Made by a program: the position numbers and the translations under genes
Shown here: piece after piece, positions 1 through 64,000 of the stretch
How positions within the stretch are numbered: position 1 is the stretch's first letter
How the letters are laid out: every line of letters begins with the position of its first letter
Origin: Shewanella sp. MTB7
Lineage (GTDB): Bacteria; Pseudomonadota; Gammaproteobacteria; Enterobacterales; Shewanellaceae
Length of the DNA: 64,000 nucleotides
Direction: 5' to 3'
Assembly (NCBI RefSeq): GCF_027571385.1
Contig: NZ_CP085636.1
Location: 2,790,001-2,854,000, forward strand
Notes under the pieces: generated by a model
What the model was told of the DNA's origin: nothing
The model's database searches: none
The model's input: only the letters and a program-made list of their open reading frames with translations

Positions 1-1
1 C

Positions 2-895
2 AGCGATCGTATGGTAGATCATCCTCTTAGAGCTGAGATCATCGCGACTTCACTTGCCAATGAACTGGTTAATGATTTAGGTCTTAATTTTGTTCAACGT
101 ATGCAAGATGAGACAGGTGCCTCAGTTGCTGAAGCTGCTATTTGTTACACTATGGCTCGTGAAGTATTTGGTTTAGCAGGGTTAACTAAAAACATTACAT
201 CTCTTAACGGCATTATCCCTGCTGTTGTACAGGGTGAGATGTTGCATCAAATTCGCCGGAATATGCGTCGCGCATGTCGTTGGTTCTTACGCCACAGAAA
301 TCGTGGTCAGAGTATTCAACAAACGGTTGAATTTTTTGGTCCAGTATTTGCCGATCTTAAAGCTAATGTTCATAACTACATGGTTCAAGAGGAAGTTGAA
401 GGAATCCGTCATGAGATTGCGGCGTTAATCAAAGAGGGTGTTACAGAAGAGGTTGCAACGAATGTTGTGAATATGAGTACTCTGTTCTCTGCTTTAGATA
501 TTGCACAAATTGCGGAATTGGAGACTAAACCTGTCGCTCTCGTGGCTCAGATTTACTTTAAGTTAGGCGCTAATGTTGAATTACACTGGTTCTTAGATCA
601 GATAAGTGCTCAGCCTGTAGCGAACCATTGGCAAGCACTGGCAAGAGCGGCTTTCAGAGAAGAGCTAGATTGGCAACAGCGCTCATTGAGTTCCGTTGTG
701 CTTCGTTCATGCACTGAAACCTGTGATGCAGATACTATTATTGCTCAGTGGATAGACTCGAACCAGAGCTTATTGGAGAGATGGTTTCATATGCTTGCAG
801 ATTTCAAGACATCACAAAGTCATGAATTTGCTAAGTTTTCAGTTGCTTTACGTGAACTAAATCTGTTGATCCTTCATTGTGAAGGTCAAAAATAA
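2..895 (+). CDS. NAD-specific glutamate dehydrogenase (large type), C-terminal part
   Basis: The reading frame is open from the left edge, so this is the 3' end of a longer gene; the first internal ATG at 11 is not a real start. The roughly 297 visible residues resemble the helical C-terminal region of the bacterial 180-kDa-class NAD-dependent glutamate dehydrogenase, which deaminates glutamate to 2-oxoglutarate in the cytosol. The catalytic domain lies upstream of the window. I recognise the family from overall similarity (alpha-helical, tryptophan-rich segments such as ELHWFLDQI and the LARAAFREELDW stretch) and from its place before pyrD, as in Shewanella. A strong terminator follows. No sign of damage in the visible part. 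Confidence 0.85.
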   Translation, partial: SDRMVDHPLRAEIIATSLANELVNDLGLNFVQRMQDETGASVAEAAICYTMAREVFGLAGLTKNITSLNGIIPAVVQGEMLHQIRRNMRRACRWFLRHRNRGQSIQQTVEFFGPVFADLKANVHNYMVQEEVEGIRHEIAALIKEGVTEEVATNVVNMSTLFSALDIAQIAELETKPVALVAQIYFKLGANVELHWFLDQISAQPVANHWQALARAAFREELDWQQRSLSSVVLRSCTETCDADTIIAQWIDSNQSLLERWFHMLADFKTSQSHEFAKFSVALRELNLLILHCEGQK

Positions 896-964
896 ATAAT
901 TATAATGTATATACTCAAATAAACGATAGATACTGAATACTGCATCTTGAGTGGTCTGAGTATT

Positions 965-991
965 AGCCCTGGCAATTGCTGGGGCTTTTTT
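965..991 (+). terminator. Rho-independent terminator after glutamate dehydrogenase
   Basis: A nine-pair stem (AGCCCTGGC with GCTGGGGCT, two G-T pairs) with an AATT loop is followed by six T residues. It separates the dehydrogenase gene from pyrD, whose ribosome binding site begins only a few bases further on. Confidence 0.8.
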
Positions 992-1007
992 CGGTCTAGG
1001 AGAAAAC

Positions 1008-2030
1008 ATGTTTTACAAACTCGCTCAGAAAGTCATGTTTCAGATGGATCCTGAAAAGGCACATCATTTTGCAATTAATAGTTTAAAGGTTACGGCAAAT
1101 ACGCCTTTAGATTGTTTTTATGCACAGAAAATAGACTCGACTCCAGTTGAATGTATGGGGATAACTTTTCCAAACCCAGTAGGTTTAGCTGCTGGAATGG
1201 ATAAAGATGGCGAGTGCATAGATGGATTTCATGCAATGGGCTTTGGTCACATTGAAGTCGGCACAGTAACTCCACGACCACAACCAGGTAATGATCTGCC
1301 TCGTCTATTTCGATTAAAGCCTGCTAAGGGCATTATCAATAGAATGGGTTTTAACAATAAAGGTGTTGATAACCTGATTGCTAATTTAAAAATGGCAAAA
1401 TCTGCTGCCTTAATTGGGGTCAATATAGGAAAGAATAAAGACACACCAGTAGAGCAAGGTAAAGATGACTATCTTATCTGTATGGAGAAAGTATATGAGT
1501 ATGCAACATATATAGCGGTTAATATTTCATCACCAAACACGCCTGGCTTACGTAGTTTACAATATGGTGATCTTTTAGATGATCTATTAGGATCGCTTAA
1601 GTCGAAACAGAAAGAACTCGCTGAAAAGTACGGTAAGTACGTCCCTATTGCATTAAAAATAGCGCCGGACCTTTCTGATGAAGAGATTCAAAAAATTGCA
1701 GATTCTCTCATTAAAAATGAGTTTGATGGTGCAATTGCGACTAACACAACCTTAAGTCGTGATGGGGTTAGTGGATTAATTAATGCAAATGAAACGGGAG
1801 GGCTTAGTGGTAAGCCTTTGAATTTATTGTCAACATCAGTTATTAAAAAATTATCAATTTGCTTGAATGGTCAAATTCCTATTATAGGTGTTGGTGGTAT
1901 AAATTCTGCGACTGATGCAATGGATAAGCTTGATGCTGGTGCAACTCTGGTACAAATATATTCAGGCTTCATTTATCAGGGCCCTCAACTAATTAAAGAT
2001 ATTGTTGATGCTTGTAGAGTTCGTAAATAA
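1008..2030 (+). CDS. pyrD: Dihydroorotate dehydrogenase (quinone), class 2
   Basis: PyrD oxidises dihydroorotate to orotate in pyrimidine synthesis. It passes electrons to membrane quinones through FMN. The 340 residues match class 2 enzymes in length. The N-terminal amphipathic part is present, [12 protein letters not shown] (about residues 57-68) forms part of the FMN site, and NISSPNTPG carries the catalytic Ser at residue 175, as in class 2 enzymes. The start is supported by AGGAG about six bases before the ATG. It is transcribed alone after a terminator, with zapC downstream, as in E. coli and Shewanella. Confidence 0.96.
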
Positions 2031-2033
2031 AGC

Positions 2034-2089
2034 GATCTTAAGTTAGATCTTATTTAGGATCGCACGATCGTTTTATTGATCGCGCGATC
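2034..2089. repeat. Cluster of six GATC sites with two near-identical palindromes
   Basis: Six GATC tetramers occur in 56 bases, at 2034, 2046, 2058, 2066, 2078 and 2086. The last four make two 12-base palindromes, GATCGCACGATC at 2058 and GATCGCGCGATC at 2078, which can also pair with each other across a seven-base loop. The spacing (12, 12, 8, 12, 8) is regular. It could be a hairpin ending pyrD transcription, a Dam-methylation or SeqA-type cluster, or a repeat element. Confidence 0.6.
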
Positions 2090-2181
2090 TTATGTAACAT
2101 CTTGTAATATATTTAGATTTTTTTTAATTTGTTTTGATATTGAACAAAATATCTACTATTATCGTAGAGTTTTCAATATAA

Positions 2182-2727
2182 ATGGTAGACATTATGTTAT
2201 TAATGCCAAAAAGGGATTGGCAATGGAGATATGATGATTCGTATGGGGTATTAAGCGTTTCATTGGGCTCCGAAATGGAATTTCTGACTCCTTATAAATC
2301 AAAACTTTTAATTCCTGATGCCTTATCAGAATTGAATTTTAGTGTTGAACACGCTAAATTTTATATTGATTTTGTTGATTTACTTACTAAATCTCTCAAC
2401 ATTTCTGATGCTGTTAAGGTGCAATTAGCGCTGAATGGCACAGCTGCGTATTTTTTGTTAAAACCTCAAATGCCTAAATCTTGGTTTTTCGACACCAGTA
2501 CTATGTGTGTTTATAGTGAGCTAGGAAAAGTATTTCAGCTCAGGTGCCAAGGGGTAACTGCACAGGTTCTTGTTGTTGAGACTAATATTCAAGCATCTTT
2601 GGTTATGATTCTCTCCAAACAGTTAACGCTTAATGCTACTAAGACTTTGATGCAGTTTGAATGCATTAAGGTTATGAATGATAGGTTGCATCCATTAAAA
2701 ACCAATAGGGCCATTGCAGCTGCGTAA
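2182..2727 (+). CDS. zapC: Cell division protein ZapC
   Basis: ZapC is a cytoplasmic protein that binds FtsZ and promotes bundling of FtsZ filaments at the Z ring. The identification rests on the RDWQWRYDD start, the central KPQMPKSW motif, the VVE segment and the IKVMNDRL C-terminal motif, all typical of gammaproteobacterial ZapC, and on its position directly after pyrD. The start is uncertain: ATG codons at 2182, 2194 and 2206 are in frame and none has a good ribosome binding site. Family members usually begin close to the MPKRDWQW segment, so 2194 or 2206 may be the true start. Confidence 0.9.
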   Translation: MVDIMLLMPKRDWQWRYDDSYGVLSVSLGSEMEFLTPYKSKLLIPDALSELNFSVEHAKFYIDFVDLLTKSLNISDAVKVQLALNGTAAYFLLKPQMPKSWFFDTSTMCVYSELGKVFQLRCQGVTAQVLVVETNIQASLVMILSKQLTLNATKTLMQFECIKVMNDRLHPLKTNRAIAAA

Positions 2728-3029
2728 TTGATTATGCTGTGCTAGTTTTAGTGTGTATTCTTTTTATAATTAAACTCGTCATTCGGTTTTATTCCTCATC
2801 ATATTGTTCTAACTTAATCGTTTAATTGAATTCCCCCACGTTTTAAGTCTTAGGTAGCGCAAACTTTGTGTTTATCGTAAGTCATGTGTTACTTATTAAT
2901 TGTGATGTAAAGTTAGCCATTAAATTCAAAATTGAGTGGCTATAAATGTTCAATTACTGAGCTGTTCACTTGAGCCTAGCAGAAGCAAACTCAATCAGAT
3001 TGGATGTATCACAACCTAAACTCATAACT

Positions 3030-3062
3030 TTTTATCATTTTATGTGTCCGACAAGGTATAAT
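3030..3062 (+). promoter_or_regulatory. Possible sigma70 promoter of rlmKL
   Basis: The 370 bases between zapC and rlmKL hold no supportable gene. A perfect TATAAT lies at 3057-3062, 36 bases before the rlmKL start. The -35 region is poor (TTATCA at a long spacing), so the call rests mostly on the -10 box and its position. Confidence 0.35.
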
Positions 3063-3097
3063 GCGTCATTAATTTTTACTGTGTACTTATTCTACTG

Positions 3098-5233
3098 ATG
3101 TTAAATTTCTTTGCTGCGGCTCCTAGGGGCTATGAATATGCGTTATCACTCGAGTTAGCAGAACTCGGTGCTTCTGAGATAAAAGAGAGTGTTGCTGGAG
3201 TTTACTTTTCAGCTTCTCTTGAATTGGGCTATCGGATAACACTTTGGTCTCGAATTGCGAGTCGGATAATTTTCGTTATCCATAAAGGCCCATGTGAATC
3301 ACCTGAGCAGCTTTATAATGCGGCTTATGGTATTGATTGGCAGATGCAATTCAATCATCGCAGTACATTTAGCATCGATTTTCATGGCATGGGTGGCTTT
3401 ATTAATAACACCATGTTTGGCGCACTTAAAATTAAAGATGCTATCGTAGATCGTTTTCGTGATGATGATTGTCCTAGACCTGATGTGGCTCGTGTCGATG
3501 CTGATTTTAGAATTGACGCACACTATCGCCGTGGACAAATCACGATTGGTTTGAATTTTTCAGGTCCTGCACTGCATAAGCGTGGTTACCGAGCAACGAC
3601 TGGCGAAGCTCCGTTAAAAGAGAACTTAGCGGCTAACATGTTAATGCGCAGCGGATGGCAAAAAAATCCTGTGACGTTACTGGATCCTTTTTGTGGTAGC
3701 GGTACGATTTTGATTGAAGCTGCCATGATGGCCTGTGATATTGCACCAGGTTTGCATCGAGAGCGTTTTGGATTTGAACATTGGTTAAGACACAATAATA
3801 AATATTGGCAAGAGTTGCTTGATGAAGCTAAAGCGAGAGCATCAATAGGTGTGACCCGTTGTAGCACTAAGTTTTATGGCTCTGATATTGATTCACGTAT
3901 TGTGGCGTTAGCGAAAAAGAATGCTGAGAATGCGGGTGTACTTGATCTTATCGATTTCAGTGTGACCAATGCATTAAATGTAAAAGTACCTGCAGAGACA
4001 GGTTATTTAATTACCAATCCACCTTATGGTGAACGTTTAGGTACTGTGACGGCGCTTTTACAACTGTATTATCAGTTGGGTGATAAATTTAAAGCTGAAT
4101 TTGGGGGCTGGAATCTTGCTGTGTTGAACAGTGATGTCGAACTTTTGTCAGCTTTAAAGTTAAAGGCTGATAAACAGATGAAGATGAATAACGGTGCACT
4201 AGAGTGTGCGTTTAATCTTTACACCGTCCATGCAATCAATACTCGTCGTGTCGATCCAGCTAACATCAATCGTGATGGTGATGTTAGTGACATTGCTGTT
4301 CCATTTGCGAACCGAGTAAAAAAGAACTTTAAGCAACTTGAAAAGTGGGCTAAGAAAGAGGGCATAGATAGTTACCGTATCTACGATGCCGATCTACCTG
4401 ACTATAAAGTAGCCATCGATAAGTACCTCGATTATGTTGTTATCCAAGAGTATACGGCGCCTGTCGATATTCCTGAGTCAGTGACTAAACGTCGTCTTAC
4501 CGATGTGTTGATCACTTTGCCTAGTGCTATTGGTATCAATCCTGAAAATATAATCTTAAAAACACGTGAGAAACAAAAAGGCACGAATCAATATGAAAAG
4601 ATTCAGGCGAGTAAGCTTGAACTTATTACTACTGAGTATGGTGCCAAGTTCAAGCTTAACCTTAAAGAGTATCTTGATACTGGTTTGTTCCTCGATCATA
4701 GATTGACTCGTAAGCTTGTGGGTGAGCTGTCTAAAGGCCGGAAGATGCTCAACCTTTTTGCTTATACGGGCACAGCATCGGTTCATGCGGCGCTTGGCGG
4801 TGCAACATCGGTGACGACGGTTGATATGTCAAATACCTATATTAACTGGGCTAAAGAGAACTTTGCTCTCAATGGATTGAATGACAATAAATATGAATTT
4901 GTTCAGGCCAATTGTCTAACATGGATTAAGCGTACCCATGACAAGTTCGATTTTATCTTTATTGATCCGCCAACCTTCTCTAACTCGAAGCGCATGGAAG
5001 ACTCATTTGATGTTGAGAGAGATCATGTAGCCATGTTGACCGATTTAATTAAGATATTAAATCCTGGTGGCGAAATTATTTTCTCCAATAATAAGCGTAA
5101 GTTCAAGATGGAAATTGAAGCTTTGAATGCCGTAGGCATTGCAGTTAAAAACATCGATGATAAGACTTTGCCGATGGATTTTAAACGTAATCCTCACATT
5201 CACAATACCTGGTTGCTTACACACGGTGGTTAA
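3098..5233 (+). CDS. rlmL: Bifunctional 23S rRNA methyltransferase RlmKL (m7G2069 / m2G2445)
   Basis: RlmKL is a fused enzyme that methylates 23S rRNA at two guanines during large-subunit assembly. The 711 residues match the usual 700-odd. The N-terminal part contains a THUMP domain followed by a RlmL methyltransferase with the SAM-binding DPFCGSGT motif and the catalytic NPPYGER motif. The C-terminal RlmK half has its own SAM motif (LNLFAYTG) and IDPPTFSNS. The next gene starts inside its last codons. No ribosome binding site is obvious before the ATG. Confidence 0.96.
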
Positions 5234-5462
5234 GACCACCAATTACATTTTGTTTCACACAGATGCTTGCCATTTGTGTGAACTCGCTGCTGCACAGCTC
5301 TATCAAACAGAGGTTTTATTCATCCATCAAGATATTTGTGATGATGAGGCCTTAGTTGAGCAATATGGTATACGCATTCCCGTATTAAAACAGATTGATA
5401 CCAATAAAGAGCTTAATTGGCCTTTTGATATTGATACTTTGAAAGAATTTTTAGGAGTATAA
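5226..5462 (+). CDS. Glutaredoxin-family (DUF836) protein
   Basis: A small thioredoxin-fold protein of about 78 residues with a redox motif CHLC near the N-terminus ([12 protein letters not shown]) and the conserved cis-proline region (GIRIPVLK). It is probably a cytosolic thiol-disulfide protein; its substrate is unknown. The frame is open further upstream inside rlmKL, but the family starts just before the [15 protein letters not shown] segment, so I place the start at GTG 5226, overlapping the rlmKL stop by eight bases. It lies between rlmKL and uup, as in other Shewanella, and is probably translationally coupled to rlmKL. Confidence 0.8.
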
Positions 5463-5463
5463 C

Positions 5464-7383
5464 TTGAGTTTAGTTCGTATTAATAATGGTTCGTTAGCTT
5501 ATGGCTATACACCACTATTGCTAAAAGCGGATTTCACCATTGAAGCTGGTGAACGTGTCTGTATTGTTGGCCGTAATGGTGCTGGCAAATCGAGCTTAAT
5601 GAAAGTCTTGAGTGGTGATGTGTTACTTGATGAAGGCGAATTTAACATAGCGACAGATGTTAAGGTCAGTCGTTTACAGCAAGATCCACCTAAAGCAGAG
5701 CCTGGCACTGTTTATGCCTATATTGCAGCAGGCCTGCAAGAAGTAGGAGAGAAGCTAGAGCGTTATCACCAACTAGCTCATGATGTTGGCAGTGCTGAGC
5801 CACAGCAGATGGAGCGCATGCTTAAGCAGATGGAACGTTTGCAAGATGATATTGATCATCTAAATGGTTGGCAGCTTGATAGCCGAATTAATCAAAACTG
5901 TGAATTGTTGGGATTAGACCCAGACAGTGCGTTAACTGAACTATCGGGTGGGTGGCAACGTAAAGTTGCGTTGGCCCGAGCACTGGTTAGTGAGCCTGAT
6001 CTACTGCTGTTAGATGAACCGACTAACCATCTGGATATCGATACGATTGAATGGCTTGAACAGTTCTTAATGAGCTATAAAGGGGCCATCGTTTTTGTGA
6101 GCCATGACAGGGGCTTTATTACCAGAATGGCAACTCGAATCGTTGATCTTGATCGCGGCGTGGTCACTTCTTGGCCTGGAAATTATCAGACATATTTAGA
6201 GGGTAAAGCTGAGTGGTTGAGAGTAGAAGCTGAGCAAAATGCACACTTCGATAAGAAACTAGCAGAAGAAGAAGTTTGGATCCGCCAAGGTGTCAAAGCG
6301 AGACGAACCCGTAATGAGGGTAGGGTACGTGCACTAAAAGCGCTGAGAGATGAGCGAATGGCCAGACTTAACCGTCAAGGCGGTGCGAAGATGGCAGTTG
6401 CTGATACTGATCGTTCAGGTAAGTTAGTGTTTGATATCGAAGGCCTTAACTATAACTTACCAGATAAGAACTTAGTTAAAGACTTTACCTCTGCAGTAAT
6501 GCGTGGCGACCGTATTGCGCTTATTGGGCCAAATGGTTGCGGTAAATCTACCTTGGTTAAACTGTTAATTGGTCAACTAGAAGCTCAATCTGGCACTGTC
6601 AAAGTCGGCACTAAACTTGAAATAGCGTATTTTGATCAGTATCGCGAAGCATTGGATCCTGAAAAAACAGTTGAAGAAAACGTTGGTGAAGGCAAGAAGA
6701 CCATCACCATAAATGGCCAAGACAGACATATCTTAAGTTATTTACAAGATTTTTTGTTCTCGCCTATGAGAGCGAGGACACCAGTTAAAGCGTTGTCTGG
6801 TGGAGAGAAAAATAGATTGTTATTGGCTCGTCTGCTGTTAAAACCTGCCAATTTAATTATACTCGATGAGCCAACGAACGATCTGGATATTGAAACTCTG
6901 GAGTTGTTAGAATCTTTGCTTACCGATTACCCTGGTACTCTGTTGATTGTAAGCCATGATAGGGCATTTATTGATAATACCGTGACCAGCAGCTGGTGGT
7001 TTACAGGTAATGGTGGCTGGAGTGAGTATGTTGGAGGCTATCAAGATGCCGTATCTCAAGGTGCTCGTTTTTATTCTGAGGAACCTCAGGCGATAAACAC
7101 TGTCCAACCTGCTAAGGTTGAAACTATTACGGTGAAAACTGAATTAAAAGCAAAACCAGAAAAGAAACTGTCCTATAAGTTGCAACGTGAGCTTGAGTTG
7201 TTGCCAGCAAAAATGGAACAGTTAGAACAAGAGGTTGAAGCATTACAAGCAGAGATTGGTGCCCCAGAGTTTTATACTCAAGATCAAGATAACATCAACC
7301 TCCAACTTGAACAGTTCACAAAAAAAGAACAAGAGTTGGAAGCTTGCTTTGAGCGATGGGAAGAACTTGAGTCGCTTAAGTAA
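5464..7383 (+). CDS. uup: ABC-F family ATPase Uup
   Basis: Uup is a soluble ABC-F protein with two ATPase domains that acts on ribosomes or DNA structures; loss raises transposon excision in E. coli. Two full ABC cassettes are visible. The first has Walker A GRNGAGKSS, signature LSGGWQRK and Walker B LLLLDEPTNHLD; the second has GPNGCGKST, LSGGEKNR and LIILDEPTNDLD. The linker is charged, and the C-terminal coiled coil (about residues 555-639) is the DNA-binding tail typical of Uup. The start is TTG at 5464, one base after the glutaredoxin stop, with AGGAG upstream. Confidence 0.95.
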   Translation: MSLVRINNGSLAYGYTPLLLKADFTIEAGERVCIVGRNGAGKSSLMKVLSGDVLLDEGEFNIATDVKVSRLQQDPPKAEPGTVYAYIAAGLQEVGEKLERYHQLAHDVGSAEPQQMERMLKQMERLQDDIDHLNGWQLDSRINQNCELLGLDPDSALTELSGGWQRKVALARALVSEPDLLLLDEPTNHLDIDTIEWLEQFLMSYKGAIVFVSHDRGFITRMATRIVDLDRGVVTSWPGNYQTYLEGKAEWLRVEAEQNAHFDKKLAEEEVWIRQGVKARRTRNEGRVRALKALRDERMARLNRQGGAKMAVADTDRSGKLVFDIEGLNYNLPDKNLVKDFTSAVMRGDRIALIGPNGCGKSTLVKLLIGQLEAQSGTVKVGTKLEIAYFDQYREALDPEKTVEENVGEGKKTITINGQDRHILSYLQDFLFSPMRARTPVKALSGGEKNRLLLARLLLKPANLIILDEPTNDLDIETLELLESLLTDYPGTLLIVSHDRAFIDNTVTSSWWFTGNGGWSEYVGGYQDAVSQGARFYSEEPQAINTVQPAKVETITVKTELKAKPEKKLSYKLQRELELLPAKMEQLEQEVEALQAEIGAPEFYTQDQDNINLQLEQFTKKEQELEACFERWEELESLK

Positions 7384-7430
7384 TAACAATAACGATAATT
7401 AGAATTTGAATTAGTAAGGGAATAGCGTTA

Positions 7431-9356
7431 ATGAAGTTTACATTGGATAAAGCCCTATCATTAGTAGCAGTCGGTGTTATTGGTGCTCTACAGGGAGTAC
7501 ATGCTGCTCCAGTTTATGAGATAACAAACTTAGATGACATCTACAAAGAAGGTGATCTGATTGGTACTCTGCAAAAGACCCGCAATGGTTATGGCATGGC
7601 AATTAATGCTGATGGAGAGTCGGTTGCAGTTGCTAAAGGTAGAAAAAAGCTGACGGTTTCTGAAGATGACGATGATGATGGCATTATCGACATCGAAGAT
7701 GGTATCGCGCCGGAAGAGCGAATTACTTATTCAATAGATAAACCCATTATCGCTAATAATTTCTCTTTTATTGCCAGTGAGTTTGATACTGCAAAACCTT
7801 GGTTACCTGTGTTTGATTCGGTCAATGGTACCACTGACCCAACTCTGACAGATCCAGAGATTCCTACTACAGTAAATTCTGTTGATGTCTATTATTATGC
7901 TATTAATGATTCAGGCGTTAAAGTTGGCTCTATGACTGCAAAGGAGCGCCAAGAAGAGTATACCGGAACAAATGCAGATCAGGATTTTTGGTATTATCGT
8001 GACTTTGAAGAACGTGGTTTTAGCAAGAATAAGGAGGGTATTCAGGTTCAGTTAACTCCCCCTTGTACTTGGTATGAGAAGGATACAGTTTGTGGCAATA
8101 TAGCTGGTGCGCCTGACGATGAGGATAAAGTCAACATCGGTGGCTACTCTGTTGCTGCTGCAATTAACAGTACAAATCTTGTTGTGGGCTATGTTGGGAC
8201 TGAGCTATCTAAAGATTCAAAAACCCGTATTAATAGCTGTATAACTGGGGATACTTATCCTACCGATATATGTATTCAAAGAGATCAATATCCAGATTCT
8301 AACGGCTTTAGCAATATTAATTATCAAATTCGGGCCAATGTGTGGCAGCTTAATGTTGATGGTAGTGAAATCACAGATACTAAAACACTGCCATTAGGGT
8401 TTGAGACCACATCTGAGTCATCATATACAGCCCAAGGGCTTGGTATTAATGACAGTGGAATAGTCGCTGGACGCTCTCATTACAAACGTCCAGGCAATGA
8501 TGACCGGATATCTTTTGATGCTTTTTACTGGACACCTGACGGTGTTGATGGGGCTTATCAACCCCATTGGGTGTCAATGATAGATGATAAATTCCAATCA
8601 ATTGCCTATGGTATCAACAATAACGGTATTTTGGTTGGGAGTTACAGACAATATATTGAGGGCTATGTTCGAGATAAGTTCTTCTATTTTGATACTAATA
8701 ATACTGATAGCGAGATCGTGACACCGAATGATTTTTATAATTCGATTTCAGATCTTGGTAGTAAACCTAAAGATATTAACAACAAAGGACAAGTTGTTGG
8801 TTTTATTGAGACGACACACGAAAAAGATAAACCTCGTCCTAAATCGGGTTTTCTTTTTCAATGGGATGAAGATACGAGCAAACATGAGTTTAGTGACTTA
8901 AATAAAATTTTGACTTGTGAGTCGAAAGGTTTCATTAAAAATGCTGAAGGTGCTTGGACTCGGGAAGAAGTTGAAGTGACCAGTGGTGGTGTGTTGCTTA
9001 AATATAAACAAGATATCAAAGTAGTCGAAGCAAATAGCATCAATGAGAACGGGGTGATTGTAGGCACCGCATTTGTTCGTAAGCCTCTGTATCAACTTGA
9101 TTCTCTAGGGAACTTAGTAATAGAAAATGGTGAGCCAGTATTCGCTATCGATGGCAATGGTGATCCTCTTACCTCGTATCTCCCTCGAATGGTTGTACTT
9201 CAAACTGGCGGAGGGGATGCAGATGAGGCTTGGCTTGCTGCGAACAACTGTGTTGATGACAATGGCGAGGATGAGCATTATGAGCGAAAAGGTGCTGCTA
9301 GCTTTGCATGGTTATTTGCTTTGCCTTTACTCTGGTTTCGTAGACGTTTCAAATAA
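7431..9356 (+). CDS. DUF3466 family secreted protein with C-terminal membrane/sorting tail
   Basis: A 641-residue exported protein. A signal peptide (residues 1-25, ending GVHA) is followed by repeated blocks with ING/INNNG-VVG patterns typical of DUF3466, a family of likely beta-propeller-like repeats with no known function. A short acidic Asp run (DDDDDG) lies near residue 80. The C-terminus (KGAASFAWLFALPLLWFRRRFK region) has a small-residue motif, a hydrophobic segment and an arginine-rich end. That resembles a GlyGly-CTERM tail processed by rhombosortase, although the first glycine pair is GA here. A strong terminator follows. The location after uup is typical for Shewanella. Confidence 0.85.
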   Translation: MKFTLDKALSLVAVGVIGALQGVHAAPVYEITNLDDIYKEGDLIGTLQKTRNGYGMAINADGESVAVAKGRKKLTVSEDDDDDGIIDIEDGIAPEERITYSIDKPIIANNFSFIASEFDTAKPWLPVFDSVNGTTDPTLTDPEIPTTVNSVDVYYYAINDSGVKVGSMTAKERQEEYTGTNADQDFWYYRDFEERGFSKNKEGIQVQLTPPCTWYEKDTVCGNIAGAPDDEDKVNIGGYSVAAAINSTNLVVGYVGTELSKDSKTRINSCITGDTYPTDICIQRDQYPDSNGFSNINYQIRANVWQLNVDGSEITDTKTLPLGFETTSESSYTAQGLGINDSGIVAGRSHYKRPGNDDRISFDAFYWTPDGVDGAYQPHWVSMIDDKFQSIAYGINNNGILVGSYRQYIEGYVRDKFFYFDTNNTDSEIVTPNDFYNSISDLGSKPKDINNKGQVVGFIETTHEKDKPRPKSGFLFQWDEDTSKHEFSDLNKILTCESKGFIKNAEGAWTREEVEVTSGGVLLKYKQDIKVVEANSINENGVIVGTAFVRKPLYQLDSLGNLVIENGEPVFAIDGNGDPLTSYLPRMVVLQTGGGDADEAWLAANNCVDDNGEDEHYERKGAASFAWLFALPLLWFRRRFK

Positions 9357-9367
9357 AATCAAGTTAT

Positions 9368-9398
9368 AAAAAATCGAGGCAATAGCCTCGATTTTTTT
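9368..9398. terminator. Strong terminator after the DUF3466 gene
   Basis: AAAAATCGAGGC and GCCTCGATTTTT form a 12-pair stem with an AATA loop and a T run. It can work in both directions by its A/T-flanked symmetry. Confidence 0.85.
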
Positions 9399-9530
9399 AT
9401 TTAAAAAACTCAACAGCTTAAAAAATAACCTCGAAAACTGGTCTGTTTTTGATTGATCTTGGCTGAAAAAAGTTCTATTTATAATATGTGAAGCTAATGC
9501 TTCTTTGTATCTAGATCAGAGGGTTTTTGC

Positions 9531-9707
9531 ATGAAAAGACAAAAAAGAGATCGTTTAGATAGGGCTTTTTCGAAAGGATTTCAAGCTGGGGTTGGTGGTC
9601 GTTCAAAGGAAAATTGTCCTTATTCGACACTTGACTCTAAGTCACAATGGTTAGGAGGTTGGCGAGAAGGGATAGATGGTCGACTGAGTGGCTTTTTTAA
9701 CAAATAG
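9531..9707 (+). CDS. rmf: Ribosome modulation factor
   Basis: RMF binds 70S ribosomes in stationary phase and drives formation of 100S dimers. The 58-codon reading frame starts MKRQKRDRLDRAF and contains KGFQAGVGGRSKENCPY and SQWLGGWREG, which match the conserved core of RMF (55 residues in E. coli). A purine-rich GAGGG lies about seven bases before the ATG. The gene stands alone between two terminators and is followed by fabA on the opposite strand, the conserved rmf-fabA arrangement. Confidence 0.95.
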   Translation: MKRQKRDRLDRAFSKGFQAGVGGRSKENCPYSTLDSKSQWLGGWREGIDGRLSGFFNK

Positions 9708-9718
9708 TTTAGTTGCTT

Positions 9719-9790
9719 GCCCTCGTAACTAACTACTCTCTACTTTTTATAAAAGATGAATAGATAGAGTAGAGTTTTGAGGGCTTTTTT
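9719..9790. terminator. Long hairpin terminator between rmf and fabA
   Basis: GCCCTC at 9719 pairs with GAGGGC at 9779, and an inner CTACTCTCTA / TAGAGTAG helix lies between. Six T residues follow. It ends rmf and may serve the converging fabA transcript as well. Confidence 0.7.
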
Positions 9791-9815
9791 ATGTTCGTGA
9801 TTGTTTAATTTACTC

Positions 9816-10331
9816 TTAAAAAGAGGATGTATCGGTAAATATACCCACTTTTAGATCTTTAGCGCTGTATATTTCACGCCCGTCAACTTCCATAACGGCA
9901 TCAGCGATTCCCATGACTAATTTACGGTAGACCTTACGCTTAATAGTAAGCTTATAAGTGACTTTTTTAGCTTCTGGTAGCACTTGGCCGGTAAATTTCA
10001 CTTCACCAACTCCTAGCGCGCGTCCTTTGCCCTCAGCACCCTCCCAGCCTAAAAAGAAACCTACGAGTTGCCACAGTGCATCTAAACCAAGACACCCTGG
10101 CATCACAGGGTCTGTTTCAAAGTGACATTTAAAAAACCAAAGATCTGGGTTAATGTCGAGTTCAGCTACAATTTCACCTTTAGCAAACGCTCCACCATCA
10201 GCATTAATCTTAATGATACGGTCTATCATCAACATATTATCTATGGGGAGGCGAGGTGAGTCTTTACTAAATAACTTACCATGGCCACAGGCGATAAGAT
10301 CTTCTTTATTGAAACTGTCTGCTTTACTCAT
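9816..10331 (-). CDS. fabA: 3-hydroxyacyl-ACP dehydratase / isomerase FabA
   Basis: FabA dehydrates 3-hydroxydecanoyl-ACP and isomerises the product to the cis-3 form, the branch point to unsaturated fatty acids. The 171 residues match the family length. The active-site pair is in place: His70 in [13 protein letters not shown] and Asp84 in [14 protein letters not shown], the same numbering as the E. coli enzyme. The Lon-like gene lies upstream on the same strand with a 67-base gap, so the two could be co-transcribed. Confidence 0.97.
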
Positions 10332-10398
10332 TGTTTACTTCACTCCTGCAATTCGAGGGGCTAAGATTAGCGAACACGTGTACGCTAAACAACTCCGA

Positions 10399-12132
10399 TC
10401 AGCTGGAAAATTTCATTTTTTCGAGCAACTTGGCAAAAAAACCAGTTTCTTCATCTTGATAGCCCGCCAATTTAGCCAATCGATCTTGAACTATTCCATA
10501 TAATGAATCATCAGGAAAGTCGTTATCTTCATCGGGGGTGCCAGCCTTTAAGCTCATCAACAGTTCGACGGCCTCATCAATATGCTCGATGGCATAAAGA
10601 TGAAATTTACCCGCTTTGACAGATTCAATGATCTTAATATCTAAATTGAGTTGTTGGGTATTCGATTTAGGAATAATTACCCCTTGGCGACCTGTTAGAC
10701 CTCGGCGTGCACAGAGGTTATAGAAACCCTCGATTTTTTCATTAACACCCCCAATAGCCTGTACATGGCCAAATTGATCTAGCGCACCTGTAACAGCAAT
10801 ACTCTGATCTATTGGTTTTTCAGCAATGGCTGAAATCAAGCTGCAATATTCGGCTAAGGAAGCACTGTCACCATCAATTTCTTGATAAGATTGTTCAAAT
10901 ACAATATTAGCATTGAGGTGTAAAGGGGCATCTTTACCAAATATTCGATAAAGGCAAGCGGATAAAATCATCATACCTTTTGCATGAATATTACCTGCTA
11001 ATTCTGACTTACGTTCTATATCAGCCACTTCACCATCACCGTAATGTACTGATGCAGTGATCCGTGCAGGCTCCCCATAACAATACTCTACAGTGTCCAG
11101 TACCGTTAAGGCGTTAATCTGTCCGACCATAAAGCCGTCAGTAGGCAAACTGATAAACTTATCATCAAAGTTTTGTGCTGATAACATTTCAGACGCACTG
11201 TGCCGAAATTGTTGTTGTTTCAATGCGAGTGAAAAATCTTCGGCAGTGATTCGTTCCGTTACACTGTATGCTTTTGCTTGCGCGAGCATTTGCCCTATCA
11301 GTCCTGACAATAGAGAGAATCTAAGTTGGTGATCGGCAAGTCGTGCGCTGTAAATAAAAAGAGGGGCAAGTATGGATTGATGAAGTTGAGTATTCACATT
11401 AGCAGCAACGGCGATTAACCAAGTGGCATACTCAGTCTCTGAATACTGAACTAAATCTAGTTCATTAACCATTTCACCTAAAATTGGGAATAGTTGTGGA
11501 AATCGAGTCTCCTCTACCCAACACACACTAAATTGTATGCTTGATCCTATTAGGATAATTTTACAATTAAGGGGTAAAGCCGGCAGAGATGAATGAACCT
11601 TGAATTCCCTTTTAACCAAGATATTCAGAAGTAGCTCCCAAAGTCCCTCCCGCTTCCATAATGATTCGGCACAGATAAACAGGTAGTGGCATTTTGTTAA
11701 CGCACCAGGTGTATAGTTATCAGCTGAGCTTTTTTGTTTATCATCGATAAACCTTCCTAACAGATCAGAACGTTTAATGTCACCAGAAAGGTATTGGTAG
11801 GTTTGATTTTTACACGAGAATGTTTCGTTGTCGGTTTCTGTGCTAGACCAGTTAAGCGTACACTGATTATCATGAGACTCGATATTATATAGATATTGTT
11901 CAGCTGGTTTTGTTTTGCTTGTAATTAAGCTTTTAATGAATTCGACTCTATCTACACTGGCAAAATCAGCAAGAAACATATGTTGGTTTGGTGTGTTACA
12001 AAGGAGCTCAAATGCATTCAGCACTCTTTCCTGTCCGAGCAACAGAGTTTGTGGAGTATGGTTTAGTTCTGCGAGTGTAGGTAGCTTGTAATGCGGAGAC
12101 AACGCAGAAACTGGAATGGCAATTGAATTCAT
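10399..12132 (-). CDS. Lon-family ATP-independent-type protease (YcbZ/LonB-like)
   Basis: A 577-residue protein with a degenerate AAA-like N-terminal half and a C-terminal Lon protease domain. The catalytic serine is in GDSASLAEYCSLISA, with the lysine expected in the following SIAVTGALDQFGHVQAIGGVNEKIEG block, a hallmark of Lon peptidases. It matches the YcbZ group (E. coli YcbZ, about 586 residues), which stands next to fabA in enterobacteria as here. The N-terminus lacks a clear Walker A, so ATP-driven unfolding is doubtful. Substrates are unknown. Confidence 0.85.
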   Translation of the reverse strand: MNSIAIPVSALSPHYKLPTLAELNHTPQTLLLGQERVLNAFELLCNTPNQHMFLADFASVDRVEFIKSLITSKTKPAEQYLYNIESHDNQCTLNWSSTETDNETFSCKNQTYQYLSGDIKRSDLLGRFIDDKQKSSADNYTPGALTKCHYLFICAESLWKREGLWELLLNILVKREFKVHSSLPALPLNCKIILIGSSIQFSVCWVEETRFPQLFPILGEMVNELDLVQYSETEYATWLIAVAANVNTQLHQSILAPLFIYSARLADHQLRFSLLSGLIGQMLAQAKAYSVTERITAEDFSLALKQQQFRHSASEMLSAQNFDDKFISLPTDGFMVGQINALTVLDTVEYCYGEPARITASVHYGDGEVADIERKSELAGNIHAKGMMILSACLYRIFGKDAPLHLNANIVFEQSYQEIDGDSASLAEYCSLISAIAEKPIDQSIAVTGALDQFGHVQAIGGVNEKIEGFYNLCARRGLTGRQGVIIPKSNTQQLNLDIKIIESVKAGKFHLYAIEHIDEAVELLMSLKAGTPDEDNDFPDDSLYGIVQDRLAKLAGYQDEETGFFAKLLEKMKFSS

Positions 12133-12363
12133 ATAACAGATGCGACTTAATGATGATTATTTAATAATGGATAGATATTAACACAGCTTGATTGACGTCC
12201 ATATTCAATTTGTGATCAAACACTCAATAACCTAGGCTTGCTCAAAAAACATACTTTACATGGGTTAAAAAGCATCGAAATGAAGACAAGTTAAGCAATT
12301 GAATCTTTTATCTTGGAAAGTGGTTTACATGGGAGGGGGATACTTATATTATTCGTTTCGTTC

Positions 12364-12454
12364 GGAGGGATGGCAGAGTGGTCGAATGCACCGGTCTTGA
12401 AAACCGGCATGGGTTTATAGCCCATCTAGGGTTCAAATCCCTATCCCTCCGCCA
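12364..12454 (+). tRNA. tRNA-Ser (anticodon UGA)
   Basis: A complete class II tRNA. The acceptor arm GGAGGGA pairs with TCCCTCC, discriminator G and encoded CCA follow (12451-12454). The anticodon stem CCGGT/ACCGG encloses a loop with TGA at 12398-12400, and there is a long variable arm and a GGTTCAAATCC T-loop. It reads UCN serine codons. The 3' half is repeated at about 12502-12553. Confidence 0.96.
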
Positions 12455-12465
12455 TATTTAGATAG

Positions 12466-12493
12466 AGCCCTAGCAGAAATGTTAGGGCTTTTT
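12466..12493 (+). terminator. Terminator of tRNA-Ser
   Basis: AGCCCTA and TAGGGCT flank a short loop and are followed by a T run, twelve bases after the tRNA CCA. Confidence 0.75.
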
Positions 12494-12501
12494 CGTATCT
12501 G

Positions 12502-12553
12502 AGGTTTATAGCGCAGCACATAGGGGTCAAATCCCTATCCCTCCACCATATTT
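12502..12553 (+). repeat. Degenerate copy of the tRNA-Ser 3' half (integration scar)
   Basis: From GTTTATAGC through TCAAATCCCTATCCCTCC and CCATATTTA this stretch repeats the tRNA-Ser 3' half and its first downstream bases (12413-12460) with a few changes, including A for G at the discriminator position. Such partial tRNA duplications are left by integrases that use the tRNA 3' end as attB. The IS630 element begins at the end of the copy. Confidence 0.7.
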
Positions 12554-12554
12554 A

Positions 12555-13652
12555 CCAATTGCATTAAAAGTTTGATCTAATAGAAGCGACTACAATCAAT
12601 GGACTAGAAATGCATTCTTCTGATGATTTTAAGCTGCTAGCTAAGCAGACTAGCAATGCCCAATTACGAATTAGATACTTAGCACTTTATCATTTCACTC
12701 AAGGACAAACTCGCACTAAAACAGCCAACATATTGGGCGTGGCAAGGGGAAGCGTGAATACTTGGGTTACGGCTTATCTTACAAACGGCCTTGAGGCGCT
12801 CAATAGTCAGGCAAGAGTGGGAAGAGTTTGCCGCCTAACTGAGGCTCAGTTAGCTGAATTGAATCAATTCATTGTAAGAGATTCAATTAAAAATGAGGGG
12901 GGCCGACTAATTGCGGATGATGTCAGACAGTATATATCTAAGGTATTTAATATTGATTATCAACTGCGTAACGTTTATCGCTTACTGCATGCCCAAGGGT
13001 TTAGTTGGATAACCAGCCGTTCGAAGCATCCCAAACAATCACAGCAAGCTCAAGATGTTTTTAAAAAACTTCCAACTGGAAACGATCCTTAACATACCTG
13101 GGCACCTATCTCTTGATCGCGTTGATGTTTGGTTCCAAGACGAGGCTCGCTTTGGTCAGCAAAACCAAACAACACGTCTATGGGCTAAAACAGGAACAAG
13201 ACCTAGGGTTGTGAAACAGCAGCAGTTTGAGTACGGCTACTTATTTGGTGCAGTATGTCCAAGCACTGGCCAAACGGAAGCCTTGATCACCCCTTTCGTA
13301 AATAAAGAGGCGATGACACTTCATCTGAAGCTTATCTCACAAGTTCCCCCTGATGGACGTCATGCGCTGGTGATCATCGACGGTGCAGGTTGGCATACCA
13401 TGGACACAGCAGAGCCCTTTAATAATTTATCTTTGCTAAAGTTACCACCCTATTCACCAGAGTTAAATCCAATAGAGCAAGTTTGGCAGTGGCTCAGGCA
13501 AAGATGCCTATCTAATAGAACTTTTTCGGGTTTTGATGACATTGTTGAGCAGCTATCCAAAGCATGGAATAGTTTTATTTCAGATAAAAGTAGGGTGAAA
13601 GCTTTATGCTGGAGAGATTGGATTAAATTGGTCAATTAGTTAATGCAATTGG
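12555..13652 (+). mobile_element. IS630-family insertion sequence
   Basis: Perfect 13-base inverted ends starting CCAATTGCATTAA are flanked on both sides by TA (12553-12554 and 13653-13654). That is the target duplication typical of IS630/Tc1-type elements. The length of about 1.1 kb fits. It carries a single transposase broken into two overlapping frames. It inserted at the edge of the tRNA-Ser scar. Confidence 0.85.
12610..13639 (+). pseudogene. IS630 transposase, split by a frameshift
   Basis: The first frame (12610-13092) holds the helix-turn-helix half (TKTANILGVARGSVNTWV). The second (13055-13639) holds the DDE catalytic half with WFQDEARFGQ, VIIDGAGWH and PPYSPELNPIEQVW, the three acidic catalytic sites of IS630. 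The two overlap at T5A6 near 13058-13068. Removing one A gives the family-like reading FKNFQLE without a break. So either a one-base error inactivated the enzyme, or the homopolymer permits slippage that restores a full-length protein of about 340 residues. The catalytic residues themselves look intact. Confidence 0.8.
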
Positions 13653-13661
13653 TATTAAAGA

Positions 13662-13694
13662 AAAAAAGGCTACTCGAAAGAGTAGCCTTTTTTC
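13662..13694. terminator. Bidirectional hairpin after the IS element
   Basis: AAAAAGGCTACTC and GAGTAGCCTTTTT pair over a four-base loop, with A and T runs outside. It lies just outside the right IS end. Confidence 0.75.
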
Positions 13695-13849
13695 GTTTAA
13701 AACTGTTGAATCCTAGGGTTCCTATTATTTAAAGCCAGTTATCCCTGTGCCATATTGAGATTAGGCCGCTAGCAGCAATGCTATAGCAATTCCGCTAATG
13801 ATGTGATCTTTCAAAGGGAATTTAAAGCCCTGTAGCCAAGGGCTATATT

Positions 13850-14025
13850 TGCTCCTGCAATACAGACATTCACCACATCCATGTGGCTTGCGGATGCTTG
13901 AAGCTAATAGTTATTCTCGGCTCTGGTATCCTCGGTAACTGCTCCTGCGTTACTCTACCTCCTGAATCCATTCAGTCGTGCTTCGCTCTACCTTCTGCAT
14001 CTGACCTCCAAGGAAGGAGGAAATG
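13850..14025. repeat. Noncoding palindrome-bearing repeat units
   Basis: The 980 bases between the IS and uvrY hold no supportable gene. Two units begin with GCTCCTGC (13851 and 13941), and each carries a palindrome with a central ATCCAT: CCACATCCATGTGG at 13873 and CTGAATCCATTCAG at 13962. A third hairpin, CCTCCAAGGAAGGAGG, lies at 14005. This looks like a mosaic of a dispersed intergenic repeat of the kind seen in Shewanella chromosomes. A weak match to the tRNA-Ser scar (AGGTTTATAGCGC) lies at 14297. The AT-rich part before 14635 should hold the uvrY promoter. Confidence 0.5.
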
Positions 14026-14634
14026 TCTCATTTTGTATGGAACAAAATAGACCATGCCGTTGTATATCGAAAGCCTCTAACTCAGCATTAAAGGGCTTTG
14101 CTACTTGTTGAACATCAGCCGCACTACGTGAGCCACTCAGGCATTCCACTTTTGCTTTGCATTGACGTAAAAGGGAGCAACCATTTCTTCATCAATGCGC
14201 CTTGAATTGAAAACCTGAGAGGCTCTGAATTGATCACTTATTTAGTGGAATTGGTATTTAGTCGCTTTTGTATTCTAGATTAAGTTGCATATCCGCAGGT
14301 TTATAGCGCCGATATATAGTTTTTTTTAGATTTATGGGTTGAACCCTGAAATTTCTATTGTTTAAGCCTTCTATCCCTTCGTTATAAATGATCCTTTTCT
14401 TTTTAAGGTATTATTTGAGTTTGGGCTTTCTCTTGTTTGATAAATCTTGTTCATTGTTTTTACATTTTTAGCAAGATTTTGATTAATATAAGTAATTAGT
14501 TTAATTTATTATAGTTTATTACCTTGGGGAATTACATTTAGCGCTTTCTTATTGCGAGTATATGGGCTAAATTACTTATAAATATGTGATGGGTGGTGTT
14601 CGGTTCATCGTTTTACATCGAAGGTAGGTATGAT

Positions 14635-15279
14635 TTGATTTCTGTATATTTAGTCGATGATCATGAGTTAGTCAGAACTGGGATACGACGTATTCTTGAA
14701 GATGAGCGAGGCATTAAAGTTGTTGGCGAAGCTGGAGATGGCGAAACTGCCGTACAGTGGAGTCGTAATAATGAAGCAGATGTTATCTTGATGGATATGA
14801 ATATGCCTGGGATTGGTGGTCTTGAAGCCACACGAAAAATTCTTCGTTATCAATCTCACGCTAAAATAATCGTGTTAACGATTCATACTGAAGATCCTTT
14901 TCCAACCAAGGTCATGCAAGCTGGTGCATCTGGCTACTTGACGAAAGGTGCTACGCCACCTGAAGTATTACAAGCCATTCGGCAAGTTGCTCATGGCCAA
15001 AGGTACTTATCACCAGAAATTGCACAGCAGATGGCGCTGAGTCAGTTTAATCAAACAGATGAAAATCCATTTAAGACACTTTCTGAACGTGAGTTACAAA
15101 TTATGATGATGATAACTAACGGTGAAAAAGTAAATGATATTTCTGAGCAGTTAAATCTAAGTCCTAAAACGGTCAATAGTTACCGCTATCGTCTTTTTGC
15201 TAAACTTGGGATAAGTGGTGATGTTGAGCTTACGCGTTTAGCTATCCGCTATAAAATGTTAGATGCTGGTCAGTTTTAA
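14635..15279 (+). CDS. uvrY: Response regulator UvrY (GacA-type)
   Basis: UvrY is the cytosolic response regulator partner of BarA. When phosphorylated it activates the small RNAs that titrate CsrA. The protein has a receiver domain with the acidic pocket DD at residues 8-9 and the phosphoacceptor Asp54 in [10 protein letters not shown], then a LuxR-type helix-turn-helix ([15 protein letters not shown]...[17 protein letters not shown]). I chose TTG 14635 (AAGG upstream) over ATG 14593 because it gives the family's [13 protein letters not shown] start and 214 residues, and it puts the phosphosite at 54. uvrC follows after 20 bases, a conserved operon. Confidence 0.94.
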
Positions 15280-15299
15280 CCTCTGCTCGTTTGGACATT

Positions 15300-17129
15300 A
15301 TGTCAGTTAAGTTTGATGCAAAAGCGTTTCTACAAAGTGTCTCTACATCACCTGGCGTATACCGTATGTACGATGGTGATGGGAGTGTCATTTATGTTGG
15401 GAAAGCCAAAGATCTAAAAAAACGACTCAGCTCTTATTTTAGAATAAATATTGCTAACATTAAGACTAAAGTACTCGTATCACACATTACTAATATTGAC
15501 GTCACTTTAACCCACAGTGAAACCGATGCGTTGCTACTCGAAAATGATTATATCAAGCAGTACATGCCTAAATATAATGTACTGCTCAGAGACGATAAAT
15601 CTTACCCCTATATTTTTTTAAGTCAGCATCAACATCCCAGGCTGGCATATCACCGTGGTCCTAAACGCCATAAAGGAACCTATTTTGGTCCCTATCCTAA
15701 TGGAGGGGCAGTAAGAGAAAGTCTGCACTTGATGCAAAAGATTTTTCCGATCAGACAGTGTGAAGATGTTTATTATAAATCCCGTTCACGGCCCTGTTTA
15801 CAATTCCAAATAGGGCGTTGTAGCGCGCCATGCGTTGCTAAAGTGAGTGATGAGGAATATAAAGAACAAGTTAATCTGGCAAGCTTATTTTTAAAAGGAC
15901 GGGATCAGCAAGTCATGACTGAACTTGTCTCAAAGATGGAGTCTTCTGCTCAAATTTTAGAGTTTGAGTTAGCCGCCAGGTACAGGGATCAGATTTCGGC
16001 GTTAAGAAGAGTGACCGAGCAACAAGAAGTTTCACATGGTTCTGGAGACATGGATGTTATTGGTGCCTACTACGCCTCTGGGGTAGCATGTTTTCACTTA
16101 CTTTTTATACGTGATGGAAAAATATTTGGTAGTAGAAGCTATTATCCAGTAGTGCCAGCCAAGACTGAGCTGGATGAAGTGTTAAGTTCATTTATGCTGC
16201 AGTTTTACCTCAATTCAGATAGTCAAAGAACGATCCCAAAAGAGATATTGTTAAGTCATGATTTTGCCGATCTGCCAGTGTTAGAAGCTGCTATACAACG
16301 AGCTCTGGAGAAAAAGGTTGAGATAAAAACCCATGTTAGAAGTGAACGAGCTAAGTTTTTAAAATTGGCAGTAACCAATGCGACGAATGCTGTAAACACT
16401 CACTTATCGCATAAAAATACGGTTGAACAACGCTTCTTGCTTTTGGAAGAGGCTATCGAAGTGACCAACCCTATTAATAGAATGGAATGTTTCGACATAA
16501 GTCATACCATGGGAGAGAGCACTGTTGCTTCATGTGTTGTCTTTAACCGTGAAGGGCCCAATAAAGCTGAATATCGTCGATATAACATTAAAGGGGTAAC
16601 GCCTGGAGATGATTATGGTGCGATGAAACAAGCGATAACTCGGCGCTTCGACAATATAGAAAAAACGGGGGAAATTCCTGATATTTTGTTTATTGACGGA
16701 GGGTTAGGACAGTTGAGGATTGCACAGAAAATAGTGGATGAGAAGTTTGCTAACTTAGATGTTTCACCATTATTGATAGGTGTTGCAAAAGGTGAGGGTA
16801 GAAAGCCGGGTTTAGAAACCTTGATTTATGGAGAAAGTGAACAGTCATTCACTTTACCGGCAGATTCAGGGGCTTTACACCTTATACAACATATTCGAGA
16901 TGAGTCGCATCGCTTTGCGATTACCGGGCATCGAAATAAACGACAAAAGACGCGTAATACATCGACACTGGAGTCGATTGATGGAATCGGCCCAAAACGT
17001 CGTAAAGCTTTACTGCAATACTTAGGAGGAATACAGGAAGTGAAAGGTGCAAGTGTGTCTGAACTGGCAAAAGTACCTGGTATTAGTGTAGAAATGGCGC
17101 AAACGATACATGATTCATTTAGAACGTGA
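15300..17129 (+). CDS. uvrC: Excinuclease ABC subunit C
   Basis: UvrC makes both incisions around DNA lesions in nucleotide excision repair, in complex with UvrB. The domains follow the family order: GIY-YIG nuclease at the N-terminus (SPGVYRMYD...[14 protein letters not shown]), a cysteine cluster ([13 protein letters not shown]), the UVR UvrB-binding segment (about residues 203-238), an RNase H-like endonuclease domain ([24 protein letters not shown]) and a C-terminal helix-hairpin-helix pair ([18 protein letters not shown]). Length is 609 residues from ATG 15300; TTG 15291 is an alternative. In related bacteria pgsA normally follows, but here the integrase does. Confidence 0.97.
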
Positions 17130-17163
17130 TTTATCGCGTTCTATTTTGTGCCTAATTTTATTC

Positions 17164-17188
17164 AAAAGGCTGAGCTGTAAGCCTTTTA
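17164..17188. terminator. Hairpin downstream of uvrC
   Basis: AAAAGGCT and AGCCTTTT form an eight-pair stem over an eight-base loop, about 35 bases after the uvrC stop. The T residues lie in the stem, so termination may be partial. Confidence 0.5.
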
Positions 17189-17210
17189 TCAAAATGTGCT
17201 GTTTTATTCC

Positions 17211-17251
17211 GTACCATAGTACTTCACGATTTTTGTACCAAACTGTGTACA
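17211..17251. promoter_or_regulatory. Palindromes upstream of the integrase
   Basis: GTACCATAGTAC (17211-17222) and TGTAC-N8-GTACA (17234-17251) lie 30-70 bases before the integrase ATG. They may be integrase arm sites, an operator, or part of attL. Confidence 0.4.
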
Positions 17252-17281
17252 GAATTTTAGCTTTTAGATAGAGAAGGTCTT

Positions 17282-18547
17282 ATGGCTATTATCGACTCTT
17301 GGTTAAAAACAACAAACGGACAACTCCAATCAAAGGCGTTTGAACGAAGCGATCGTGATGGGCTGAGTGTTAGGGTTAGCAAGAAAGGTAAAATTACTTT
17401 TCAAATGCGATACCGTTACCAAGACAAGCCTATTCGTATTTCAATCGGCTCCTATCCAAATGTAACCTTAAAGTCTGCTCGAGAGGTTTGCGTTGCATAC
17501 CGTGCAGAACTCGAGAAAGGGTTCGACCCTCGTATTGTTATCCGCGATGAAGCTGTTCAGAAGAATGAGCTAACGACAGCAGTGTTTTTTGAAGAGTGGT
17601 TTAAATCAAAATTTGAGATAACGAGAAGTAACATTAAAGAAGATACGTTGCTTGAATATAAGAACGTAGTCCGCAGACATATCTTACCTAAACTCGGAAA
17701 ATACCCCATAGAACATATCACGTTGAGCAAATGGCTCGATCTCTTTGAGTCGCTAGCGAGTACAGTTCCGTCCGCTGCAAGGCTAGGGCTTGGTGTTTGT
17801 CGTCGTGCTTTGAAGTGGGGGGTTAGAAGAAAGCTCATCACAGTTAACCAACTGGCCAATATTGAAGCCAAAGAGGATCTAAATATTACACGTAACACCC
17901 GTAAGCGAGTGTTTACCGATGAAGAATTAGCAGTGCTGCTTAGAGCTGTTGAGTTTTGTGATATGGAGCCTAGCAGACGTATATTCATTTTCATGGAGCT
18001 ATTTTTTGGTTGTCGATCCCATGAATTACGTCTGGCTAAAAAGTCTCATTTTGACTTAGATAGGTTGATTTGGACTGTCCCTCCTGAAAATCACAAAACG
18101 GGATCTAAATCTGGTCACTCCATTGTCAGACCAATAATTACAGAGATCGTGCCAATTATTGAGATGCTTAAGGAGTTATCACAAACTGAGTACATGTTTT
18201 ACTCTAAGGACCTGGTTGGCGAAGTGTTCGAAAAATCGCAGGTTTCTCGGTTTGCGCATACCGTTCAAAACTGGATAAAGCGTAATGAGCCAAACATGGA
18301 ATTTCCGTATTGGAGTATGCATGATTTACGTAGAACCCAGCGAACCCGCATGTCTAAAATCACCCGCACCGAAGTGGCTGAAACGATGCTGGGTCATAAG
18401 CTTGCCGGTATGCAGTCTATTTATGACCATCATGATTATATTGAGGAACAATCTGCTGCTTACACGATTTGGTGGAACCAGCTGCAACGTATCAAGAGTC
18501 CTGAAGATCCATCTAGTAATGTGGTCGAATTGAAAATATCCCATTAA
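17282..18547 (+). CDS. int: Tyrosine-type site-specific integrase, DUF4102 arm-binding type
   Basis: A 421-residue tyrosine recombinase that would integrate and excise the element. The N-terminal DUF4102 domain (residues 1-85, with GLSVRVSKKGKITFQMRY and SIGSYPNVTLKSAR) binds arm sites. A core-binding SAM-like domain follows, then the catalytic domain with Arg245 (FFGCRSHELRL), the His-x-x-Arg box at 347-350 (MHDLRR), a GH box (LGHKL) and nucleophile Tyr381 (MQSIYDHHDY). All key residues are present. GAGAAGG lies close upstream. The gene reads away from uvrC, so the left attachment site should be between 17130 and 17280. Confidence 0.93.
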   Translation: MAIIDSWLKTTNGQLQSKAFERSDRDGLSVRVSKKGKITFQMRYRYQDKPIRISIGSYPNVTLKSAREVCVAYRAELEKGFDPRIVIRDEAVQKNELTTAVFFEEWFKSKFEITRSNIKEDTLLEYKNVVRRHILPKLGKYPIEHITLSKWLDLFESLASTVPSAARLGLGVCRRALKWGVRRKLITVNQLANIEAKEDLNITRNTRKRVFTDEELAVLLRAVEFCDMEPSRRIFIFMELFFGCRSHELRLAKKSHFDLDRLIWTVPPENHKTGSKSGHSIVRPIITEIVPIIEMLKELSQTEYMFYSKDLVGEVFEKSQVSRFAHTVQNWIKRNEPNMEFPYWSMHDLRRTQRTRMSKITRTEVAETMLGHKLAGMQSIYDHHDYIEEQSAAYTIWWNQLQRIKSPEDPSSNVVELKISH

Positions 18548-18921
18548 GGCTAATGGGGGTCAATGATGATCCGCCTTTGTCGCTTATGTTTCGATTTTAG
18601 TGCCCATTATGAGTTACACAGCTGTCAGATTTTTATGGAGTGCTATTAATTTTTGTCTAAATATCCCTAAAATTATGCTTAATCAGTGCACGGCATTCAG
18701 GAGATACGAGGCAAGTTTGTTCAACCTGCAAATATGACAGTGCGGTTTTACAAGTAATAATTTAAAGGGGTTATAAATTAATTGCTTATCGATATACGTG
18801 CTTATAAGTTTAATCAGATAATCGCCCAAGACGTATATACAAATATTAGCTATAAAATGTATTCTTGTCATTTGGCTTATATAATAATTTCAATATATTA
18901 AATATGGTAGTAGGGATTTAG
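18548..18921. other. Intergenic stretch after the integrase
   Basis: I see no supportable gene in these 374 bases. CCCATTA/TAATGGG makes a hairpin across the integrase stop, and the rest is AT-rich. A 26-base segment at 18832-18857 (starting CGTATATACAAAT) is 23/26 identical to 24345-24370, where the first integron cassette begins. Confidence 0.5.
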
Positions 18922-20106
18922 ATGGCGAGTATAGAAAGTGCTTTATTAACGGAGTCTTGTGCGTTGTGTAATATCCCTTGGGGTGTGTCAAGACATAGTC
19001 CTGAACACATAATTCCAGAGTCTATTGGCGGAAGAAAAACGGTGACAGGATTTATATGTGAGTCTTGCAATAATGACAGTGGTGGAACTTGGGATAAGGA
19101 ATTGAGTTCACAGCTAAAAAGCTTTTCTGCATTGCTTGGTGTGAAGCGTCAAAAGGGGAAAAAGCCATTTTTTGACTTTCAGACAAGGGCTGGGGAATCT
19201 ATTAGATTCGAAGTTGATGGGACGTTAAGTTTTACTGGTAAGTCAACAGTAACAGATACTATAGATCCGTCCAAAGGGACTGGAAATGTTTCTGTGAGGG
19301 CTAGAACACACGGGCAAGCTGATAAAATAATGGAAGGTCTCAAAAATAAGTATTTAAAAATGGGAGCTAAAACGGTTACTTTTAGTAAACGAGAATCTAC
19401 TCAGTATTTTCAGCAACAAGTACCCATACAAACATCCTTTGGTGGGGATTTTGCCGGAAAATCGTTAGTGAAATCAGTGTGGGCTCTTGCCGCACTGAGT
19501 GAGATTGAGCCTTCATCTTGCGAGAAAGCATATGATTACTTGGTAAATGGCGGTGAGACATGTTTTGGGTATTTTTACAGTAGAGATCTTTTAAGTTCTA
19601 GGCCAGCAGATATTATCCACTGCGTCGCTATAAAAGGAGTTCCCTCGAAAGGATTGTTGTTGGGGTATGTGGAATATTTTTCAGTTTTACGGGTGGTTGT
19701 GTGTTTGTCGGAAAATTATTCTGGTACTGAATTTATAAATACATATTCCATAAACCCCACAACAGCTGAAGTCCTTGAGCTTGATGTGGATTTAAATTTT
19801 GGTGCTCATGAAATAAAAGATATCTATGATCATAAATATTTTGATAATGATGAACTGAAAAATTGTCTAGCCCGCCTTTCTCTGCTGTCATGTCAGAGAT
19901 CTATAAAGCTAAATTTGCAAAAGTATCTTGAGCAAGTAACTAAAGACGTTTGTATAGAATATGGATTTGACGAAGAGCAAGACCTTACTGATGAAGAATA
20001 TATGATGTTTTGTAATCGCATTATAGAATTAATCATTCCCTTTTATGAGCGGGAGTTAGGCCTCCAAAGGAAGTCTGCCATGGAGAATAATGATATTATA
20101 GAATAA
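18922..20106 (+). CDS. HNH endonuclease-like protein
   Basis: A 394-residue protein with an HNH-type zinc nuclease motif near the N-terminus: CALC (residues 13-16), EHIIPESIGG (the catalytic His region) and CESCNNDSGG. The rest, rich in charged and hydrophobic segments, matches no family I can name. HNH proteins of this layout occur in mobile elements and defence loci, and a DNA target is inferred only from the motif. No operon partner is evident: 374 bases precede it and 373 follow it. Codon use is AT-rich compared with the core genes, which suggests transfer. Confidence 0.65.
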   Translation: MASIESALLTESCALCNIPWGVSRHSPEHIIPESIGGRKTVTGFICESCNNDSGGTWDKELSSQLKSFSALLGVKRQKGKKPFFDFQTRAGESIRFEVDGTLSFTGKSTVTDTIDPSKGTGNVSVRARTHGQADKIMEGLKNKYLKMGAKTVTFSKRESTQYFQQQVPIQTSFGGDFAGKSLVKSVWALAALSEIEPSSCEKAYDYLVNGGETCFGYFYSRDLLSSRPADIIHCVAIKGVPSKGLLLGYVEYFSVLRVVVCLSENYSGTEFINTYSINPTTAEVLELDVDLNFGAHEIKDIYDHKYFDNDELKNCLARLSLLSCQRSIKLNLQKYLEQVTKDVCIEYGFDEEQDLTDEEYMMFCNRIIELIIPFYERELGLQRKSAMENNDIIE

Positions 20107-20462
20107 GAGATCGTTTCCGTTTGTGGGCCAAAGTTGACAATACAATCGACAGCGACCTATTTTGCTCGGCTCATTAATGTCTAATTGTTAGTCAACAGAA
20201 CATTTCTGCAACTGTACTCACATATAACTCAATCCGAGTGATTCTTTTTCTGAAGTTTACATTGAAAGAACCTTCTACCTTCATTTGCTCTAAGCGTATT
20301 GAAAAGCTTCAAGGAAATGCTAAGAGTCGTTGTGAATCCACTGAATATTTAAACCTGCTCGCTGTTTGTTCGACTAGACGGTTAAACACCCAATTCACTG
20401 TTTTTATTTGATTTATAATCTATATACATATAAATATTCGCAGGAAATCAACTGTTGATATA

Positions 20463-20482
20463 TACTGTATATAAAAACAGTG
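20463..20482 (+). promoter_or_regulatory. LexA-binding site (SOS box) of umuDC
   Basis: TACTGTATATAAAAACAGTG contains CTGT-N8-ACAG with an AT-rich centre, a near-consensus LexA site. It ends 12 bases before the umuD ATG, so LexA would block transcription start. The 370 bases upstream, after the HNH gene, hold no supportable gene. Confidence 0.85.
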
Positions 20483-20494
20483 CTTGGTTGGATT

Positions 20495-20902
20495 ATGCGT
20501 GTAATACTATATAAAGCAAGTGCGGGGATCACCGGCTTCGAAAGCCCTGCTACAGATTACAGTCAACTTCCATTAAGTCTTGACGAGCTTCTTATTGAGC
20601 ATCCTAGCGCGACATTTATCGGTCAAGCGCAGGGCGACTCAATGCAAGGAGTGGGGATTTTTGACGGTGATATTCTTATTGTTGATCGTCATGTTGTGAT
20701 TAGAAATAACGATGTAGTTGTGGCCAATTACAATGGTGAGTTTGTCTGTAAAATCATTGATACCCGCTCGCGTCAGCTATTGTCTTCAAACGAGTTGCAC
20801 CAGCCTATTCCCATCCATGAATATGATACTTTCTCTATAGAGGAAGTGGTGACACGTTCTATTCGTTGTCATCGTCCTAGCTCGCTATTAAGTTGTGAAT
20901 GA
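20495..20902 (+). CDS. umuD: DNA polymerase V subunit UmuD (autoproteolytic)
   Basis: UmuD is cleaved on RecA filaments to UmuD', which joins UmuC for lesion bypass. The S24 peptidase core is complete: Ser49 in QAQGDSMQGVG and Lys86 in NGEFVCKII. The N-terminal arm is short: only 13 residues precede the Gly in ITGFESPATDY, where E. coli UmuD has the Cys-Gly cleavage bond, so the bond here would be Thr-Gly. An upstream GTG at 20480 lies in the SOS box and is not a credible start. umuC follows after one base. Confidence 0.93.
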   Translation: MRVILYKASAGITGFESPATDYSQLPLSLDELLIEHPSATFIGQAQGDSMQGVGIFDGDILIVDRHVVIRNNDVVVANYNGEFVCKIIDTRSRQLLSSNELHQPIPIHEYDTFSIEEVVTRSIRCHRPSSLLSCE

Positions 20903-20903
20903 T

Positions 20904-22160
20904 ATGTTTGCCCTAGTCGATGCCAACTCCTTTTACTGCAGTGCCGAACAAGTCTTTCGCCCTGATTGGCGTGGTAAGCCTATTATTGTTTTATCGAACA
21001 ACGATGGTTGTGTGGTAGCGGCAAACCGCCAAGCAAAAGAGGCTGGCGTTCCTCGATTTTCGCCGTATTTTCAGATTAAGGTTTTATGTCAACAAAAGAG
21101 CGTCATTGCACTTTCTTCAAACTATGAACTTTACGGTGACTTGTCCGCTAAGATGATGCAGGTCATTGGCCGTTTTGCACCTGAGCAGCATGTTTACTCG
21201 ATAGATGAATCCTTTCTTTCTTTTGCGCATTGTTATCCTGCAATTCCTTGCTTGCATTCACAGGCTCAAGCTATACGTCGCGCTGTTTGGAAAGAGGTGA
21301 GATTACCCGTGTGTGTGGGAATCGGTGAAACACTGACGCTAGCCAAAGTAGCTAATCATGCCGCTAAGAAAATTCAAGGCTATGACGGTGTCTGCGTTAT
21401 CGATAGTGAAGCTAAGCGAATTGAAATTTTACAGCAGTTAGAAACCGCTGACGTGTGGGGGATAGGTCGTCGTTTAAGTAAAAAGCTCACATTAATGAAT
21501 ATCAGGACTGCTTTTGATTTGGCTAAAATGCCGCCTGGTTTAGCGCGTAAGCAATTCAGTATTGAAGTTGAGCGGACTGTAAGGGAGCTAAACGGGCAAA
21601 TTTGCAAACAATGGGATGAGGCTAGGGCAGATAAAAAGCAGATATTCTCAACGCGAAGTGTCGGTGAGCGGATAACTGACTTTGAACAACTGCATCAAGC
21701 CCTTTCTAAACACGCCGCTATTGCTGCTACAAAAGCACGCAAACAAGGCTCAAGCTGTAAGAGTATGCTGGTGTTTGCATCTAATTCACCTTATGACGAA
21801 AGGCCACTGAGCTATAAAACAACAATTCACTTCCCTTGCCCAACAGATGATACAACAGAGATAACCGCGGCAGTTTCTAATGTTGTGAGTCAGCTTTATC
21901 GCCCTGGCGTTCGTTACTATCGAATTGGTGTGGGCTTGATTGATTTAACCAGTACTCATCATGCCCAGTTAGATCTATTTAATGCATCAAAATCTAACCC
22001 CGCACTTATGCGTGTTTATGATGGTATTAATCAACGTTTCGGTACCGATACGCTATTTTTAGCGGCTCAAGGAACAGAGCAAAAGTGGACCATGAGAAGG
22101 GATCTACTGACTCCTCAGTACACCACCAATTGGAATAGCCTCCCACAGATTAAGTGCTGA
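20904..22160 (+). CDS. umuC: DNA polymerase V catalytic subunit UmuC
   Basis: UmuC is the Y-family polymerase of Pol V and copies past damaged bases with low fidelity. The 418 residues show the palm motifs FALVDANSFYCSAE and SIDESFL (catalytic acids), VLSNNDGCVVAANR in the fingers, the helix-hairpin-helix region (VWGIGRRLSKKL) and a C-terminal little-finger domain. I use ATG 20904 because it gives the MFALVDAN start and follows the umuD stop by one base; GTG 20895 would overlap umuD. The last 52 codons are repeated in a fragment at 22838-22996. Confidence 0.95.
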   Translation: MFALVDANSFYCSAEQVFRPDWRGKPIIVLSNNDGCVVAANRQAKEAGVPRFSPYFQIKVLCQQKSVIALSSNYELYGDLSAKMMQVIGRFAPEQHVYSIDESFLSFAHCYPAIPCLHSQAQAIRRAVWKEVRLPVCVGIGETLTLAKVANHAAKKIQGYDGVCVIDSEAKRIEILQQLETADVWGIGRRLSKKLTLMNIRTAFDLAKMPPGLARKQFSIEVERTVRELNGQICKQWDEARADKKQIFSTRSVGERITDFEQLHQALSKHAAIAATKARKQGSSCKSMLVFASNSPYDERPLSYKTTIHFPCPTDDTTEITAAVSNVVSQLYRPGVRYYRIGVGLIDLTSTHHAQLDLFNASKSNPALMRVYDGINQRFGTDTLFLAAQGTEQKWTMRRDLLTPQYTTNWNSLPQIKC

Positions 22161-22406
22161 GTATTGTATTGGCTAAACTTGTTTTCACTCTAAATGCCTT
22201 AAAGTTATTTAGGGTGGAATATTATTTCTATTCAATTGCTTATGTGGTGACAGCGGTTTGTTTTTCACATAATATATATTTTCAATAATGAGCTGGAAAT
22301 AGTGGATAGTATTACTTATTCATAACATATCAAGCTATAGGTAGTACTGAATTTGTAAGGCACAAACTACAGAGAAAGTGACCCCGTTTAATCAAGGATA
22401 TTGATC

Positions 22407-22688
22407 ATGAAACTAAGTTTTGAAGAAATTGAATTATTACAAAAAGCTTTACTTTCACACCGTCGGAAAGTTGAAGAAAAAGATGGTCAAAGTAATCCAG
22501 AGTTTTTGGCATCGGCTCAATTAATGGATAAATTGTCTGTTAACCATGATGGTGCAGAGATTAAATTCTTTCCTAAAAGTAATGATAGGGTAATTGATAG
22601 CGAGAAGAATGATATTGATAGTGCAATAACATTAAAGCATTTTCCTAATGAAGATAATGCAAGGTTGGTCAAGGCTCTATTAGGATAG
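22407..22688 (+). CDS. Hypothetical protein, 93 residues
   Basis: I do not recognise this protein. It is short and charged, with a helical N-terminus (KLSFEEIELLQKALLSHRRKVEEKD) and no membrane segment or metal motif. The start at ATG 22407 follows AAGGAT at a workable distance; TTG 22401 is also in frame. A strong hairpin follows at 22749. It stands alone between umuC and the umuC fragment, so it lies in DNA apparently inserted with or beside a second umuC copy. Confidence 0.55.
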   Translation: MKLSFEEIELLQKALLSHRRKVEEKDGQSNPEFLASAQLMDKLSVNHDGAEIKFFPKSNDRVIDSEKNDIDSAITLKHFPNEDNARLVKALLG

Positions 22689-22748
22689 GGGCATTATAGA
22701 TACAACTTAAAGTGAGCTGTTTAGACTTGATTATGTAACTTAATCAAA

Positions 22749-22778
22749 ATCCAGAAGGTAATCTTTTACCTTCTGGAT
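22749..22778. terminator. Hairpin terminator
   Basis: ATCCAGAAGGTAA and TTACCTTCTGGAT form a 13-pair stem over a four-base loop, about 60 bases after the hypothetical gene. The T run after it is weak. Confidence 0.65.
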
Positions 22779-22837
22779 CTTTAGATACTCTGTTTTATGC
22801 AGCTTAACTAACGGGTGTTGTAGAGCGGGATGACTCT

Positions 22838-22996
22838 GCGCTTATGAATGTCTATGATGATATTAATCAACGTTTCGGTACTGATACACTATTTTTAGCG
22901 GCTCAAGGGACGGAGCAGAAATGGACCATGCGGCGTGATCTACTCACGCCACAATACACAATCAAGTGGGGATGTGTGCCGCAGATCAAGTGCTGA
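22838..22996 (+). pseudogene. Fragment of a second umuC (last ~52 codons)
   Basis: This frame reads ALMNVYDDINQRFGTDTL... to PQIKC and stop. It matches the end of the intact umuC (ALMRVYDGINQRFGTDTL... PQIKC) at most positions but differs in the last line (IKWGCV for TNWNSL) and at many third codon positions. No start or upstream umuC sequence precedes it. It is the tail of a diverged umuC allele left by insertion or recombination, not a recent tandem duplication. Confidence 0.85.
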
Positions 22997-23144
22997 AAAA
23001 CTTGGGAGGTAAATCATTTCTTCCCCAAAGTGAGTTTGGAACGATAGACATCTAATTTTACCAACCCTAAGTTTGACTCAGTTTATCTAATCCATATAGA
23101 GTGCTTGTATCGATTAAAAACTACCTGATGGACGAGTAGAAGAA

Positions 23145-23864
23145 GTGAATACATATACACATCATCATATTGAACGCTTTTATAAAAAATTTATAAGTAG
23201 AACTTTTGATCAAGATGATGTCGCTATGTTTATAGTATTAGCTAGAGATTACACACCTAAAGGAAGTATCTTTCGCGAGTTTGGTGATTTTTTAGCACAC
23301 CCTGATGAAAAAAATCGTGGTCTTGTGATCAAATCGTTTCAAGAGGTCATTAATTTTTTTGATGAAAATACACTAGAAACTTTTGCGGGAGCAGAACTGC
23401 CAAAAAAAATAAGCTTAGGCATCGGCGCACTTGATGAAGTGATGACTAGTTTATGCGCTATCTTTGCACTGGTTGGAATTGAGCATGAAGTAGAGTCTAG
23501 AAACGAACTACGTTTCCGTGATTTTGTTTTTTGTCTGATATTTTTACTTGGGAACTGTCGTTTGAAGATGAATGGTCAACTAGTAAAGATTCAGGTTAAG
23601 TACGGCAACGGTCTTTCTCTTTCCATTTCATATGAAAGTGCAAGTTATCAAAGGCATTATCTTTCCTTTAACTTAATGTTGTTATGCGGTGTGTGGCCTC
23701 AGAGTATGTCTACCGAGAAGAAACTGAGTGGGTATATTGTTAGGAGATTTTCAAATGGATGTTTGGGAGCTATTCCATACGAGTTAGATGAGCCTTGTTT
23801 TGATAAGGACATGCAATCGTTTGAGAGAGGGGTTATTTGGCCTTTAAATGATTATAGATTTTAG
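23145..23864 (+). CDS. Hypothetical protein, 239 residues
   Basis: Unknown function. The start is GTG 23145 after a purine-rich AGTAGAAGAA. The N-terminal part contains DFLAHPDEKNRGLVIKSF, a pattern I have seen in uncharacterised proteins that may belong to a HEPN-like helical group. That is a weak impression and no RxxxxH motif is present. A hydrophobic stretch (FRDFVFCLIFLLGNCRL, about residues 124-140) looks like a buried helix rather than a membrane anchor. No partner gene is adjacent, and 521 bases without a gene follow. Confidence 0.6.
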   Translation: MNTYTHHHIERFYKKFISRTFDQDDVAMFIVLARDYTPKGSIFREFGDFLAHPDEKNRGLVIKSFQEVINFFDENTLETFAGAELPKKISLGIGALDEVMTSLCAIFALVGIEHEVESRNELRFRDFVFCLIFLLGNCRLKMNGQLVKIQVKYGNGLSLSISYESASYQRHYLSFNLMLLCGVWPQSMSTEKKLSGYIVRRFSNGCLGAIPYELDEPCFDKDMQSFERGVIWPLNDYRF

Positions 23865-24358
23865 CTTGATTCGTTAATACATAATCCACCACTGGACACG
23901 ACTACACATTCCTAGTCTAAGTTTCTTTTGCCCCTTTATGCGTTACCTCCAGTAATTTGTCCTATGCAGCACTAACCTCTTTGCAATACGTTTCCTCATC
24001 AGTCTGAAAGGTAAGGATTTCGTCTAGCGACAACCTCTAAGTTCATCAGTGTTTGCACTTTTATACAGTATTATTGGTTTTGTGCGGTTAACCTCCAAAT
24101 TATGTGCAATCAGTTCACGGTTAGCTATTGAGTGAAAATAAAAATAGATGTAAATTCAGCAAGATGAAAGTGTGCGACCTTGAATCGCTGAGATAACAGG
24201 AAAGCAAAGCGTGCGACTAAGTTTTGCCCCAGTGTATATTGGATGCAATTTAGCTGTGCATGTCTCAATACTTTGTATTAATGAGGTTTATAGTGTTGAT
24301 GCCCGTGCACGCTTTCCCGAGAGGACTTGGCAAAACACGCAAGTCGTATATACAAATG
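23865..24358. other. Noncoding stretch before the cassette array (possible attI-like side)
   Basis: No supportable gene; an open frame at 24211-24408 lacks a ribosome binding site and family features. The last bases (GTATATACAAATG) directly precede the first cassette boundary G/TTATGT. The stretch has no attC structure, so the first cassette sits either at an attI-like site whose integrase gene is gone, or at a secondary G/TT site. Confidence 0.45.
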
Positions 24359-24385
24359 TTATGTATAAAACCAACAATGTAGTTA

Positions 24386-25066
24386 ATGGTACTTTTTATG
24401 TCACCTGAAGTAATGCACTGTTTGAAAAATGAGATGAAAGTTATATGGAGTCATTTTGAGAATAAATACTTAAGCTTCTCACCGGCTCAACAAGCTGTCA
24501 TATGTGCTGAGATTGAAAAAATGCTGGAAGCATCAAAATTAATAAAAGCTGGAAATTTACTAGCTCAAAAGTTTAATGATTTTTACTTTGAAAATGGTGA
24601 TGTTTTATTAAATGAGTTCTTACAGTCTTTGTTTGATTGCTTTAAGCAATGGCAAAATCATGATGGGATAGAACTTCAAAAAAGTATTTATGCGCATACA
24701 AATCGAGGCACTGATAACTGGTTCCCAGTCGTATTGATCGATCGAAAAATCAGTGAGTGCAAACTCGAAGGTGACGATATAACGCTGTATCGAGGCTGTG
24801 ACGAAAGCGAATTTGAAACACAAGAATTCAAAAAAAGACAATCCTGGACTAGTGATTTCTCTATAGCCAAAACCTTTGCTTTTCATCATCCATCAAGCAG
24901 AGCATTAATTGAAAAAAGAGTTGTGGTAGAAGCTGTAGTAAATAGAAATGATATTCTTTGGGACAGAGGAATTGAATCAGAAATGGTTCTTAAAGAAGGT
25001 TTTTCGCCAACATCGTCAACTGTTGCAATGACCTATGATGATTACAAAGCCCAGAGAACAGCATAG
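24386..25066 (+). CDS. ADP-ribosyltransferase-like protein (R-S-E motif), cassette 1
   Basis: The C-terminal half shows the three signatures of the arginine-type ADP-ribosyltransferase fold in order: Arg136 in ITLYRGCDE, Ser153-Trp-Thr-Ser in SWTSDFSIAKTFAF, and Glu197-Ser-Glu199 in GIESEMVLKEG. The first half (about residues 1-125) is helical and unassigned. Such proteins attach ADP-ribose from NAD+ to protein, RNA or DNA targets, as toxins, phage effectors or defence enzymes. The target here is unknown. The start may be ATG 24386 or 24398; neither has a ribosome binding site, as is common in cassettes. No immunity gene is evident inside the cassette. Confidence 0.65.
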   Translation: MVLFMSPEVMHCLKNEMKVIWSHFENKYLSFSPAQQAVICAEIEKMLEASKLIKAGNLLAQKFNDFYFENGDVLLNEFLQSLFDCFKQWQNHDGIELQKSIYAHTNRGTDNWFPVVLIDRKISECKLEGDDITLYRGCDESEFETQEFKKRQSWTSDFSIAKTFAFHHPSSRALIEKRVVVEAVVNRNDILWDRGIESEMVLKEGFSPTSSTVAMTYDDYKAQRTA

Positions 25067-25085
25067 CTAGCTCGGTGCAATTTAT

Positions 25086-25141
25086 ACATAACAAGTGCGT
25101 CAAATGGGACGCCTTCGGCGCCCCTTACGCAGGCGTTATGT
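25086..25141 (+). repeat. attC site of cassette 1 (short, 56 bp)
   Basis: R'' ACATAAC at 25086 and R' GTTATGT at 25135 are perfect complements. Inside, TGCGT/ACGCA and GGGACGCC/GGCGCCCC form the stem expected of a folded attC. Confidence 0.88.
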
Positions 25142-25184
25142 GTTTGGCGAGTATTGGATCTAGGTTTGGAGTTAAGAAATAATA

Positions 25185-25799
25185 ATGACTAAAAAAGAAA
25201 CTCGTTTGAAGCGAAAGAAAATGGCTCGTGCGCATCTAAGAAGCAAGCGAGCAAAATTAGAGAGACTAAAGGCTAGATTGATTCCACGAGTAAGACACAT
25301 TGATGGTTTTACTAAAGAAACATTTGAAAGTTATTATTCGCGTTGGCATAAATCTCTAAAAAATATACCCGTATGTGTGGTTGAACAATGGGCTTATGAG
25401 CACAATGATGAATTTATAGAACATTGGTCAAAGTTATTACCTCGGAAGTGGAAGTTTCATTTGAAAGGTTTAACTACAGAGCAAGTTATGAGTATTCAAA
25501 TGCTTGAGTGTAATCGTAAAAATTATGAAGCCGCAGGTATACTTTGTATTGATCAAAAATATGCTCAAACTACGCTTTCAAACTATATGTTTGATGAGTA
25601 TACCTTTCCTAGACCGCTCATCGTTTTTGCAAAGAATGAAGCTTTAACTCATCCAAGAAGCTACGGGGAAGTTGTTTTTGACCAAGAGTTTAACCTTGCA
25701 GAGGGGCACACTCGTTTAGGATTGTTTAGAGCTATGCATTCAAGAAACTCGTATTTCATTGAAAAACATGATGTATGGAACATTGAAACAAACACATAA
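25185..25799 (+). CDS. ParB/sulfiredoxin-like-fold protein, cassette 2
   Basis: A 204-residue protein. The first 30 residues are very basic (KKETRLKRKKMARAHLRSKRAK), suggesting nucleic-acid contact. The C-terminal part has FNLAEGHTRLGLFRAMHSR, close to the VEGHHRL-type box of ParB-like nuclease/sulfiredoxin domains, preceded by the PLIVFAKN strand where that fold has its ligand-binding strand. No helix-turn-helix of a true partition ParB is visible, so plasmid partition is unlikely. The fold binds nucleotides or cleaves DNA in various families; the activity here is not known. The gene fills one cassette and ends six bases inside its attC. Confidence 0.6.
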   Translation: MTKKETRLKRKKMARAHLRSKRAKLERLKARLIPRVRHIDGFTKETFESYYSRWHKSLKNIPVCVVEQWAYEHNDEFIEHWSKLLPRKWKFHLKGLTTEQVMSIQMLECNRKNYEAAGILCIDQKYAQTTLSNYMFDEYTFPRPLIVFAKNEALTHPRSYGEVVFDQEFNLAEGHTRLGLFRAMHSRNSYFIEKHDVWNIETNT

Positions 25800-25920
25800 C
25801 AATCGCCTCAACCTGACTGCCAACCTATGGCATTTTTGGTTCGGTTTGGCTTGGCTTGTGTGATTATGGTGGTCTGTTTGAGTGTGGTGCAGTTGGCAGC
25901 AAGTTAAGCGGGCGTTAAGT
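25794..25920 (+). repeat. attC site of cassette 2 (long, 127 bp, Vibrio-like)
   Basis: R'' ACATAAC at 25794 and R' GTTAAGT at 25914. Internal CAACCTGACTGCCAAC and GTTGGCAGC arms pair, and GCCT / AGCGGGC lie near the ends. Length and layout resemble the repeats of Vibrio superintegrons. Confidence 0.88.
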
Positions 25921-25924
25921 GCTT

Positions 25925-26284
25925 ATGATGGAATCGCGCAAAACTCTAGTTACAAAGCTAGTTGAGTATATAGCTCCAATTGATGACATTCTGGAAGAGC
26001 TCAAGTCATATGGCTGGGATTCAGAAATAGACTTGGTGACTTTAAAGCCATCCCACCTGGTAAATGTACTGGAACGCTTTATCTCCGATGATTTAAGTGA
26101 TGTTCATGTCAGAGACTGGACTAATGGAATCGAGCATCGAGAGGATATTGGACTTCTTAGTGAGTACAAGGATACATTGGATGAAATGATATTTTGGTTA
26201 GCCAATTCAGCTATTAATTATCCAATAACAAAAGACTTAGCTAAACGTGTTATTAAGAGTATACAGTCAAATAATGTGCAGTAA
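25925..26284 (+). CDS. Hypothetical protein, ~119 residues, cassette 3
   Basis: Not recognised. An acidic, mostly helical small protein with a LSDVHVRDWTNGIEHREDIGL segment and no signal peptide, metal site or membrane helix. The gene starts a few bases after the attC core (ATG 25925 or 25928; GTG 25919 would overlap the recombination site) and fills a 418-base cassette. Small single-gene cassettes of this size often encode immunity, antitoxin or phage-defence factors, but nothing in the sequence shows which applies here. Confidence 0.6.
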   Translation: MMESRKTLVTKLVEYIAPIDDILEELKSYGWDSEIDLVTLKPSHLVNVLERFISDDLSDVHVRDWTNGIEHREDIGLLSEYKDTLDEMIFWLANSAINYPITKDLAKRVIKSIQSNNVQ

Positions 26285-26286
26285 GC

Positions 26287-26338
26287 ACTTAACAAGCGCC
26301 TGCAATCTGATCTCCGGCAGTTAAGGCGGGCGTTAGCT
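26287..26338 (+). repeat. attC site of cassette 3 (short, 52 bp)
   Basis: R'' ACTTAAC at 26287 complements the cassette start GTTAAGT. R' is GTTAGCT at 26332. The inner arms GCGCCTGC and GGCGGGCG pair imperfectly, with bulges as expected. Confidence 0.85.
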
Positions 26339-26416
26339 GACTATCGAGCTTAAGCACATTTAATTCTGTATATATATGATACTGTTGGGTGTTTCATAAC
26401 ATAAGAAAGGTTTAAC

Positions 26417-27268
26417 ATGACAACAGTAGTATCGATGATAAACATGAAAGGTGGTGTAGGTAAAACTACATTAACTTTTAACCTAGCATGGCATTGTGCG
26501 TGGAAGAAAAACCTAAAAGTTCTTGCTATCGACCTTGACCCCCAATCTAACCTTAGTCAATATTTTATGGGGGCGGAAAAGTATGTACAGCATCTAGATG
26601 ATGAAAATAGAACAGTAGTAGACATTTTTGAGCAATTCTCAGCGCCCACTCGAACAAGCGGGGCGCCAACCTCTCTAGTACCTGAAGATGTAATTGTTAA
26701 CTTGCATCGGTGGACAGATGGAAGCTTAATTGACTTAATTCCATGTCGTTTAGAATTAGCGTGGACCTTGAAAAACCCAACAGATAAATCACATCTCCTA
26801 CCAAGATTTATATCAACGATCGCGGATGATTATGATCTTATTTTGATTGATTGTGCTCCAACGGAGTCTATTCTAACTACCGCCGCGTATCGTTCAAGCA
26901 GGTATGTCTTTGTACCAGTTAAGCCAGAGTTTTTAGCTACAATCGGTTTACCCCTTCTTGTGCGCTCGATTGATGAATTCAAAATGCTACACCATGACCA
27001 ACAGCTGGATATGGGTGGTATAATATTTAACGGGTTAAGAAGAACAGGTACACCTCCAGAGCAACAACAATCAATGCGTAATGTTAGAAAGCTAGCGAAT
27101 GAATATGGGTGGTCGGTTTTTGATAGCTCAGCTCATCATTCAGACTCTTATCCAGCAGGTTCGAGGGACAGTAAGCCTATCTTTCAAACAAGTTATGCTC
27201 GAGATTATGTTGTCTCTGAGTTCGCTGAAGTTGCAACAGAGTTTTTAGAGGCAATTGGCTATGAATAA
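26417..27268 (+). CDS. ParA/MinD-type ATPase, cassette 4
   Basis: A 283-residue P-loop ATPase of the ParA class with a deviant Walker A at residues 11-18 (KGGVGKTT), the DLDPQSNLSQY motif, and a Walker B-like segment LILIDCAPTES. There is no N-terminal DNA-binding extension. AAGG stands upstream of the ATG. It shares the cassette with the next gene, overlapping it slightly, so the pair forms one unit. ParA-type ATPases position DNA or protein cargo, but no centromere-like repeats or ParB are seen beside it. A role other than plasmid partition is likely in an integron cassette. Confidence 0.82.
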   Translation: MTTVVSMINMKGGVGKTTLTFNLAWHCAWKKNLKVLAIDLDPQSNLSQYFMGAEKYVQHLDDENRTVVDIFEQFSAPTRTSGAPTSLVPEDVIVNLHRWTDGSLIDLIPCRLELAWTLKNPTDKSHLLPRFISTIADDYDLILIDCAPTESILTTAAYRSSRYVFVPVKPEFLATIGLPLLVRSIDEFKMLHHDQQLDMGGIIFNGLRRTGTPPEQQQSMRNVRKLANEYGWSVFDSSAHHSDSYPAGSRDSKPIFQTSYARDYVVSEFAEVATEFLEAIGYE

Positions 27269-27758
27269 AAAGGAACGTCAAGCACTATTGAAGATTCTCT
27301 TGGTTCGAGAAGAACTCACTGATAAAGAATTCAATAACGTGATTGAGTTTATTAGAGCTGAGTTGAGTGATGGGCAAGATACTGAAAAAACAATCAAGAA
27401 ACAATTTTCATCTAAAAAGAAAAGCTGGGACTCTATCACGACATTAATATTGTCACTAAAAGATACGGAAAATGAAAAGTATCAGATTATCAATGGGTTG
27501 CATAAGTTAATGCAAGATGGAAGTATCCTAAAAACAGTATCAGAGGCTCGGAAATTTGGTAACGTATTAGGTCTAAAAGATACTAGCAGCCAAAGCAAGT
27601 CGGATATTATTTATAATATTATTGAAGCGCTGGTAGGAATGGAAAGTAGAACTGTAGCACAGATGGTCTCCAAGATGGAGACGACAACAGATAAACACGA
27701 TGAGTCATATCACCGTTTATCCGAATTCATTATCGAATCAGGTAAAGGTGCGTCGTAA
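27261..27758 (+). CDS. Partner of the ParA-like ATPase, cassette 4
   Basis: A 165-residue helical, charged protein of unknown family that starts inside the last codons of the ParA-like gene (ATG 27261; TTG 27255 also in frame), so translation is coupled. It is rich in Lys, Glu and Ser (KKERQALLKILLVREELTDKEF start) and has no clear helix-turn-helix. Its place suggests an adaptor or cargo partner of the ATPase; that is inference. The stop lies four bases before the attC. Confidence 0.65.
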   Translation: MNKKERQALLKILLVREELTDKEFNNVIEFIRAELSDGQDTEKTIKKQFSSKKKSWDSITTLILSLKDTENEKYQIINGLHKLMQDGSILKTVSEARKFGNVLGLKDTSSQSKSDIIYNIIEALVGMESRTVAQMVSKMETTTDKHDESYHRLSEFIIESGKGAS

Positions 27759-27762
27759 GTTC

Positions 27763-27889
27763 AGCTGACAAGCATTTAAGGGGGACTCTCAACGCTTGGT
27801 ATTTTTCATTCCATCGTTGGGTTTCGTGTTTATGGCGCATTGGCTTAGTTTCGTGGTAGCGTTGCTCACACATTAACGCGGCGCTACCG
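27763..27889 (+). repeat. attC site of cassette 4 (127 bp, Vibrio-like, degenerate right end)
   Basis: R'' AGCTGAC at 27763 matches the cassette start (GTTAGCT) with one change. The body (ACTCTCAACGCTTGG ... AGCGTTGCTCACAC) is very like Vibrio superintegron attC repeats. The expected right core GTTA reads GCTA at 27883, so the last recombination point may be weak or dead. Confidence 0.8.
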
Positions 27890-28047
27890 TACATCCGATT
27901 ACTATACTTTTGCTAATACAAATACTAATATGAATTTGCAGAGCTTTAGCACTACGCATTTTTGTCGCCAAATAGCTTAGAACTAGCATTCTAAGACATT
28001 TTCAAAAAAGCGTAGTAAGTAAGAGGGGATTTCGATATCCTCTTATT

Positions 28048-28785
28048 CTAACAACCCAATCTTTTCAAAATCTGACTGCCATCTTTCAATTTGCTTGGTA
28101 GCGAATAGGGCACAACCTGCCTCAAATCTGAAATCGATTTCTTCGTTGTACAGTAATCAGTACTGCGAGTTAAAGATTGGCTCATTAAAAATGCGGCTGA
28201 ATTACCTTTATGGTCATATACGATTTTGTAGTAATCGGATGGAATAGAGTGGACCTCATCCGCTTTAGGCAATCCGTCCATTTGCTTGTTGTACAGAGTG
28301 CCAGTAATGACATAAAGGTTTTCTCGAAAGCCTACGGCATCTCTAACCGCTTCTTCTAAATTCTTCCAAGGCCCTTGGTTTAAACCCTTTGCCTGAGGTG
28401 TGATGTTGGATAAATAATTCAACGTTGACCAGTATCTACTTCCTACAAAGCTAGCTAAAGGAGCCTGATGGCCTCGGTCAACACCTAGCTTGTTTGATGC
28501 GTCAGTGTAGTCACCTTTTTCTAACCGCTCATCCTCTTCGAGTAGCGGATTATTTTTCCAGGTGCGATTGGTTGTATTGCCAAAATTCATCACATCCACT
28601 TCATAAGCGACCCAATCAGCGAACTGAGTTTTTTGGCTTTGAGAAAGTGCATACAAACGCTCAAATATTACGACATTGCCTTTAATCTCAAGGCTTGGGC
28701 AACCGATAGGGCAGTTCGGGGTGCGAAACTCAGTAGCTTGTAGAGGTACTGAGAACAGGAAAGCTAGCGTTATCCATTTCTTCAT
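28048..28785 (-). CDS. Secreted DNA/RNA non-specific endonuclease (NucA type)
   Basis: A 245-residue nuclease of the beta-beta-alpha metal family. A signal peptide (MKKWITLAFLFSVPLQA) indicates export. The active-site DRGH lies at residues 103-106 (VDRGHQAPLASF), the usual Asp-Arg-Gly-His box, and a conserved N is found in the LNYLSNITPQ segment that binds the metal. Cysteines near both ends (CPIGC and the final C) may form disulfides. It would degrade extracellular or periplasmic nucleic acid. The gene stands alone, facing the cassette array, with its promoter in the 256-base gap before the KAP gene. Confidence 0.88.
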   Translation of the reverse strand: MKKWITLAFLFSVPLQATEFRTPNCPIGCPSLEIKGNVVIFERLYALSQSQKTQFADWVAYEVDVMNFGNTTNRTWKNNPLLEEDERLEKGDYTDASNKLGVDRGHQAPLASFVGSRYWSTLNYLSNITPQAKGLNQGPWKNLEEAVRDAVGFRENLYVITGTLYNKQMDGLPKADEVHSIPSDYYKIVYDHKGNSAAFLMSQSLTRSTDYCTTKKSISDLRQVVPYSLPSKLKDGSQILKRLGC

Positions 28786-29041
28786 TTTAAGGTCCTTTTA
28801 TTAATGTATAGAGCAAGCTAACACAAACTTTGAGTCGCTTGTATTTTGTTAGAAAAATCAGCTGATTTTTCTCGAATTGGGTTTGATTATAGTTTTATAT
28901 GTGTTTCTTGTTTTAGGTGGGCATTTTTTCTTGAATTTTGAAAATTATTCTTTAAAAATAATGCTTTACTAAAATATGTATAAATGTGAAAATCAAGTAA
29001 TACATAAAAATCAATGCTTTAAAAAACAAAAGTAGGATTTC

Positions 29042-31684
29042 ATGTTCAAACGTTGGTTCGATTTACTTTGTCTATCTGTGGTTGCAGCAACTGCACTATA
29101 TTTTCTCCATCCATTAATTCAAAGTAAAACCTTTTTAGCCTGGACTGATTTTATAACGAAGCAACCATATTTAGTGCAGGCGGCTTTGTACTTTAGTTCT
29201 GGATTATTAATTAAGCAGTTGCTAAATGTAACTGGTGACTACAGCATAGAGCAAGAAAGTCCACTTTATGCTCTAAAACGTCTCAAATATCCTCCAGCCC
29301 GTTATGCCATCTTCTTGGTTGTAATCCATATAATGCTATACCTTCAATTCAGTGATTTATTGGCTTTTACGATGGTATTAACTTTTTCTTCTGAAATGAT
29401 CTTATTGTTAATATTCATTTTACTAGGGATAGTTTGGTGTGGTGGGTTTACTATCCCTTTAAGATGGGTTTATGCGAAATTTAGATCAAATACCGTAGCT
29501 GAGAAACCAGTGGGTACAGTATGCGTTAATCGGATGAGTGATTGGCTTAATACAGATGATTCTAGTCAAAATTTGGATGATGACTTATTAAATAGAAAGG
29601 CATTGGTCGAAAGAATTACTGAAAGGCTAAATAAATCAGGTGGTTGTCATCGTGGTAATCATATGCTTGCTGGTGTGTTTGGTAGTGGTAAATCTAGTGT
29701 TATTCACTTTGTTAAAGATCAACTTAGAAAGGAAAATAAAGAGGAATGGCTATTTTGCACATTTGATAGCTGGGGTCGTATCAAAGATGGTTTACATGGA
29801 CAGAAACTAATTCTTGAAATGATGATTAATGAGATTGGTAGAGTAACAAGTGTTGTAGGGCTACAGGGTCTGCCTGATGCATACCTTGGTGCACTTAGTG
29901 GTCTAGGATCAAATTGGAAACGAGTTGTTTCATTTTTAAAGATAACAAACCTTAATCCAGATAAACAGTTGCAAGAAATCGAGTTTATCCTGAATTGTCT
30001 AGATCTTAAAATGTTAGTTTGTATCGAGGATTTAGATCGTAATAATGACAGTAAAAACCTGGCTAACGAGATTGCTCCTCTATTGGACAGATTAGTTAAA
30101 ATAAAGAATGTAAGCTTTATATTCACAATAGGCTATGAAGAACATTTATCTCCAGTTGTTACGAGAGTAACTCAATATCGAGAAGATTTAGTAATTGATG
30201 GGTTGAAATTAGAAAGTATTCTAACGGATTTTCGGAAGGAGTGCTTTGTTATTATTGACGATTTTAATCCATTGAGTTATATAGATGGAACTAAGAATCC
30301 TGATAGTTGGAAGTTTGTTGAACAGTATGTATCAAGTGCAGACTACGCTTCTACAAATAGAATTTACTTTAACTTTCTTGTCTTATACTTTTCAAGTATA
30401 AGAAGTTTAAAATATATTTTAAGAGATGTCATATACTCATGGGAACATTCAAAACTTGCCGGAGAAGTCAATTTTGATGATTTGCTGTTGATGACGATTT
30501 TGAAGTTTGAAGAGCCTTTAGCTTATGATTTTATTGTTGAAAATAAAAATATCGTCGGAAAAGGGCTCGGTTTATACAATGATAAAATGCTATTGGAACA
30601 GTGGTCTTTAATAGAGGGTGAGTTGAATAACTTAGACTCTGCAAAAGCTATTGTAGGATATATTATTAATTTAAAGTATATGGATAAGTCGGCTAAAATT
30701 GGTGGGTTGAATGATAAATCTGGGTTAATGCAGTGTATCGGGGCTAATCGCGATAAGAAATACCTTAATAGTATAATTGCGAATAGTATAGAATTTGGTG
30801 AGAAAGGAAATTTATCAGACTTTAAAATTGTCAGCTTTATAAAGTATCTATTAGATAATATGCAGGGCTTAAATTTTGATGACGCTATGGGGATATCTTT
30901 GGATAAATATTCACATTTGATTAATCATCCAGACTTCTATAATACGATTAAGCATTTATGTGGAATTATTGATGATAACGTTAAAGATTACTGTATTATA
31001 TTTTCTAGGTTAGCACTTTATGAGCTTGATGTAATTGTACAGTGTCACGCTGGGGGGGGGGATGATAAGAATAAAATAGTAGATGGAAATCAGGTTTTTT
31101 TTAAGTACAGCAACTTGTTAAATCAAGTATTTGAAAGAGTTAAAGGTAAGGTGGAAGGGGACGTTATGTTGATTGATTTATTACAGAAAATAACATCCAA
31201 ACATGTTGATAAATCCTTATGTGATAATTGGTGGGTTACATATCTTGTGACGTCTAACTATAACGTAACACAATATTCAAAAAACCTATTGGAGTGTTTG
31301 TTAAAGCGTGTGCCTTCATTAGATTGTTTACAGTTAGATAATTTAAAGAACATGTTTTATTCTGTTAGGAACGTATGTGGTAGTGATCCCAATACTGCTG
31401 ATTTATTTATTCTGGATTGTATAATAAAATCGAAATTTTCTAATTGTTGTAAGGTTGATCTATTATATTGGGCAGTAAGCGGGCTGGTAGGAAGTAAAAC
31501 TTTTAATTGTTACATCGACAACAAAAAACCTGAGTTTATGTCCATTGTAAATTCTGTAAGTGAAGACGAGTTAATAGGAAAGGATATAAAGTTATTTATA
31601 ATGAAAATTAAAGATAAGTATAATAAAGATAAGCTATTAAAATTTTCTGCGGAAGATAACGATGCCAATTTAGTTACATCTTAA
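29042..31684 (+). CDS. KAP-family membrane P-loop NTPase
   Basis: An 880-residue protein with a hydrophobic N-terminal region (about residues 8-150) containing three to four membrane segments, then a KAP NTPase domain: Walker A GVFGSGKSS at 211-219 and Walker B LVCIEDLDRNN with Asp330. KAP NTPases include PifA, which excludes phage T7, and several defence proteins, so a role in phage exclusion is plausible but inferred. The C-terminal 500 residues are unassigned and AT-rich. AGGATTTC stands just before the ATG. The stop codon lies at the edge of a truncated phage methyltransferase gene on the opposite strand. Confidence 0.8.
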   Translation: MFKRWFDLLCLSVVAATALYFLHPLIQSKTFLAWTDFITKQPYLVQAALYFSSGLLIKQLLNVTGDYSIEQESPLYALKRLKYPPARYAIFLVVIHIMLYLQFSDLLAFTMVLTFSSEMILLLIFILLGIVWCGGFTIPLRWVYAKFRSNTVAEKPVGTVCVNRMSDWLNTDDSSQNLDDDLLNRKALVERITERLNKSGGCHRGNHMLAGVFGSGKSSVIHFVKDQLRKENKEEWLFCTFDSWGRIKDGLHGQKLILEMMINEIGRVTSVVGLQGLPDAYLGALSGLGSNWKRVVSFLKITNLNPDKQLQEIEFILNCLDLKMLVCIEDLDRNNDSKNLANEIAPLLDRLVKIKNVSFIFTIGYEEHLSPVVTRVTQYREDLVIDGLKLESILTDFRKECFVIIDDFNPLSYIDGTKNPDSWKFVEQYVSSADYASTNRIYFNFLVLYFSSIRSLKYILRDVIYSWEHSKLAGEVNFDDLLLMTILKFEEPLAYDFIVENKNIVGKGLGLYNDKMLLEQWSLIEGELNNLDSAKAIVGYIINLKYMDKSAKIGGLNDKSGLMQCIGANRDKKYLNSIIANSIEFGEKGNLSDFKIVSFIKYLLDNMQGLNFDDAMGISLDKYSHLINHPDFYNTIKHLCGIIDDNVKDYCIIFSRLALYELDVIVQCHAGGGDDKNKIVDGNQVFFKYSNLLNQVFERVKGKVEGDVMLIDLLQKITSKHVDKSLCDNWWVTYLVTSNYNVTQYSKNLLECLLKRVPSLDCLQLDNLKNMFYSVRNVCGSDPNTADLFILDCIIKSKFSNCCKVDLLYWAVSGLVGSKTFNCYIDNKKPEFMSIVNSVSEDELIGKDIKLFIMKIKDKYNKDKLLKFSAEDNDANLVTS

Positions 31685-31864
31685 AAGTTAGCGCATTTAC
31701 TATTTTGGGCATCAGAGAAAATATCATGCACTAAAGGACCAAACTTAGCGTTAATCCCCCCAGAACAGCGCTGCTGGCGTTTGCCATTGGTCGCCCACTT
31801 CCTTTAGAAGGTGTGTGGGTTGTTGTTTTAGTTGCTCAAGTCGCTGCACATAGGGATTAGTCAT
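31681..31864 (-). pseudogene. Truncated, frameshifted phage N6-adenine methyltransferase (Dam-like) remnant
   Basis: Reading from ATG 31864, the frame gives a 37-residue peptide ending LFWGD at a G6 run. With one G less it continues as LFWGINAKFGPLVHDIFSDAQ... to ANF and a stop at 31681. That matches the start of phage-type Dam enzymes (VGDQWQTPxxLFWGINxxFGP... with a conserved Asp and Cys-rich turn), whose next residues would be the TAEDN box, missing here. The gene is cut where the KAP gene ends. The start overlaps the preceding gene's stop as TAATG, as do others in this operon, so this was the last gene of the leftward operon. Confidence 0.65.
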
Positions 31865-32271
31865 TACTTCACTCCTACAAGTTCATTGCGTTGAGTGGTG
31901 TTAAGTTGATCCGAGTCGATCCACTTTGGTGTTACTTGTTGAATCACCCATTCATAGATAGCTTTTTTAGTTTTAGGGTTCACTTTCCCAGTATCTATTC
32001 TATGCCTAATACTTAAGTCTCTATGAAGCTCTTGCTTGTTCGCTAGCTCGATATACGTGTTACATAAGGTTGGCGTTGATAGTGAATAGCTCAAGCGAAC
32101 GGCTTTCATTTTCTTAAACTTGATAAGGGTATTCCGTTTAACCAGCGCTTCATATTCGTCTTCAGTTAGCTCTTTGGCAGGCTTACCTTTGACCTTTTTA
32201 CCGAATCTTTTGGTTGTTTTAAGGGCATCTTTCTTAGCTGCTGTCATTGAAATACCGTATACGTAGAACAT
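31864..32271 (-). CDS. Phage early hypothetical protein, 135 residues
   Basis: A basic early-operon protein not matched to a known family. It has a lysine-rich N-terminal segment (AAKKDALKTTKRFGKKVKGKPAKEL) and a C-terminal half with helical segments (LSIRHRIDTGKVNPKTKKAIYEWVIQQ). The start has a good GGAGG. It overlaps the damaged methyltransferase by one base and follows the small protein below, so it belongs to the leftward recombination operon. Confidence 0.65.
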   Translation of the reverse strand: MFYVYGISMTAAKKDALKTTKRFGKKVKGKPAKELTEDEYEALVKRNTLIKFKKMKAVRLSYSLSTPTLCNTYIELANKQELHRDLSIRHRIDTGKVNPKTKKAIYEWVIQQVTPKWIDSDQLNTTQRNELVGVK

Positions 32272-32283
32272 AACGCCTCCTAA

Positions 32284-32469
32284 TCAACATTGAAGCAGGA
32301 TTGCATTGAGCTTCTGGGCATGAAGAATGGCTTTGTCCTTTTGACTGACAAAGCGTCCCCCAAGTAAAATCCAGCCGTGTTTATGTGCTTTCACTGTCGC
32401 TTTACCGACGAGAATATCGCCATGCTCACATTTATCTTCAGGCGGTATTTCGACGACGTTTGATGTCAT
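32284..32469 (-). CDS. Phage early hypothetical protein, 61 residues
   Basis: A small protein with IPPEDKCEHGDILVGKATVKAHKHGWILLGGRFV and no recognised domain. It has scattered Cys and His but no zinc-finger spacing. The start at 32469 makes a TAATG overlap with the AlpA-like gene upstream; an in-frame ATG at 32499 would overlap that gene by 31 bases and is less likely. Confidence 0.6.
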   Translation of the reverse strand: MTSNVVEIPPEDKCEHGDILVGKATVKAHKHGWILLGGRFVSQKDKAILHAQKLNAILLQC

Positions 32470-32690
32470 TAGAACGTTTGTGTTTCTTGCTCTACCCATG
32501 AGATCACCTCCGATAGTCTGTAGCGACCAGGGAAAGGCTCGGTTGTTGTTTCTGGGAACCCTGGCTTTTCTGCGAGTCGATAAACCGTACTTCTGCTTAT
32601 CCCAAGCACTCGGGCTAGTTGAGTCTTGTTGAAATACTCTTGTGTACTAGATCCTTTCTCTTTGTGAGCTTTGAGTTCTTTATCAAACAT
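32469..32690 (-). CDS. AlpA/excisionase-like DNA-binding protein
   Basis: A 73-residue helix-turn-helix protein. The FNKTQLARVLGISRSTVYRLAEKPGFPE segment is a MerR/AlpA-type winged helix that ends in the typical YRLSEVISWVEQ. AlpA-like proteins act as excisionases or as activators of integrase genes, so this could direct excision with the integrase 14 kb away. That pairing is inferred. It is expressed within the leftward phage operon, which is repressed by the immunity repressor. Confidence 0.75.
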   Translation of the reverse strand: MFDKELKAHKEKGSSTQEYFNKTQLARVLGISRSTVYRLAEKPGFPETTTEPFPGRYRLSEVISWVEQETQTF

Positions 32691-32741
32691 GGTTCTCTCC
32701 TTACGGTATTTAGGTCAGAGGCTGCAATTGGCAGCTAGAAT

Positions 32742-33674
32742 TCAGGCCACTTCACCTGTTTCGGTATCTACAGGAGCAAACTCACGCTGACGTTTTTTAA
32801 AGTCGGCACCTAAGCTTTTGCGCTCCTCAGGGGTAATGAGACTGGCTTTAAATTTCTTTGCGACTTCAAAGCCGACTTCGTTGAGTTCATCAAGATTGCT
32901 CACTGATAGAATTGCCAATACCAGTTCATCAAATACACGATTGTTCTTCTCAACTGGATCTATGACGTCACCGCTTAGGACTTGGTCTAACTTGGATTTA
33001 TGGCCGTTGCTGTTTGCTTGCGGGTTAAGTTCACGCTCTTTAATAGGGGAGACTTGCAGTTCATCACTTGAGTACACACCCAAAATCACGGCTGGTGCGT
33101 AAAGGCGAGCCCAGTATTTTACGGCTAAATATGCGGCCTGTTGTTTTGGGGCCGTCATCCATAAAGGGGAATTCTTAGTGGTCACATTGGCAGGGAATAG
33201 GGGCTCTCCCCATTGGATCTCTGTTTCGCCAGCAAGTATGGCCCCCACTTGAACCCAGCTGTCTGGCGTGATCTTGGTGCCTTTGTTAACATTGACGCCT
33301 GCAGTATTACTCGATACGACGCCTACATTGTCACCGTCAACTTGCCAACCGCCACCATATTGATAGTGGAAACGTCCATTTATGGCTTTGCTTGAAGAAA
33401 TCACAGCATTAACTAATTGTGCTTCGTAACCTAAGACACCGTTAACCAAATGGGTTTTCTGTGCGACGGCGTAAGGGTTCATTTTCCACTGCGCGGCTTG
33501 CATCACGATTGCCATACAATCGGCGGGAGATCCTTGAAGATGTTTAGGGACGGTCACTTTTCCTTCACTCATAAGGTGGGCTAAGTTGCTCATCTGCTGC
33601 ATAGCTTCAATGTTCAACACCATGTCGGTAGTGCTGGCGATGCTAGGGCGATCTATTGCTATTTGATTATCCAT
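32742..33674 (-). CDS. recT: RecT-family single-strand annealing protein
   Basis: A 310-residue recombinase that coats single-stranded DNA and anneals it to complements. It matches the RecT family in DCMAIVMQAAQWKMNPYAVAQKTHLVNGVLGYEAQLVNAVI, the core strand-exchange region. The C-terminus is charged and ends ETGEVA. It starts at the last base of the exonuclease gene (TAATG) and works with it: the nuclease makes 3' tails that RecT coats. In the phage it serves concatemer formation. Confidence 0.93.
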   Translation of the reverse strand: MDNQIAIDRPSIASTTDMVLNIEAMQQMSNLAHLMSEGKVTVPKHLQGSPADCMAIVMQAAQWKMNPYAVAQKTHLVNGVLGYEAQLVNAVISSSKAINGRFHYQYGGGWQVDGDNVGVVSSNTAGVNVNKGTKITPDSWVQVGAILAGETEIQWGEPLFPANVTTKNSPLWMTAPKQQAAYLAVKYWARLYAPAVILGVYSSDELQVSPIKERELNPQANSNGHKSKLDQVLSGDVIDPVEKNNRVFDELVLAILSVSNLDELNEVGFEVAKKFKASLITPEERKSLGADFKKRQREFAPVDTETGEVA

Positions 33675-34900
33675 TATGCTGCGTGCTCCATGTTGTTTTC
33701 AGCTTCAAGCTGTTCGAGTTCATCTAATTCCCAGTTATTGAGTGAAACCATAACGGCTTCGTTGGTGTATGCAGGCCAGATGTTTGATTCCATGCATTGG
33801 GCTAGTTCGCGCATGGCTTTACGATATTTGAGATAGCCGAGGCGTTTTGTTTTAACGTTAAACACAACGGGTGCAGTGATAACAAAGGGTCGGCTTGACT
33901 CAATAACGAAAAAGACAAATTCATTGGCACCACTCACATCGGTATAGAGGGCGTCTTGAATGTGGTAACCAAGCTTCTTGGCTTTAGCACCAAAGAAACG
34001 TGGATCTGCACTGGCGTCACTTTTGAGATCAACAATCAGATCGTCAATTTGATAATCGGGACGGCATTTGATTATCAAGCCCGTTTTATCGCGTTTAAAG
34101 ATGCTGCGTTCAGCAACACCCCCAGTTGATAGGGCTTTAGCGGTAGGGTTGGATTTAAGCGATTGACGTAAGATGGGCATATCGTCCCATTGATCTTGAG
34201 TCAGTACTATTTGCCCAGCTTCATCTGCATCTGCTTTAACTGCTTTCCAGTCGTTACCAGCACGGCGCTTAATGCTGTCTGGTTGACGAACGTAGCTGCT
34301 ATCGAATAACCAAGGTTCAAGGACAACGGTATGTATTGCTTTCCCCATATCGAAGTATGATTTTTCGCTTTGTGGGATAAGCCCATCGATATACTTGGCT
34401 TTGTACTTTTGTGGACATTCGATGAATAGCTTTAGTTTGCTGCAGCTGACACCAATAACGGCGTGATAAGTGGTGTCGGGTAAGTCATCGATGATGAGCT
34501 TTTCACCTAGCTTTAATAGCTCTAAACGGGCATTAAGGCTATCGACTGTCCAGTGACATTGAGTCATAAAACCGGCAAAGGGATCATCTTGTTCAGTCAG
34601 TTGAACGTGAACCTCTTCCTTTATTACAGTTGTTTCGGTATCCGCTGTGTCAGTAACGGTAATGTCTGCATCTTCATCAGTGACTTCAACAAAAGAAGAA
34701 GCGATGTTCTTTTTAAAATGACTTCGGTTGTAATCTTCACTTCTCAAAAACGCTTCTGCAGTGCGTTCGGCCTCGGCCAGTTCGTTAGCATCCACGATAT
34801 ATGACAGCTCGAAGATATTTTTAGGTGCCTTAGCCATGGGTTTGAAAGTGAGTTTAAAGCGTTTGAGAGTGAGCATTGAGCTAGTCATAGTCGACTCCAT
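33674..34900 (-). CDS. RecE-like exonuclease (PD-(D/E)XK)
   Basis: A 408-residue protein whose C-terminal two thirds is a RecE/DUF3799 exonuclease domain. GKAIHTVVLEP, RPDYQIDDLIVDLKSDASADP (the catalytic D...DLK) and YHIQDALYTDV give the expected nuclease core. It would resect double-strand ends 5' to 3' as partner of RecT. The N-terminal 130 residues are acidic and less conserved. Start ATG 34900 overlaps the preceding gene by 20 bases. Confidence 0.9.
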   Translation of the reverse strand: MESTMTSSMLTLKRFKLTFKPMAKAPKNIFELSYIVDANELAEAERTAEAFLRSEDYNRSHFKKNIASSFVEVTDEDADITVTDTADTETTVIKEEVHVQLTEQDDPFAGFMTQCHWTVDSLNARLELLKLGEKLIIDDLPDTTYHAVIGVSCSKLKLFIECPQKYKAKYIDGLIPQSEKSYFDMGKAIHTVVLEPWLFDSSYVRQPDSIKRRAGNDWKAVKADADEAGQIVLTQDQWDDMPILRQSLKSNPTAKALSTGGVAERSIFKRDKTGLIIKCRPDYQIDDLIVDLKSDASADPRFFGAKAKKLGYHIQDALYTDVSGANEFVFFVIESSRPFVITAPVVFNVKTKRLGYLKYRKAMRELAQCMESNIWPAYTNEAVMVSLNNWELDELEQLEAENNMEHAA

Positions 34901-35234
34901 TATCTAGTTGGGCCTGTAGCAAATCAGGTGCGATAACGTTGGCAAGGCGATTGAGCTCAGTGTCAATGATTGACTCGACAGCTGAATTCATTCTGTTTGA
35001 ATAATGTTCTAGGTAGGCGGTTGTAACGACTTGCTGCAATTCCCCATCTTCAGCCAGCGACTCAATCACGGTATAAATGCTGTGTCCTTCAACGGTTTCG
35101 CCTAAATCAAAGAGTTTCAAAATCCATTCGGCTTTTGCTGAGATAGCTTCTGACTTAGCTTCTTGATAGCAGCTTTGTGTAAGTCGGCAGTTTTCTGATG
35201 AATAGCTGAGTTCTTGCATGCGATTAAGCAACAT
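34881..35234 (-). CDS. Phage early hypothetical protein, 117 residues
   Basis: A mostly helical, acidic protein with no recognised family. It lies between the first early gene and the exonuclease, sharing bases with both. Its ATG 35234 is preceded by GGAGG inside the upstream gene, which supports this start over ATG 35219. Probably a helper of the early recombination operon; that is context only. Confidence 0.6.
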   Translation of the reverse strand: MLLNRMQELSYSSENCRLTQSCYQEAKSEAISAKAEWILKLFDLGETVEGHSIYTVIESLAEDGELQQVVTTAYLEHYSNRMNSAVESIIDTELNRLANVIAPDLLQAQLDNGVDYD

Positions 35235-35559
35235 GTTGACCTCCAGTTACAAAAGGAAATTGGCTAGTGGTGTTATTTACAGCGTCATAAATTGAGATTT
35301 GATAATTCTGCGAGCTAACTCTGAGGCCAAAATCATCCCCAAGCTTTCCTTTGCAATCAAAGTATTCGCTGTCAAACATTTGTGATGGGTGATTGATATA
35401 CAAATGCTTTGAAAGTGCTTTAGCTCTTTGAATCACTCTGTGGCAATTGGTTAATGGATCTTTATTCCTACTCGCCATAAGGCATGCAAAGCGAAGTGAA
35501 AGTAATAGGCGAAACTCTATCTTCTCTTTTTCCGTTTTTGGGGTTGTAGTTAAAATCAT
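35224..35559 (-). CDS. Phage early hypothetical protein, 111 residues
   Basis: First gene of the leftward operon, with a helical N-terminus (KTEKEKIEFRLLLSLRFACLMASRNKDPL) and no known domain. The start has GAGGATG upstream. The promoter should lie just beyond, next to the two operator sites at 35586 and 35620, making this the leftward equivalent of a lambda pL transcript. Confidence 0.6.
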   Translation of the reverse strand: MILTTTPKTEKEKIEFRLLLSLRFACLMASRNKDPLTNCHRVIQRAKALSKHLYINHPSQMFDSEYFDCKGKLGDDFGLRVSSQNYQISIYDAVNNTTSQFPFVTGGQHVA

Positions 35560-35585
35560 CTCATCCTCACGTTTTGTATTTTAAT

Positions 35586-35632
35586 ATACATAATGTATGT
35601 TCGCAGTTTGAGTTTGTCAATACAATATGTAT
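35586..35632. promoter_or_regulatory. Left operator region (two repressor sites)
   Basis: Two copies of the 13-base palindrome ATACA-N3-TGTAT lie at 35586-35598 (centre TAA) and 35620-35632 (centre ATA), between the leftward early operon and the small plus-strand gene. The same palindrome occurs next to the repressor gene at 37366 and 37449, with a half-matching third at 37394. Confidence 0.8.
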
Positions 35633-35713
35633 AATGAATGTGTTTATGGTTTCAGGCAGCCTTAAAAGTTGGTACGATTTGATCTAGTTTGATTAAATAA
35701 GAGTAAATAATTT

Positions 35714-35983
35714 ATGAATGTAACAGTCGTGGGAATACATAATGTTGCTGTGAGTTTGGTGGAAGAGGAAAGCTCTAAACCTGAGATAGATAACACAAGT
35801 TCAACATCAACCAAGCCATCGAGTTCTGAAGACTCTGTTACTTTATCCAGTGAGGCTATTTCTCTTTTAGAGCTAGAGGTAAATATGATGGGGAATGGAA
35901 GCGGGAATGAACCACCAAGCATAAATAAACCTTTAGTATCAGAGATTAAAGGGAATGGGAGTGGGAATGAACCACCTAATTAA
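35714..35983 (+). CDS. Small Ser/Asn-rich protein with GNGSGNEPP repeats
   Basis: An 89-residue protein of unknown function with a serine-rich middle and two copies of GNGSGNEPP near the end, the last just before the stop. No signal peptide or membrane helix. A VTLSSEAISLLELE stretch recalls small flagellar or regulatory proteins, but this is too weak to name. No ribosome binding site is clear. It stands inside the immunity region, downstream of the left operators, so it could be made in the lysogen. Confidence 0.45.
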   Translation: MNVTVVGIHNVAVSLVEEESSKPEIDNTSSTSTKPSSSEDSVTLSSEAISLLELEVNMMGNGSGNEPPSINKPLVSEIKGNGSGNEPPN

Positions 35984-36026
35984 TTATTAAATACTTCTAT
36001 CGGTCCTATTCTAAGTGGGGTGTACT

Positions 36027-36524
36027 GTGAATAATGGAATATGGAATTTAGCTCTTTATCAGAATGGGCTTATGATTTTTATTGGATATGTTTTTTGTTT
36101 TATTTTTTGGCTATTTAAAAATCGAACCGTAAATTCATTTTTTATTTGCTTCATGGTTTGGGTTTTCGCAAACTTGCTAATGAATATCATTGAACCATCT
36201 TTGTATCGAGCAACGGGGAATGTTCATTTAGACCGATTTATATGGTATTTTAGTTTTGCATTTATCGATTTTATAGCTATTTATACCATTTATAGATGGC
36301 ATAAATTTGAAAAGTTGAATTACAATCGTGACAGTATTGTAGTATGTTTGCTGTTAGCTATTTTAATGTTTTTACAGATGGTGAGATATATTGAGCGGCA
36401 AGTATTTGGTAGTGATCTATTAAAGGTTATTTACAGTGAGGGGATTCCACTGTTAAATACATTTGCTCTTGTTTATCTTATGTTTTCTTCAACATTACAG
36501 GGAAGGAAGTTGAAAAATGTTTAA
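36027..36524 (+). CDS. Membrane protein in the immunity region, ~165 residues
   Basis: An integral membrane protein with about five hydrophobic segments (GLMIFIGYVFCFIFWLF, FFICFMVWVFANLLMNI, FIWYFSFAFIDFIAIYTIY, VVCLLLAILMFLQMV, LLNTFALVYLMF). No known family. The start is GTG 36027, after GGGGT. It pairs with the next gene, which begins inside its last codons. In lambda this place holds rexB/rexA, so a superinfection-exclusion role is a fair inference. Confidence 0.6.
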   Translation: MNNGIWNLALYQNGLMIFIGYVFCFIFWLFKNRTVNSFFICFMVWVFANLLMNIIEPSLYRATGNVHLDRFIWYFSFAFIDFIAIYTIYRWHKFEKLNYNRDSIVVCLLLAILMFLQMVRYIERQVFGSDLLKVIYSEGIPLLNTFALVYLMFSSTLQGRKLKNV

Positions 36525-36825
36525 TATAATCACTGTCTCCATCTTCGTTGTCTTCTTTACCTTTGCATTGTATTTTATTTTTAGAATAGTTCAAAAGACT
36601 GATATTACATGTTTAGTTGATGATGAAAGTGTGAGTACTGGCGTAAATTGTGAACATTACTATAGCGAACTAATTAAAATAGCGATGGATAGGGCTGCTG
36701 CAGAAGAATATAATGATAATATAGTGGAGTATATGCGAACTCTAAAGTTATGTGATGAACGCTTAATAGCGGTCTCAAAAAGAGTTAGGGCCGCTAATAA
36801 GTTACACCTAAGGAATGCTAGTTAA
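36517..36825 (+). CDS. Small membrane-anchored protein, 102 residues
   Basis: One N-terminal membrane helix (IITVSIFVVFFTFALYFIFRIV) followed by a charged, helical cytoplasmic or periplasmic tail (MDRAAAEEYNDNIVEYMRTLKLCDERLIAV). Overlaps the previous gene by eight bases, so it is co-translated with it. Function unknown; the pair may act as a lysogenic membrane module. It converges on the repressor gene. Confidence 0.55.
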   Translation: MFNIITVSIFVVFFTFALYFIFRIVQKTDITCLVDDESVSTGVNCEHYYSELIKIAMDRAAAEEYNDNIVEYMRTLKLCDERLIAVSKRVRAANKLHLRNAS

Positions 36826-36850
36826 AGGAACATGACAACCTAGAAAGTTT

Positions 36851-37345
36851 CTAACCTGTTGCTTGTTTTATAAAATCCTGAATTTCAATAACTGCTGATA
36901 TTTTGTCAGTAGATTGATAATCAGCCTTTGATAAAATTCGCGCAGCTTTTAAAATATTATCAGGTCCTACCTTTTCATAAACTTTAAAAAAAACTTCAAC
37001 ATCATCAGTAGAAATTTCAATAGCCCTTGCAAGTAACTTTAATGCGTCAGTTAAGTGCTGCTCTGATATGTCTTGAACATTGTCACGTTGTTTGGTCTCA
37101 CCCACAGGTATATCTTCACCAAATAGGTCCGACATACTAATATGCAAGAGTTCCGATAACTTGATAAGCCCGTTTAAAGAAGGTTCCCTTCTTCCATTAA
37201 AGTAATGACCAATAGCACCTTTGGTGGTCACTCCAAAGATATCAAGGAGGTCACCTTGCTGAATACTATTATGCTTCATAAGCACTTCGGCATTCACTGC
37301 CCATTTTGGTTTAGCCATACCCTGAATTAACTCCAAAACACCCAT
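36851..37345 (-). CDS. Phage repressor (helix-turn-helix, no protease domain)
   Basis: A 164-residue Cro/CI-type regulator. The DNA-binding part is the HNSIQQGDLLDIFGVTTKGAIGHYFNGRREPSLNGLIKLSELL segment with DLFGEDI after it, as in many prophage CI proteins. The rest is helical and charged and lacks a LexA/CI (S24) self-cleavage domain. I start at ATG 37345 because AAGGAG precedes it; upstream ATG codons overlap the operators. It would repress both early promoters through the ATACA-N3-TGTAT sites, and the sites at 37366 and 37394 can autoregulate it. Confidence 0.83.
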   Translation of the reverse strand: MGVLELIQGMAKPKWAVNAEVLMKHNSIQQGDLLDIFGVTTKGAIGHYFNGRREPSLNGLIKLSELLHISMSDLFGEDIPVGETKQRDNVQDISEQHLTDALKLLARAIEISTDDVEVFFKVYEKVGPDNILKAARILSKADYQSTDKISAVIEIQDFIKQATG

Positions 37346-37365
37346 ATATATAGTCTCCTTAGATA

Positions 37366-37461
37366 ATACACATTGTATTATATCACCACAACATGACAAA
37401 ATGTATTGTTTTGGTTTGCCGTTCAGACTATTTGGTGTATATTCGGGTATACAAAATGTAT
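37366..37461. promoter_or_regulatory. Right operator region between repressor and Cro-like gene
   Basis: Sites at 37366-37378 (ATACA-CAT-TGTAT), 37394-37406 (TGACA-AAA-TGTAT, one half altered) and 37449-37461 (ATACA-AAA-TGTAT) lie between the divergent repressor and Cro-like genes. Two of the three equal the left-operator palindrome. The arrangement of one altered site in the middle recalls a lambda-type OR with graded affinities. Confidence 0.8.
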
Positions 37462-37475
37462 ACTTGAGGTCGATT

Positions 37476-37724
37476 ATGACATTAAAAAAATACTATGACA
37501 GCTTGTGTCGTCCAGACAGACCAGTGTTTATTTTGCGAATGGAAACGTTGCTAAATAAATCTGAGGCTTCAGTGCGTTCTTATATAAATGGACATCGTAC
37601 TATTCAGCCTCAAGACGTTCGAAAGATTGTAGAGGCAACTGGCGGGAAGGTGTTTGAGTACCAACTAAGACCTGATGTTTATCCTGTTCCCATAGTTATT
37701 AACGCTGTAGAACGAGATGAATGA
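37476..37724 (+). CDS. Cro-like regulator
   Basis: An 82-residue protein with a helix-turn-helix core (FILRMETLLNKSEASVRSYINGHRTIQPQDVRKIVEATGG). Its place beside the repressor, in the opposite direction, with GAGGT upstream of ATG 37476, marks it as the early antirepressor-type Cro. It would bind the same palindromes and shift the phage to lytic growth. The C-terminus ends VERDE. The next small gene begins within its last codons. Confidence 0.8.
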   Translation: MTLKKYYDSLCRPDRPVFILRMETLLNKSEASVRSYINGHRTIQPQDVRKIVEATGGKVFEYQLRPDVYPVPIVINAVERDE

Positions 37725-37851
37725 GCAAGCTCGTAGAAAATTTGGTGACAAAAACAGGTTTCATATTCATGTCGAGGCATTACTCAAGCAAATTTCTGCT
37801 GTTCATTTGACTAGATTAGCTGTGTTGATTGAACCGGGGATCCTCGTATGA
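37717..37851 (+). CDS. Small early phage protein, 44 residues
   Basis: A short frame starting inside the Cro-like gene and ending with an ATGA overlap on the O-like gene, so it is translationally tied to both. The sequence (MNEQARRKFGDKNRFHIHVEALLKQ...) is basic and unassigned. Its location is that of lambda cII, but it is too short to be CII-like. Moderate confidence because only overlaps and position support it. Confidence 0.45.
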   Translation: MNEQARRKFGDKNRFHIHVEALLKQISAVHLTRLAVLIEPGILV

Positions 37852-38663
37852 GTATGGAGTTGATGGTGTTGGCCATGAAAGCGAAGGTCGGTAACAGTGC
37901 TAAGAAATTAGTGCTGCTTAAGATTGCCGATAACGCTGATGAAAATGGGGAATGTTGGCCCACCTACGAATCGATAGCAAATCATTGCGAAATGTCGCGT
38001 AGAACGGTTATCAGGCATATGGAGCAGATGATTTCAGATGGTATTTTGTCTAAAGAGATTCGCAAAGGGGGACCAAAAGGAAACCGCAGTAATGTGTTCC
38101 TGATTTCAATTTCTAAGCTGAAGGATTTAGCCGAAGCAACGGGTGACAATTTGACACCCGTACGGGTGACAGAGGATCACCCCACGGGTGACACAGGATC
38201 ACCCAGAACTAAAGATCTTAAAGATCTAGATCTTAAAAGATCTTCGTCCGGCACAAGCGCCGAACCAGAAAACACACCCAAATCGAAAAAGTTTGATTAC
38301 ACCGCAGACGATTTGAAACTCAGCGAGTGGATTCTATCCAGGATCAAAATCATCTTGCCCTGTGTCAAACAACCCAACATGAATTCATGGTCAAACACGA
38401 TCCGTTTGATGCGAGAGATCGACGGACTGACTCACAAACAAATTTCTGAGCAGTTTGATTGGATAAGCCGTGATCCGTTTTGGTCAACCAACATCCTAAG
38501 TCCTGAAAAGCTCAGAAAACAATGGGACACCATCACCGCGAGGAGACAGCCACATGGAAAATTTGCAAACAGCAATCAACAGAACCATCGACATGAAAGC
38601 GCACTCTTTGAAAGCCCACAAGCAAATCTCGACGCCCTCATGCGCAGATCTGACTCTACGTGA
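37848..38663 (+). CDS. O-like replication initiator
   Basis: A 271-residue protein with an N-terminal winged-helix DNA-binding domain (KKLVLLKIADNADENGECWPTYESIANHCEMSRRTVIRHMEQM), as in many phage O-type initiators. The C-terminal half carries another helical segment (WSNTIRLMREIDGLTHKQISEQFDWISRDPFW) like the DnaA-independent replication protein family. It should bind the iterons lying inside its own gene (38139-38205) and recruit the helicase loader encoded next. Starts with ATGA overlap. Confidence 0.78.
   Translation: MSMELMVLAMKAKVGNSAKKLVLLKIADNADENGECWPTYESIANHCEMSRRTVIRHMEQMISDGILSKEIRKGGPKGNRSNVFLISISKLKDLAEATGDNLTPVRVTEDHPTGDTGSPRTKDLKDLDLKRSSSGTSAEPENTPKSKKFDYTADDLKLSEWILSRIKIILPCVKQPNMNSWSNTIRLMREIDGLTHKQISEQFDWISRDPFWSTNILSPEKLRKQWDTITARRQPHGKFANSNQQNHRHESALFESPQANLDALMRRSDST
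38139..38245. repeat. Putative phage replication origin: iterons and AT-rich block
   Basis: Three tandem units of about 22 bases start at 38139, 38162 and 38184. Each has a GGGTGA...TCACCC-type inverted repeat (the first ends ACACCCGT). They are followed at 38211-38245 by repeated AGATCTT palindromes in AT-rich sequence. Iterons plus AT-rich DNA inside the O gene is the lambda origin plan. Confidence 0.7.
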
Positions 38664-39174
38664 CACCATGGCAACGGTGTATTTTTTTTAGCGCTTAAAA
38701 CGAGTTTATGGCGCGATGTTTGAAATAACATTCCCAACCCAAAACGCATTGTTAGATTCACAAGATGAATGGAAAAGCCTGATAGGCAAACTTGAACGTG
38801 AAAACATCGATGCTGGTATTGAACGACTCAAGAGCTTGATGACCGAAGACGTCAATTACAAGTGGCCAAATATCCCTTTGACCATTGGCTTGTGTAAACG
38901 CCATAAAACGCATGCGTGTCACAAAGCGAACTTTCCTAAGCTACCTGAACTATCAACGGCACAAATGCAGGAGAATAGAGCTAAAACCCTTCATAAGCTG
39001 AAAAAACTTGCTCAGGTACATCCCATTCATTTTGCAATCAAGACAGACGTAACCGAGAGGGTATTGAGCCCTGATGAGTTAGCCATAAAACGTCAACGCC
39101 AAGACTTTGAAAGGCAGATTTTGTCTGAAGCTAAGATGAAATATTCGCATTTAAATGCATCATCTCAACGCTAA
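38554..39174 (+). pseudogene. P-like helicase loader gene interrupted by a TAG codon
   Basis: From ATG 38554 (GAGGAG upstream), one frame runs through MENLQTAINRT... MATVYFF, then TAG at 38689-38691, then RLKRVYGAMFEITFPTQ... to 39174. The part after the stop contains YGAMFEITFP...EWKSLIGKLERENIDAGIERL...WPNIPLTIGLCK, the pattern of phage P/helicase-loader proteins. Frame and spacing are exact (162 bases between the first ATG and ATG 38716). So one gene of about 206 codons has a single nonsense codon, for instance from CAG. Re-initiation at ATG 38716 would give a 152-residue C-terminal product. Its N-terminus overlaps the O-like gene by 110 bases, more than is usual. Confidence 0.6.
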
Positions 39175-39191
39175 TTAAACACACCTGACCA

Positions 39192-39413
39192 ATGAGATTG
39201 CATACGGGGAAGAGCAGGGCAGAACGTGATGCTGTCGAGCTTGATAAACAACGCTGGTTTAAAGCCTGGTCTCAATTGAGACATTACAACCATCATCAGA
39301 TCTGCAATTGGCTTGAAACATTACCCAAAGACGAACAAAAAGATATGCGACGCCGACTCAATGCTATGCGCGGTACGGTCCAGAGAGTTCATCAACAGAG
39401 GCCCAAACCGTGA
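39192..39413 (+). CDS. Phage hypothetical protein, 73 residues
   Basis: A very basic, tryptophan-containing small protein (QRWFKAWSQLRHYNHHQICNWLETLPKDEQKDMRRRLNAMR) with no named family. It is probably a Nin-region protein of the early rightward operon, by position after the P-like gene. The start is not well supported by a ribosome binding site. No membrane helix. Confidence 0.5.
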   Translation: MRLHTGKSRAERDAVELDKQRWFKAWSQLRHYNHHQICNWLETLPKDEQKDMRRRLNAMRGTVQRVHQQRPKP

Positions 39414-39456
39414 ATGAACTGGCCGTGAACATCGATATGGCGTTGAGCACCATCAA

Positions 39457-39870
39457 ATGAGGTCAATACATTTGGATGAGTATCGTCAATTGGCTAAAGC
39501 CAAACCACGAACAGGTAAAAACAAAGGCAACGCTAAGGCACAAGCTGCCAAGCTCGCGCTTGATGTCGCTTTGCACTTACTTGAACTGCCAGCTTATGAA
39601 AAAGAAGTGAGGTTTCATCCAGTTCGACAATGGCGTTTTGATTATGCGTGGCCAGATCTAAAAATTGCACTGGAGATACACGGCGGCGTCTTTGCCGATG
39701 GCCGTCACAACAGAGGCAAAGGCTTTACCGATGACAGAGTCAAAATGAACTCGGCCCAGCTATTGGGTTGGACCGTCATCGAAGCGACGACTGCACAGGT
39801 TAACAATGGGCAAATGTTGCAATGGGTAACGACCGCAATCGAATCCAGGAGTTGTGATGCATCCAATTAG
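39457..39870 (+). CDS. Phage endonuclease-like protein (Vsr/DUF559-type PD-(D/E)XK)
   Basis: A 137-residue protein whose FHPVRQWRFDYAWPDLKIALEIHGGVFADGRHNRGKGFTDDRVKMNSAQLLGWTVIEAT stretch is the restriction-fold core: the Asp of FDYAWP, the Glu of EIHGG and the Lys/Arg patch follow the Vsr/DUF559 nuclease pattern. Proteins of this type stand where lambda-like phages have their Holliday-junction resolvase (Rus/RuvC-like), so a role in resolving recombination intermediates is likely. It overlaps the next gene by 14 bases. Confidence 0.65.
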   Translation: MRSIHLDEYRQLAKAKPRTGKNKGNAKAQAAKLALDVALHLLELPAYEKEVRFHPVRQWRFDYAWPDLKIALEIHGGVFADGRHNRGKGFTDDRVKMNSAQLLGWTVIEATTAQVNNGQMLQWVTTAIESRSCDASN

Positions 39871-40399
39871 ACTGATATCTAAACTGGCGCCAAAGGCCAT
39901 TAATTATCATTCTGCAGGGCGGGGCAGTGCGATAGATGTGATTGACTGGCGTACGGCAGCGCATGCGTTATCTGGTTTGTCACAAGAGGCAAGTGATTGG
40001 GCGTGGTACCGATTTGCAGGACAAGATGACAAACTGCCTAAAGTCGTCCGTGCCTTGACCATGTATGTGACGCTGTTTATCAAAATACGACATTACAAAA
40101 TTAAACCTGACACACTTACCGGGATAATAAACGTCTCTATTCTAGAGTTCACTCAGCCGTTATGCCGTACCTGCAGTGGCGAGGGTAGCGAACCAATCAC
40201 TAAAACCGTGTGCAAGCCATGTTGTGGTACGGGTAGACAAGGGATATCCAGACGACAACGCTGCAGTGTCATTGGTATCGACCACAAGAATTACACCAAA
40301 AACCATGATGAAGTGTCGAAAGAAATATTACGGTTATTATCAGCGTGGGAGCACGATATTTTTATGAATGTGCGCAAGAAAATGGGTGATATGTTTTAA
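39857..40399 (+). CDS. Phage antitermination protein Q-like (zinc-finger)
   Basis: A protein of about 180 residues with a central zinc-binding region CRTCSGEGSEPITKTVCKPCCGTGRQG (CxxCxGxG pattern). It is the last gene of the rightward early operon, just before the block of minus-strand genes. Zinc-finger Q-type antiterminators sit at this place and let RNA polymerase run into the lysis and structural genes. Start ATG 39857 (39854 is adjacent). Confidence 0.65.
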   Translation: MHPIRLISKLAPKAINYHSAGRGSAIDVIDWRTAAHALSGLSQEASDWAWYRFAGQDDKLPKVVRALTMYVTLFIKIRHYKIKPDTLTGIINVSILEFTQPLCRTCSGEGSEPITKTVCKPCCGTGRQGISRRQRCSVIGIDHKNYTKNHDEVSKEILRLLSAWEHDIFMNVRKKMGDMF

Positions 40400-40486
40400 C
40401 TAAATTGCGCAAACCAGAAGTGCGCAGAATTGAAACTGCGCACCGTGTGGAGCTGTATGCGGGGTCAAAGACCTAGGATTATCCGA

Positions 40487-41080
40487 TTAGCTACTTTTAC
40501 ATTTCATATTTGTATTTAACGAAACCGCGTTATTACGTGTGAACTCTTGTCCATTACTAAAAATCGCATTAAACGCCAAATATGCAAATGAATTTTCTTG
40601 TATAATTATATCGGATAAATTGACAGATATAACAGTATAAAAATTGTAACTTTCACCTGGTTTTATAAGATCCGAGATGTGATTATATGATGGTTTAAAC
40701 TCTCTCATGGACTTCACTTGTAAATGCCACTCTTGAGGAATTCCCTCCTCACCGGATTTTGAAAAATATAGCAATGAGTTTAACTCATGTTCCCCACCAG
40801 AAGATGTGAAAAACACTGTATTAAGATCTTTTGATGGTGTTAATTGTTTTAAAGATACGGATTTTTTACCCGAATTATGAAAGTTATGTGGAAACGCGAG
40901 TAACATTTGGCACTGATTGCTCTCATCATCATGAATAAGCGCAGTTTGAACCAGGCCTCCACCCTCTACAATAAAACCATCATTTGCTTTTGATGATTCA
41001 AACAGAGCAAAACCACTAATGACTAGAGCTAGGAATGAAAACACTTCTGCTATGCCAACTTCATTTTTAAATTTAATCAT
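40487..41080 (-). CDS. Hypothetical membrane-anchored protein, 197 residues
   Basis: One N-terminal membrane helix (EVFSFLALVISGFALFESS, about residues 13-31) and a larger, mostly beta-like soluble part with a Gly-rich start (DGFIVEGGG). No family recognised. Most of the protein is probably outside the membrane. It belongs to a minus-strand block inserted between the Q-like gene and the lysis genes. Confidence 0.55.
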   Translation of the reverse strand: MIKFKNEVGIAEVFSFLALVISGFALFESSKANDGFIVEGGGLVQTALIHDDESNQCQMLLAFPHNFHNSGKKSVSLKQLTPSKDLNTVFFTSSGGEHELNSLLYFSKSGEEGIPQEWHLQVKSMREFKPSYNHISDLIKPGESYNFYTVISVNLSDIIIQENSFAYLAFNAIFSNGQEFTRNNAVSLNTNMKCKSS

Positions 41081-41186
41081 ATTGACCTTTAACTCGTACT
41101 CGTTAATGTCTTAGTATTTGTGCTGCATGGAGGGGCGGTGCTAGATGTCTCCGGCTACTCGATTATGTATCAAACAGCACAGTAGT

Positions 41187-41765
41187 TTATTGTGCGACAG
41201 CATTTTCAGCAATAAATCCAATCTTTTTCATTAGGTTGACCCAAAGTGGATCCGACAGTTCTTTGTTTTTTAATGTCACTAAGTAATGTTCAAGTTCAGA
41301 CTCTAAAGCTTTCATAAACTTAGTGGCATTAATAATTTTTGTTTCACTACATACAATATTGCCACTACGCCTGATCCGCCAACCACCAGTAGTCTCCGCT
41401 TGGTGTAAAATACCGTTTCGAATATGCGGATAGAACTCATCGCCTAGCATTGCAAAGTCCGTTAAATACTTCGATGAGGAAAAGAACTCACTAAAGAGTT
41501 CTGTTCCTGATTTGGTCGATTTGTCGGCCCTTTTGGCGTCTGTTGATTTATTTAAGCCTTGCTGCATAGATAACAACGCTTCGATCATAAGGCATGAAAC
41601 AGCCATCATACTAAAGCCATGTTTAGCTTCATTGCTCTTAAAAGGCTCGAAAAAACGCTCCTGAAAACGTTGCCTTACTAGCTCGACAATACTGTTTTTA
41701 TCGCCATTTTTTTGAAATTTAGCTATGTCGCTTGAAAATACTGCTGATGATAATTCTACTGTCAT
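41187..41765 (-). CDS. Candidate HEPN-domain protein (RNxxxH motif)
   Basis: A 192-residue, mostly helical protein with Arg116-Asn-Gly-Ile-Leu-His121 (FYPHIRNGILHQAETTGGWRIRR). That is the R-N-x3-H arrangement of HEPN ribonucleases. A helical N-terminal segment with MMAVSCLMIEALLSM precedes it. The whole resembles an uncharacterised HEPN-like family of mobile elements. HEPN enzymes cut RNA in abortive infection and toxin-antitoxin systems. Catalysis and partners are inferred; no antitoxin is obvious next to it. Confidence 0.55.
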   Translation of the reverse strand: MTVELSSAVFSSDIAKFQKNGDKNSIVELVRQRFQERFFEPFKSNEAKHGFSMMAVSCLMIEALLSMQQGLNKSTDAKRADKSTKSGTELFSEFFSSSKYLTDFAMLGDEFYPHIRNGILHQAETTGGWRIRRSGNIVCSETKIINATKFMKALESELEHYLVTLKNKELSDPLWVNLMKKIGFIAENAVAQ

Positions 41766-41901
41766 AAATACTCTGTTATTTTATACATTTATTGCTACTT
41801 AAGGTGGTACACAACTTCGTGTTAAGGGGGAAATCGCCTCACAATGCAAATTTCCTAGCGAATTTACATATATGGATTCAAGTATGAGATTTGCGACGTA
41901 T

Positions 41902-42495
41902 TTAATCCCTTGATAGGTCACCGCTCACAATCTTCAACTGTTTATTTTCAGTAAGAAGGCCATTTACCATAGAAGCACTCAGGATAGCTTCAGTGATTTT
42001 TGCTCTTTGAATTGAGTTCGACAATTGATTCTGAATTTTAGCGATTATAAGACCTGATGCATCATTACCGCTATCAACATAACTTTGAAGTAAAGTTAAT
42101 GTTTGTCTTAGAGCACAGATAGAGGCGTAAAAACGCACGATTTGTTCCGAATATACTGGACCCAATTGGCCTATTTGACCAATATACGCATCATATATTT
42201 TGGGTTCAAAAAATACCGACTGAGCTATTGATTTGCCAATTAATTCAGGCTTCTCGGTGTGCTTTACAAAAACGGCTAAATTTGATTCCAACTGACGTAA
42301 GTAAACACGAATTTCAGCACGATACGCAGAAATCATTCCTAATTTTTCAAGTCGCTGACTATTTCTTGCTGTTACTGTTGCAATACGAGAAACAACAAGC
42401 TGCACAAAAAGAGCACTTAAAAGCCCTAATACAGCGCTAATAACGGCCAATGTCACTTTACTATCTAATAGTTCCAACATATACATCACAAACAA
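41902..42495 (-). CDS. Hypothetical membrane protein, 197 residues
   Basis: An N-terminal membrane helix (KVTLAVISAVLGLLSALFVQLVV) followed by a basic, helical region, probably a coiled coil in the cytoplasm. Unknown family. ATG codons at 42495 and 42480 are both possible. It may act with the neighbouring genes, which all read the same way, but spacing of over 80 bases suggests separate promoters. Confidence 0.5.
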   Translation of the reverse strand: MFVMYMLELLDSKVTLAVISAVLGLLSALFVQLVVSRIATVTARNSQRLEKLGMISAYRAEIRVYLRQLESNLAVFVKHTEKPELIGKSIAQSVFFEPKIYDAYIGQIGQLGPVYSEQIVRFYASICALRQTLTLLQSYVDSGNDASGLIIAKIQNQLSNSIQRAKITEAILSASMVNGLLTENKQLKIVSGDLSRD

Positions 42496-42578
42496 ATACT
42501 TAGTGCGACCATTATCAGCTAATTCAAACTGTAAAAGTAGTGCTTTCTATGCGCTGTTTGCAGTGTATAAATTGCTTG

Positions 42579-43484
42579 TTATGAAATCGTGCTGATGATT
42601 GCGCCCAATTGAGCCAACAAACCAGTTGCAACCAAACTTCCAGTACTTCCTTCTATAATGTTGCGAACACTTTTTAAGCACTCTGCAAGTATAACTTTCT
42701 TAGGTTTAGGGGAAGCTAACTGATTATCAATAGTCGCTATTTCAGCTTCAATTTCGGCTTGATCGTCCTGTTTTAAATTTAACTGACCTACAGACGATTT
42801 TAAAAACTCAACAAATTGGGCTATGTCATCGTTGCTAATTGTAAATTCGAGCGACTGCTGCGAGTTGTCTGATACCTGTTGCAGCTGAGAGTTTTGCATA
42901 CTGCCAATATTATTAGTAATTTTATAAGTAACGCTTTCAGCTGCTTGCTTCTCATTATTTGAAAAGGTCATGCCTTCACCCTTAATACCTTTTTGTTCGA
43001 GTTCCAAAGCCCAATTAAGAACTTCATTTCTCAATGAATCTAAGATTTTATGGATTTGGTTAATACCAATTTGAAGCACTGGTTCCATTGGTAAATCCAT
43101 TCCCCGCATAAGATCTTCGCGAATTTGTGAATGAAAGTTCATATCCAAAGTTCCTGATTCATTTGACTTTACAAGGCTCTCTAGTTCCGAAATAGAGTGA
43201 CTTATACGCCTAGACGACAGGTAGTCAGCGAGTTCAGGATCATTAACATGGAAAGGTATTAAACCTCTCATGGGATTCTGTACTTTTAGTGATCCATAAA
43301 TCTGTCGGTATTCGGGAAGCTCATTTTCAGCAACAGTGTAACCATTGAGTTCTTGCCGAAGCCATTTCTCGATATCATCGACACCTAACTTTCTAGAAAC
43401 CACGAGAGCTTTTCTAAGCAGGTTGGAGATATCGAAATTATTGTCTAAAGCATCTCGTTGCAGTTCAAGTACTAAGCCTGACAT
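42579..43484 (-). CDS. AbiTii-domain protein
   Basis: A 301-residue protein. The N-terminal part begins MSGLVLELQRDALDNNFDISNLLRKALVVSRKLGVDDIEKWLRQELNGY, very close to the AbiTii domain found in abortive-infection and toxin-antitoxin proteins. The rest includes a helical region and a small hydrophobic C-terminal segment (LVATGLLAQLGAIIS) that might contact a membrane. Defence against phage is the likely role but is inferred from the family. It stands in the prophage defence-like block. Confidence 0.7.
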   Translation of the reverse strand: MSGLVLELQRDALDNNFDISNLLRKALVVSRKLGVDDIEKWLRQELNGYTVAENELPEYRQIYGSLKVQNPMRGLIPFHVNDPELADYLSSRRISHSISELESLVKSNESGTLDMNFHSQIREDLMRGMDLPMEPVLQIGINQIHKILDSLRNEVLNWALELEQKGIKGEGMTFSNNEKQAAESVTYKITNNIGSMQNSQLQQVSDNSQQSLEFTISNDDIAQFVEFLKSSVGQLNLKQDDQAEIEAEIATIDNQLASPKPKKVILAECLKSVRNIIEGSTGSLVATGLLAQLGAIISTIS

Positions 43485-43673
43485 TCAAAATATTCCTCTT
43501 GTTTCATAATCTGTATAATGCGCATGTTCGGCTTCCAAATAACTCGTTAATCAAAAGCTAAAATATAGCTGGCGAAAATTAGCGACTAATGAGCAAAGGC
43601 AAATTTTCTTAGTTTAATTATTGGGATGAAGGTGACAGATTCACTCGTCATGTCCATATTTGTTATGAACTGA

Positions 43674-44048
43674 TTACCTACTTGCCGCCTTACAAACACC
43701 GCAAACTCGATAACCATTAAAAGCGCTTGTGGTAAGAATTTTTGAATCTTTTGAGTCAAAACACGCTGTACAATATAGTCGAGTATTATCACCATCAAAA
43801 TAGTAGCAACCACATTTAATTTCTGGTTTTTCAACTGGGTTTTTATGATTCTTTAGTACGAGATTCTCTTCTCTGAGCGTTGCAATTTGCTCTTTTAAAT
43901 CGGCAGCAGCTAATTTAGCGTCAGCGATTTCCATGCTTAAGTCTGCTAATAAGTTCTTAAACTCCGCTTCCTTAACGTTCTCTGAAATATCCTTCAATCG
44001 CTTTAAAAGAGTTAAAGAGTTGTTAATCGGTGAGATTATATCCATCAC
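43674..44048 (-). CDS. Small coiled-coil protein with C-terminal zinc-binding cysteines
   Basis: A 124-residue protein with a long helix/coiled coil (about residues 20-70) and a C-terminal cysteine set: CGC, YCTAC and CGVC, consistent with a zinc site. No family name, though similar proteins occur in accessory DNA. It is next to the AbiTii gene; another frame covering 43586-43834 is a shadow. Function unknown. Confidence 0.55.
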   Translation of the reverse strand: MMDIISPINNSLTLLKRLKDISENVKEAEFKNLLADLSMEIADAKLAAADLKEQIATLREENLVLKNHKNPVEKPEIKCGCYYFDGDNTRLYCTACFDSKDSKILTTSAFNGYRVCGVCKAASR

Positions 44049-44153
44049 TTTCCTTTCCTGTATAACTAATTGTTAATTAAAGTGAAACCGGTGATTTCGT
44101 TTTTTATAGTAATGTCGAAACTGAAACGTTTTGAGCCACTATTGAACAATTCC

Positions 44154-44963
44154 TTACATTTCTTTTAACTCGATACTCATCTCGTAAGTCATTAACTTTA
44201 CATTATTATTCGTTTCTGTGGCTTGAGAAAGACTTTCATCGATTTCCCCCGCAATAATCAAACCTTGTATCACCTTGTCGGGGAACTCTCTTTTAATTAA
44301 GCCCATATACATTGATAACTGTCCGAAAACCTTAAAATCTGCTTTCCCAGATTTTAACTCGATAACTAGTAATGAATTATCGGTTTTATGTTCCAATAGT
44401 ACGTCGATTCGGCGGGTCTCAATTTTGAATTCAACACCAATAGTTAAACCACCATATATTTGATACTCGGGAAACAGATAAAGAATTTGCTTGCAAAGTG
44501 TCTTTTGCAAGTCTTTCTCATAAGCAAAGTTTAGAGATTCGAAATTACTTTGGATATTCTGTGTTTGTATTGAACGATTAGCAAAAACCTGCTGTTCAAG
44601 GGATTCGCTAACTGCCTTCCAGCATAAGGCTCGTTCATCAGATGTAGAATCCGATTCCTTAACAAAATCTTCGATAGATTGCATTAGGATTGAGTCTTGA
44701 ATTTTATGAAGCATCTTCTGGTACATGGAAAGTGCTTTTCTAACAGGTAATGATTGCTCAGTTACAAATGGAGCAAATTTACCGCGAGTAGAATATAGCT
44801 TTGATATTTTCTCAAAAGATGACGTATTTGTATCATATATGTCAACGGGCATGCTAACTTGCTGTGAGTAATGTTTTGATATGACATTGATTGATTCCAC
44901 GTACTCACCAGACTTAGAGCCGACCTGATTTTGTTCAAGGAAACTTTCAAATTGTTCTCTCAT
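44154..44963 (-). CDS. PD-(D/E)XK nuclease-like protein
   Basis: A 269-residue protein with a C-terminal restriction-like core: RRIDVLLEHKTDNSLLVIELKSGKADFKVFGQLSMYMGLI gives D...ELK...QLSMY, as in NucS-like and other DUF-type nucleases. The N-terminal half is helical and unassigned, probably for recognition. Such nucleases act in restriction, mismatch-type repair or defence. It is the outermost minus-strand gene of the defence-like block and faces the unknown gene at 45419. Confidence 0.65.
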   Translation of the reverse strand: MREQFESFLEQNQVGSKSGEYVESINVISKHYSQQVSMPVDIYDTNTSSFEKISKLYSTRGKFAPFVTEQSLPVRKALSMYQKMLHKIQDSILMQSIEDFVKESDSTSDERALCWKAVSESLEQQVFANRSIQTQNIQSNFESLNFAYEKDLQKTLCKQILYLFPEYQIYGGLTIGVEFKIETRRIDVLLEHKTDNSLLVIELKSGKADFKVFGQLSMYMGLIKREFPDKVIQGLIIAGEIDESLSQATETNNNVKLMTYEMSIELKEM

Positions 44964-45186
44964 GTAAATCCCTAATTGTTAAGCATAACGGCATGTTATC
45001 TAGAACTCCGATAAACACTCCATGACCCACTAAATAATTCATATAAAAGTATTGTAATTTTAGTTGGTTACCAATGATTTTATTGTGAAGTTAGTATCGT
45101 TGTTGCAAGATAAACCGAGAACCTTAGTGTCTTGCCAAACTCTCATGAATGGTCAGATAAATTAGTGTGACTTTATTTTGATTTAC

Positions 45187-45202
45187 TGTGACTCACATCA
45201 CA
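45187..45202. promoter_or_regulatory. Perfect CRP-type site upstream of the 45419 gene
   Basis: TGTGA-CTCACA-TCACA matches the CRP consensus halves exactly, about 215 bases before the next plus-strand gene and 225 bases from the start of the minus-strand nuclease gene. The rest of the 455-base gap holds no supportable gene. Confidence 0.55.
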
Positions 45203-45418
45203 AGGAATTGGCCTGTAATCTATAAAAACATGTGGAGTGGGTAGGGTATGTGTGTAATTGAATGTTGATGTTAAAACATTTTATGGCAAAAGCGTTTAGA
45301 GCGGAGATAGAAAGGTTCTTTTTCAAAGATGTGGGAATGTTGTTTTATGATTTAGTAATTAAGTGTATGAAATTCTTAGTAATAATTATATCCATGGTTA
45401 GATATATAGGAATAAAAT

Positions 45419-46459
45419 ATGTTGTTAGAGCAAATGCCTGAATATTTACTACCGACTTTAGCAGCATGGCCTCAACCATGGTATGAAGTCGGTTTATGGC
45501 AAATGTATGAGCTAAAACTTTGCAAAGACGGCTCTTTAAAGTGGTATCTTGGAACAAAGTATATGAAGGCTGAGGTCTATAACTCATATAAATTAGCGGT
45601 TGAAGCAGCTATAGATAAAAATATCGAACTCTCAGAAAAACCTACAAACCTTGATTTATCTATCAGTGAAAAAGATTCTTTACTTCTAAAAATTGAAAAA
45701 GAAGTAACCAGACAAAGCCGGCTGTTTGGTGAAGAACAGCTTATGCTTTCAGAAGGTATCCGTAGGCATTTGGAAACCCCTCGTCCCTTAGCCAAGGACA
45801 TTGTCTTACCAGATAATTGTGAAAGTTTTTTAGATTCATTAATGAATATATTGAATGAAACTCCATATATAAATTTTGTGCGACTTAAAAATGATGGAAC
45901 AAGCTTACGAAGAGGAAAAGGGAATGACTGGTCAACTACAGCAAAACATACTAAACAAACAGCCAAGTATTTCTATAGAGAAAAAATTGCTGCTGCATTC
46001 GGCTTGAATGGAGCTGGAAACTGGGGGATAACTAAATCTAAGATTCGAGAAATGCTACTCCCAAGAGCAAATCAATTACTCCAATTGGCTAGCGTGAAAC
46101 GAATGCTTGCCGAAGCTGAACAACAAGGCAAAAAGGTTGTCGTAGCATCGGGTTATGTATTTTGGTTTGAAGAAAGTGACAATGTTGGCTGGATAGTAAA
46201 AGAAGTTAGTTATTCTGACGCTGAAAAGTCTGGAAACATACTTTGGAAAAAAGGAACTATTCTGTCGAAAAACCACGGACGTATCGTTGTATTACCTTAT
46301 GTAAAAGATAATGGGGAATTCGTTCAAGGTCATACAAAGAATGCGCCACATGATGGACAAGCCAAACCAAGACATTCTAAAGAATACGTAGAACTCCCAT
46401 ACGAGATTCTAAATAATGACCTGATGATTGGATTGTTTGGTGAACTAAAATATGAGTAA
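45419..46459 (+). CDS. Hypothetical protein, 346 residues (prophage cargo)
   Basis: Not recognised as a named family. A helical N-terminal half is followed by a basic central part (RLKNDGTSLRRGKGNDWSTTAKHTKQTAKYFYREKIAAAF) and a C-terminal, mainly beta segment with RIVVLPYVKDNGEFVQGHTKNAPHDGQAKPRHSKEYVELPYEI. No signal peptide or membrane helix. The basic middle suggests nucleic-acid contact. Start ATG 45419 has a GGAAT about eight bases upstream. A CRP-type site lies further up. Confidence 0.55.
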   Translation: MLLEQMPEYLLPTLAAWPQPWYEVGLWQMYELKLCKDGSLKWYLGTKYMKAEVYNSYKLAVEAAIDKNIELSEKPTNLDLSISEKDSLLLKIEKEVTRQSRLFGEEQLMLSEGIRRHLETPRPLAKDIVLPDNCESFLDSLMNILNETPYINFVRLKNDGTSLRRGKGNDWSTTAKHTKQTAKYFYREKIAAAFGLNGAGNWGITKSKIREMLLPRANQLLQLASVKRMLAEAEQQGKKVVVASGYVFWFEESDNVGWIVKEVSYSDAEKSGNILWKKGTILSKNHGRIVVLPYVKDNGEFVQGHTKNAPHDGQAKPRHSKEYVELPYEILNNDLMIGLFGELKYE

Positions 46460-46497
46460 CTAAAAATATTTACGGTATAGCTATAACGAGAAAAGCG

Positions 46498-46638
46498 CTA
46501 ACGCTTAAGCTCTCTTTTAACGGGCTCTTCTTCCGTTGCACCACAATCGGCACACATCCAGCTATATAGCGTCTCAGTTACGCGTGAACTATTACAAACG
46601 GGGCATGTTTCGGGGGGGTTTCTTGATTCATCTTCCAT
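46498..46638 (-). CDS. Small zinc-ribbon protein, 46 residues
   Basis: A short protein, MEDESRNPPETCPVCNSS...WMCADCGATEEEP, with a CxxC...CxxC zinc ribbon. AAGGAA stands before the ATG at a slightly long distance. It is the last minus-strand gene of the cargo block. Zinc ribbons of this kind in phages can be regulators or DNA-associated factors. The call rests on the ribbon and ribosome binding site, not on homology. Confidence 0.5.
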   Translation of the reverse strand: MEDESRNPPETCPVCNSSRVTETLYSWMCADCGATEEEPVKRELKR

Positions 46639-46733
46639 GTGATAAATATTCCTTTATTGATTCGATTAAACCATTACAAACAACGTAGTTTGCATACGCC
46701 CCAAAAATAATGCATTATTTTCTACATTGAAGC

Positions 46734-46769
46734 AATCCGCCCCGTTTACACGAGGCGGATTTTTTTTGC
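46734..46769. terminator. Strong terminator before the lysis genes
   Basis: AATCCGCC and GGCGGATT form an eight-pair stem around a twelve-base loop, with eight T residues after it. It insulates the cargo block from the late genes or is the site where Q-type antitermination acts. Confidence 0.8.
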
Positions 46770-46823
46770 TTTAAATTTACCCCACCTTCAAAGCTTACCA
46801 ACGTCAAGATAGCGTCTCCCATT

Positions 46824-46854
46824 TGCCCCGACTTAACCGTTGGGGCTTTTTTTT
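46824..46854 (+). terminator. Second terminator just before the endolysin gene
   Basis: GCCCC and GGGGC pair around a twelve-base loop and eight T residues follow. Together with the hairpin 60 bases upstream it makes a double block before the late operon, as expected where late transcription needs antitermination. Confidence 0.75.
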
Positions 46855-46866
46855 GGAGTATTCATT

Positions 46867-47304
46867 ATGCCAAAATTTGGTAAAACATCGGCTGCGCGCC
46901 TGCAGTCATGCCATCCAGATCTACAAGCGATATTCACAGTCGTCATCCAGTCGCTCGACTGCTCGATATTCTGCGGTCATAGAAATAAGGCAGATCAACA
47001 AAAAGCATTTAACGCCAACTTATCCCAAGTTCAATTCCCTCACAGTAAACACAATTCAGTGCCGAGTATGGCGACGGATGCTGGACCCTATTTTACTGAG
47101 CTCAGAAATACGGACTGGGAAGACATCAAGGCGTTCGCCACGTTTGCGGGGTATGTGAAGCGGGTAGCGCATGAGCTGTTAGCGCAAGGCGTTATTACCC
47201 ATGGTATTCGATGGGGAGGTGATTGGGACGGCGATGGTCGAACTTCAGACCAAACATTTTACGACTTGCCCCATTTTGAACTGATAAAGGTGAGCAATAT
47301 TTAG
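46867..47304 (+). CDS. Phage endolysin, M15 peptidase type
   Basis: A 145-residue peptidase like the L-alanyl-D-glutamate endolysins of the VanY/M15 group. The zinc residues are His62 (SKHNSVPSMATDAG), Asp71 in the same segment, and His136 (FYDLPHFELI). An Asp-rich loop DWDGDGRTSDQTF may bind calcium. It would cut peptidoglycan peptides at the end of infection. The start is ATG 46867, with GGAG at the usual distance. First gene of the lysis cluster. Confidence 0.85.
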   Translation: MPKFGKTSAARLQSCHPDLQAIFTVVIQSLDCSIFCGHRNKADQQKAFNANLSQVQFPHSKHNSVPSMATDAGPYFTELRNTDWEDIKAFATFAGYVKRVAHELLAQGVITHGIRWGGDWDGDGRTSDQTFYDLPHFELIKVSNI

Positions 47305-47405
47305 AAATAACAAACCCGCATATAGCGGGTTAGGTATTTCCTTCGCGGTGTTACCAGCACCCAAGGAAAGTAATCACAACAAACATTTAACACTGGATGA
47401 TCACC

Positions 47406-47594
47406 ATGAATGAAAATCATAGCAAAACAAATGTAGATTTAACAGCCAAAGGAGACATCAAAGTGGATATTTCACCAACTCAGAACGGAGCTGATATTTT
47501 CTTAAAAATTATTGGACTCGGGTTATCAGCCCTGTGTGTATTCAGCGGAGTCGCGTGGGTGATATCAGCGCTAGCGCCAAACGGAATATTCTAA
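47406..47594 (+). CDS. Small membrane protein of the lysis cluster, 62 residues
   Basis: A polar N-terminus and one membrane helix (IFLKIIGLGLSALCVFSGVAWVISAL). It lies between the endolysin and the holin-like genes, so it may be a holin, antiholin or spanin-related piece. No family recognised. ATG 47406 is preferred over 47397. A short hairpin (AACCCGC / GCGGGTT, 47311-47332) precedes it. Confidence 0.55.
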   Translation: MNENHSKTNVDLTAKGDIKVDISPTQNGADIFLKIIGLGLSALCVFSGVAWVISALAPNGIF

Positions 47595-47622
47595 GCCCTT
47601 ATTGATTAGAGGTAATGACGGT

Positions 47623-48189
47623 ATGAACCTTTTAAGTATTCTCGGCAAAGTGGGAACATCAATATTAGCCGATGTTATTCCCGGCGGTAACGCCATCCTA
47701 TCAGCAGTCAATGCGTTTTTACCCAGTGACAGCAAGTTGTCAGACAAGGCGACTGGCCCGCAAATACAAACAGCTATCAATGGCTTGCTGCCAGAGCAGC
47801 AGAATCAATTACTTATGAAGCAGTTCGATGTGGAAATTACTGAAATAAAAGAGCACACCAATGTGATTAACGCGCTTGGTGATGTGGATAAAACAGGACA
47901 CTCAACACGGCCAGCTATTGCGATGATGATGGCGCAAATTGTGGCGTTCTCTGTGGTGGTGCTTGTCTCGTTCTTAGCTGTGGCCATGTTTAACGATGAT
48001 ATAAATACCATTAAAGCCATTGGTGATAATTGGCCATTGGTGATTGCCATACTCGGTACGCCTACGGCGTTATTACGCTCATATTTCGGAATGCGCACTA
48101 AAGAGAAGCAACAAAAATATCAAGCGGTGTCTAATACTGCACCGACAACCGGTATTGCTAGTTTACTGAATATGTGGAAGTCAAAGTAA
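47623..48189 (+). CDS. Holin-like membrane protein (3TM holin family)
   Basis: A protein of about 188 residues with an amphipathic start (LLSILGKVGTSILADVIPGGNAILSAV) and two clear membrane helices (AIAMMMAQIVAFSVVVLVSFLAVAMF and WPLVIAILGTPTALLRSYFGM), followed by RTKEKQ. The order and the TRPAI...YFGMRTKEKQ pattern recall the three-TM holin family of phages and gene transfer agents. It would make membrane holes that release the endolysin. Start ATG 47623 has a weak AGAGGT. Overlaps the next gene as TAATG. Confidence 0.7.
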   Translation: MNLLSILGKVGTSILADVIPGGNAILSAVNAFLPSDSKLSDKATGPQIQTAINGLLPEQQNQLLMKQFDVEITEIKEHTNVINALGDVDKTGHSTRPAIAMMMAQIVAFSVVVLVSFLAVAMFNDDINTIKAIGDNWPLVIAILGTPTALLRSYFGMRTKEKQQKYQAVSNTAPTTGIASLLNMWKSK

Positions 48190-48524
48190 TGCCCGATAAT
48201 AACGTGCCAATTATCAAGCAGGTTATCGATTTGGGGTTTGGCTACATTTGGTTTATTTTTTTAGCCGTCTGGGGCGGTACCGTGAATTACCTCATCCGTC
48301 TAAAAAGAGATAAGTCCACCGCGTTTAGCATTGTTGAATTGCTCGGCGAATGGGTGATTTCGGGGTTTTCTGGTCTGTTAACTGCATTTATCTGTGCAGA
48401 GATGGGCCTTTCATTCATGTATACCGCCGCATTGGCCGGAATAGCTGGTCATATGGGCGGTCGTGGCATTTATCTATTAGAGCGTGTGGTAAGAAAGCGT
48501 ATTGGATTACCTGGTGGAGAGTAG
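48189..48524 (+). CDS. LydA-type holin
   Basis: A 111-residue membrane protein. Three hydrophobic segments are visible: YIWFIFLAVWGGTVNYLI, ELLGEWVISGFSGLLTAFICAEMG and FMYTAALAGIAGHMGGRGIYLLE. The middle one with EWxxSGFSG is typical of LydA-like phage holins. Starts inside the stop of the preceding gene. Two holin-like genes in a row suggest a holin/antiholin pair. The end overlaps the terminase gene by one base. Confidence 0.7.
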   Translation: MPDNNVPIIKQVIDLGFGYIWFIFLAVWGGTVNYLIRLKRDKSTAFSIVELLGEWVISGFSGLLTAFICAEMGLSFMYTAALAGIAGHMGGRGIYLLERVVRKRIGLPGGE

Positions 48525-49258
48525 TGTCGAGCAAATGGGTTTCACTACAAGCGGAGTTCTTAATCGCCCATGCGCAAACAAAGATAAAAGCTAAGGATTG
48601 GTGCGACAGTAAGAACCTCAACTACGAGACCGCAAGACGCTACATTAAACCCCAGAAGCCAAAACCTAAGGACAAAGCTAAAGCTGAGTCAGTCCCCGCT
48701 GTTAAAGCTGCAAATGCAAAGAAATTAGGGCTTACCTCAAAAGAAGGTGCCCGGTTCGGTAACCAAAATGCAGTTAAACACGGCGGTTACTCTAAATATT
48801 TTAAAGACCAGGCGCTTGGCGAACTCGTTGAAGCAACCACGCTTGATGATGAACTCGCTCTGTGTCGTTCACGTATTCATCTCGTCATTCAAACCATTGA
48901 GGCAATACAAGCGCAATTGGATAAACATCCAAGTGTCGAGGTCTCGGCCAGTCTGTTTGATTTATTGTTTAAAGCTGAATTAGCTCTGGATAAAAACATT
49001 GCCCGGGTTGAGTCCATCACTAAAACCCTGTCAACGATTGAGTTGGATAACCTCAATCAGGGCAAAATCATGGCGGATACCAATCGTAGTATTGAGTTAG
49101 CTAAAGCTGCCGTCGTCAACACTCGGCGAAACGAGGTGCAAACACAGTTAATCGAACTGCAGGTTATGCAAGCCCGTAAAGAGGCTGGCGGGACCAGTAA
49201 GCTCGATGAGTTTATCGATGAATTGACCGGTGGTGACGTTGATAAGGTTGTGGGGTAA
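48524..49258 (+). CDS. Terminase small subunit
   Basis: A 244-residue DNA-recognition subunit of the packaging motor. The N-terminal helix-turn-helix-like part (FLIAHAQTKIKAKDWCDSKNLNYETARRYI) and the long helical oligomerisation segments fit a phage small terminase. It reads from GTG 48524, which shares its first base with the holin stop and has GGTGGAG upstream. The large subunit starts at its last base (TAATG). Confidence 0.8.
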   Translation: MSSKWVSLQAEFLIAHAQTKIKAKDWCDSKNLNYETARRYIKPQKPKPKDKAKAESVPAVKAANAKKLGLTSKEGARFGNQNAVKHGGYSKYFKDQALGELVEATTLDDELALCRSRIHLVIQTIEAIQAQLDKHPSVEVSASLFDLLFKAELALDKNIARVESITKTLSTIELDNLNQGKIMADTNRSIELAKAAVVNTRRNEVQTQLIELQVMQARKEAGGTSKLDEFIDELTGGDVDKVVG

Positions 49259-51000
49259 TGCAACAACCTACGACTGCTAAATACTCTCGAGATACGTGGC
49301 TCACGCCCGATGAGAGAATGGCGCTACGCAGTGATGAGGCTGAGCTGTTAAAGCGATGTGCTCCCTATCTAAACTGTTGGTGGTGGCGGGTTAACAACCT
49401 CTACATTATCGCTGACGAATACGGCAACGAAGTGTTATTTAGGTGCAGGCCAGCGCAAACCATGCTGTTTGTGTTGATGTGGTACCTCAACATCATTTTA
49501 AAAGCCAGACAGTTGGGGTTCAGCACGGCGATTCAGATATTTATTCTCGATCATGCGCTGTTCAACGCTAACCGCCAATGTGGAGTCATCGCCCAAGGAA
49601 AGGACGAAGCAGGGGCCATATTCGCTTCTAAAATACTTTACCCGTATGAACGCCTCCCCAGTTGGCTTAAGACTGGCAAAAGGGCAACCAAAAGCAAAAC
49701 CAGTACCGCGATATATTTTGGTAATGACAGTTATGTTCGTATCGCTGTCTCGTTTCGTTCTGGCACCTTACAAGTGCTGCATATCTCTGAATACGGCAAA
49801 ATTTGTGCGTTGTTCCCTTTACGAGCTGATGAGGTGCAGTCCGGATCACTCAATGCAGTGCATACCGGTTCGCTGTTGTTTGTTGAGTCGACTGCTGAGG
49901 GCGCCAGTGGCAATTTCTTCGACATGTCTGTTGAGGCAATAGCACTTTTTGAAGCGGGGATCCCGCTTAGTCAATTGGATTTTAAGTTCCATTTCTTCCC
50001 CTGGTTTGATGATCCAAAGTATGTACTGCTTGTTCCTAAGCGTGGTTTGACGCTTACTAAGGCACAGGATAAGTATTTCACGTCTGTAGAAGCCGCAATG
50101 AAGGTCACGCTCAGCGATGAGCAAAAGAACTGGTATCTCAATAAGGAACGCTCACAAAAAAGCAAGATGAAACAAGAGTTCCCATCCACGGCGATGGAAG
50201 CCTTTCTTACTTCTGGCCGTAAGGTGTTCGATGCCGATGATTTGATGCGAGCAGAAGGGCGCTGTACCAAACCGTTAATTGTCTATGACGTTGAGCCCGT
50301 CACCGGTAAACGCAAGAAAGTCACCGCCAACGTCGATTTATCATCTAAAGCCTCAGACAAACTGACGCTAGCAACGGCTGGTTATCTACTCGTTTGGGAA
50401 TTGCCCGACGATGATGAGGATTACGCCATCGGCGCTGATGTCGCGGAAGGGCTAGAACATGGTGACAGAAGCGCATTCGACATCGTGGCTAAATCAGACG
50501 GACGCCAAGTCGCGCACTGGTTTGGGTATCTGGATACCAAAAGGTTTGCCAAACTCATGGCTCACATTGGGGAGTGGTACAACTGGGCCTATATGGGACC
50601 TGAACGTAACAACCATGGTCATGCGGTCCTCCAAGAGTTAGTTGATATCTATCCGGTGAGTCGCATTTATCACGAAGAACACATTGATCGAGAAGATATC
50701 GACGAAGAAACACGTAAGGTCGGTTGGCATACCAGTGCTCAATCCAAGCCCATTTTAGTGTCTGGTTTAGAAGATTTGCTGGCCAATGATGCTGACGGTA
50801 TTCGATGGCGCGGCACCGTGGCTGAGCTCAATGTGTTTGTGTTCGATAAAAAAGGTCGAATGGGCGCGCAAAGTGGCGGCTTTGATGACCAAGTCATGAG
50901 TTACATGATCGCCCAAGAAATGCGAGCCCGAATGCCTAAGCGCAGAGTCATCGACGATTCAAACACCCCTCATAACCCAAATCACTGGATGGCACGATAA
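49258..51000 (+). CDS. Terminase large subunit
   Basis: A 580-residue packaging ATPase and nuclease. The N-terminal ATPase has the altered Walker A typical of this group (KARQLGFSTAIQ) and a VESTAEG segment after it. The RNase H-like nuclease half contains GADVAEGLEHGDRSAFDIV and GGFDDQVMSYMIAQ with the expected Asp residues. It cuts concatemeric DNA and pumps it into the head. Overlaps the small subunit by one base and the portal gene follows two bases later. Confidence 0.93.
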   Translation: MQQPTTAKYSRDTWLTPDERMALRSDEAELLKRCAPYLNCWWWRVNNLYIIADEYGNEVLFRCRPAQTMLFVLMWYLNIILKARQLGFSTAIQIFILDHALFNANRQCGVIAQGKDEAGAIFASKILYPYERLPSWLKTGKRATKSKTSTAIYFGNDSYVRIAVSFRSGTLQVLHISEYGKICALFPLRADEVQSGSLNAVHTGSLLFVESTAEGASGNFFDMSVEAIALFEAGIPLSQLDFKFHFFPWFDDPKYVLLVPKRGLTLTKAQDKYFTSVEAAMKVTLSDEQKNWYLNKERSQKSKMKQEFPSTAMEAFLTSGRKVFDADDLMRAEGRCTKPLIVYDVEPVTGKRKKVTANVDLSSKASDKLTLATAGYLLVWELPDDDEDYAIGADVAEGLEHGDRSAFDIVAKSDGRQVAHWFGYLDTKRFAKLMAHIGEWYNWAYMGPERNNHGHAVLQELVDIYPVSRIYHEEHIDREDIDEETRKVGWHTSAQSKPILVSGLEDLLANDADGIRWRGTVAELNVFVFDKKGRMGAQSGGFDDQVMSYMIAQEMRARMPKRRVIDDSNTPHNPNHWMAR

Positions 51001-51002
51001 CC

Positions 51003-53096
51003 ATGGTTGATCACGTTAAAGCAAGCAAAGCAGGGTTCACTTTGGCACAGCTAACCCAGATCATGGGTGCGATTGATGCTCAGCCTCAGTGGCGTGGACC
51101 TGCTTCGATTGCGTGCGCGTATTATGACGGTGATCAACTCAGCTCCCAAATACGTCAGGTACTACAAGAGCGTGGCCAGCCGGAAATCGTGCATAACATG
51201 ATAGGGCCCACGATTGACGGTGTATTGGGGATGGAAGCTAAAACCCGAGCCGATCTACTTGTGAGTGCTGATGATGAAGAGGGAGAAGAATTAGCACAAG
51301 CACTGAACGAGAAGTTTAAAGATGCCTGGCGTCTTGCTAATGCCGATAGAGCTTGCTCTGATGCTTATGCTGGTCAGCTTAAAGCCGGGATAGGATGGGT
51401 GGAAGTGAGCCGTAATCCAATCCCTTTTGAAGCCGCATATCGCGTGAAGTTCGTGCATCGACGAAATATCTGGTGGGATTGGCACGCGCAAGAAATCGAT
51501 CGTAGTGATAGTCGTTGGAAGATATATAAGAAATGGGTCGATTTTGACGAAGCGTTAGCGACATTCCCCGATCACAAAGAGGTCCTTCAGCAGTCCATCA
51601 ATCTATGGGAAGGCTTTGGCAATTTCGACGACTTCGAGGATGATAGCCCTGATTTACATGCTGCTTGGCATGATTATGATAGTTGGGATAGAAAGCAGTC
51701 TGAATGGATGGATCAAGATCGCCAGCGTATTTTACTGCAAGTTGTTATGTACAAAGTTTGGCAGCGTTCACACGTCATTAAACTCAGCGATGGTCGAGTG
51801 ATTGAGTATGATCCTAAAAACCAGTTTCATGTCGCGGCGCTACAAAGCGGCAAAGTAAAGCTGAGTTATGCCGCATTTCCAAAAGTTCGTGAAGCGTGGT
51901 TTGTCGGACCACATCGCATTGTCGATAGATCGTGCAGTGCCCCTGATGGCAAAGACTCATTAATTCCCTTTATCGGTTATCAGAAAGACAGTAGCGGCGA
52001 GCCCTATGGATTAGTGAGTCGCATGATCCCCGCGCAAGATGGGATCAATGCCCGTATCATCCGGTTAAATTTCTTATTACAAGCCAGACGAATTATTGCT
52101 GATGAAGATGCCACCAACTTAAGTGAACGTAAATTAAAAGAGGAAGTGGAGAAGCCAGATGGCTATATACCGCTGAATCCAGAACGAAAGAATAAACATT
52201 CGATTACTGATTCATTTAGTGTTCAGAACGATATTGGTATTGCGGCGCAGCAGTTTAGTTTGATGCAGAACGACATTAAGCTCATTCAAGACTGTGCAGG
52301 CATATATAACTCAATGTTGGGTCAGGACAGTAATGCCACATCCGGAGTGGCGATTGCTAATCTAGTGGAACAAGGTACGACAACACTTGCTGAAATCAAC
52401 GACAACTTTCATTACAGCCGAAACAAGGTCGCTGGGTTACTGCTTGATTACATCATCGAAGATATGTTGGATCGAGATAATGTCTCGGTCACCATTAATC
52501 GCGAGGATAAAGCGAGACGCAAGACAATCGTCGTCAATGGTGTCGATGAAAATAACCAACGCAACAATGATGTGGCACGTTTTCGGGGACATATCGCCTT
52601 AATGCCAGTACAGGCCACACCGACCTATCGTCAACAGCAAGCCAACCAATTAACGCAAGCCATGAGTAAGCTTCCACCAGAGGCGCAGGCCTTAGTGGTC
52701 CCCATGCTTATCGAACTGATGGACTTACCCAATAAACAGGACTTTCTCAGCACCATTCGCCAGGCATTGAACATTCCAAAGGCGCCGGAAGATATGTCAC
52801 CTGAAGAACAGGAAGCGGCAGCTCAGGAGCAGCAAAAAGCGCAACAGATGGAGGCCATGCAAATGGCAGAAATACAGGGCCGATTAGAGAAGGTACAACT
52901 AGAGCGTGGCTTGCTTGAGGCTCGTATTGGCGAGCTGGCAAAGAAAACGGAAACCGAAGCGGTTAAGGATGACAAGATTGTGGCTGAGACTGAGCAAATC
53001 ATCCAAGAGATTGATCGCAGTAATGCCGAAGTTGCAGCTATGCGTTCAACGCTAACCCAGAATATTCAGTCCCAACTCGATGCCATCGAGGTGTAA
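51003..53096 (+). CDS. Portal protein
   Basis: A 697-residue portal protein of the large podovirus type (P22-like or BPP-1-like). The family shows in GPTIDGVLGMEAKTRADL, RNIWWDWHAQEIDRSDSRW and SRMIPAQDGINARIIRLNFLLQARRI. The long C-terminal helical tail (Gln/Glu/Ala-rich, about residues 590-697) forms the barrel of the portal. Twelve copies would make the head vertex through which DNA enters. The strong terminator at 53166 lies downstream. Confidence 0.88.
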   Translation: MVDHVKASKAGFTLAQLTQIMGAIDAQPQWRGPASIACAYYDGDQLSSQIRQVLQERGQPEIVHNMIGPTIDGVLGMEAKTRADLLVSADDEEGEELAQALNEKFKDAWRLANADRACSDAYAGQLKAGIGWVEVSRNPIPFEAAYRVKFVHRRNIWWDWHAQEIDRSDSRWKIYKKWVDFDEALATFPDHKEVLQQSINLWEGFGNFDDFEDDSPDLHAAWHDYDSWDRKQSEWMDQDRQRILLQVVMYKVWQRSHVIKLSDGRVIEYDPKNQFHVAALQSGKVKLSYAAFPKVREAWFVGPHRIVDRSCSAPDGKDSLIPFIGYQKDSSGEPYGLVSRMIPAQDGINARIIRLNFLLQARRIIADEDATNLSERKLKEEVEKPDGYIPLNPERKNKHSITDSFSVQNDIGIAAQQFSLMQNDIKLIQDCAGIYNSMLGQDSNATSGVAIANLVEQGTTTLAEINDNFHYSRNKVAGLLLDYIIEDMLDRDNVSVTINREDKARRKTIVVNGVDENNQRNNDVARFRGHIALMPVQATPTYRQQQANQLTQAMSKLPPEAQALVVPMLIELMDLPNKQDFLSTIRQALNIPKAPEDMSPEEQEAAAQEQQKAQQMEAMQMAEIQGRLEKVQLERGLLEARIGELAKKTETEAVKDDKIVAETEQIIQEIDRSNAEVAAMRSTLTQNIQSQLDAIEV

Positions 53097-53165
53097 TGTT
53101 AACGCGTGATTTCAGCGCTCTCGTTCAGTAATACCTGACTTCTAATAACCCATAACTTGGTAGAT

Positions 53166-53196
53166 AAAAAGCCGCCTCAATCGAGGCGGCTTTTTT
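53166..53196. terminator. Terminator between portal and scaffold genes
   Basis: AAAAAGCCGCCTC and GAGGCGGCTTTTTT pair over a loop of four bases. An unusual break in the middle of a late operon; late transcripts are probably antiterminated. Confidence 0.85.
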
Positions 53197-53290
53197 GTGC
53201 CTGGTTTTTAAGACACAACTCGCACTGGCAGCGATACGCCTTAACTGAACACTTCGGAGCCATCCGATAAATGGTCGATGAGGAAATACA

Positions 53291-54307
53291 GTGGAAAACT
53301 TTGATGAAATCTTAGCTTCTGGTGATGAAGCAGCAATTGATGCAGCCTTAGAACAAATGGACGTTGACGGTGATGTACTTTTCCAAGCGGAAGGTGAGGA
53401 AGAGGGCACAACCGCACAAACAGAAGCACAAGAACCAACACCAGATCAAGTGACAGCTAACGAAAGCGAAACTGACGTAGAAAATCCCGACTCGTCATCG
53501 GCGCTACCTGACGTTGTTCTTGCAGAGGCAGACCCTGAACAGGGTGAACCGCAGATCGAATCTAAAAACGGTAAGCACTATCTACCTTATGGCGTGTTAT
53601 CAGCCGCGAGGGAGGAAGCTGCAACCGTTAAAACCGCACTTGAGACCAGTACTGCTGAGAATGAAGCGCTTAAACAGCAAGTCGCTAGCTTCGAAAGTAA
53701 GACAAATCTCTACAGTGAACAACTGAAAAGTGCGGGTATCGATCCTAAATTATTGCCCGAACAGATGCTCAATGATCCTGCTGTGATGGACAAACTCAAA
53801 GAAGATTATCCTGATTTAGGCGAAGTTGTATTCGCACTTGCCGCTCAATTACGGCAGGTATCAACAAGCCAACCTACAACCCAACCAGCAATCGAACCCG
53901 ATCCACTAGAGATCGCTTTTTCAGAAACTGCACATTTGCAGTCCTGGCACACAAGTGATCCCGACCGCTGGCAGATGGCCCAACAAATCGATAATCGACT
54001 CGCTGAAGACCCATCGTTTGAACATACACCCCTTACGGAGCGTTTCGCTGAAGTTGAAAAGCGCGTAATGAGCGCCTTTGGTGATCCTTTGCCTGTCGCA
54101 GAACCTGCAATCCAGAGCGAGGCACCGGTAACGCCTTTAGCGGCTCCAATCCCGAATTCCCCGACAGATATCGGCCATCAAGGCAACGATCTAAATCCGA
54201 ATGCTCAACTGCTCGACCAAGATGCGGCCACGATGACCGCTAATATGGCCGGTATGAGTGATGCGGCAATCGAGGCCTTGTTAGCGGATACGTCGGATTT
54301 TTTGTAG
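53291..54307 (+). CDS. Scaffold-like head assembly protein
   Basis: A 338-residue acidic protein with low-complexity Glu/Thr/Gln stretches and a coiled coil around residues 100-140 (LPYGVLSAAREEAATVKTALETS). It is placed between portal and capsid, as scaffold proteins are, and would be absent from mature virions. No protease motif seen. The start ATG 53291 is preceded by GAGGAAATAC. Confidence 0.75.
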   Translation: MENFDEILASGDEAAIDAALEQMDVDGDVLFQAEGEEEGTTAQTEAQEPTPDQVTANESETDVENPDSSSALPDVVLAEADPEQGEPQIESKNGKHYLPYGVLSAAREEAATVKTALETSTAENEALKQQVASFESKTNLYSEQLKSAGIDPKLLPEQMLNDPAVMDKLKEDYPDLGEVVFALAAQLRQVSTSQPTTQPAIEPDPLEIAFSETAHLQSWHTSDPDRWQMAQQIDNRLAEDPSFEHTPLTERFAEVEKRVMSAFGDPLPVAEPAIQSEAPVTPLAAPIPNSPTDIGHQGNDLNPNAQLLDQDAATMTANMAGMSDAAIEALLADTSDFL

Positions 54308-54316
54308 GAATACATT

Positions 54317-55528
54317 ATGACGACAATTACTAAAGCGCAGGCTGCCAAAGCGTTTGGTGCTGCACTATTTACTCACACGCGACGCCAAAATTCGTTTGTG
54401 AATATGCTTACCGGCGCGGCCCCCCAGTCAGCAGGGAAAGACAAGAATCGCGGCAAAAATCAGACGGAGAAGGGGGCACCGATTGTGATGATTAACGATC
54501 TGGCCTCCGTGGCTGGTGATACGGTGGAAATGGACCTGTTTCATAACCTTAATGGTTTGCCGACCATGGGAGATCGCAAAATTGCAGGTCGCGGTGAAAG
54601 TCTGTCGAAGACGAGTTTTGAACTCAACATTGACCAAGGTCGTAAGATGGTCGATAGCGGCGGCAAAATGAGCCAAAAGCGGACGAAACATAACTTGCTC
54701 AGCACATCTAAAACGCTATTGGGTAGTTACTTTAACGATCTGCAAGATGAAACGGTGATGTATCACTTAGCGGGGGCGCGTGGCTCATTTGTCGGTGATG
54801 GCATTATCACACCACTTGACGATCACAGTGAGTTCAGTGAAATGATGGTTAACCCCATTTTAACACCCACCTATGATCGTCACCTTTTCGGCGGGGATGC
54901 TACAAGCCTAGAAAGCCTGGATGCGGCAGATATTATGTCGCTCGACAAACTCGATGACATGGCGCTTATCTTGGAAGAGCAGGCTAACCCTATCAAACAT
55001 ATTAGCTTTGAAGCAGATCAGATGGCTAACGAGTCGCCGTTCTATCTGTTGTTTGTTAGTCCGCGTCAATGGAGAGATTTATGGGCATCGGCTACAGAAA
55101 AGAAACTGCTCGAATTGCAATCTCGTGCCATTAAGCGTGGTCAAGGCTTCAATCACCCCGTCTTTAAAGGTGATGTGATTATGTGGCGTAACATTCTGGT
55201 TCGCCAGTACCGTAAGCCTGTGCGTTTCTATGCCGGAGATACGGTGAGTGTTTCTAATAACGATAAGTTAGCAACAACTCAGCAGGTGACAGCCAGTGTC
55301 GATATTGATCGCGCGATCCTACTTGGTGGTCAGTCTCTGGCGAATGCGTATGGTGGCTCAAGCTCAGGCTCTCATTTCTCAATGACAACGGAGAAAACAG
55401 ATCACGGTAATGGTCGTGAAACTGTGATCGTTTGGATGAATGGGTGTAAAAAGGTGCGTTTTGCCGAGAAATCGGGTCGCGTCAATGACTATGGCACCAT
55501 GATCCTCGATACCGCTGTGACCTTATAG
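54317..55528 (+). CDS. Major capsid protein (N4-gp56 family)
   Basis: A 403-residue protein of the N4-gp56/DUF4043 family with HK97-like fold. Typical parts are IVMINDLASVAGDTVEMDLFHNLNGLPTMGD near the start, DLQDETVMYHLAGARG and a KTDHGNGRETVIVWMNGCKKVRF end. It forms the head shell. GGAAT stands before ATG 54317. Confidence 0.9.
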   Translation: MTTITKAQAAKAFGAALFTHTRRQNSFVNMLTGAAPQSAGKDKNRGKNQTEKGAPIVMINDLASVAGDTVEMDLFHNLNGLPTMGDRKIAGRGESLSKTSFELNIDQGRKMVDSGGKMSQKRTKHNLLSTSKTLLGSYFNDLQDETVMYHLAGARGSFVGDGIITPLDDHSEFSEMMVNPILTPTYDRHLFGGDATSLESLDAADIMSLDKLDDMALILEEQANPIKHISFEADQMANESPFYLLFVSPRQWRDLWASATEKKLLELQSRAIKRGQGFNHPVFKGDVIMWRNILVRQYRKPVRFYAGDTVSVSNNDKLATTQQVTASVDIDRAILLGGQSLANAYGGSSSGSHFSMTTEKTDHGNGRETVIVWMNGCKKVRFAEKSGRVNDYGTMILDTAVTL

Positions 55529-55596
55529 AAAAGGTTGTCGTTAACTTGGCGGCATTTAGTCGCCATGTCTAATTTTGAAATAATTGGAGAAATCCC

Positions 55597-55974
55597 ATGA
55601 AAGAAACATTCTACATCGGGGCCCATGGCAACCTTTCCGTGTATGTCGCGAAGGTCATGCTGTCGGGGATGGCGAGTGCTGGCGTAAAAATGCTCGCTGA
55701 AGGTTTACCTATTGGAACGGAAATCGTCGGTATTCGCCACATCACAGACAATTTAGGTGCCGGTACGGGGATCAAGGTTGAATTGATTGATGCTAGAGCA
55801 AGCACCACTGAATTGTTAAGCGTGACGACGACTGCTGCTGATTCAGGGGTTAAGGTGTTAACCCCTGTCTATATTAGTGATGATGGACCGAGTGACTTAG
55901 TGCTTACCAATACCGGAAGTGAGGCAACTGGTGAAGTCGTTATTCAACTCGAGTACCGATTCAAAGGTTACTAA
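55597..55974 (+). CDS. Head decoration or stabilising protein, 125 residues
   Basis: A small beta-rich protein with GTEIVGIRHITDNLGAGTGIKVELIDARAST and an even spread of glycines. No family name. Its position right after the capsid gene suggests decoration or stabilisation of the head; that is context. GGAG precedes the ATG. Confidence 0.6.
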   Translation: MKETFYIGAHGNLSVYVAKVMLSGMASAGVKMLAEGLPIGTEIVGIRHITDNLGAGTGIKVELIDARASTTELLSVTTTAADSGVKVLTPVYISDDGPSDLVLTNTGSEATGEVVIQLEYRFKGY

Positions 55975-56003
55975 CTCAGATCGGTTTATCGATTCACACG
56001 ACT

Positions 56004-56038
56004 AGCCCGGCGCTGTTTATACCGCGACCGGGCTTTTT
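56004..56038. terminator. Terminator after the decoration gene
   Basis: AGCCCGG and CCGGGCT pair around a seventeen-base loop, with five T residues after the stem. Confidence 0.7.
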
Positions 56039-56052
56039 GTTAGGAGGCAATA

Positions 56053-56505
56053 ATGTCCAAGTTAGAGATTGTATATATCGGCAATAAGCGCATTAAAAAA
56101 GACACGGTAACGTGCTCACGTTTAGTGTTTGCCCGTCATGAACCTGTTGCTGTTGAAAATGATGTTGGCCAAAGGTTACTCGAGTATCCGACCGTTTGGG
56201 TGTTAAAAGATAACCTTGAAGAGGTACTGAAAAAACAAGAGCAACAGGACCAGTTATTGGCCGAGGCTCAAGCCATAGAATCTGCAAATCAAGCTAAACA
56301 GCTGGAAGACGAAAGTTACCTGGTGACAATCAACGATGAAGAAATTGATATCGCAAAGTACAGCTCACGGCAGCTAGATACCTTAATTGAAGCAGAGGAT
56401 TTGGTCATAACGATCCCTAAGAAACCTGTTCAGGCTTACCGTGATGCTGTACGTGATAGCTTACGAAATCGAGCTGAATCACTAGATGCAACTAGTGGTG
56501 AGTAG
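56053..56505 (+). CDS. Hypothetical structural protein, 150 residues
   Basis: An acidic protein with an N-terminal beta-like part (KLEIVYIGNKRIKKDTVTCSRLVFARHEPVAVENDVGQRLLEYP) followed by a long coiled coil. The YIGNK...F-EP-EV pattern is seen in small head-tail proteins. GGAGG is present before ATG 56053. Likely a head or connector component by order. Confidence 0.6.
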   Translation: MSKLEIVYIGNKRIKKDTVTCSRLVFARHEPVAVENDVGQRLLEYPTVWVLKDNLEEVLKKQEQQDQLLAEAQAIESANQAKQLEDESYLVTINDEEIDIAKYSSRQLDTLIEAEDLVITIPKKPVQAYRDAVRDSLRNRAESLDATSGE

Positions 56506-56514
56506 GAGTAACCC

Positions 56515-57084
56515 ATGCAATTAATGGATTTGTTACCTCTATTGCGAGAAAAGTGCGCAGGTATGTTAGATCAACAAGCCAAGGACCAACTCAAAAAATC
56601 GTATCGCAACTTTTGTATTGAATCGGGCTTCATACAGCGCAGTGAAACCGTCAGCCGACAGACTGATGGCAGTGTGACATTAACCCCAGATGATGGGTAT
56701 TACATATTGGCAATTAACAGTGTGGACCGTAGCGATGGCAAGGAGCTTAGGCCAAGTGTCGATTATACGGTTACTGCCAGTCATCACGTCAATCTTGCAT
56801 CTGGGTTTGATCTGGTGATCGTCACTTATTCCATTGCGCCCAACTTGCCGATGGCCGATACACTCCCACTCGACACTGAATTGTTGCAACGATGGCCGGA
56901 TGAAATAGCTGCAGGCGCAGCCGCGTTACTCAGGATTATGCCTAAACAGACTTGGACGGATGTGAGTCTGAGTGATCACTACCGCCGCGATTTCGTTAAA
57001 GGACATCGTGAAGCTTTTAGAGCTCGCGTGTCTGCTAATGATGAACGCCAATTCCAACCAGTATCAAAGAGAGTATTTTTCTAA
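56515..57084 (+). CDS. Head-tail connector or adaptor protein
   Basis: A 189-residue protein with a helical N-terminus (LRNFCIESGF-type) and a beta part, ending with PVSKRVFF. It is placed between head genes and tail genes, as adaptors are in short-tailed phages. It follows the previous gene closely and overlaps the next one as TAATG. The family is not named with certainty. Confidence 0.65.
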   Translation: MQLMDLLPLLREKCAGMLDQQAKDQLKKSYRNFCIESGFIQRSETVSRQTDGSVTLTPDDGYYILAINSVDRSDGKELRPSVDYTVTASHHVNLASGFDLVIVTYSIAPNLPMADTLPLDTELLQRWPDEIAAGAAALLRIMPKQTWTDVSLSDHYRRDFVKGHREAFRARVSANDERQFQPVSKRVFF

Positions 57085-57737
57085 TGTCTCTAGTCACTTC
57101 AAATGAAATTCTGTTGCGGATAAACACGCTACTTAATGATACGGCCTACGTGCGTTGGCCTAAGTTAGAGTTGCTTGACTACCTTAACGATGCTCAACGA
57201 GCGATAGTATTGCGTCGACCTGATGCATATTGTGCCGATATTGATGATTTCAAGTGTGTGGAGGGGACGAAACAGAGTTTACCTGCAGATGCTTTACGCT
57301 TGATTGATATTCCCCGCAATAGAACAGGCCGCTCAATTAAAGGGCCCTATGACCGCATTATACTCGATGATAGCTATCCAGAATGGTACGCCGGCAATAG
57401 TGCCAATGTCGCTGAGCTTTATATTTACGATGAGCGCAACCCGAAGACATTCTATCTTTATCCTGGCGTGGTGATAAACACCGAGTTGACCATCGTTTAC
57501 TCCAAGGCCCCACCTTCGATCACTTTAGCTGAAAGTGATGGTGGTGCGATTATGGAACTCGATGATATTTTTGTTAACGCCACAATAGAATGGGTGTTAT
57601 ATCGCGCATATATGAAAGATGCTGAATACGCCGCAAACCCCAATAAATCTCAAATGTACCTCAATGCATTTAAAACCCAACTTGGTGAAAAGAGTCAGGC
57701 TGATGGTGCAATGGCAGGCGAAGTCGTTAAGGAGTAG
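57084..57737 (+). CDS. DUF6682-type phage adaptor protein
   Basis: A 217-residue protein. RWPKLELLDYLNDAQRAIVLRRPDA and TIEWVLYRAYMKDAEYAANPNKSQMYLNAFKTQLG are typical of the DUF6682/adaptor family in podoviruses. It should sit below the portal and connect it to the tail. Starts inside the stop of the previous gene. Confidence 0.75.
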   Translation: MSLVTSNEILLRINTLLNDTAYVRWPKLELLDYLNDAQRAIVLRRPDAYCADIDDFKCVEGTKQSLPADALRLIDIPRNRTGRSIKGPYDRIILDDSYPEWYAGNSANVAELYIYDERNPKTFYLYPGVVINTELTIVYSKAPPSITLAESDGGAIMELDDIFVNATIEWVLYRAYMKDAEYAANPNKSQMYLNAFKTQLGEKSQADGAMAGEVVKE

Positions 57738-57740
57738 GGG

Positions 57741-60700
57741 ATGACTGCAGGTGCATGGTACAGAGTGGGTGTCGTCGATGTTACCCACGGGTCAAGTGAT
57801 ATTGTGGGTGCTGGTACGTCTTGGATCAATGATGTCACCGCAATTGCCATCGGTGATATGTTTACCACGGATACAAAGACCTTTTATGAAGTCATTGCTA
57901 ATGATAGTGACCTAAACATCACGCTTGATCGTCCTTTCGAAGGTGACACAAGTAACGGTATCAATTACGCAATCATTCGTAACTCGTCAGGCACCATTAA
58001 TACCCGACTAGCAGGGCAGATCTCTCGCCAATTTAATCAAAAGCAACAATTACTCGATGAGTGGCAGACTTGGTGTAACTCTGATAACCCTACAGAGCCC
58101 ATCCATGACAGCCATGGCGTTGAGCATCAAGTGTTAACGTTGCCCAGTTTTGAAGCTCGTGCACTAACAGCAATAGCCGATGCGGAAGGGGCAAGTACAA
58201 CGCTGAATGACTTACAAGATGAGATAGATACAGCAAGTCATGCTGCTGAACAGGCGCTATCAATTGCCAATGATGCTGATGGTTTAATTCAAGACGCCAG
58301 AACAAAGGCTGTAAATTATGCCACTCACCCCATTAATGAGGTGATCCCCGGAACGGTATCGGATTATTCTGCACTTCATCACAAAGCCATAGCTGAATCA
58401 GCCTCACTGCAGGCAACAGATGCAAAAGCAGCAGCGTTAGCCAGTCAAAATGTGTCAGCTGTATCTGAAGCTAATGCGTTAAGCAGTAAAAATGATGCGG
58501 CTATTTCAGCAAGTAGTGCGTTAGAGAGTAAGGATGAAGTGGCAACTTCAGCAAGTAATGCCGCAGAATATGCGCTGGAGGCCAGCAATTCGAAGACTGC
58601 AGCCGAATCAAGTAACCAAGAGGCTATTGAAGCTAGGATAAAGGCTGAACAGTGGGCTCAACATACAGATAACAGCGATATTCCAGATGAGGAAGTAGGA
58701 AGCCGATCGGCTAAACACTATGCTGGGGTTGCTACTAATAAAGCTGAAATTGTCGTAACGGCTGAATCGAATGTCACAAGTTATGCGCAGCAGGTTGTTA
58801 CAGATAAAGATCAGGTCTCAGCGGATAAATTGTCTTCGGGAAATAACGCCGATGCTGCTGAAAGTTATGCGGCGCAAGCATTGCTGCTTCGAAATGAAGC
58901 TGAGACATTTAAAGAGTTATCCGAAACGGCAGCTTTAACATTAACCGGTGCATTGTCTTTCGGTGGTGGTTTCGATGCTAGTGCAGGATCTGCACCTATC
59001 CCGCCGTCTGAAACATCCATTTTCTACAAGATAATTGGAGCGGGCACGATCGCCAATGTCGATTATGAAATTGGCGACTCTATCGTCTATGACAATATTG
59101 GTCATATTTGGTTTAAATTAGATAACACAGAGCAAGTGACTAGCGTCAATGGGAAAAAAGGCGCGGTAGTCTTGCAGTCCAGTGATGTCGGGAGTTATAG
59201 CCAGACACAAATCAACAATAAGCTGGTATTAAAGCAGGATAAATCAAGCCCAGGAATAACGTTGAGCGCTCAAGGTAGCAGCGCATATCCTCTTCTTGCG
59301 CATCTGAATAATCCATGTTCGAGCAGTAGCTGGTTTCGAGTCGGATTGAGCACTGGAGAGGGGGGGGTGATACCCTATGCAAATGGCTTCGCTTATATCG
59401 GTACTTCAACATGGAAGTTTAAAGCGGTAACTGCAAACAGCATCTATGGCGACAAAGTCTATGATACGGGGCAGCGAGTCTATTGCCCTTCAAACAAACC
59501 GAGCCCCGGCGATATAGGCGCTGCAGTAGCTGCCCATGGACATACAGGATTAGCTGGTGGCAGTTGGGGAGGGATTAAGTCGCAAACCTCTTATGGTTAT
59601 ATCGATTTTGGTCCAGCAAATACTAGCCATGCCCATATTTATACCGACAGACCCAACTTTTACTTTAATAAGGAGCTGTTGGTCAATGGTCATCGAGTTT
59701 ATCACCCAGGCTACAAACCAAGTCCTAGTGATATCGGTGCGGCTCAAGCCCACTCACACCCCTATTTAGGCATTTCAGATAAAGCGGCGGATGCAGCACT
59801 ATTAGCTGGGATCCACATTGATACCTTGCGCCAAGGCCGTAACGCCAATCAAATATCGTTCAGTGTCGGTGGAGATGCCAATACATATTACCCAGTCCTT
59901 GTTGGAGGTAGTGCTCACTTTGGGGCCAATAAATACTCCATCACTCGAGGGTATTATGCGACGGCTCCTGATAGTTGGTATACCCCGACTCATAAGGGGG
60001 GATTGACGTTAACGTGGATCTGGTCGGGGGATAGAGGTTGGGGAGGGAATGATAAAGTCTTTCGTATCGAGCAGTTTGATGAAACTTACTCAACTATGGT
60101 CGCAGGGATGACCCTCACAACCTCGGGGCTACTTGTATGGTTAAGAGGTGGTGGTGCCACTTACTATTACCAAACAGAATCTGGCACAAAAGCGACAGTA
60201 TCAGTGCATCTTGGCACTTTTACCGCTTCGAATGGCGCGACGTATGCGGTTCGAACAAATACTAGTTCCGTTACTAATGAAATATTGAATAAGTGGCCCG
60301 TGCGTGATTATGGCTCACTTTACGATAATGGCGCCCGAGCTTATAGTCCGAATAACAAACCAACATTGAGCGTACTTGGGGTGTTGGATGATGCTCATGC
60401 ATGGACGGGCACGAATAGTCATTCAAATGATATCACCTTCACCAATTATGGTCGGGGAGTCATAGGTACATACTCCTCGACCAAATTTCAAAATGTGTTC
60501 TCTATGGGGGCAGCCTATAAGATGGCTGCCAACGGTACGTCACTTTCAGCCGGCGCGGCGAATTTCTACGGCATCGGTTGGACGCACTCCAACAACTCAG
60601 ATATCAATGGCAGCAAAATTGCTGGACATCATGCTATTTTCTGCAGCGCTGGCGTGACCAAATCTGCCATTGGTGACAGCATTTGGACTGGGGGCGCGTT

Positions 60701-61544
60701 GACCGCCAACGGTATGGCCAATCTACATGGGGGATTATCGCAAGATGGTAAGGTGATTCTAAATGGTTCCGATACCTGGCTGCGCACCCATGGTGCCAAC
60801 GGTTGGTATAGTGCAACCTATGGCGGTGGTCTTTACATGACCGATACCACCTATGTTCGTACATTTGGGGGCAAAAGGTTTTACTGTGATAATGCGGCTA
60901 TCGATGCTTTGAACACTGCTGGTGGTGTGATGTCCAATGGCTATCACAGAAAAGCGCACCACACGGGTCATTTAGTTGGTTCCTATAACAACATAGGTTC
61001 AAACAGTACCAAATCAAATCCCATCTACACTATCGGCAGCAGTTATAACCCCAGTGATTCAGCTTTAGGCGGTATGTACGGCATAGGATTTACTTATTCT
61101 GGTGCCAGTTTTATTGGTCTTGGTAGTCCATCGGGGTGGGGCATGTATGTCGCTGCCGATGGGGATGCGCGTATCTTTTTGAATAGTACGAATGGTGGGA
61201 TCTATTGTTCTGGAGACATCAAGGGCTATCAGACCTCTGATATTCGCACTAAACGCAAGTTATCTCCAATTACTGATGCGCTAGAAAACATAGCAAAGTT
61301 GCGCTGTGTTCATTATGAAAAAAAATCCCATGGTATGGACGATTGGCAAGCCGAAACGGGCTTGATAGCACAGGATGTGAAAAAAGCTCTGCCAAAAATT
61401 GTGCAGGAAAACGAGTGGGGAGAGCTTACCATTAAACAAGGCGGCCATGAGTTAATTGCACTGGCACTGGCGGGTATCAAAGAGCTCACTTCGCAGAATC
61501 AGCAACTCCTCGCCCGCATTACTGACTTGGAGCGAAAAGTATGA
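57741..61544 (+). CDS. Tail fibre with repeats and C-terminal S74 chaperone
   Basis: A 1267-residue host-recognition fibre. An N-terminal virion-attachment region (about 1-130), a long Ala/Ser/Glu-rich coiled coil with ASNAAEYALEASNSKTAAESS-type repeats (about 150-420), and tandem shaft repeats with VYxPxxKPSPxDIGA (three visible) precede the receptor-binding part. The C-terminus is an intramolecular chaperone of the S74 type: Ser1166-Asp-Ile-Arg-Thr-Lys1171 is the self-cleavage dyad, followed by YEKKSHGMDDWQAETGLIAQDV and a final coiled coil. Cleavage would release the chaperone after trimer folding. Overlaps the next gene by four bases. Confidence 0.88.
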   Translation: MTAGAWYRVGVVDVTHGSSDIVGAGTSWINDVTAIAIGDMFTTDTKTFYEVIANDSDLNITLDRPFEGDTSNGINYAIIRNSSGTINTRLAGQISRQFNQKQQLLDEWQTWCNSDNPTEPIHDSHGVEHQVLTLPSFEARALTAIADAEGASTTLNDLQDEIDTASHAAEQALSIANDADGLIQDARTKAVNYATHPINEVIPGTVSDYSALHHKAIAESASLQATDAKAAALASQNVSAVSEANALSSKNDAAISASSALESKDEVATSASNAAEYALEASNSKTAAESSNQEAIEARIKAEQWAQHTDNSDIPDEEVGSRSAKHYAGVATNKAEIVVTAESNVTSYAQQVVTDKDQVSADKLSSGNNADAAESYAAQALLLRNEAETFKELSETAALTLTGALSFGGGFDASAGSAPIPPSETSIFYKIIGAGTIANVDYEIGDSIVYDNIGHIWFKLDNTEQVTSVNGKKGAVVLQSSDVGSYSQTQINNKLVLKQDKSSPGITLSAQGSSAYPLLAHLNNPCSSSSWFRVGLSTGEGGVIPYANGFAYIGTSTWKFKAVTANSIYGDKVYDTGQRVYCPSNKPSPGDIGAAVAAHGHTGLAGGSWGGIKSQTSYGYIDFGPANTSHAHIYTDRPNFYFNKELLVNGHRVYHPGYKPSPSDIGAAQAHSHPYLGISDKAADAALLAGIHIDTLRQGRNANQISFSVGGDANTYYPVLVGGSAHFGANKYSITRGYYATAPDSWYTPTHKGGLTLTWIWSGDRGWGGNDKVFRIEQFDETYSTMVAGMTLTTSGLLVWLRGGGATYYYQTESGTKATVSVHLGTFTASNGATYAVRTNTSSVTNEILNKWPVRDYGSLYDNGARAYSPNNKPTLSVLGVLDDAHAWTGTNSHSNDITFTNYGRGVIGTYSSTKFQNVFSMGAAYKMAANGTSLSAGAANFYGIGWTHSNNSDINGSKIAGHHAIFCSAGVTKSAIGDSIWTGGALTANGMANLHGGLSQDGKVILNGSDTWLRTHGANGWYSATYGGGLYMTDTTYVRTFGGKRFYCDNAAIDALNTAGGVMSNGYHRKAHHTGHLVGSYNNIGSNSTKSNPIYTIGSSYNPSDSALGGMYGIGFTYSGASFIGLGSPSGWGMYVAADGDARIFLNSTNGGIYCSGDIKGYQTSDIRTKRKLSPITDALENIAKLRCVHYEKKSHGMDDWQAETGLIAQDVKKALPKIVQENEWGELTIKQGGHELIALALAGIKELTSQNQQLLARITDLERKV

Positions 61545-62503
61545 CTTTACCTGCAAGCGGTAGTATTAGTCTGACGCAGATCAATACTGAATCAGGTCGC
61601 AGTGATACTGCCGCAGCCAGCCTAGGCGGATCGCGAAACTTAGTGGGTGTGCCAAGCACCGGCCCGATAGCGATCAGTGATTTTTATGGTGCCTATAAAA
61701 ACAATGCCCCGACGACCAGTGGTGCGACGTTTAACTATTCTGCTGGTAGTACTAAAACATGGACGATCCAGCTATCAAATTATGCCAGTGATCAAGATGG
61801 CAACGCCATGACATATCATTATCAAGCAGTATCGGGTATTGGTTTCAGTGTTACTGCCTTTAACTCATCTTCCGGACAAATAAGTTGTCGATTGATAGCG
61901 CAAAGCGAGTATGAACCAGGAGAAACACATTGGTTTGGAAGTGGACAGTTTTCATTTTATACCGTGGACGTCCATGGCTCAACATCGCCCGTTTCAATCA
62001 TGAAGTTCTACATTAATTATTCTGAATTTAACAATTGCTTCCCGTCGGGGACGTTGATCACCATGGCGGATGGCAGACTTGTACCTATAGAAACCATCAA
62101 GCTTGGCGATAGGCTCGCAGCTCCTTACATCGAAGGCATGCTCGATGAATCACTTGAGCATTGGGAGGCGTTTACTTCAAAGCACGTTTTCACTGAAATG
62201 CGTCAGGCGGACGTGGTTCGAATCGAACCGAGCGCAGGGTTTATTTTAGACTTCAATGATGGTTTATTGGCTGCTACCCGTGAGCATCCTTGGTGGGTAC
62301 AGCGTGATGACGTTTGGCGTTGGTTAAAAGTTCGAGAGATTCAAGTCGGCGATAAACTGTATCGTCCATTGGATAAAGCGGTTATTGAGATCGTTAGTAT
62401 TGCGTCTGTTGAGAATGTGTCTATGAACTACTCACTTGATGTTGAAGACATTGATACCTATTTGGCTAACGGTTTTATTGTTCACAACAAAGACATTCCT
62501 TAA
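61541..62503 (+). CDS. Tail protein with C-terminal Hint (intein-like) domain
   Basis: A 320-residue protein of two parts. Residues 1-165 look like a phage tail/structural protein (LPASGSISLTQINTESGRSDTAAASLGG). Residues 166-316 are a Hint domain: nucleophile Cys166 (CFPSGTLITMADG), the B-block Thr246-x-x-His249 (ATREHPWW), the F-block DVEDIDTYLANGF and the terminal His-Asn at 315-316, followed only by KDIP. It is an intein-like autoprocessing domain without a homing endonuclease and almost without a C-extein. So it probably cleaves or attaches its N-terminal part instead of splicing. It follows the fibre gene with ATGA overlap. Confidence 0.85.
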   Translation: MTLPASGSISLTQINTESGRSDTAAASLGGSRNLVGVPSTGPIAISDFYGAYKNNAPTTSGATFNYSAGSTKTWTIQLSNYASDQDGNAMTYHYQAVSGIGFSVTAFNSSSGQISCRLIAQSEYEPGETHWFGSGQFSFYTVDVHGSTSPVSIMKFYINYSEFNNCFPSGTLITMADGRLVPIETIKLGDRLAAPYIEGMLDESLEHWEAFTSKHVFTEMRQADVVRIEPSAGFILDFNDGLLAATREHPWWVQRDDVWRWLKVREIQVGDKLYRPLDKAVIEIVSIASVENVSMNYSLDVEDIDTYLANGFIVHNKDIP

Positions 62504-62520
62504 CCGCATTCAGAGGTTTT

Positions 62521-64000
62521 ATGTCATCTATTTATATCAATTCCTTTTCAGGTGAAATGCCAAGGATCGATGCTCGGCATTTACCTAACGAAAGTGCTCA
62601 AATTGCCAAAGGATGTCATTTCTATCAAGGCAATTTATCTCCCCTTAAACTTCCGAAATTAACCGGTGATCATGTCAGTTCCAATACCAAAACTCTTTTT
62701 AAGTATTTAAACCAACATTGGTTTAGCTGGGATCAACATGTCGATGCGATCAACAGTCCTGTAGCAAATGACCCATGGCAACGTGTTTACTTCAGTGGTG
62801 ATGGCTACCCTAAAGTGACCAATAATGGCGTGTTCAGTGGTGCGAATATGCCAGCAGTTGCTTATCGATTGGGCGTGCAGGCACCAGAAATCCCGATAAT
62901 TGGTGTTGTTACCGAAGATGCCACTGATGAGGTTGACCTGAACGATGATGAAAGTCGTTATTACACACATACCTTTGTTACTGAGCAGGGAGAAGAAGGT
63001 TCCCCAGGAGAAGCCTCGAGCAAAATTGAAATCTCATTTCCTGACGAGGTTGGTACGTTAGTGACCCTTGCGTTATCACCACCAAACGTCAACGCTTCAA
63101 ATATTACCCACAGACGTATCTACCGCACTGCAACTGGCGGCGGTATTGCTGATTACCTCTTGGTTGCCGAAGTGCCGATTAGTGATGCGGTCTTTGTTGA
63201 TGACATCACCGGAGATCGGCTTGGTGCACCGTTGGAAACTTATGATTATGAGATGCCAGATCAGAACATGGTAGGGTTGACTGCAATGGCCAATGGTATT
63301 TTTGCTGGCTTTATGGGAAATACCGTTTGTTTCAGTAAGGCGTATTTACCTTATGCATGGCCGAGTGATTACCAGATGACAACTGAGCACGATATTGTTG
63401 CCATTGTGGCGATGGGGAATTCCTTAGCGGTATTGACTGAGGGCTATCCTTGGATATTCTCAGGTGTGACGCCAGAGTCCATGACGGACCAAAAGTTAGA
63501 ATCGAATCAAGCTTGTGTGAGTGCGCGTTCTGCCGTGATAGTAAATGGAACATTGATATATGCTAGTCCTGACGGATTAGTTGCACTGACAGGCAGTGGT
63601 GCTGTGCCATTGACTTCAAAGGTTATAACGAAGGAGCAATGGCAAGCATACCAGCCAGAAACCATCGAAGCCTATTTTCAGGAGGGACGTTATCTAGCCT
63701 TTTATGGCTCGCTTTTGGATAAAGCGCTAATTTTTGATCCTGCGAGTGGCGATTTTCGACATTTCGATGTGACTGTCAGTTGTGGTTTTAATAGCTTGAT
63801 CGATGATGTCTTGTATATTTGCCAAGGTGGGGTTATTAGCCGTTGGGAAGATGATGATGGCTGCATGGAATATACTTGGCGGTCAAAAGAATACCGAGCC
63901 TCAGATATAAGCTATTCCTGTGCCAGAGTCACAGGAAATGCCCTTGAACAGTCAGGTATTAAGATTTTTGCAGATAACAACGAACTATTGCACTTTTTAC
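62521..64000 (+). CDS. Large phage structural protein, 5' part (runs off the window)
   Basis: An open frame from ATG 62521 (AGAGG before it) to the right edge, at least 493 residues. It begins MSSIYINSFSGEMPRIDARHLPN and contains QGEEGSPGEASSKIEI and INHRRIYRT-like beta segments. It resembles tail hub or stabilisation proteins of short-tailed phages and may be a head-tail needle or gp10-like protein, but I cannot name the family with certainty. The 3' end is missing. Confidence 0.7.
   Translation, partial: MSSIYINSFSGEMPRIDARHLPNESAQIAKGCHFYQGNLSPLKLPKLTGDHVSSNTKTLFKYLNQHWFSWDQHVDAINSPVANDPWQRVYFSGDGYPKVTNNGVFSGANMPAVAYRLGVQAPEIPIIGVVTEDATDEVDLNDDESRYYTHTFVTEQGEEGSPGEASSKIEISFPDEVGTLVTLALSPPNVNASNITHRRIYRTATGGGIADYLLVAEVPISDAVFVDDITGDRLGAPLETYDYEMPDQNMVGLTAMANGIFAGFMGNTVCFSKAYLPYAWPSDYQMTTEHDIVAIVAMGNSLAVLTEGYPWIFSGVTPESMTDQKLESNQACVSARSAVIVNGTLIYASPDGLVALTGSGAVPLTSKVITKEQWQAYQPETIEAYFQEGRYLAFYGSLLDKALIFDPASGDFRHFDVTVSCGFNSLIDDVLYICQGGVISRWEDDDGCMEYTWRSKEYRASDISYSCARVTGNALEQSGIKIFADNNELLHFL

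Follow-up and report, generated by a model that had tools for sequence, protein, structure and literature searches.

An attI-headed gene cassette array without intI as prophage cargo in Shewanella sp. MTB7, and a dispersed family of orphan attI sites

Introduction

The usual picture of an integron is a single intI with a single attI and a single array, and in sedentary chromosomal integrons intI and attI are followed by cassettes that are all read one way. Several described systems depart from this arrangement. According to the passages on prophage M16-3, a Shewanella prophage holding a CALIN that begins with attI has already been published (Qi et al., 2023; PMC9892861), and the text on CALINs and SALINs in PMC9229058 describes both as scattered over Shewanella chromosomes. 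Delta-attI gene cassettes of mobile integrons, usable by IntI1, are treated in parts of PMC12901181. The locus analysed here lies in a 64,000-nucleotide stretch of Shewanella sp. MTB7 (NZ_CP085636.1, positions 2,790,001 to 2,854,000; hereafter the window, to which coordinates refer unless stated otherwise). Like the array of M16-3 as described, it is a Shewanella-prophage array beginning with a Shewanella-type attI (PMC9892861). It shares integrase-less cassettes dispersed over Shewanella chromosomes with the CALINs and SALINs covered in PMC9229058, and an attI sequence away from intI with the delta-attI cassettes as presented in PMC12901181.

Results

The array consists of four cassettes on the + strand at 24359..25135, 25136..25914, 25915..26332 and 26333..27883, with attC sites at 25086-25141, 25794-25920, 26287-26338 and 27763-27889, exactly where the initial annotation had placed them. 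An attC model (R1) trained on 29 attC from other loci and none from the window gave, with filters off, 12 window matches at E ≤ 5. The top four were the array attC (E 9e-6, 2e-5, 8e-5 and 0.009), followed by a fifth match at E 0.22, while a simple search of the window for R''/R' pairs recovered two of the four amid many chance pairs. The starts of cassettes 1 to 3 each complement the R'' end of the cassette's own attC over 12 nt, as had been claimed for all four; for cassette 4 the match to the R'' box, made by eye, contains one mismatch. Linear attC stretches folded poorly for three of the four sites because R' in a linear array is that of the next cassette, and reconstituted circular attC were therefore folded against shuffles. 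These folded better than the shuffles for cassettes 1, 2 and 3 (z −5.2, −3.1 and −4.2; the energy of cassette 1 was −19.7, its z being computed on a version shifted by one base, −16.5). For cassette 4 (z −0.8) the difference was not clear, 40 of 200 shuffles folding equally well. This last attC is long and has a weak R' end, terminating in GGCG/CTACCG and lacking the GTT that normal R' boxes have. All four sites recognized by the independent model, three of which fold well, lie behind a gene and have paired R''/R' and L''/L' boxes and an extruded base. The four cassettes are thereby confirmed as true integron cassettes with real attC. To chance complementarity without any integron, for which nothing speaks beyond the weak fourth attC, we give next to no probability: it is refuted by the independent model matches, and the controls and the attI homology described below also stand against it.

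Every cassette gene is encoded on the + strand, in agreement with the initial annotation. Cassettes 1, 2 and 3 carry ORFs of no known family (24386-25066, 25185-25799 and 25919-26284), and cassette 4 a ParA-type ATPase ORF (26417-27268; PF13614, E 6e-32) and an overlapping ORF (27255-27758). PDB searches gave no match at E 1 for the product of cassette 1 and one match at E 0.5 for that of cassette 2, to which no identity was assigned. Rfam at gathering thresholds returned one tRNA and nothing else. The array DNA had matches in 62 of the 148 family genomes in a search that scored the best two candidates per genome and may let relatives of the cassette bodies escape. Since most of the listed matches fall in the long attC of cassette 4, this attC type is common in the genome's own family, and the Vibrio origin suggested earlier is not needed.

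The array is cargo of a prophage of 60,178 bp. Its ends were set by the empty site in other genomes, where the flanking uvrC and pgsA are joined through a 14-mer att core; among the listed matches, 27 of 31 other genomes with both flanks showed this empty site. The attL core ATACATGATTCATT (17106..17119, +) lies at the 3' end of uvrC, and its partner attR lies beyond the window at genome position 2867284-2867297 (L017:13284-13297). A 19-nt repeat, TTGTACCAAACTGTGTACA, was dropped as att core, as the empty-site comparison gave the 14-mer. The array, earlier placed inside or beside a prophage, is thus located inside it, between attL and attR, and its described position between a prophage integrase and phage genes is correct. 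On its left lie the tyrosine integrase (17282..18547, +; PF00589, phrog_1), which has an open frame, the cargo genes umuD-umuC (20480..22160, +; PF00717, PF00817, PF11799) and a umuC 3'-end fragment (22833..22996, +; 80% identity to 21997-22160). The right neighbour is a gene for a DNA/RNA non-specific endonuclease (28048..28785, −; PF01223), followed by a KAP-family P-loop NTPase gene, also cargo (29042..31684, +), RecT and exonuclease VIII-like genes at the start of the phage early region (32742..34900, −), and the terminase, portal and major head protein genes (48350..55528, +).

Comparison with related prophages lacking the array was an idea of the initial annotation. A sister prophage in genome G062 has a 97% identical integrase, the same uvrC site and different cargo; no attC match was found in the 7.9 kb between its integrase and the contig end. 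Among viral sequences, 26 relatives of the portal protein, distant relatives of RecT and one relative of the exonuclease were found, and none of the phage integrase in viral_contigs by the patterns used. Model R1 at E 0.05 detected no attC in 27 of 45 viral loci, which were mostly not cargo ends.

Zero intI matches at E 0.001 were obtained in the window, as had been noted before, and the sole PF00589 match is the phage-type integrase. The only intI found, a broken one in two pieces, is located at genome position 3277571-3278313, 463 kb from the array. The stretch between this broken gene and its first cassette is homologous to window positions 24114-24361 (79% identity over 252 columns, E 1e-52), and 24111..24358 (+) was accordingly assigned to the intI upstream region and attI, the latter recognized by homology only, with the cassette insertion point between 24358 and 24359. 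The array thus begins with attI and is an integron that lacks intact intI beside it, not a strict CALIN. The CALIN label given earlier holds insofar as at least two attC occur without intI nearby, but not with respect to the attI at the head; whether the definition excludes attI-headed arrays is a matter of usage. The initial annotation had missed this attI and the dispersed orphan attI family, the most telling feature. Directly after the phage integrase lies a second, degenerate attI-like site (18687..18848, +), in which the crossover G is changed to A and downstream of which no complementary attC was found. The HNH endonuclease gene behind it (18922..20106, +; PF14279) is possibly a former cassette.

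The attI region is preceded by a leader module, module A (23926..24110, +), which replaces intI in many orphan attI leaders. By eye, most of GTTACCTC at its left edge is complementary to GAGATAAC within the leader, as might be expected if the leader were not an attI but a cassette that codes for nothing and has an exceptionally long attC. We consider this very improbable, since model R1 gives no leader match at E ≤ 5, the right end reads AAATG/TTA instead of GGCG/TT, and the same leader sequence adjoins intI. Moreover, on the left side of the tested leaders we saw no attC that was convincing and went with a matching cassette; the left-edge pattern caught 10 leaders, and weak attC pairs in two of them were judged to be chance. 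We also looked for the left edge in inverted orientation, as at a transposon end, with no clear outcome.

Two types of this attI were traced through the 148 genomes. Type A comprises 84 sites in 26 genomes, 73 of them more than 2 kb from any intI match (E 1e-30); at the other 11, intI is no more than 2 kb from the core, with a spacing of 298-333 nt in eight. Type B comprises 399 sites in 93 genomes. The cassette start has a complementary end behind 30 of 46 type A sites (60 of 2022 with starts swapped as a control), or 24 of 38 when eight sites with upstream intI sequence were left out, and behind 14 of 20 hand-picked type B sites from five genomes (control, 8 of 378); none was found at the remaining 16 and 6 sites. 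When 35 loci were tested with the attC model, all 67 matches lay downstream of attI on the same strand. Type A accounted for 40 of these in 15 loci (33 of them in 13 loci without intI), part of which had been in the R1 training set, and type B for 27 in 20 loci, none of which had been; R1 gave no attC match at 1 of the 15 and 7 of the 20 loci. Orphan attI leaders are therefore a family dispersed over Shewanella chromosomes, with cassettes behind most sites tested. The leader was absent from the phage and plasmid collections searched, and its exact core from viral_contigs.

Such leaders could also be fossils, that is, complete integrons that lost intI in place and were copied by duplication or island transfer, with no use in trans. 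Remnants of the intI 5' end or intI pieces are retained at three loci (L042, L085 and L087, the last classed as orphan with intI pieces adjoining), the intI of the source genome is broken, and part of the sites have no matching attC. Of the 24 genomes that have orphan type A sites, five give no intI match at E 1e-30, so that some orphans may indeed be fossils. As a general explanation we regard this as doubtful, though deserving some weight. Module A stands where others have intI at 21 of 48 sites examined, the window's own among them (match over at least 157 of 185 nt; partial matches over 64-76 nt at four further sites and over only 19-22 nt at three), which points to the spread of one leader type. 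The cassette starts behind different leaders are mostly unlike each other, and in genome G146 one type A site has intI within 2 kb, whereas 14 have none at that distance.

Integrons can also insert cassettes at secondary sites, attG, which are known. The array might have arisen in this way, or homologous recombination between the prophage and a chromosomal copy might have patched it in. A leader at 5451 kb of the same genome resembles that of the window in that a umuC 3' fragment precedes it and a phage-type integrase gene lies some 5 kb away, which makes exchange between elements plausible. Nevertheless, about 250 nt of homology to the attI region beside intI argues against a bare attG, and homologous transfer would account for the arrival of the leader, not for its nature. 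We consider this origin unlikely.

Discussion

Our data are best explained by a cassette platform carried as prophage cargo, headed by attI, without intI and belonging to the dispersed orphan family, which can probably be used by IntI in trans. Service in trans, phage activity and mobility of the leader are what we infer within this reading. IntI made elsewhere in the cell would have inserted and exchanged the cassettes at the prophage attI. With the genome's own IntI broken, the array would now be frozen unless a functional IntI enters. If the phage moves, platform and cassettes would reach new hosts, many of which should have a full-scoring intI, as 90 of the 148 genomes have an intI over the family cut-off. 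On the other side stand the two pieces of the genome's own intI, the sites without complementary end or attC, the weak fourth attC of the window, and the lack of the leader in the phage and plasmid collections and of its exact core in viral_contigs. More tentatively, Shewanella might possess a distributed integron, in which the IntI from a single locus acts on as many as about fifteen attI platforms on chromosome, islands and prophages, the leaders being mobile and the phage bringing an empty or loaded docking site that trades cassettes with the host.

If orphan attI are used in trans, one integrase elsewhere in the cell might serve docking sites scattered through related chromosomes, and cassette capture, expression from separate leaders and phage carriage could be independent of the integrase. 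Natural use by IntI of attI far from its own gene becomes directly testable. Such use would also help to account for the large number of CALINs and SALINs scattered over Shewanella as described in passages of PMC9229058.

Compared with a sedentary chromosomal integron, the order of attI followed by cassettes is the same, but intI is missing in cis and many attI occur per chromosome. In delta-attI cassettes as presented in PMC12901181, the attI-derived site belongs to the cassette, whereas here a long attI region leads the array. The passages of PMC9229058 on CALINs and SALINs report no attI at their heads, whereas most sampled orphan attI head cassettes. According to the passages on M16-3, that prophage houses, in addition, a complete integron whose IntI is intact, and a premature stop interrupts the phage integrase, whereas the window prophage is without intI and its phage integrase has an open frame (PMC9892861). 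Unlike the M16-3 case as described there, the orphan attI of the window can be placed in a genus-wide family.

attC sites and cassette genes of the window array

The window spans positions 2790001-2854000 of a 6.37-Mb single-contig genome. The initial annotation had placed four attC sites in the cassette array (24359..27883, + strand), and these were confirmed at 25086-25141, 25794-25920, 26287-26338 and 27763-27889 as the top four matches of the attC model R1 in the window. For this model, 32 attC were gathered from cassette arrays through self-complementarity and 29 were aligned for training. The three derived from the window (one of these as locus L021) were left out because the test on the window was to avoid circularity. 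The R1 consensus shows pairing of R'' with R' and a covarying stem of L'' with L' from which a single base is extruded; changes on both sides occurred in five of nine pairs. With filters off, R1 gave 12 matches in the window at E up to 5; the four array sites came first (E 9e-6, 2e-5, 8e-5 and 0.009), followed by a fifth match at E 0.22. Folding z-scores of the circular attC of cassettes 1-4 were -5.2, -3.1, -4.2 and -0.8, which makes the fourth the weakest of the sites; GTT is missing from its R'.

No family above cut-off was found in Pfam, NCBIfam or PADLOC for cassettes 1-3, and cassette 4 encodes a ParA-type ATPase and a small partner. When the array DNA was compared with 148 genomes, with two candidates scored in each, most of the matches were to attC.

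An attI without intI heads the array

In a BLAST search with window 17000-29000, positions 24114-24361 showed 79% identity over 252 columns to the neighbourhood of a broken intI, and this homology stops at the point where the cassettes start. The broken gene (TIGR02249 match in two pieces, genome positions 3277571-3278313, L019:11541-12316) is the only integron integrase gene suggested by a search of the own genome; the attI region beside it is followed by its own cassette, at least one in number, with an attC. The homology therefore indicates that the window array is headed by attI together with the region upstream of intI, intI itself being absent. Within the intI upstream region lies a TTTATACAG element, present in many copies of both leader kinds, which we take to resemble part of a LexA box.

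Seventeen orphan leaders (attI without adjacent intI) containing module A (window 23926..24110) were aligned with nine other copies. The intI upstream region and attI were common to both groups. Module A, about 190 nt, occupies the place that the intI coding sequence or a remnant takes in seven of the nine other copies; two had neither. In 20 leaders caught by pattern and four leaders with the second, type B, attI core, the leader starts directly after TGCCCC or a near match, a motif that some leaders lack. To the left of the leaders tested, the search yielded no convincing attC. TGCCCC is also the end of copies of a hairpin-rich, partly tandem intergenic repeat of about 290 nt (L058:6730-7031 and 47 more own-genome matches); the 48 matches were obtained with a 311-nt probe, among 40 of 58 candidates scored.

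Dispersal of orphan attI sites

The exact attI core of the window (type A) was found among named genomes at 11 loci, ten in Shewanella (S. hanedai included) and one in Enterovibrio, and 27 of 152 genomes contained a match to a 302-nt probe, with four places scored in each. Allowing up to three mismatches to CGCGCAAGYCGTATATWMAAATGTTR, the core occurred at six places in the own genome and at 84 places in 26 of 148 genomes, with 0 matches for the reversed pattern in the 148 genomes. Of the 84 sites, 11 were within 2 kb of an intI match at E 1e-30 or better; the remaining 73, in 24 genomes, were not, draft contig ends possibly hiding some neighbours. One genome (G146) carried 15 type A sites, one of them adjoining intI. 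Among 48 distinct sites, nine were preceded within 1 kb by intI coding sequence (weaker remnants included), 28 had a module A BLAST match of any length (at least 157 of 185 nt in 21, 64-76 nt in four, 19-22 nt in three) and 12 had neither; one site had both, through a short match.

The Enterovibrio contig (Enterovibrio sp. ZSDZ42, L181) carries a type A leader with attC behind it; thus, either the leader crossed to another genus or the contig is mixed. Module A in this leader is 86% identical, and an ORF within the array resembles a transposase, by eye of the IS30 type.

The type B core first came to notice at attC of the own genome that lacked a good type A core. It is the S. oneidensis-like core that Qi et al. 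2023 (PMC9892861) quote. Of 148 genomes, 93 contained its pattern, at 399 places in all, and the reversed control matched none of the 148; 30 genomes had five or more sites (maximum 16). Of the 399 places, 150 were listed, and 12 of these lay within 2 kb of intI. At least one place matched both patterns.

Cassettes behind orphan attI sites

We looked in the 1.5 kb after each site for an attC-type end able to pair with the cassette start over at least eight contiguous bases. Downstream sequence of at least 900 nt was available for 46 of the 48 type A sites; such an end was present at 30 and absent within 1.5 kb at 16, compared with 60 of 2022 when starts were swapped between sites. Without the eight sites having intI sequence upstream, the count was 24 of 38. 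For type B, 20 places in five genomes (hand-picked among those listed; 0 or 1 mismatch, no intI within 2 kb) gave 14 (control 8/378); one of the 20, L254, adjoins a distant tyrosine recombinase (28% identity).

Among 15 type A loci, R1 detected 40 attC at E up to 0.5; they were spread over 14 loci, and 33 came from the 13 loci that lack intI beside attI. Among 20 type B loci it detected 27 attC at E up to 0.05, spread over 13 loci. Every one of the 40 and of the 27 lay downstream of attI on the same strand; part of the former and none of the latter had been in the training set. The named-genome loci gave 16 more matches, partly the same DNA; by eye, these too are downstream and on the same strand. 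In the own genome, R1 had eight matches at E up to 1 among 150 of 2796 candidates scored. Seven have an attI-like site upstream; the eighth is at 5243161 (E 0.19).

An attC-like hairpin, AAC-n-ATAAGGATAGG...CCTTATCCC with GTTGAACAAGCCCGA after it, recurs in loci L027, L030, L032, L037, L068, L070, L079 and L121; at times, the chain search could trace no attC beyond it. Two leaders of genome G120 (L066, L067) share a downstream 331-nt stretch, present once more in L066, which is probably a repeated cassette.

The prophage and its cargo

The gene order is uvrC, prophage integrase and, 60 kb further, pgsA (named by eye). When the joined uvrC/pgsA flanks were compared with 127 genomes, both pieces were found in at least 31 genomes besides the own genome and G062; among the matches listed, they were contiguous through the 14-mer ATACATGATTCATT in 27 of the 31 and 0.3-8.6 kb apart in four. 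The prophage measures 60,178 bp and encodes RecT, exonuclease, replication, terminase, portal, head and tail functions. By portal, the best annotated phage is Vibrio phage douglas 12A4 (52% identical, 57.6 kb). A 19-nt repeat, TTGTACCAAACTGTGTACA, lies just inside both prophage ends (window 17233-17251, L017:13192-13210), possibly representing integrase arm sites.

G062 carries an integrase 97% identical at the same uvrC site. Its cargo differs from that of the window over 7.9 kb up to the contig end and includes a umuC 3' fragment. A type B attI-like site follows the integrase after 352 nt in G062, and a degenerate attI-like site after 276 nt in the window; both sister prophages therefore have one beside the integrase. 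Fragments of the umuC 3' end (window 22833-22996, L058:6352-6717, L141:11826-12182) precede variable cargo in three elements and an attI leader in two, which suggests that the umuC 3' end may be a point of capture or insertion. A KAP-family NTPase beside the array (29042-31684), with weak similarity to PifA and QatA, is possible anti-phage cargo.

Comparison with known integron platforms

A genus-wide orphan-attI family did not come up in the literature searched, which did not cover subscription papers and preprints. The array observed in the initial annotation was borne out; its interpretation as capture inside or beside a prophage was partly supported and is extended here. The window array is one among many orphan attI platforms of the genus, an integron platform that lacks intI and is carried by a prophage. 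Published work describes many CALINs in Shewanella, as well as single cassettes lying apart from intI (PMC9229058), and functional delta-attI cassettes (PMC12901181). Qi et al. 2023 (PMC9892861) is the direct precedent for the window array.
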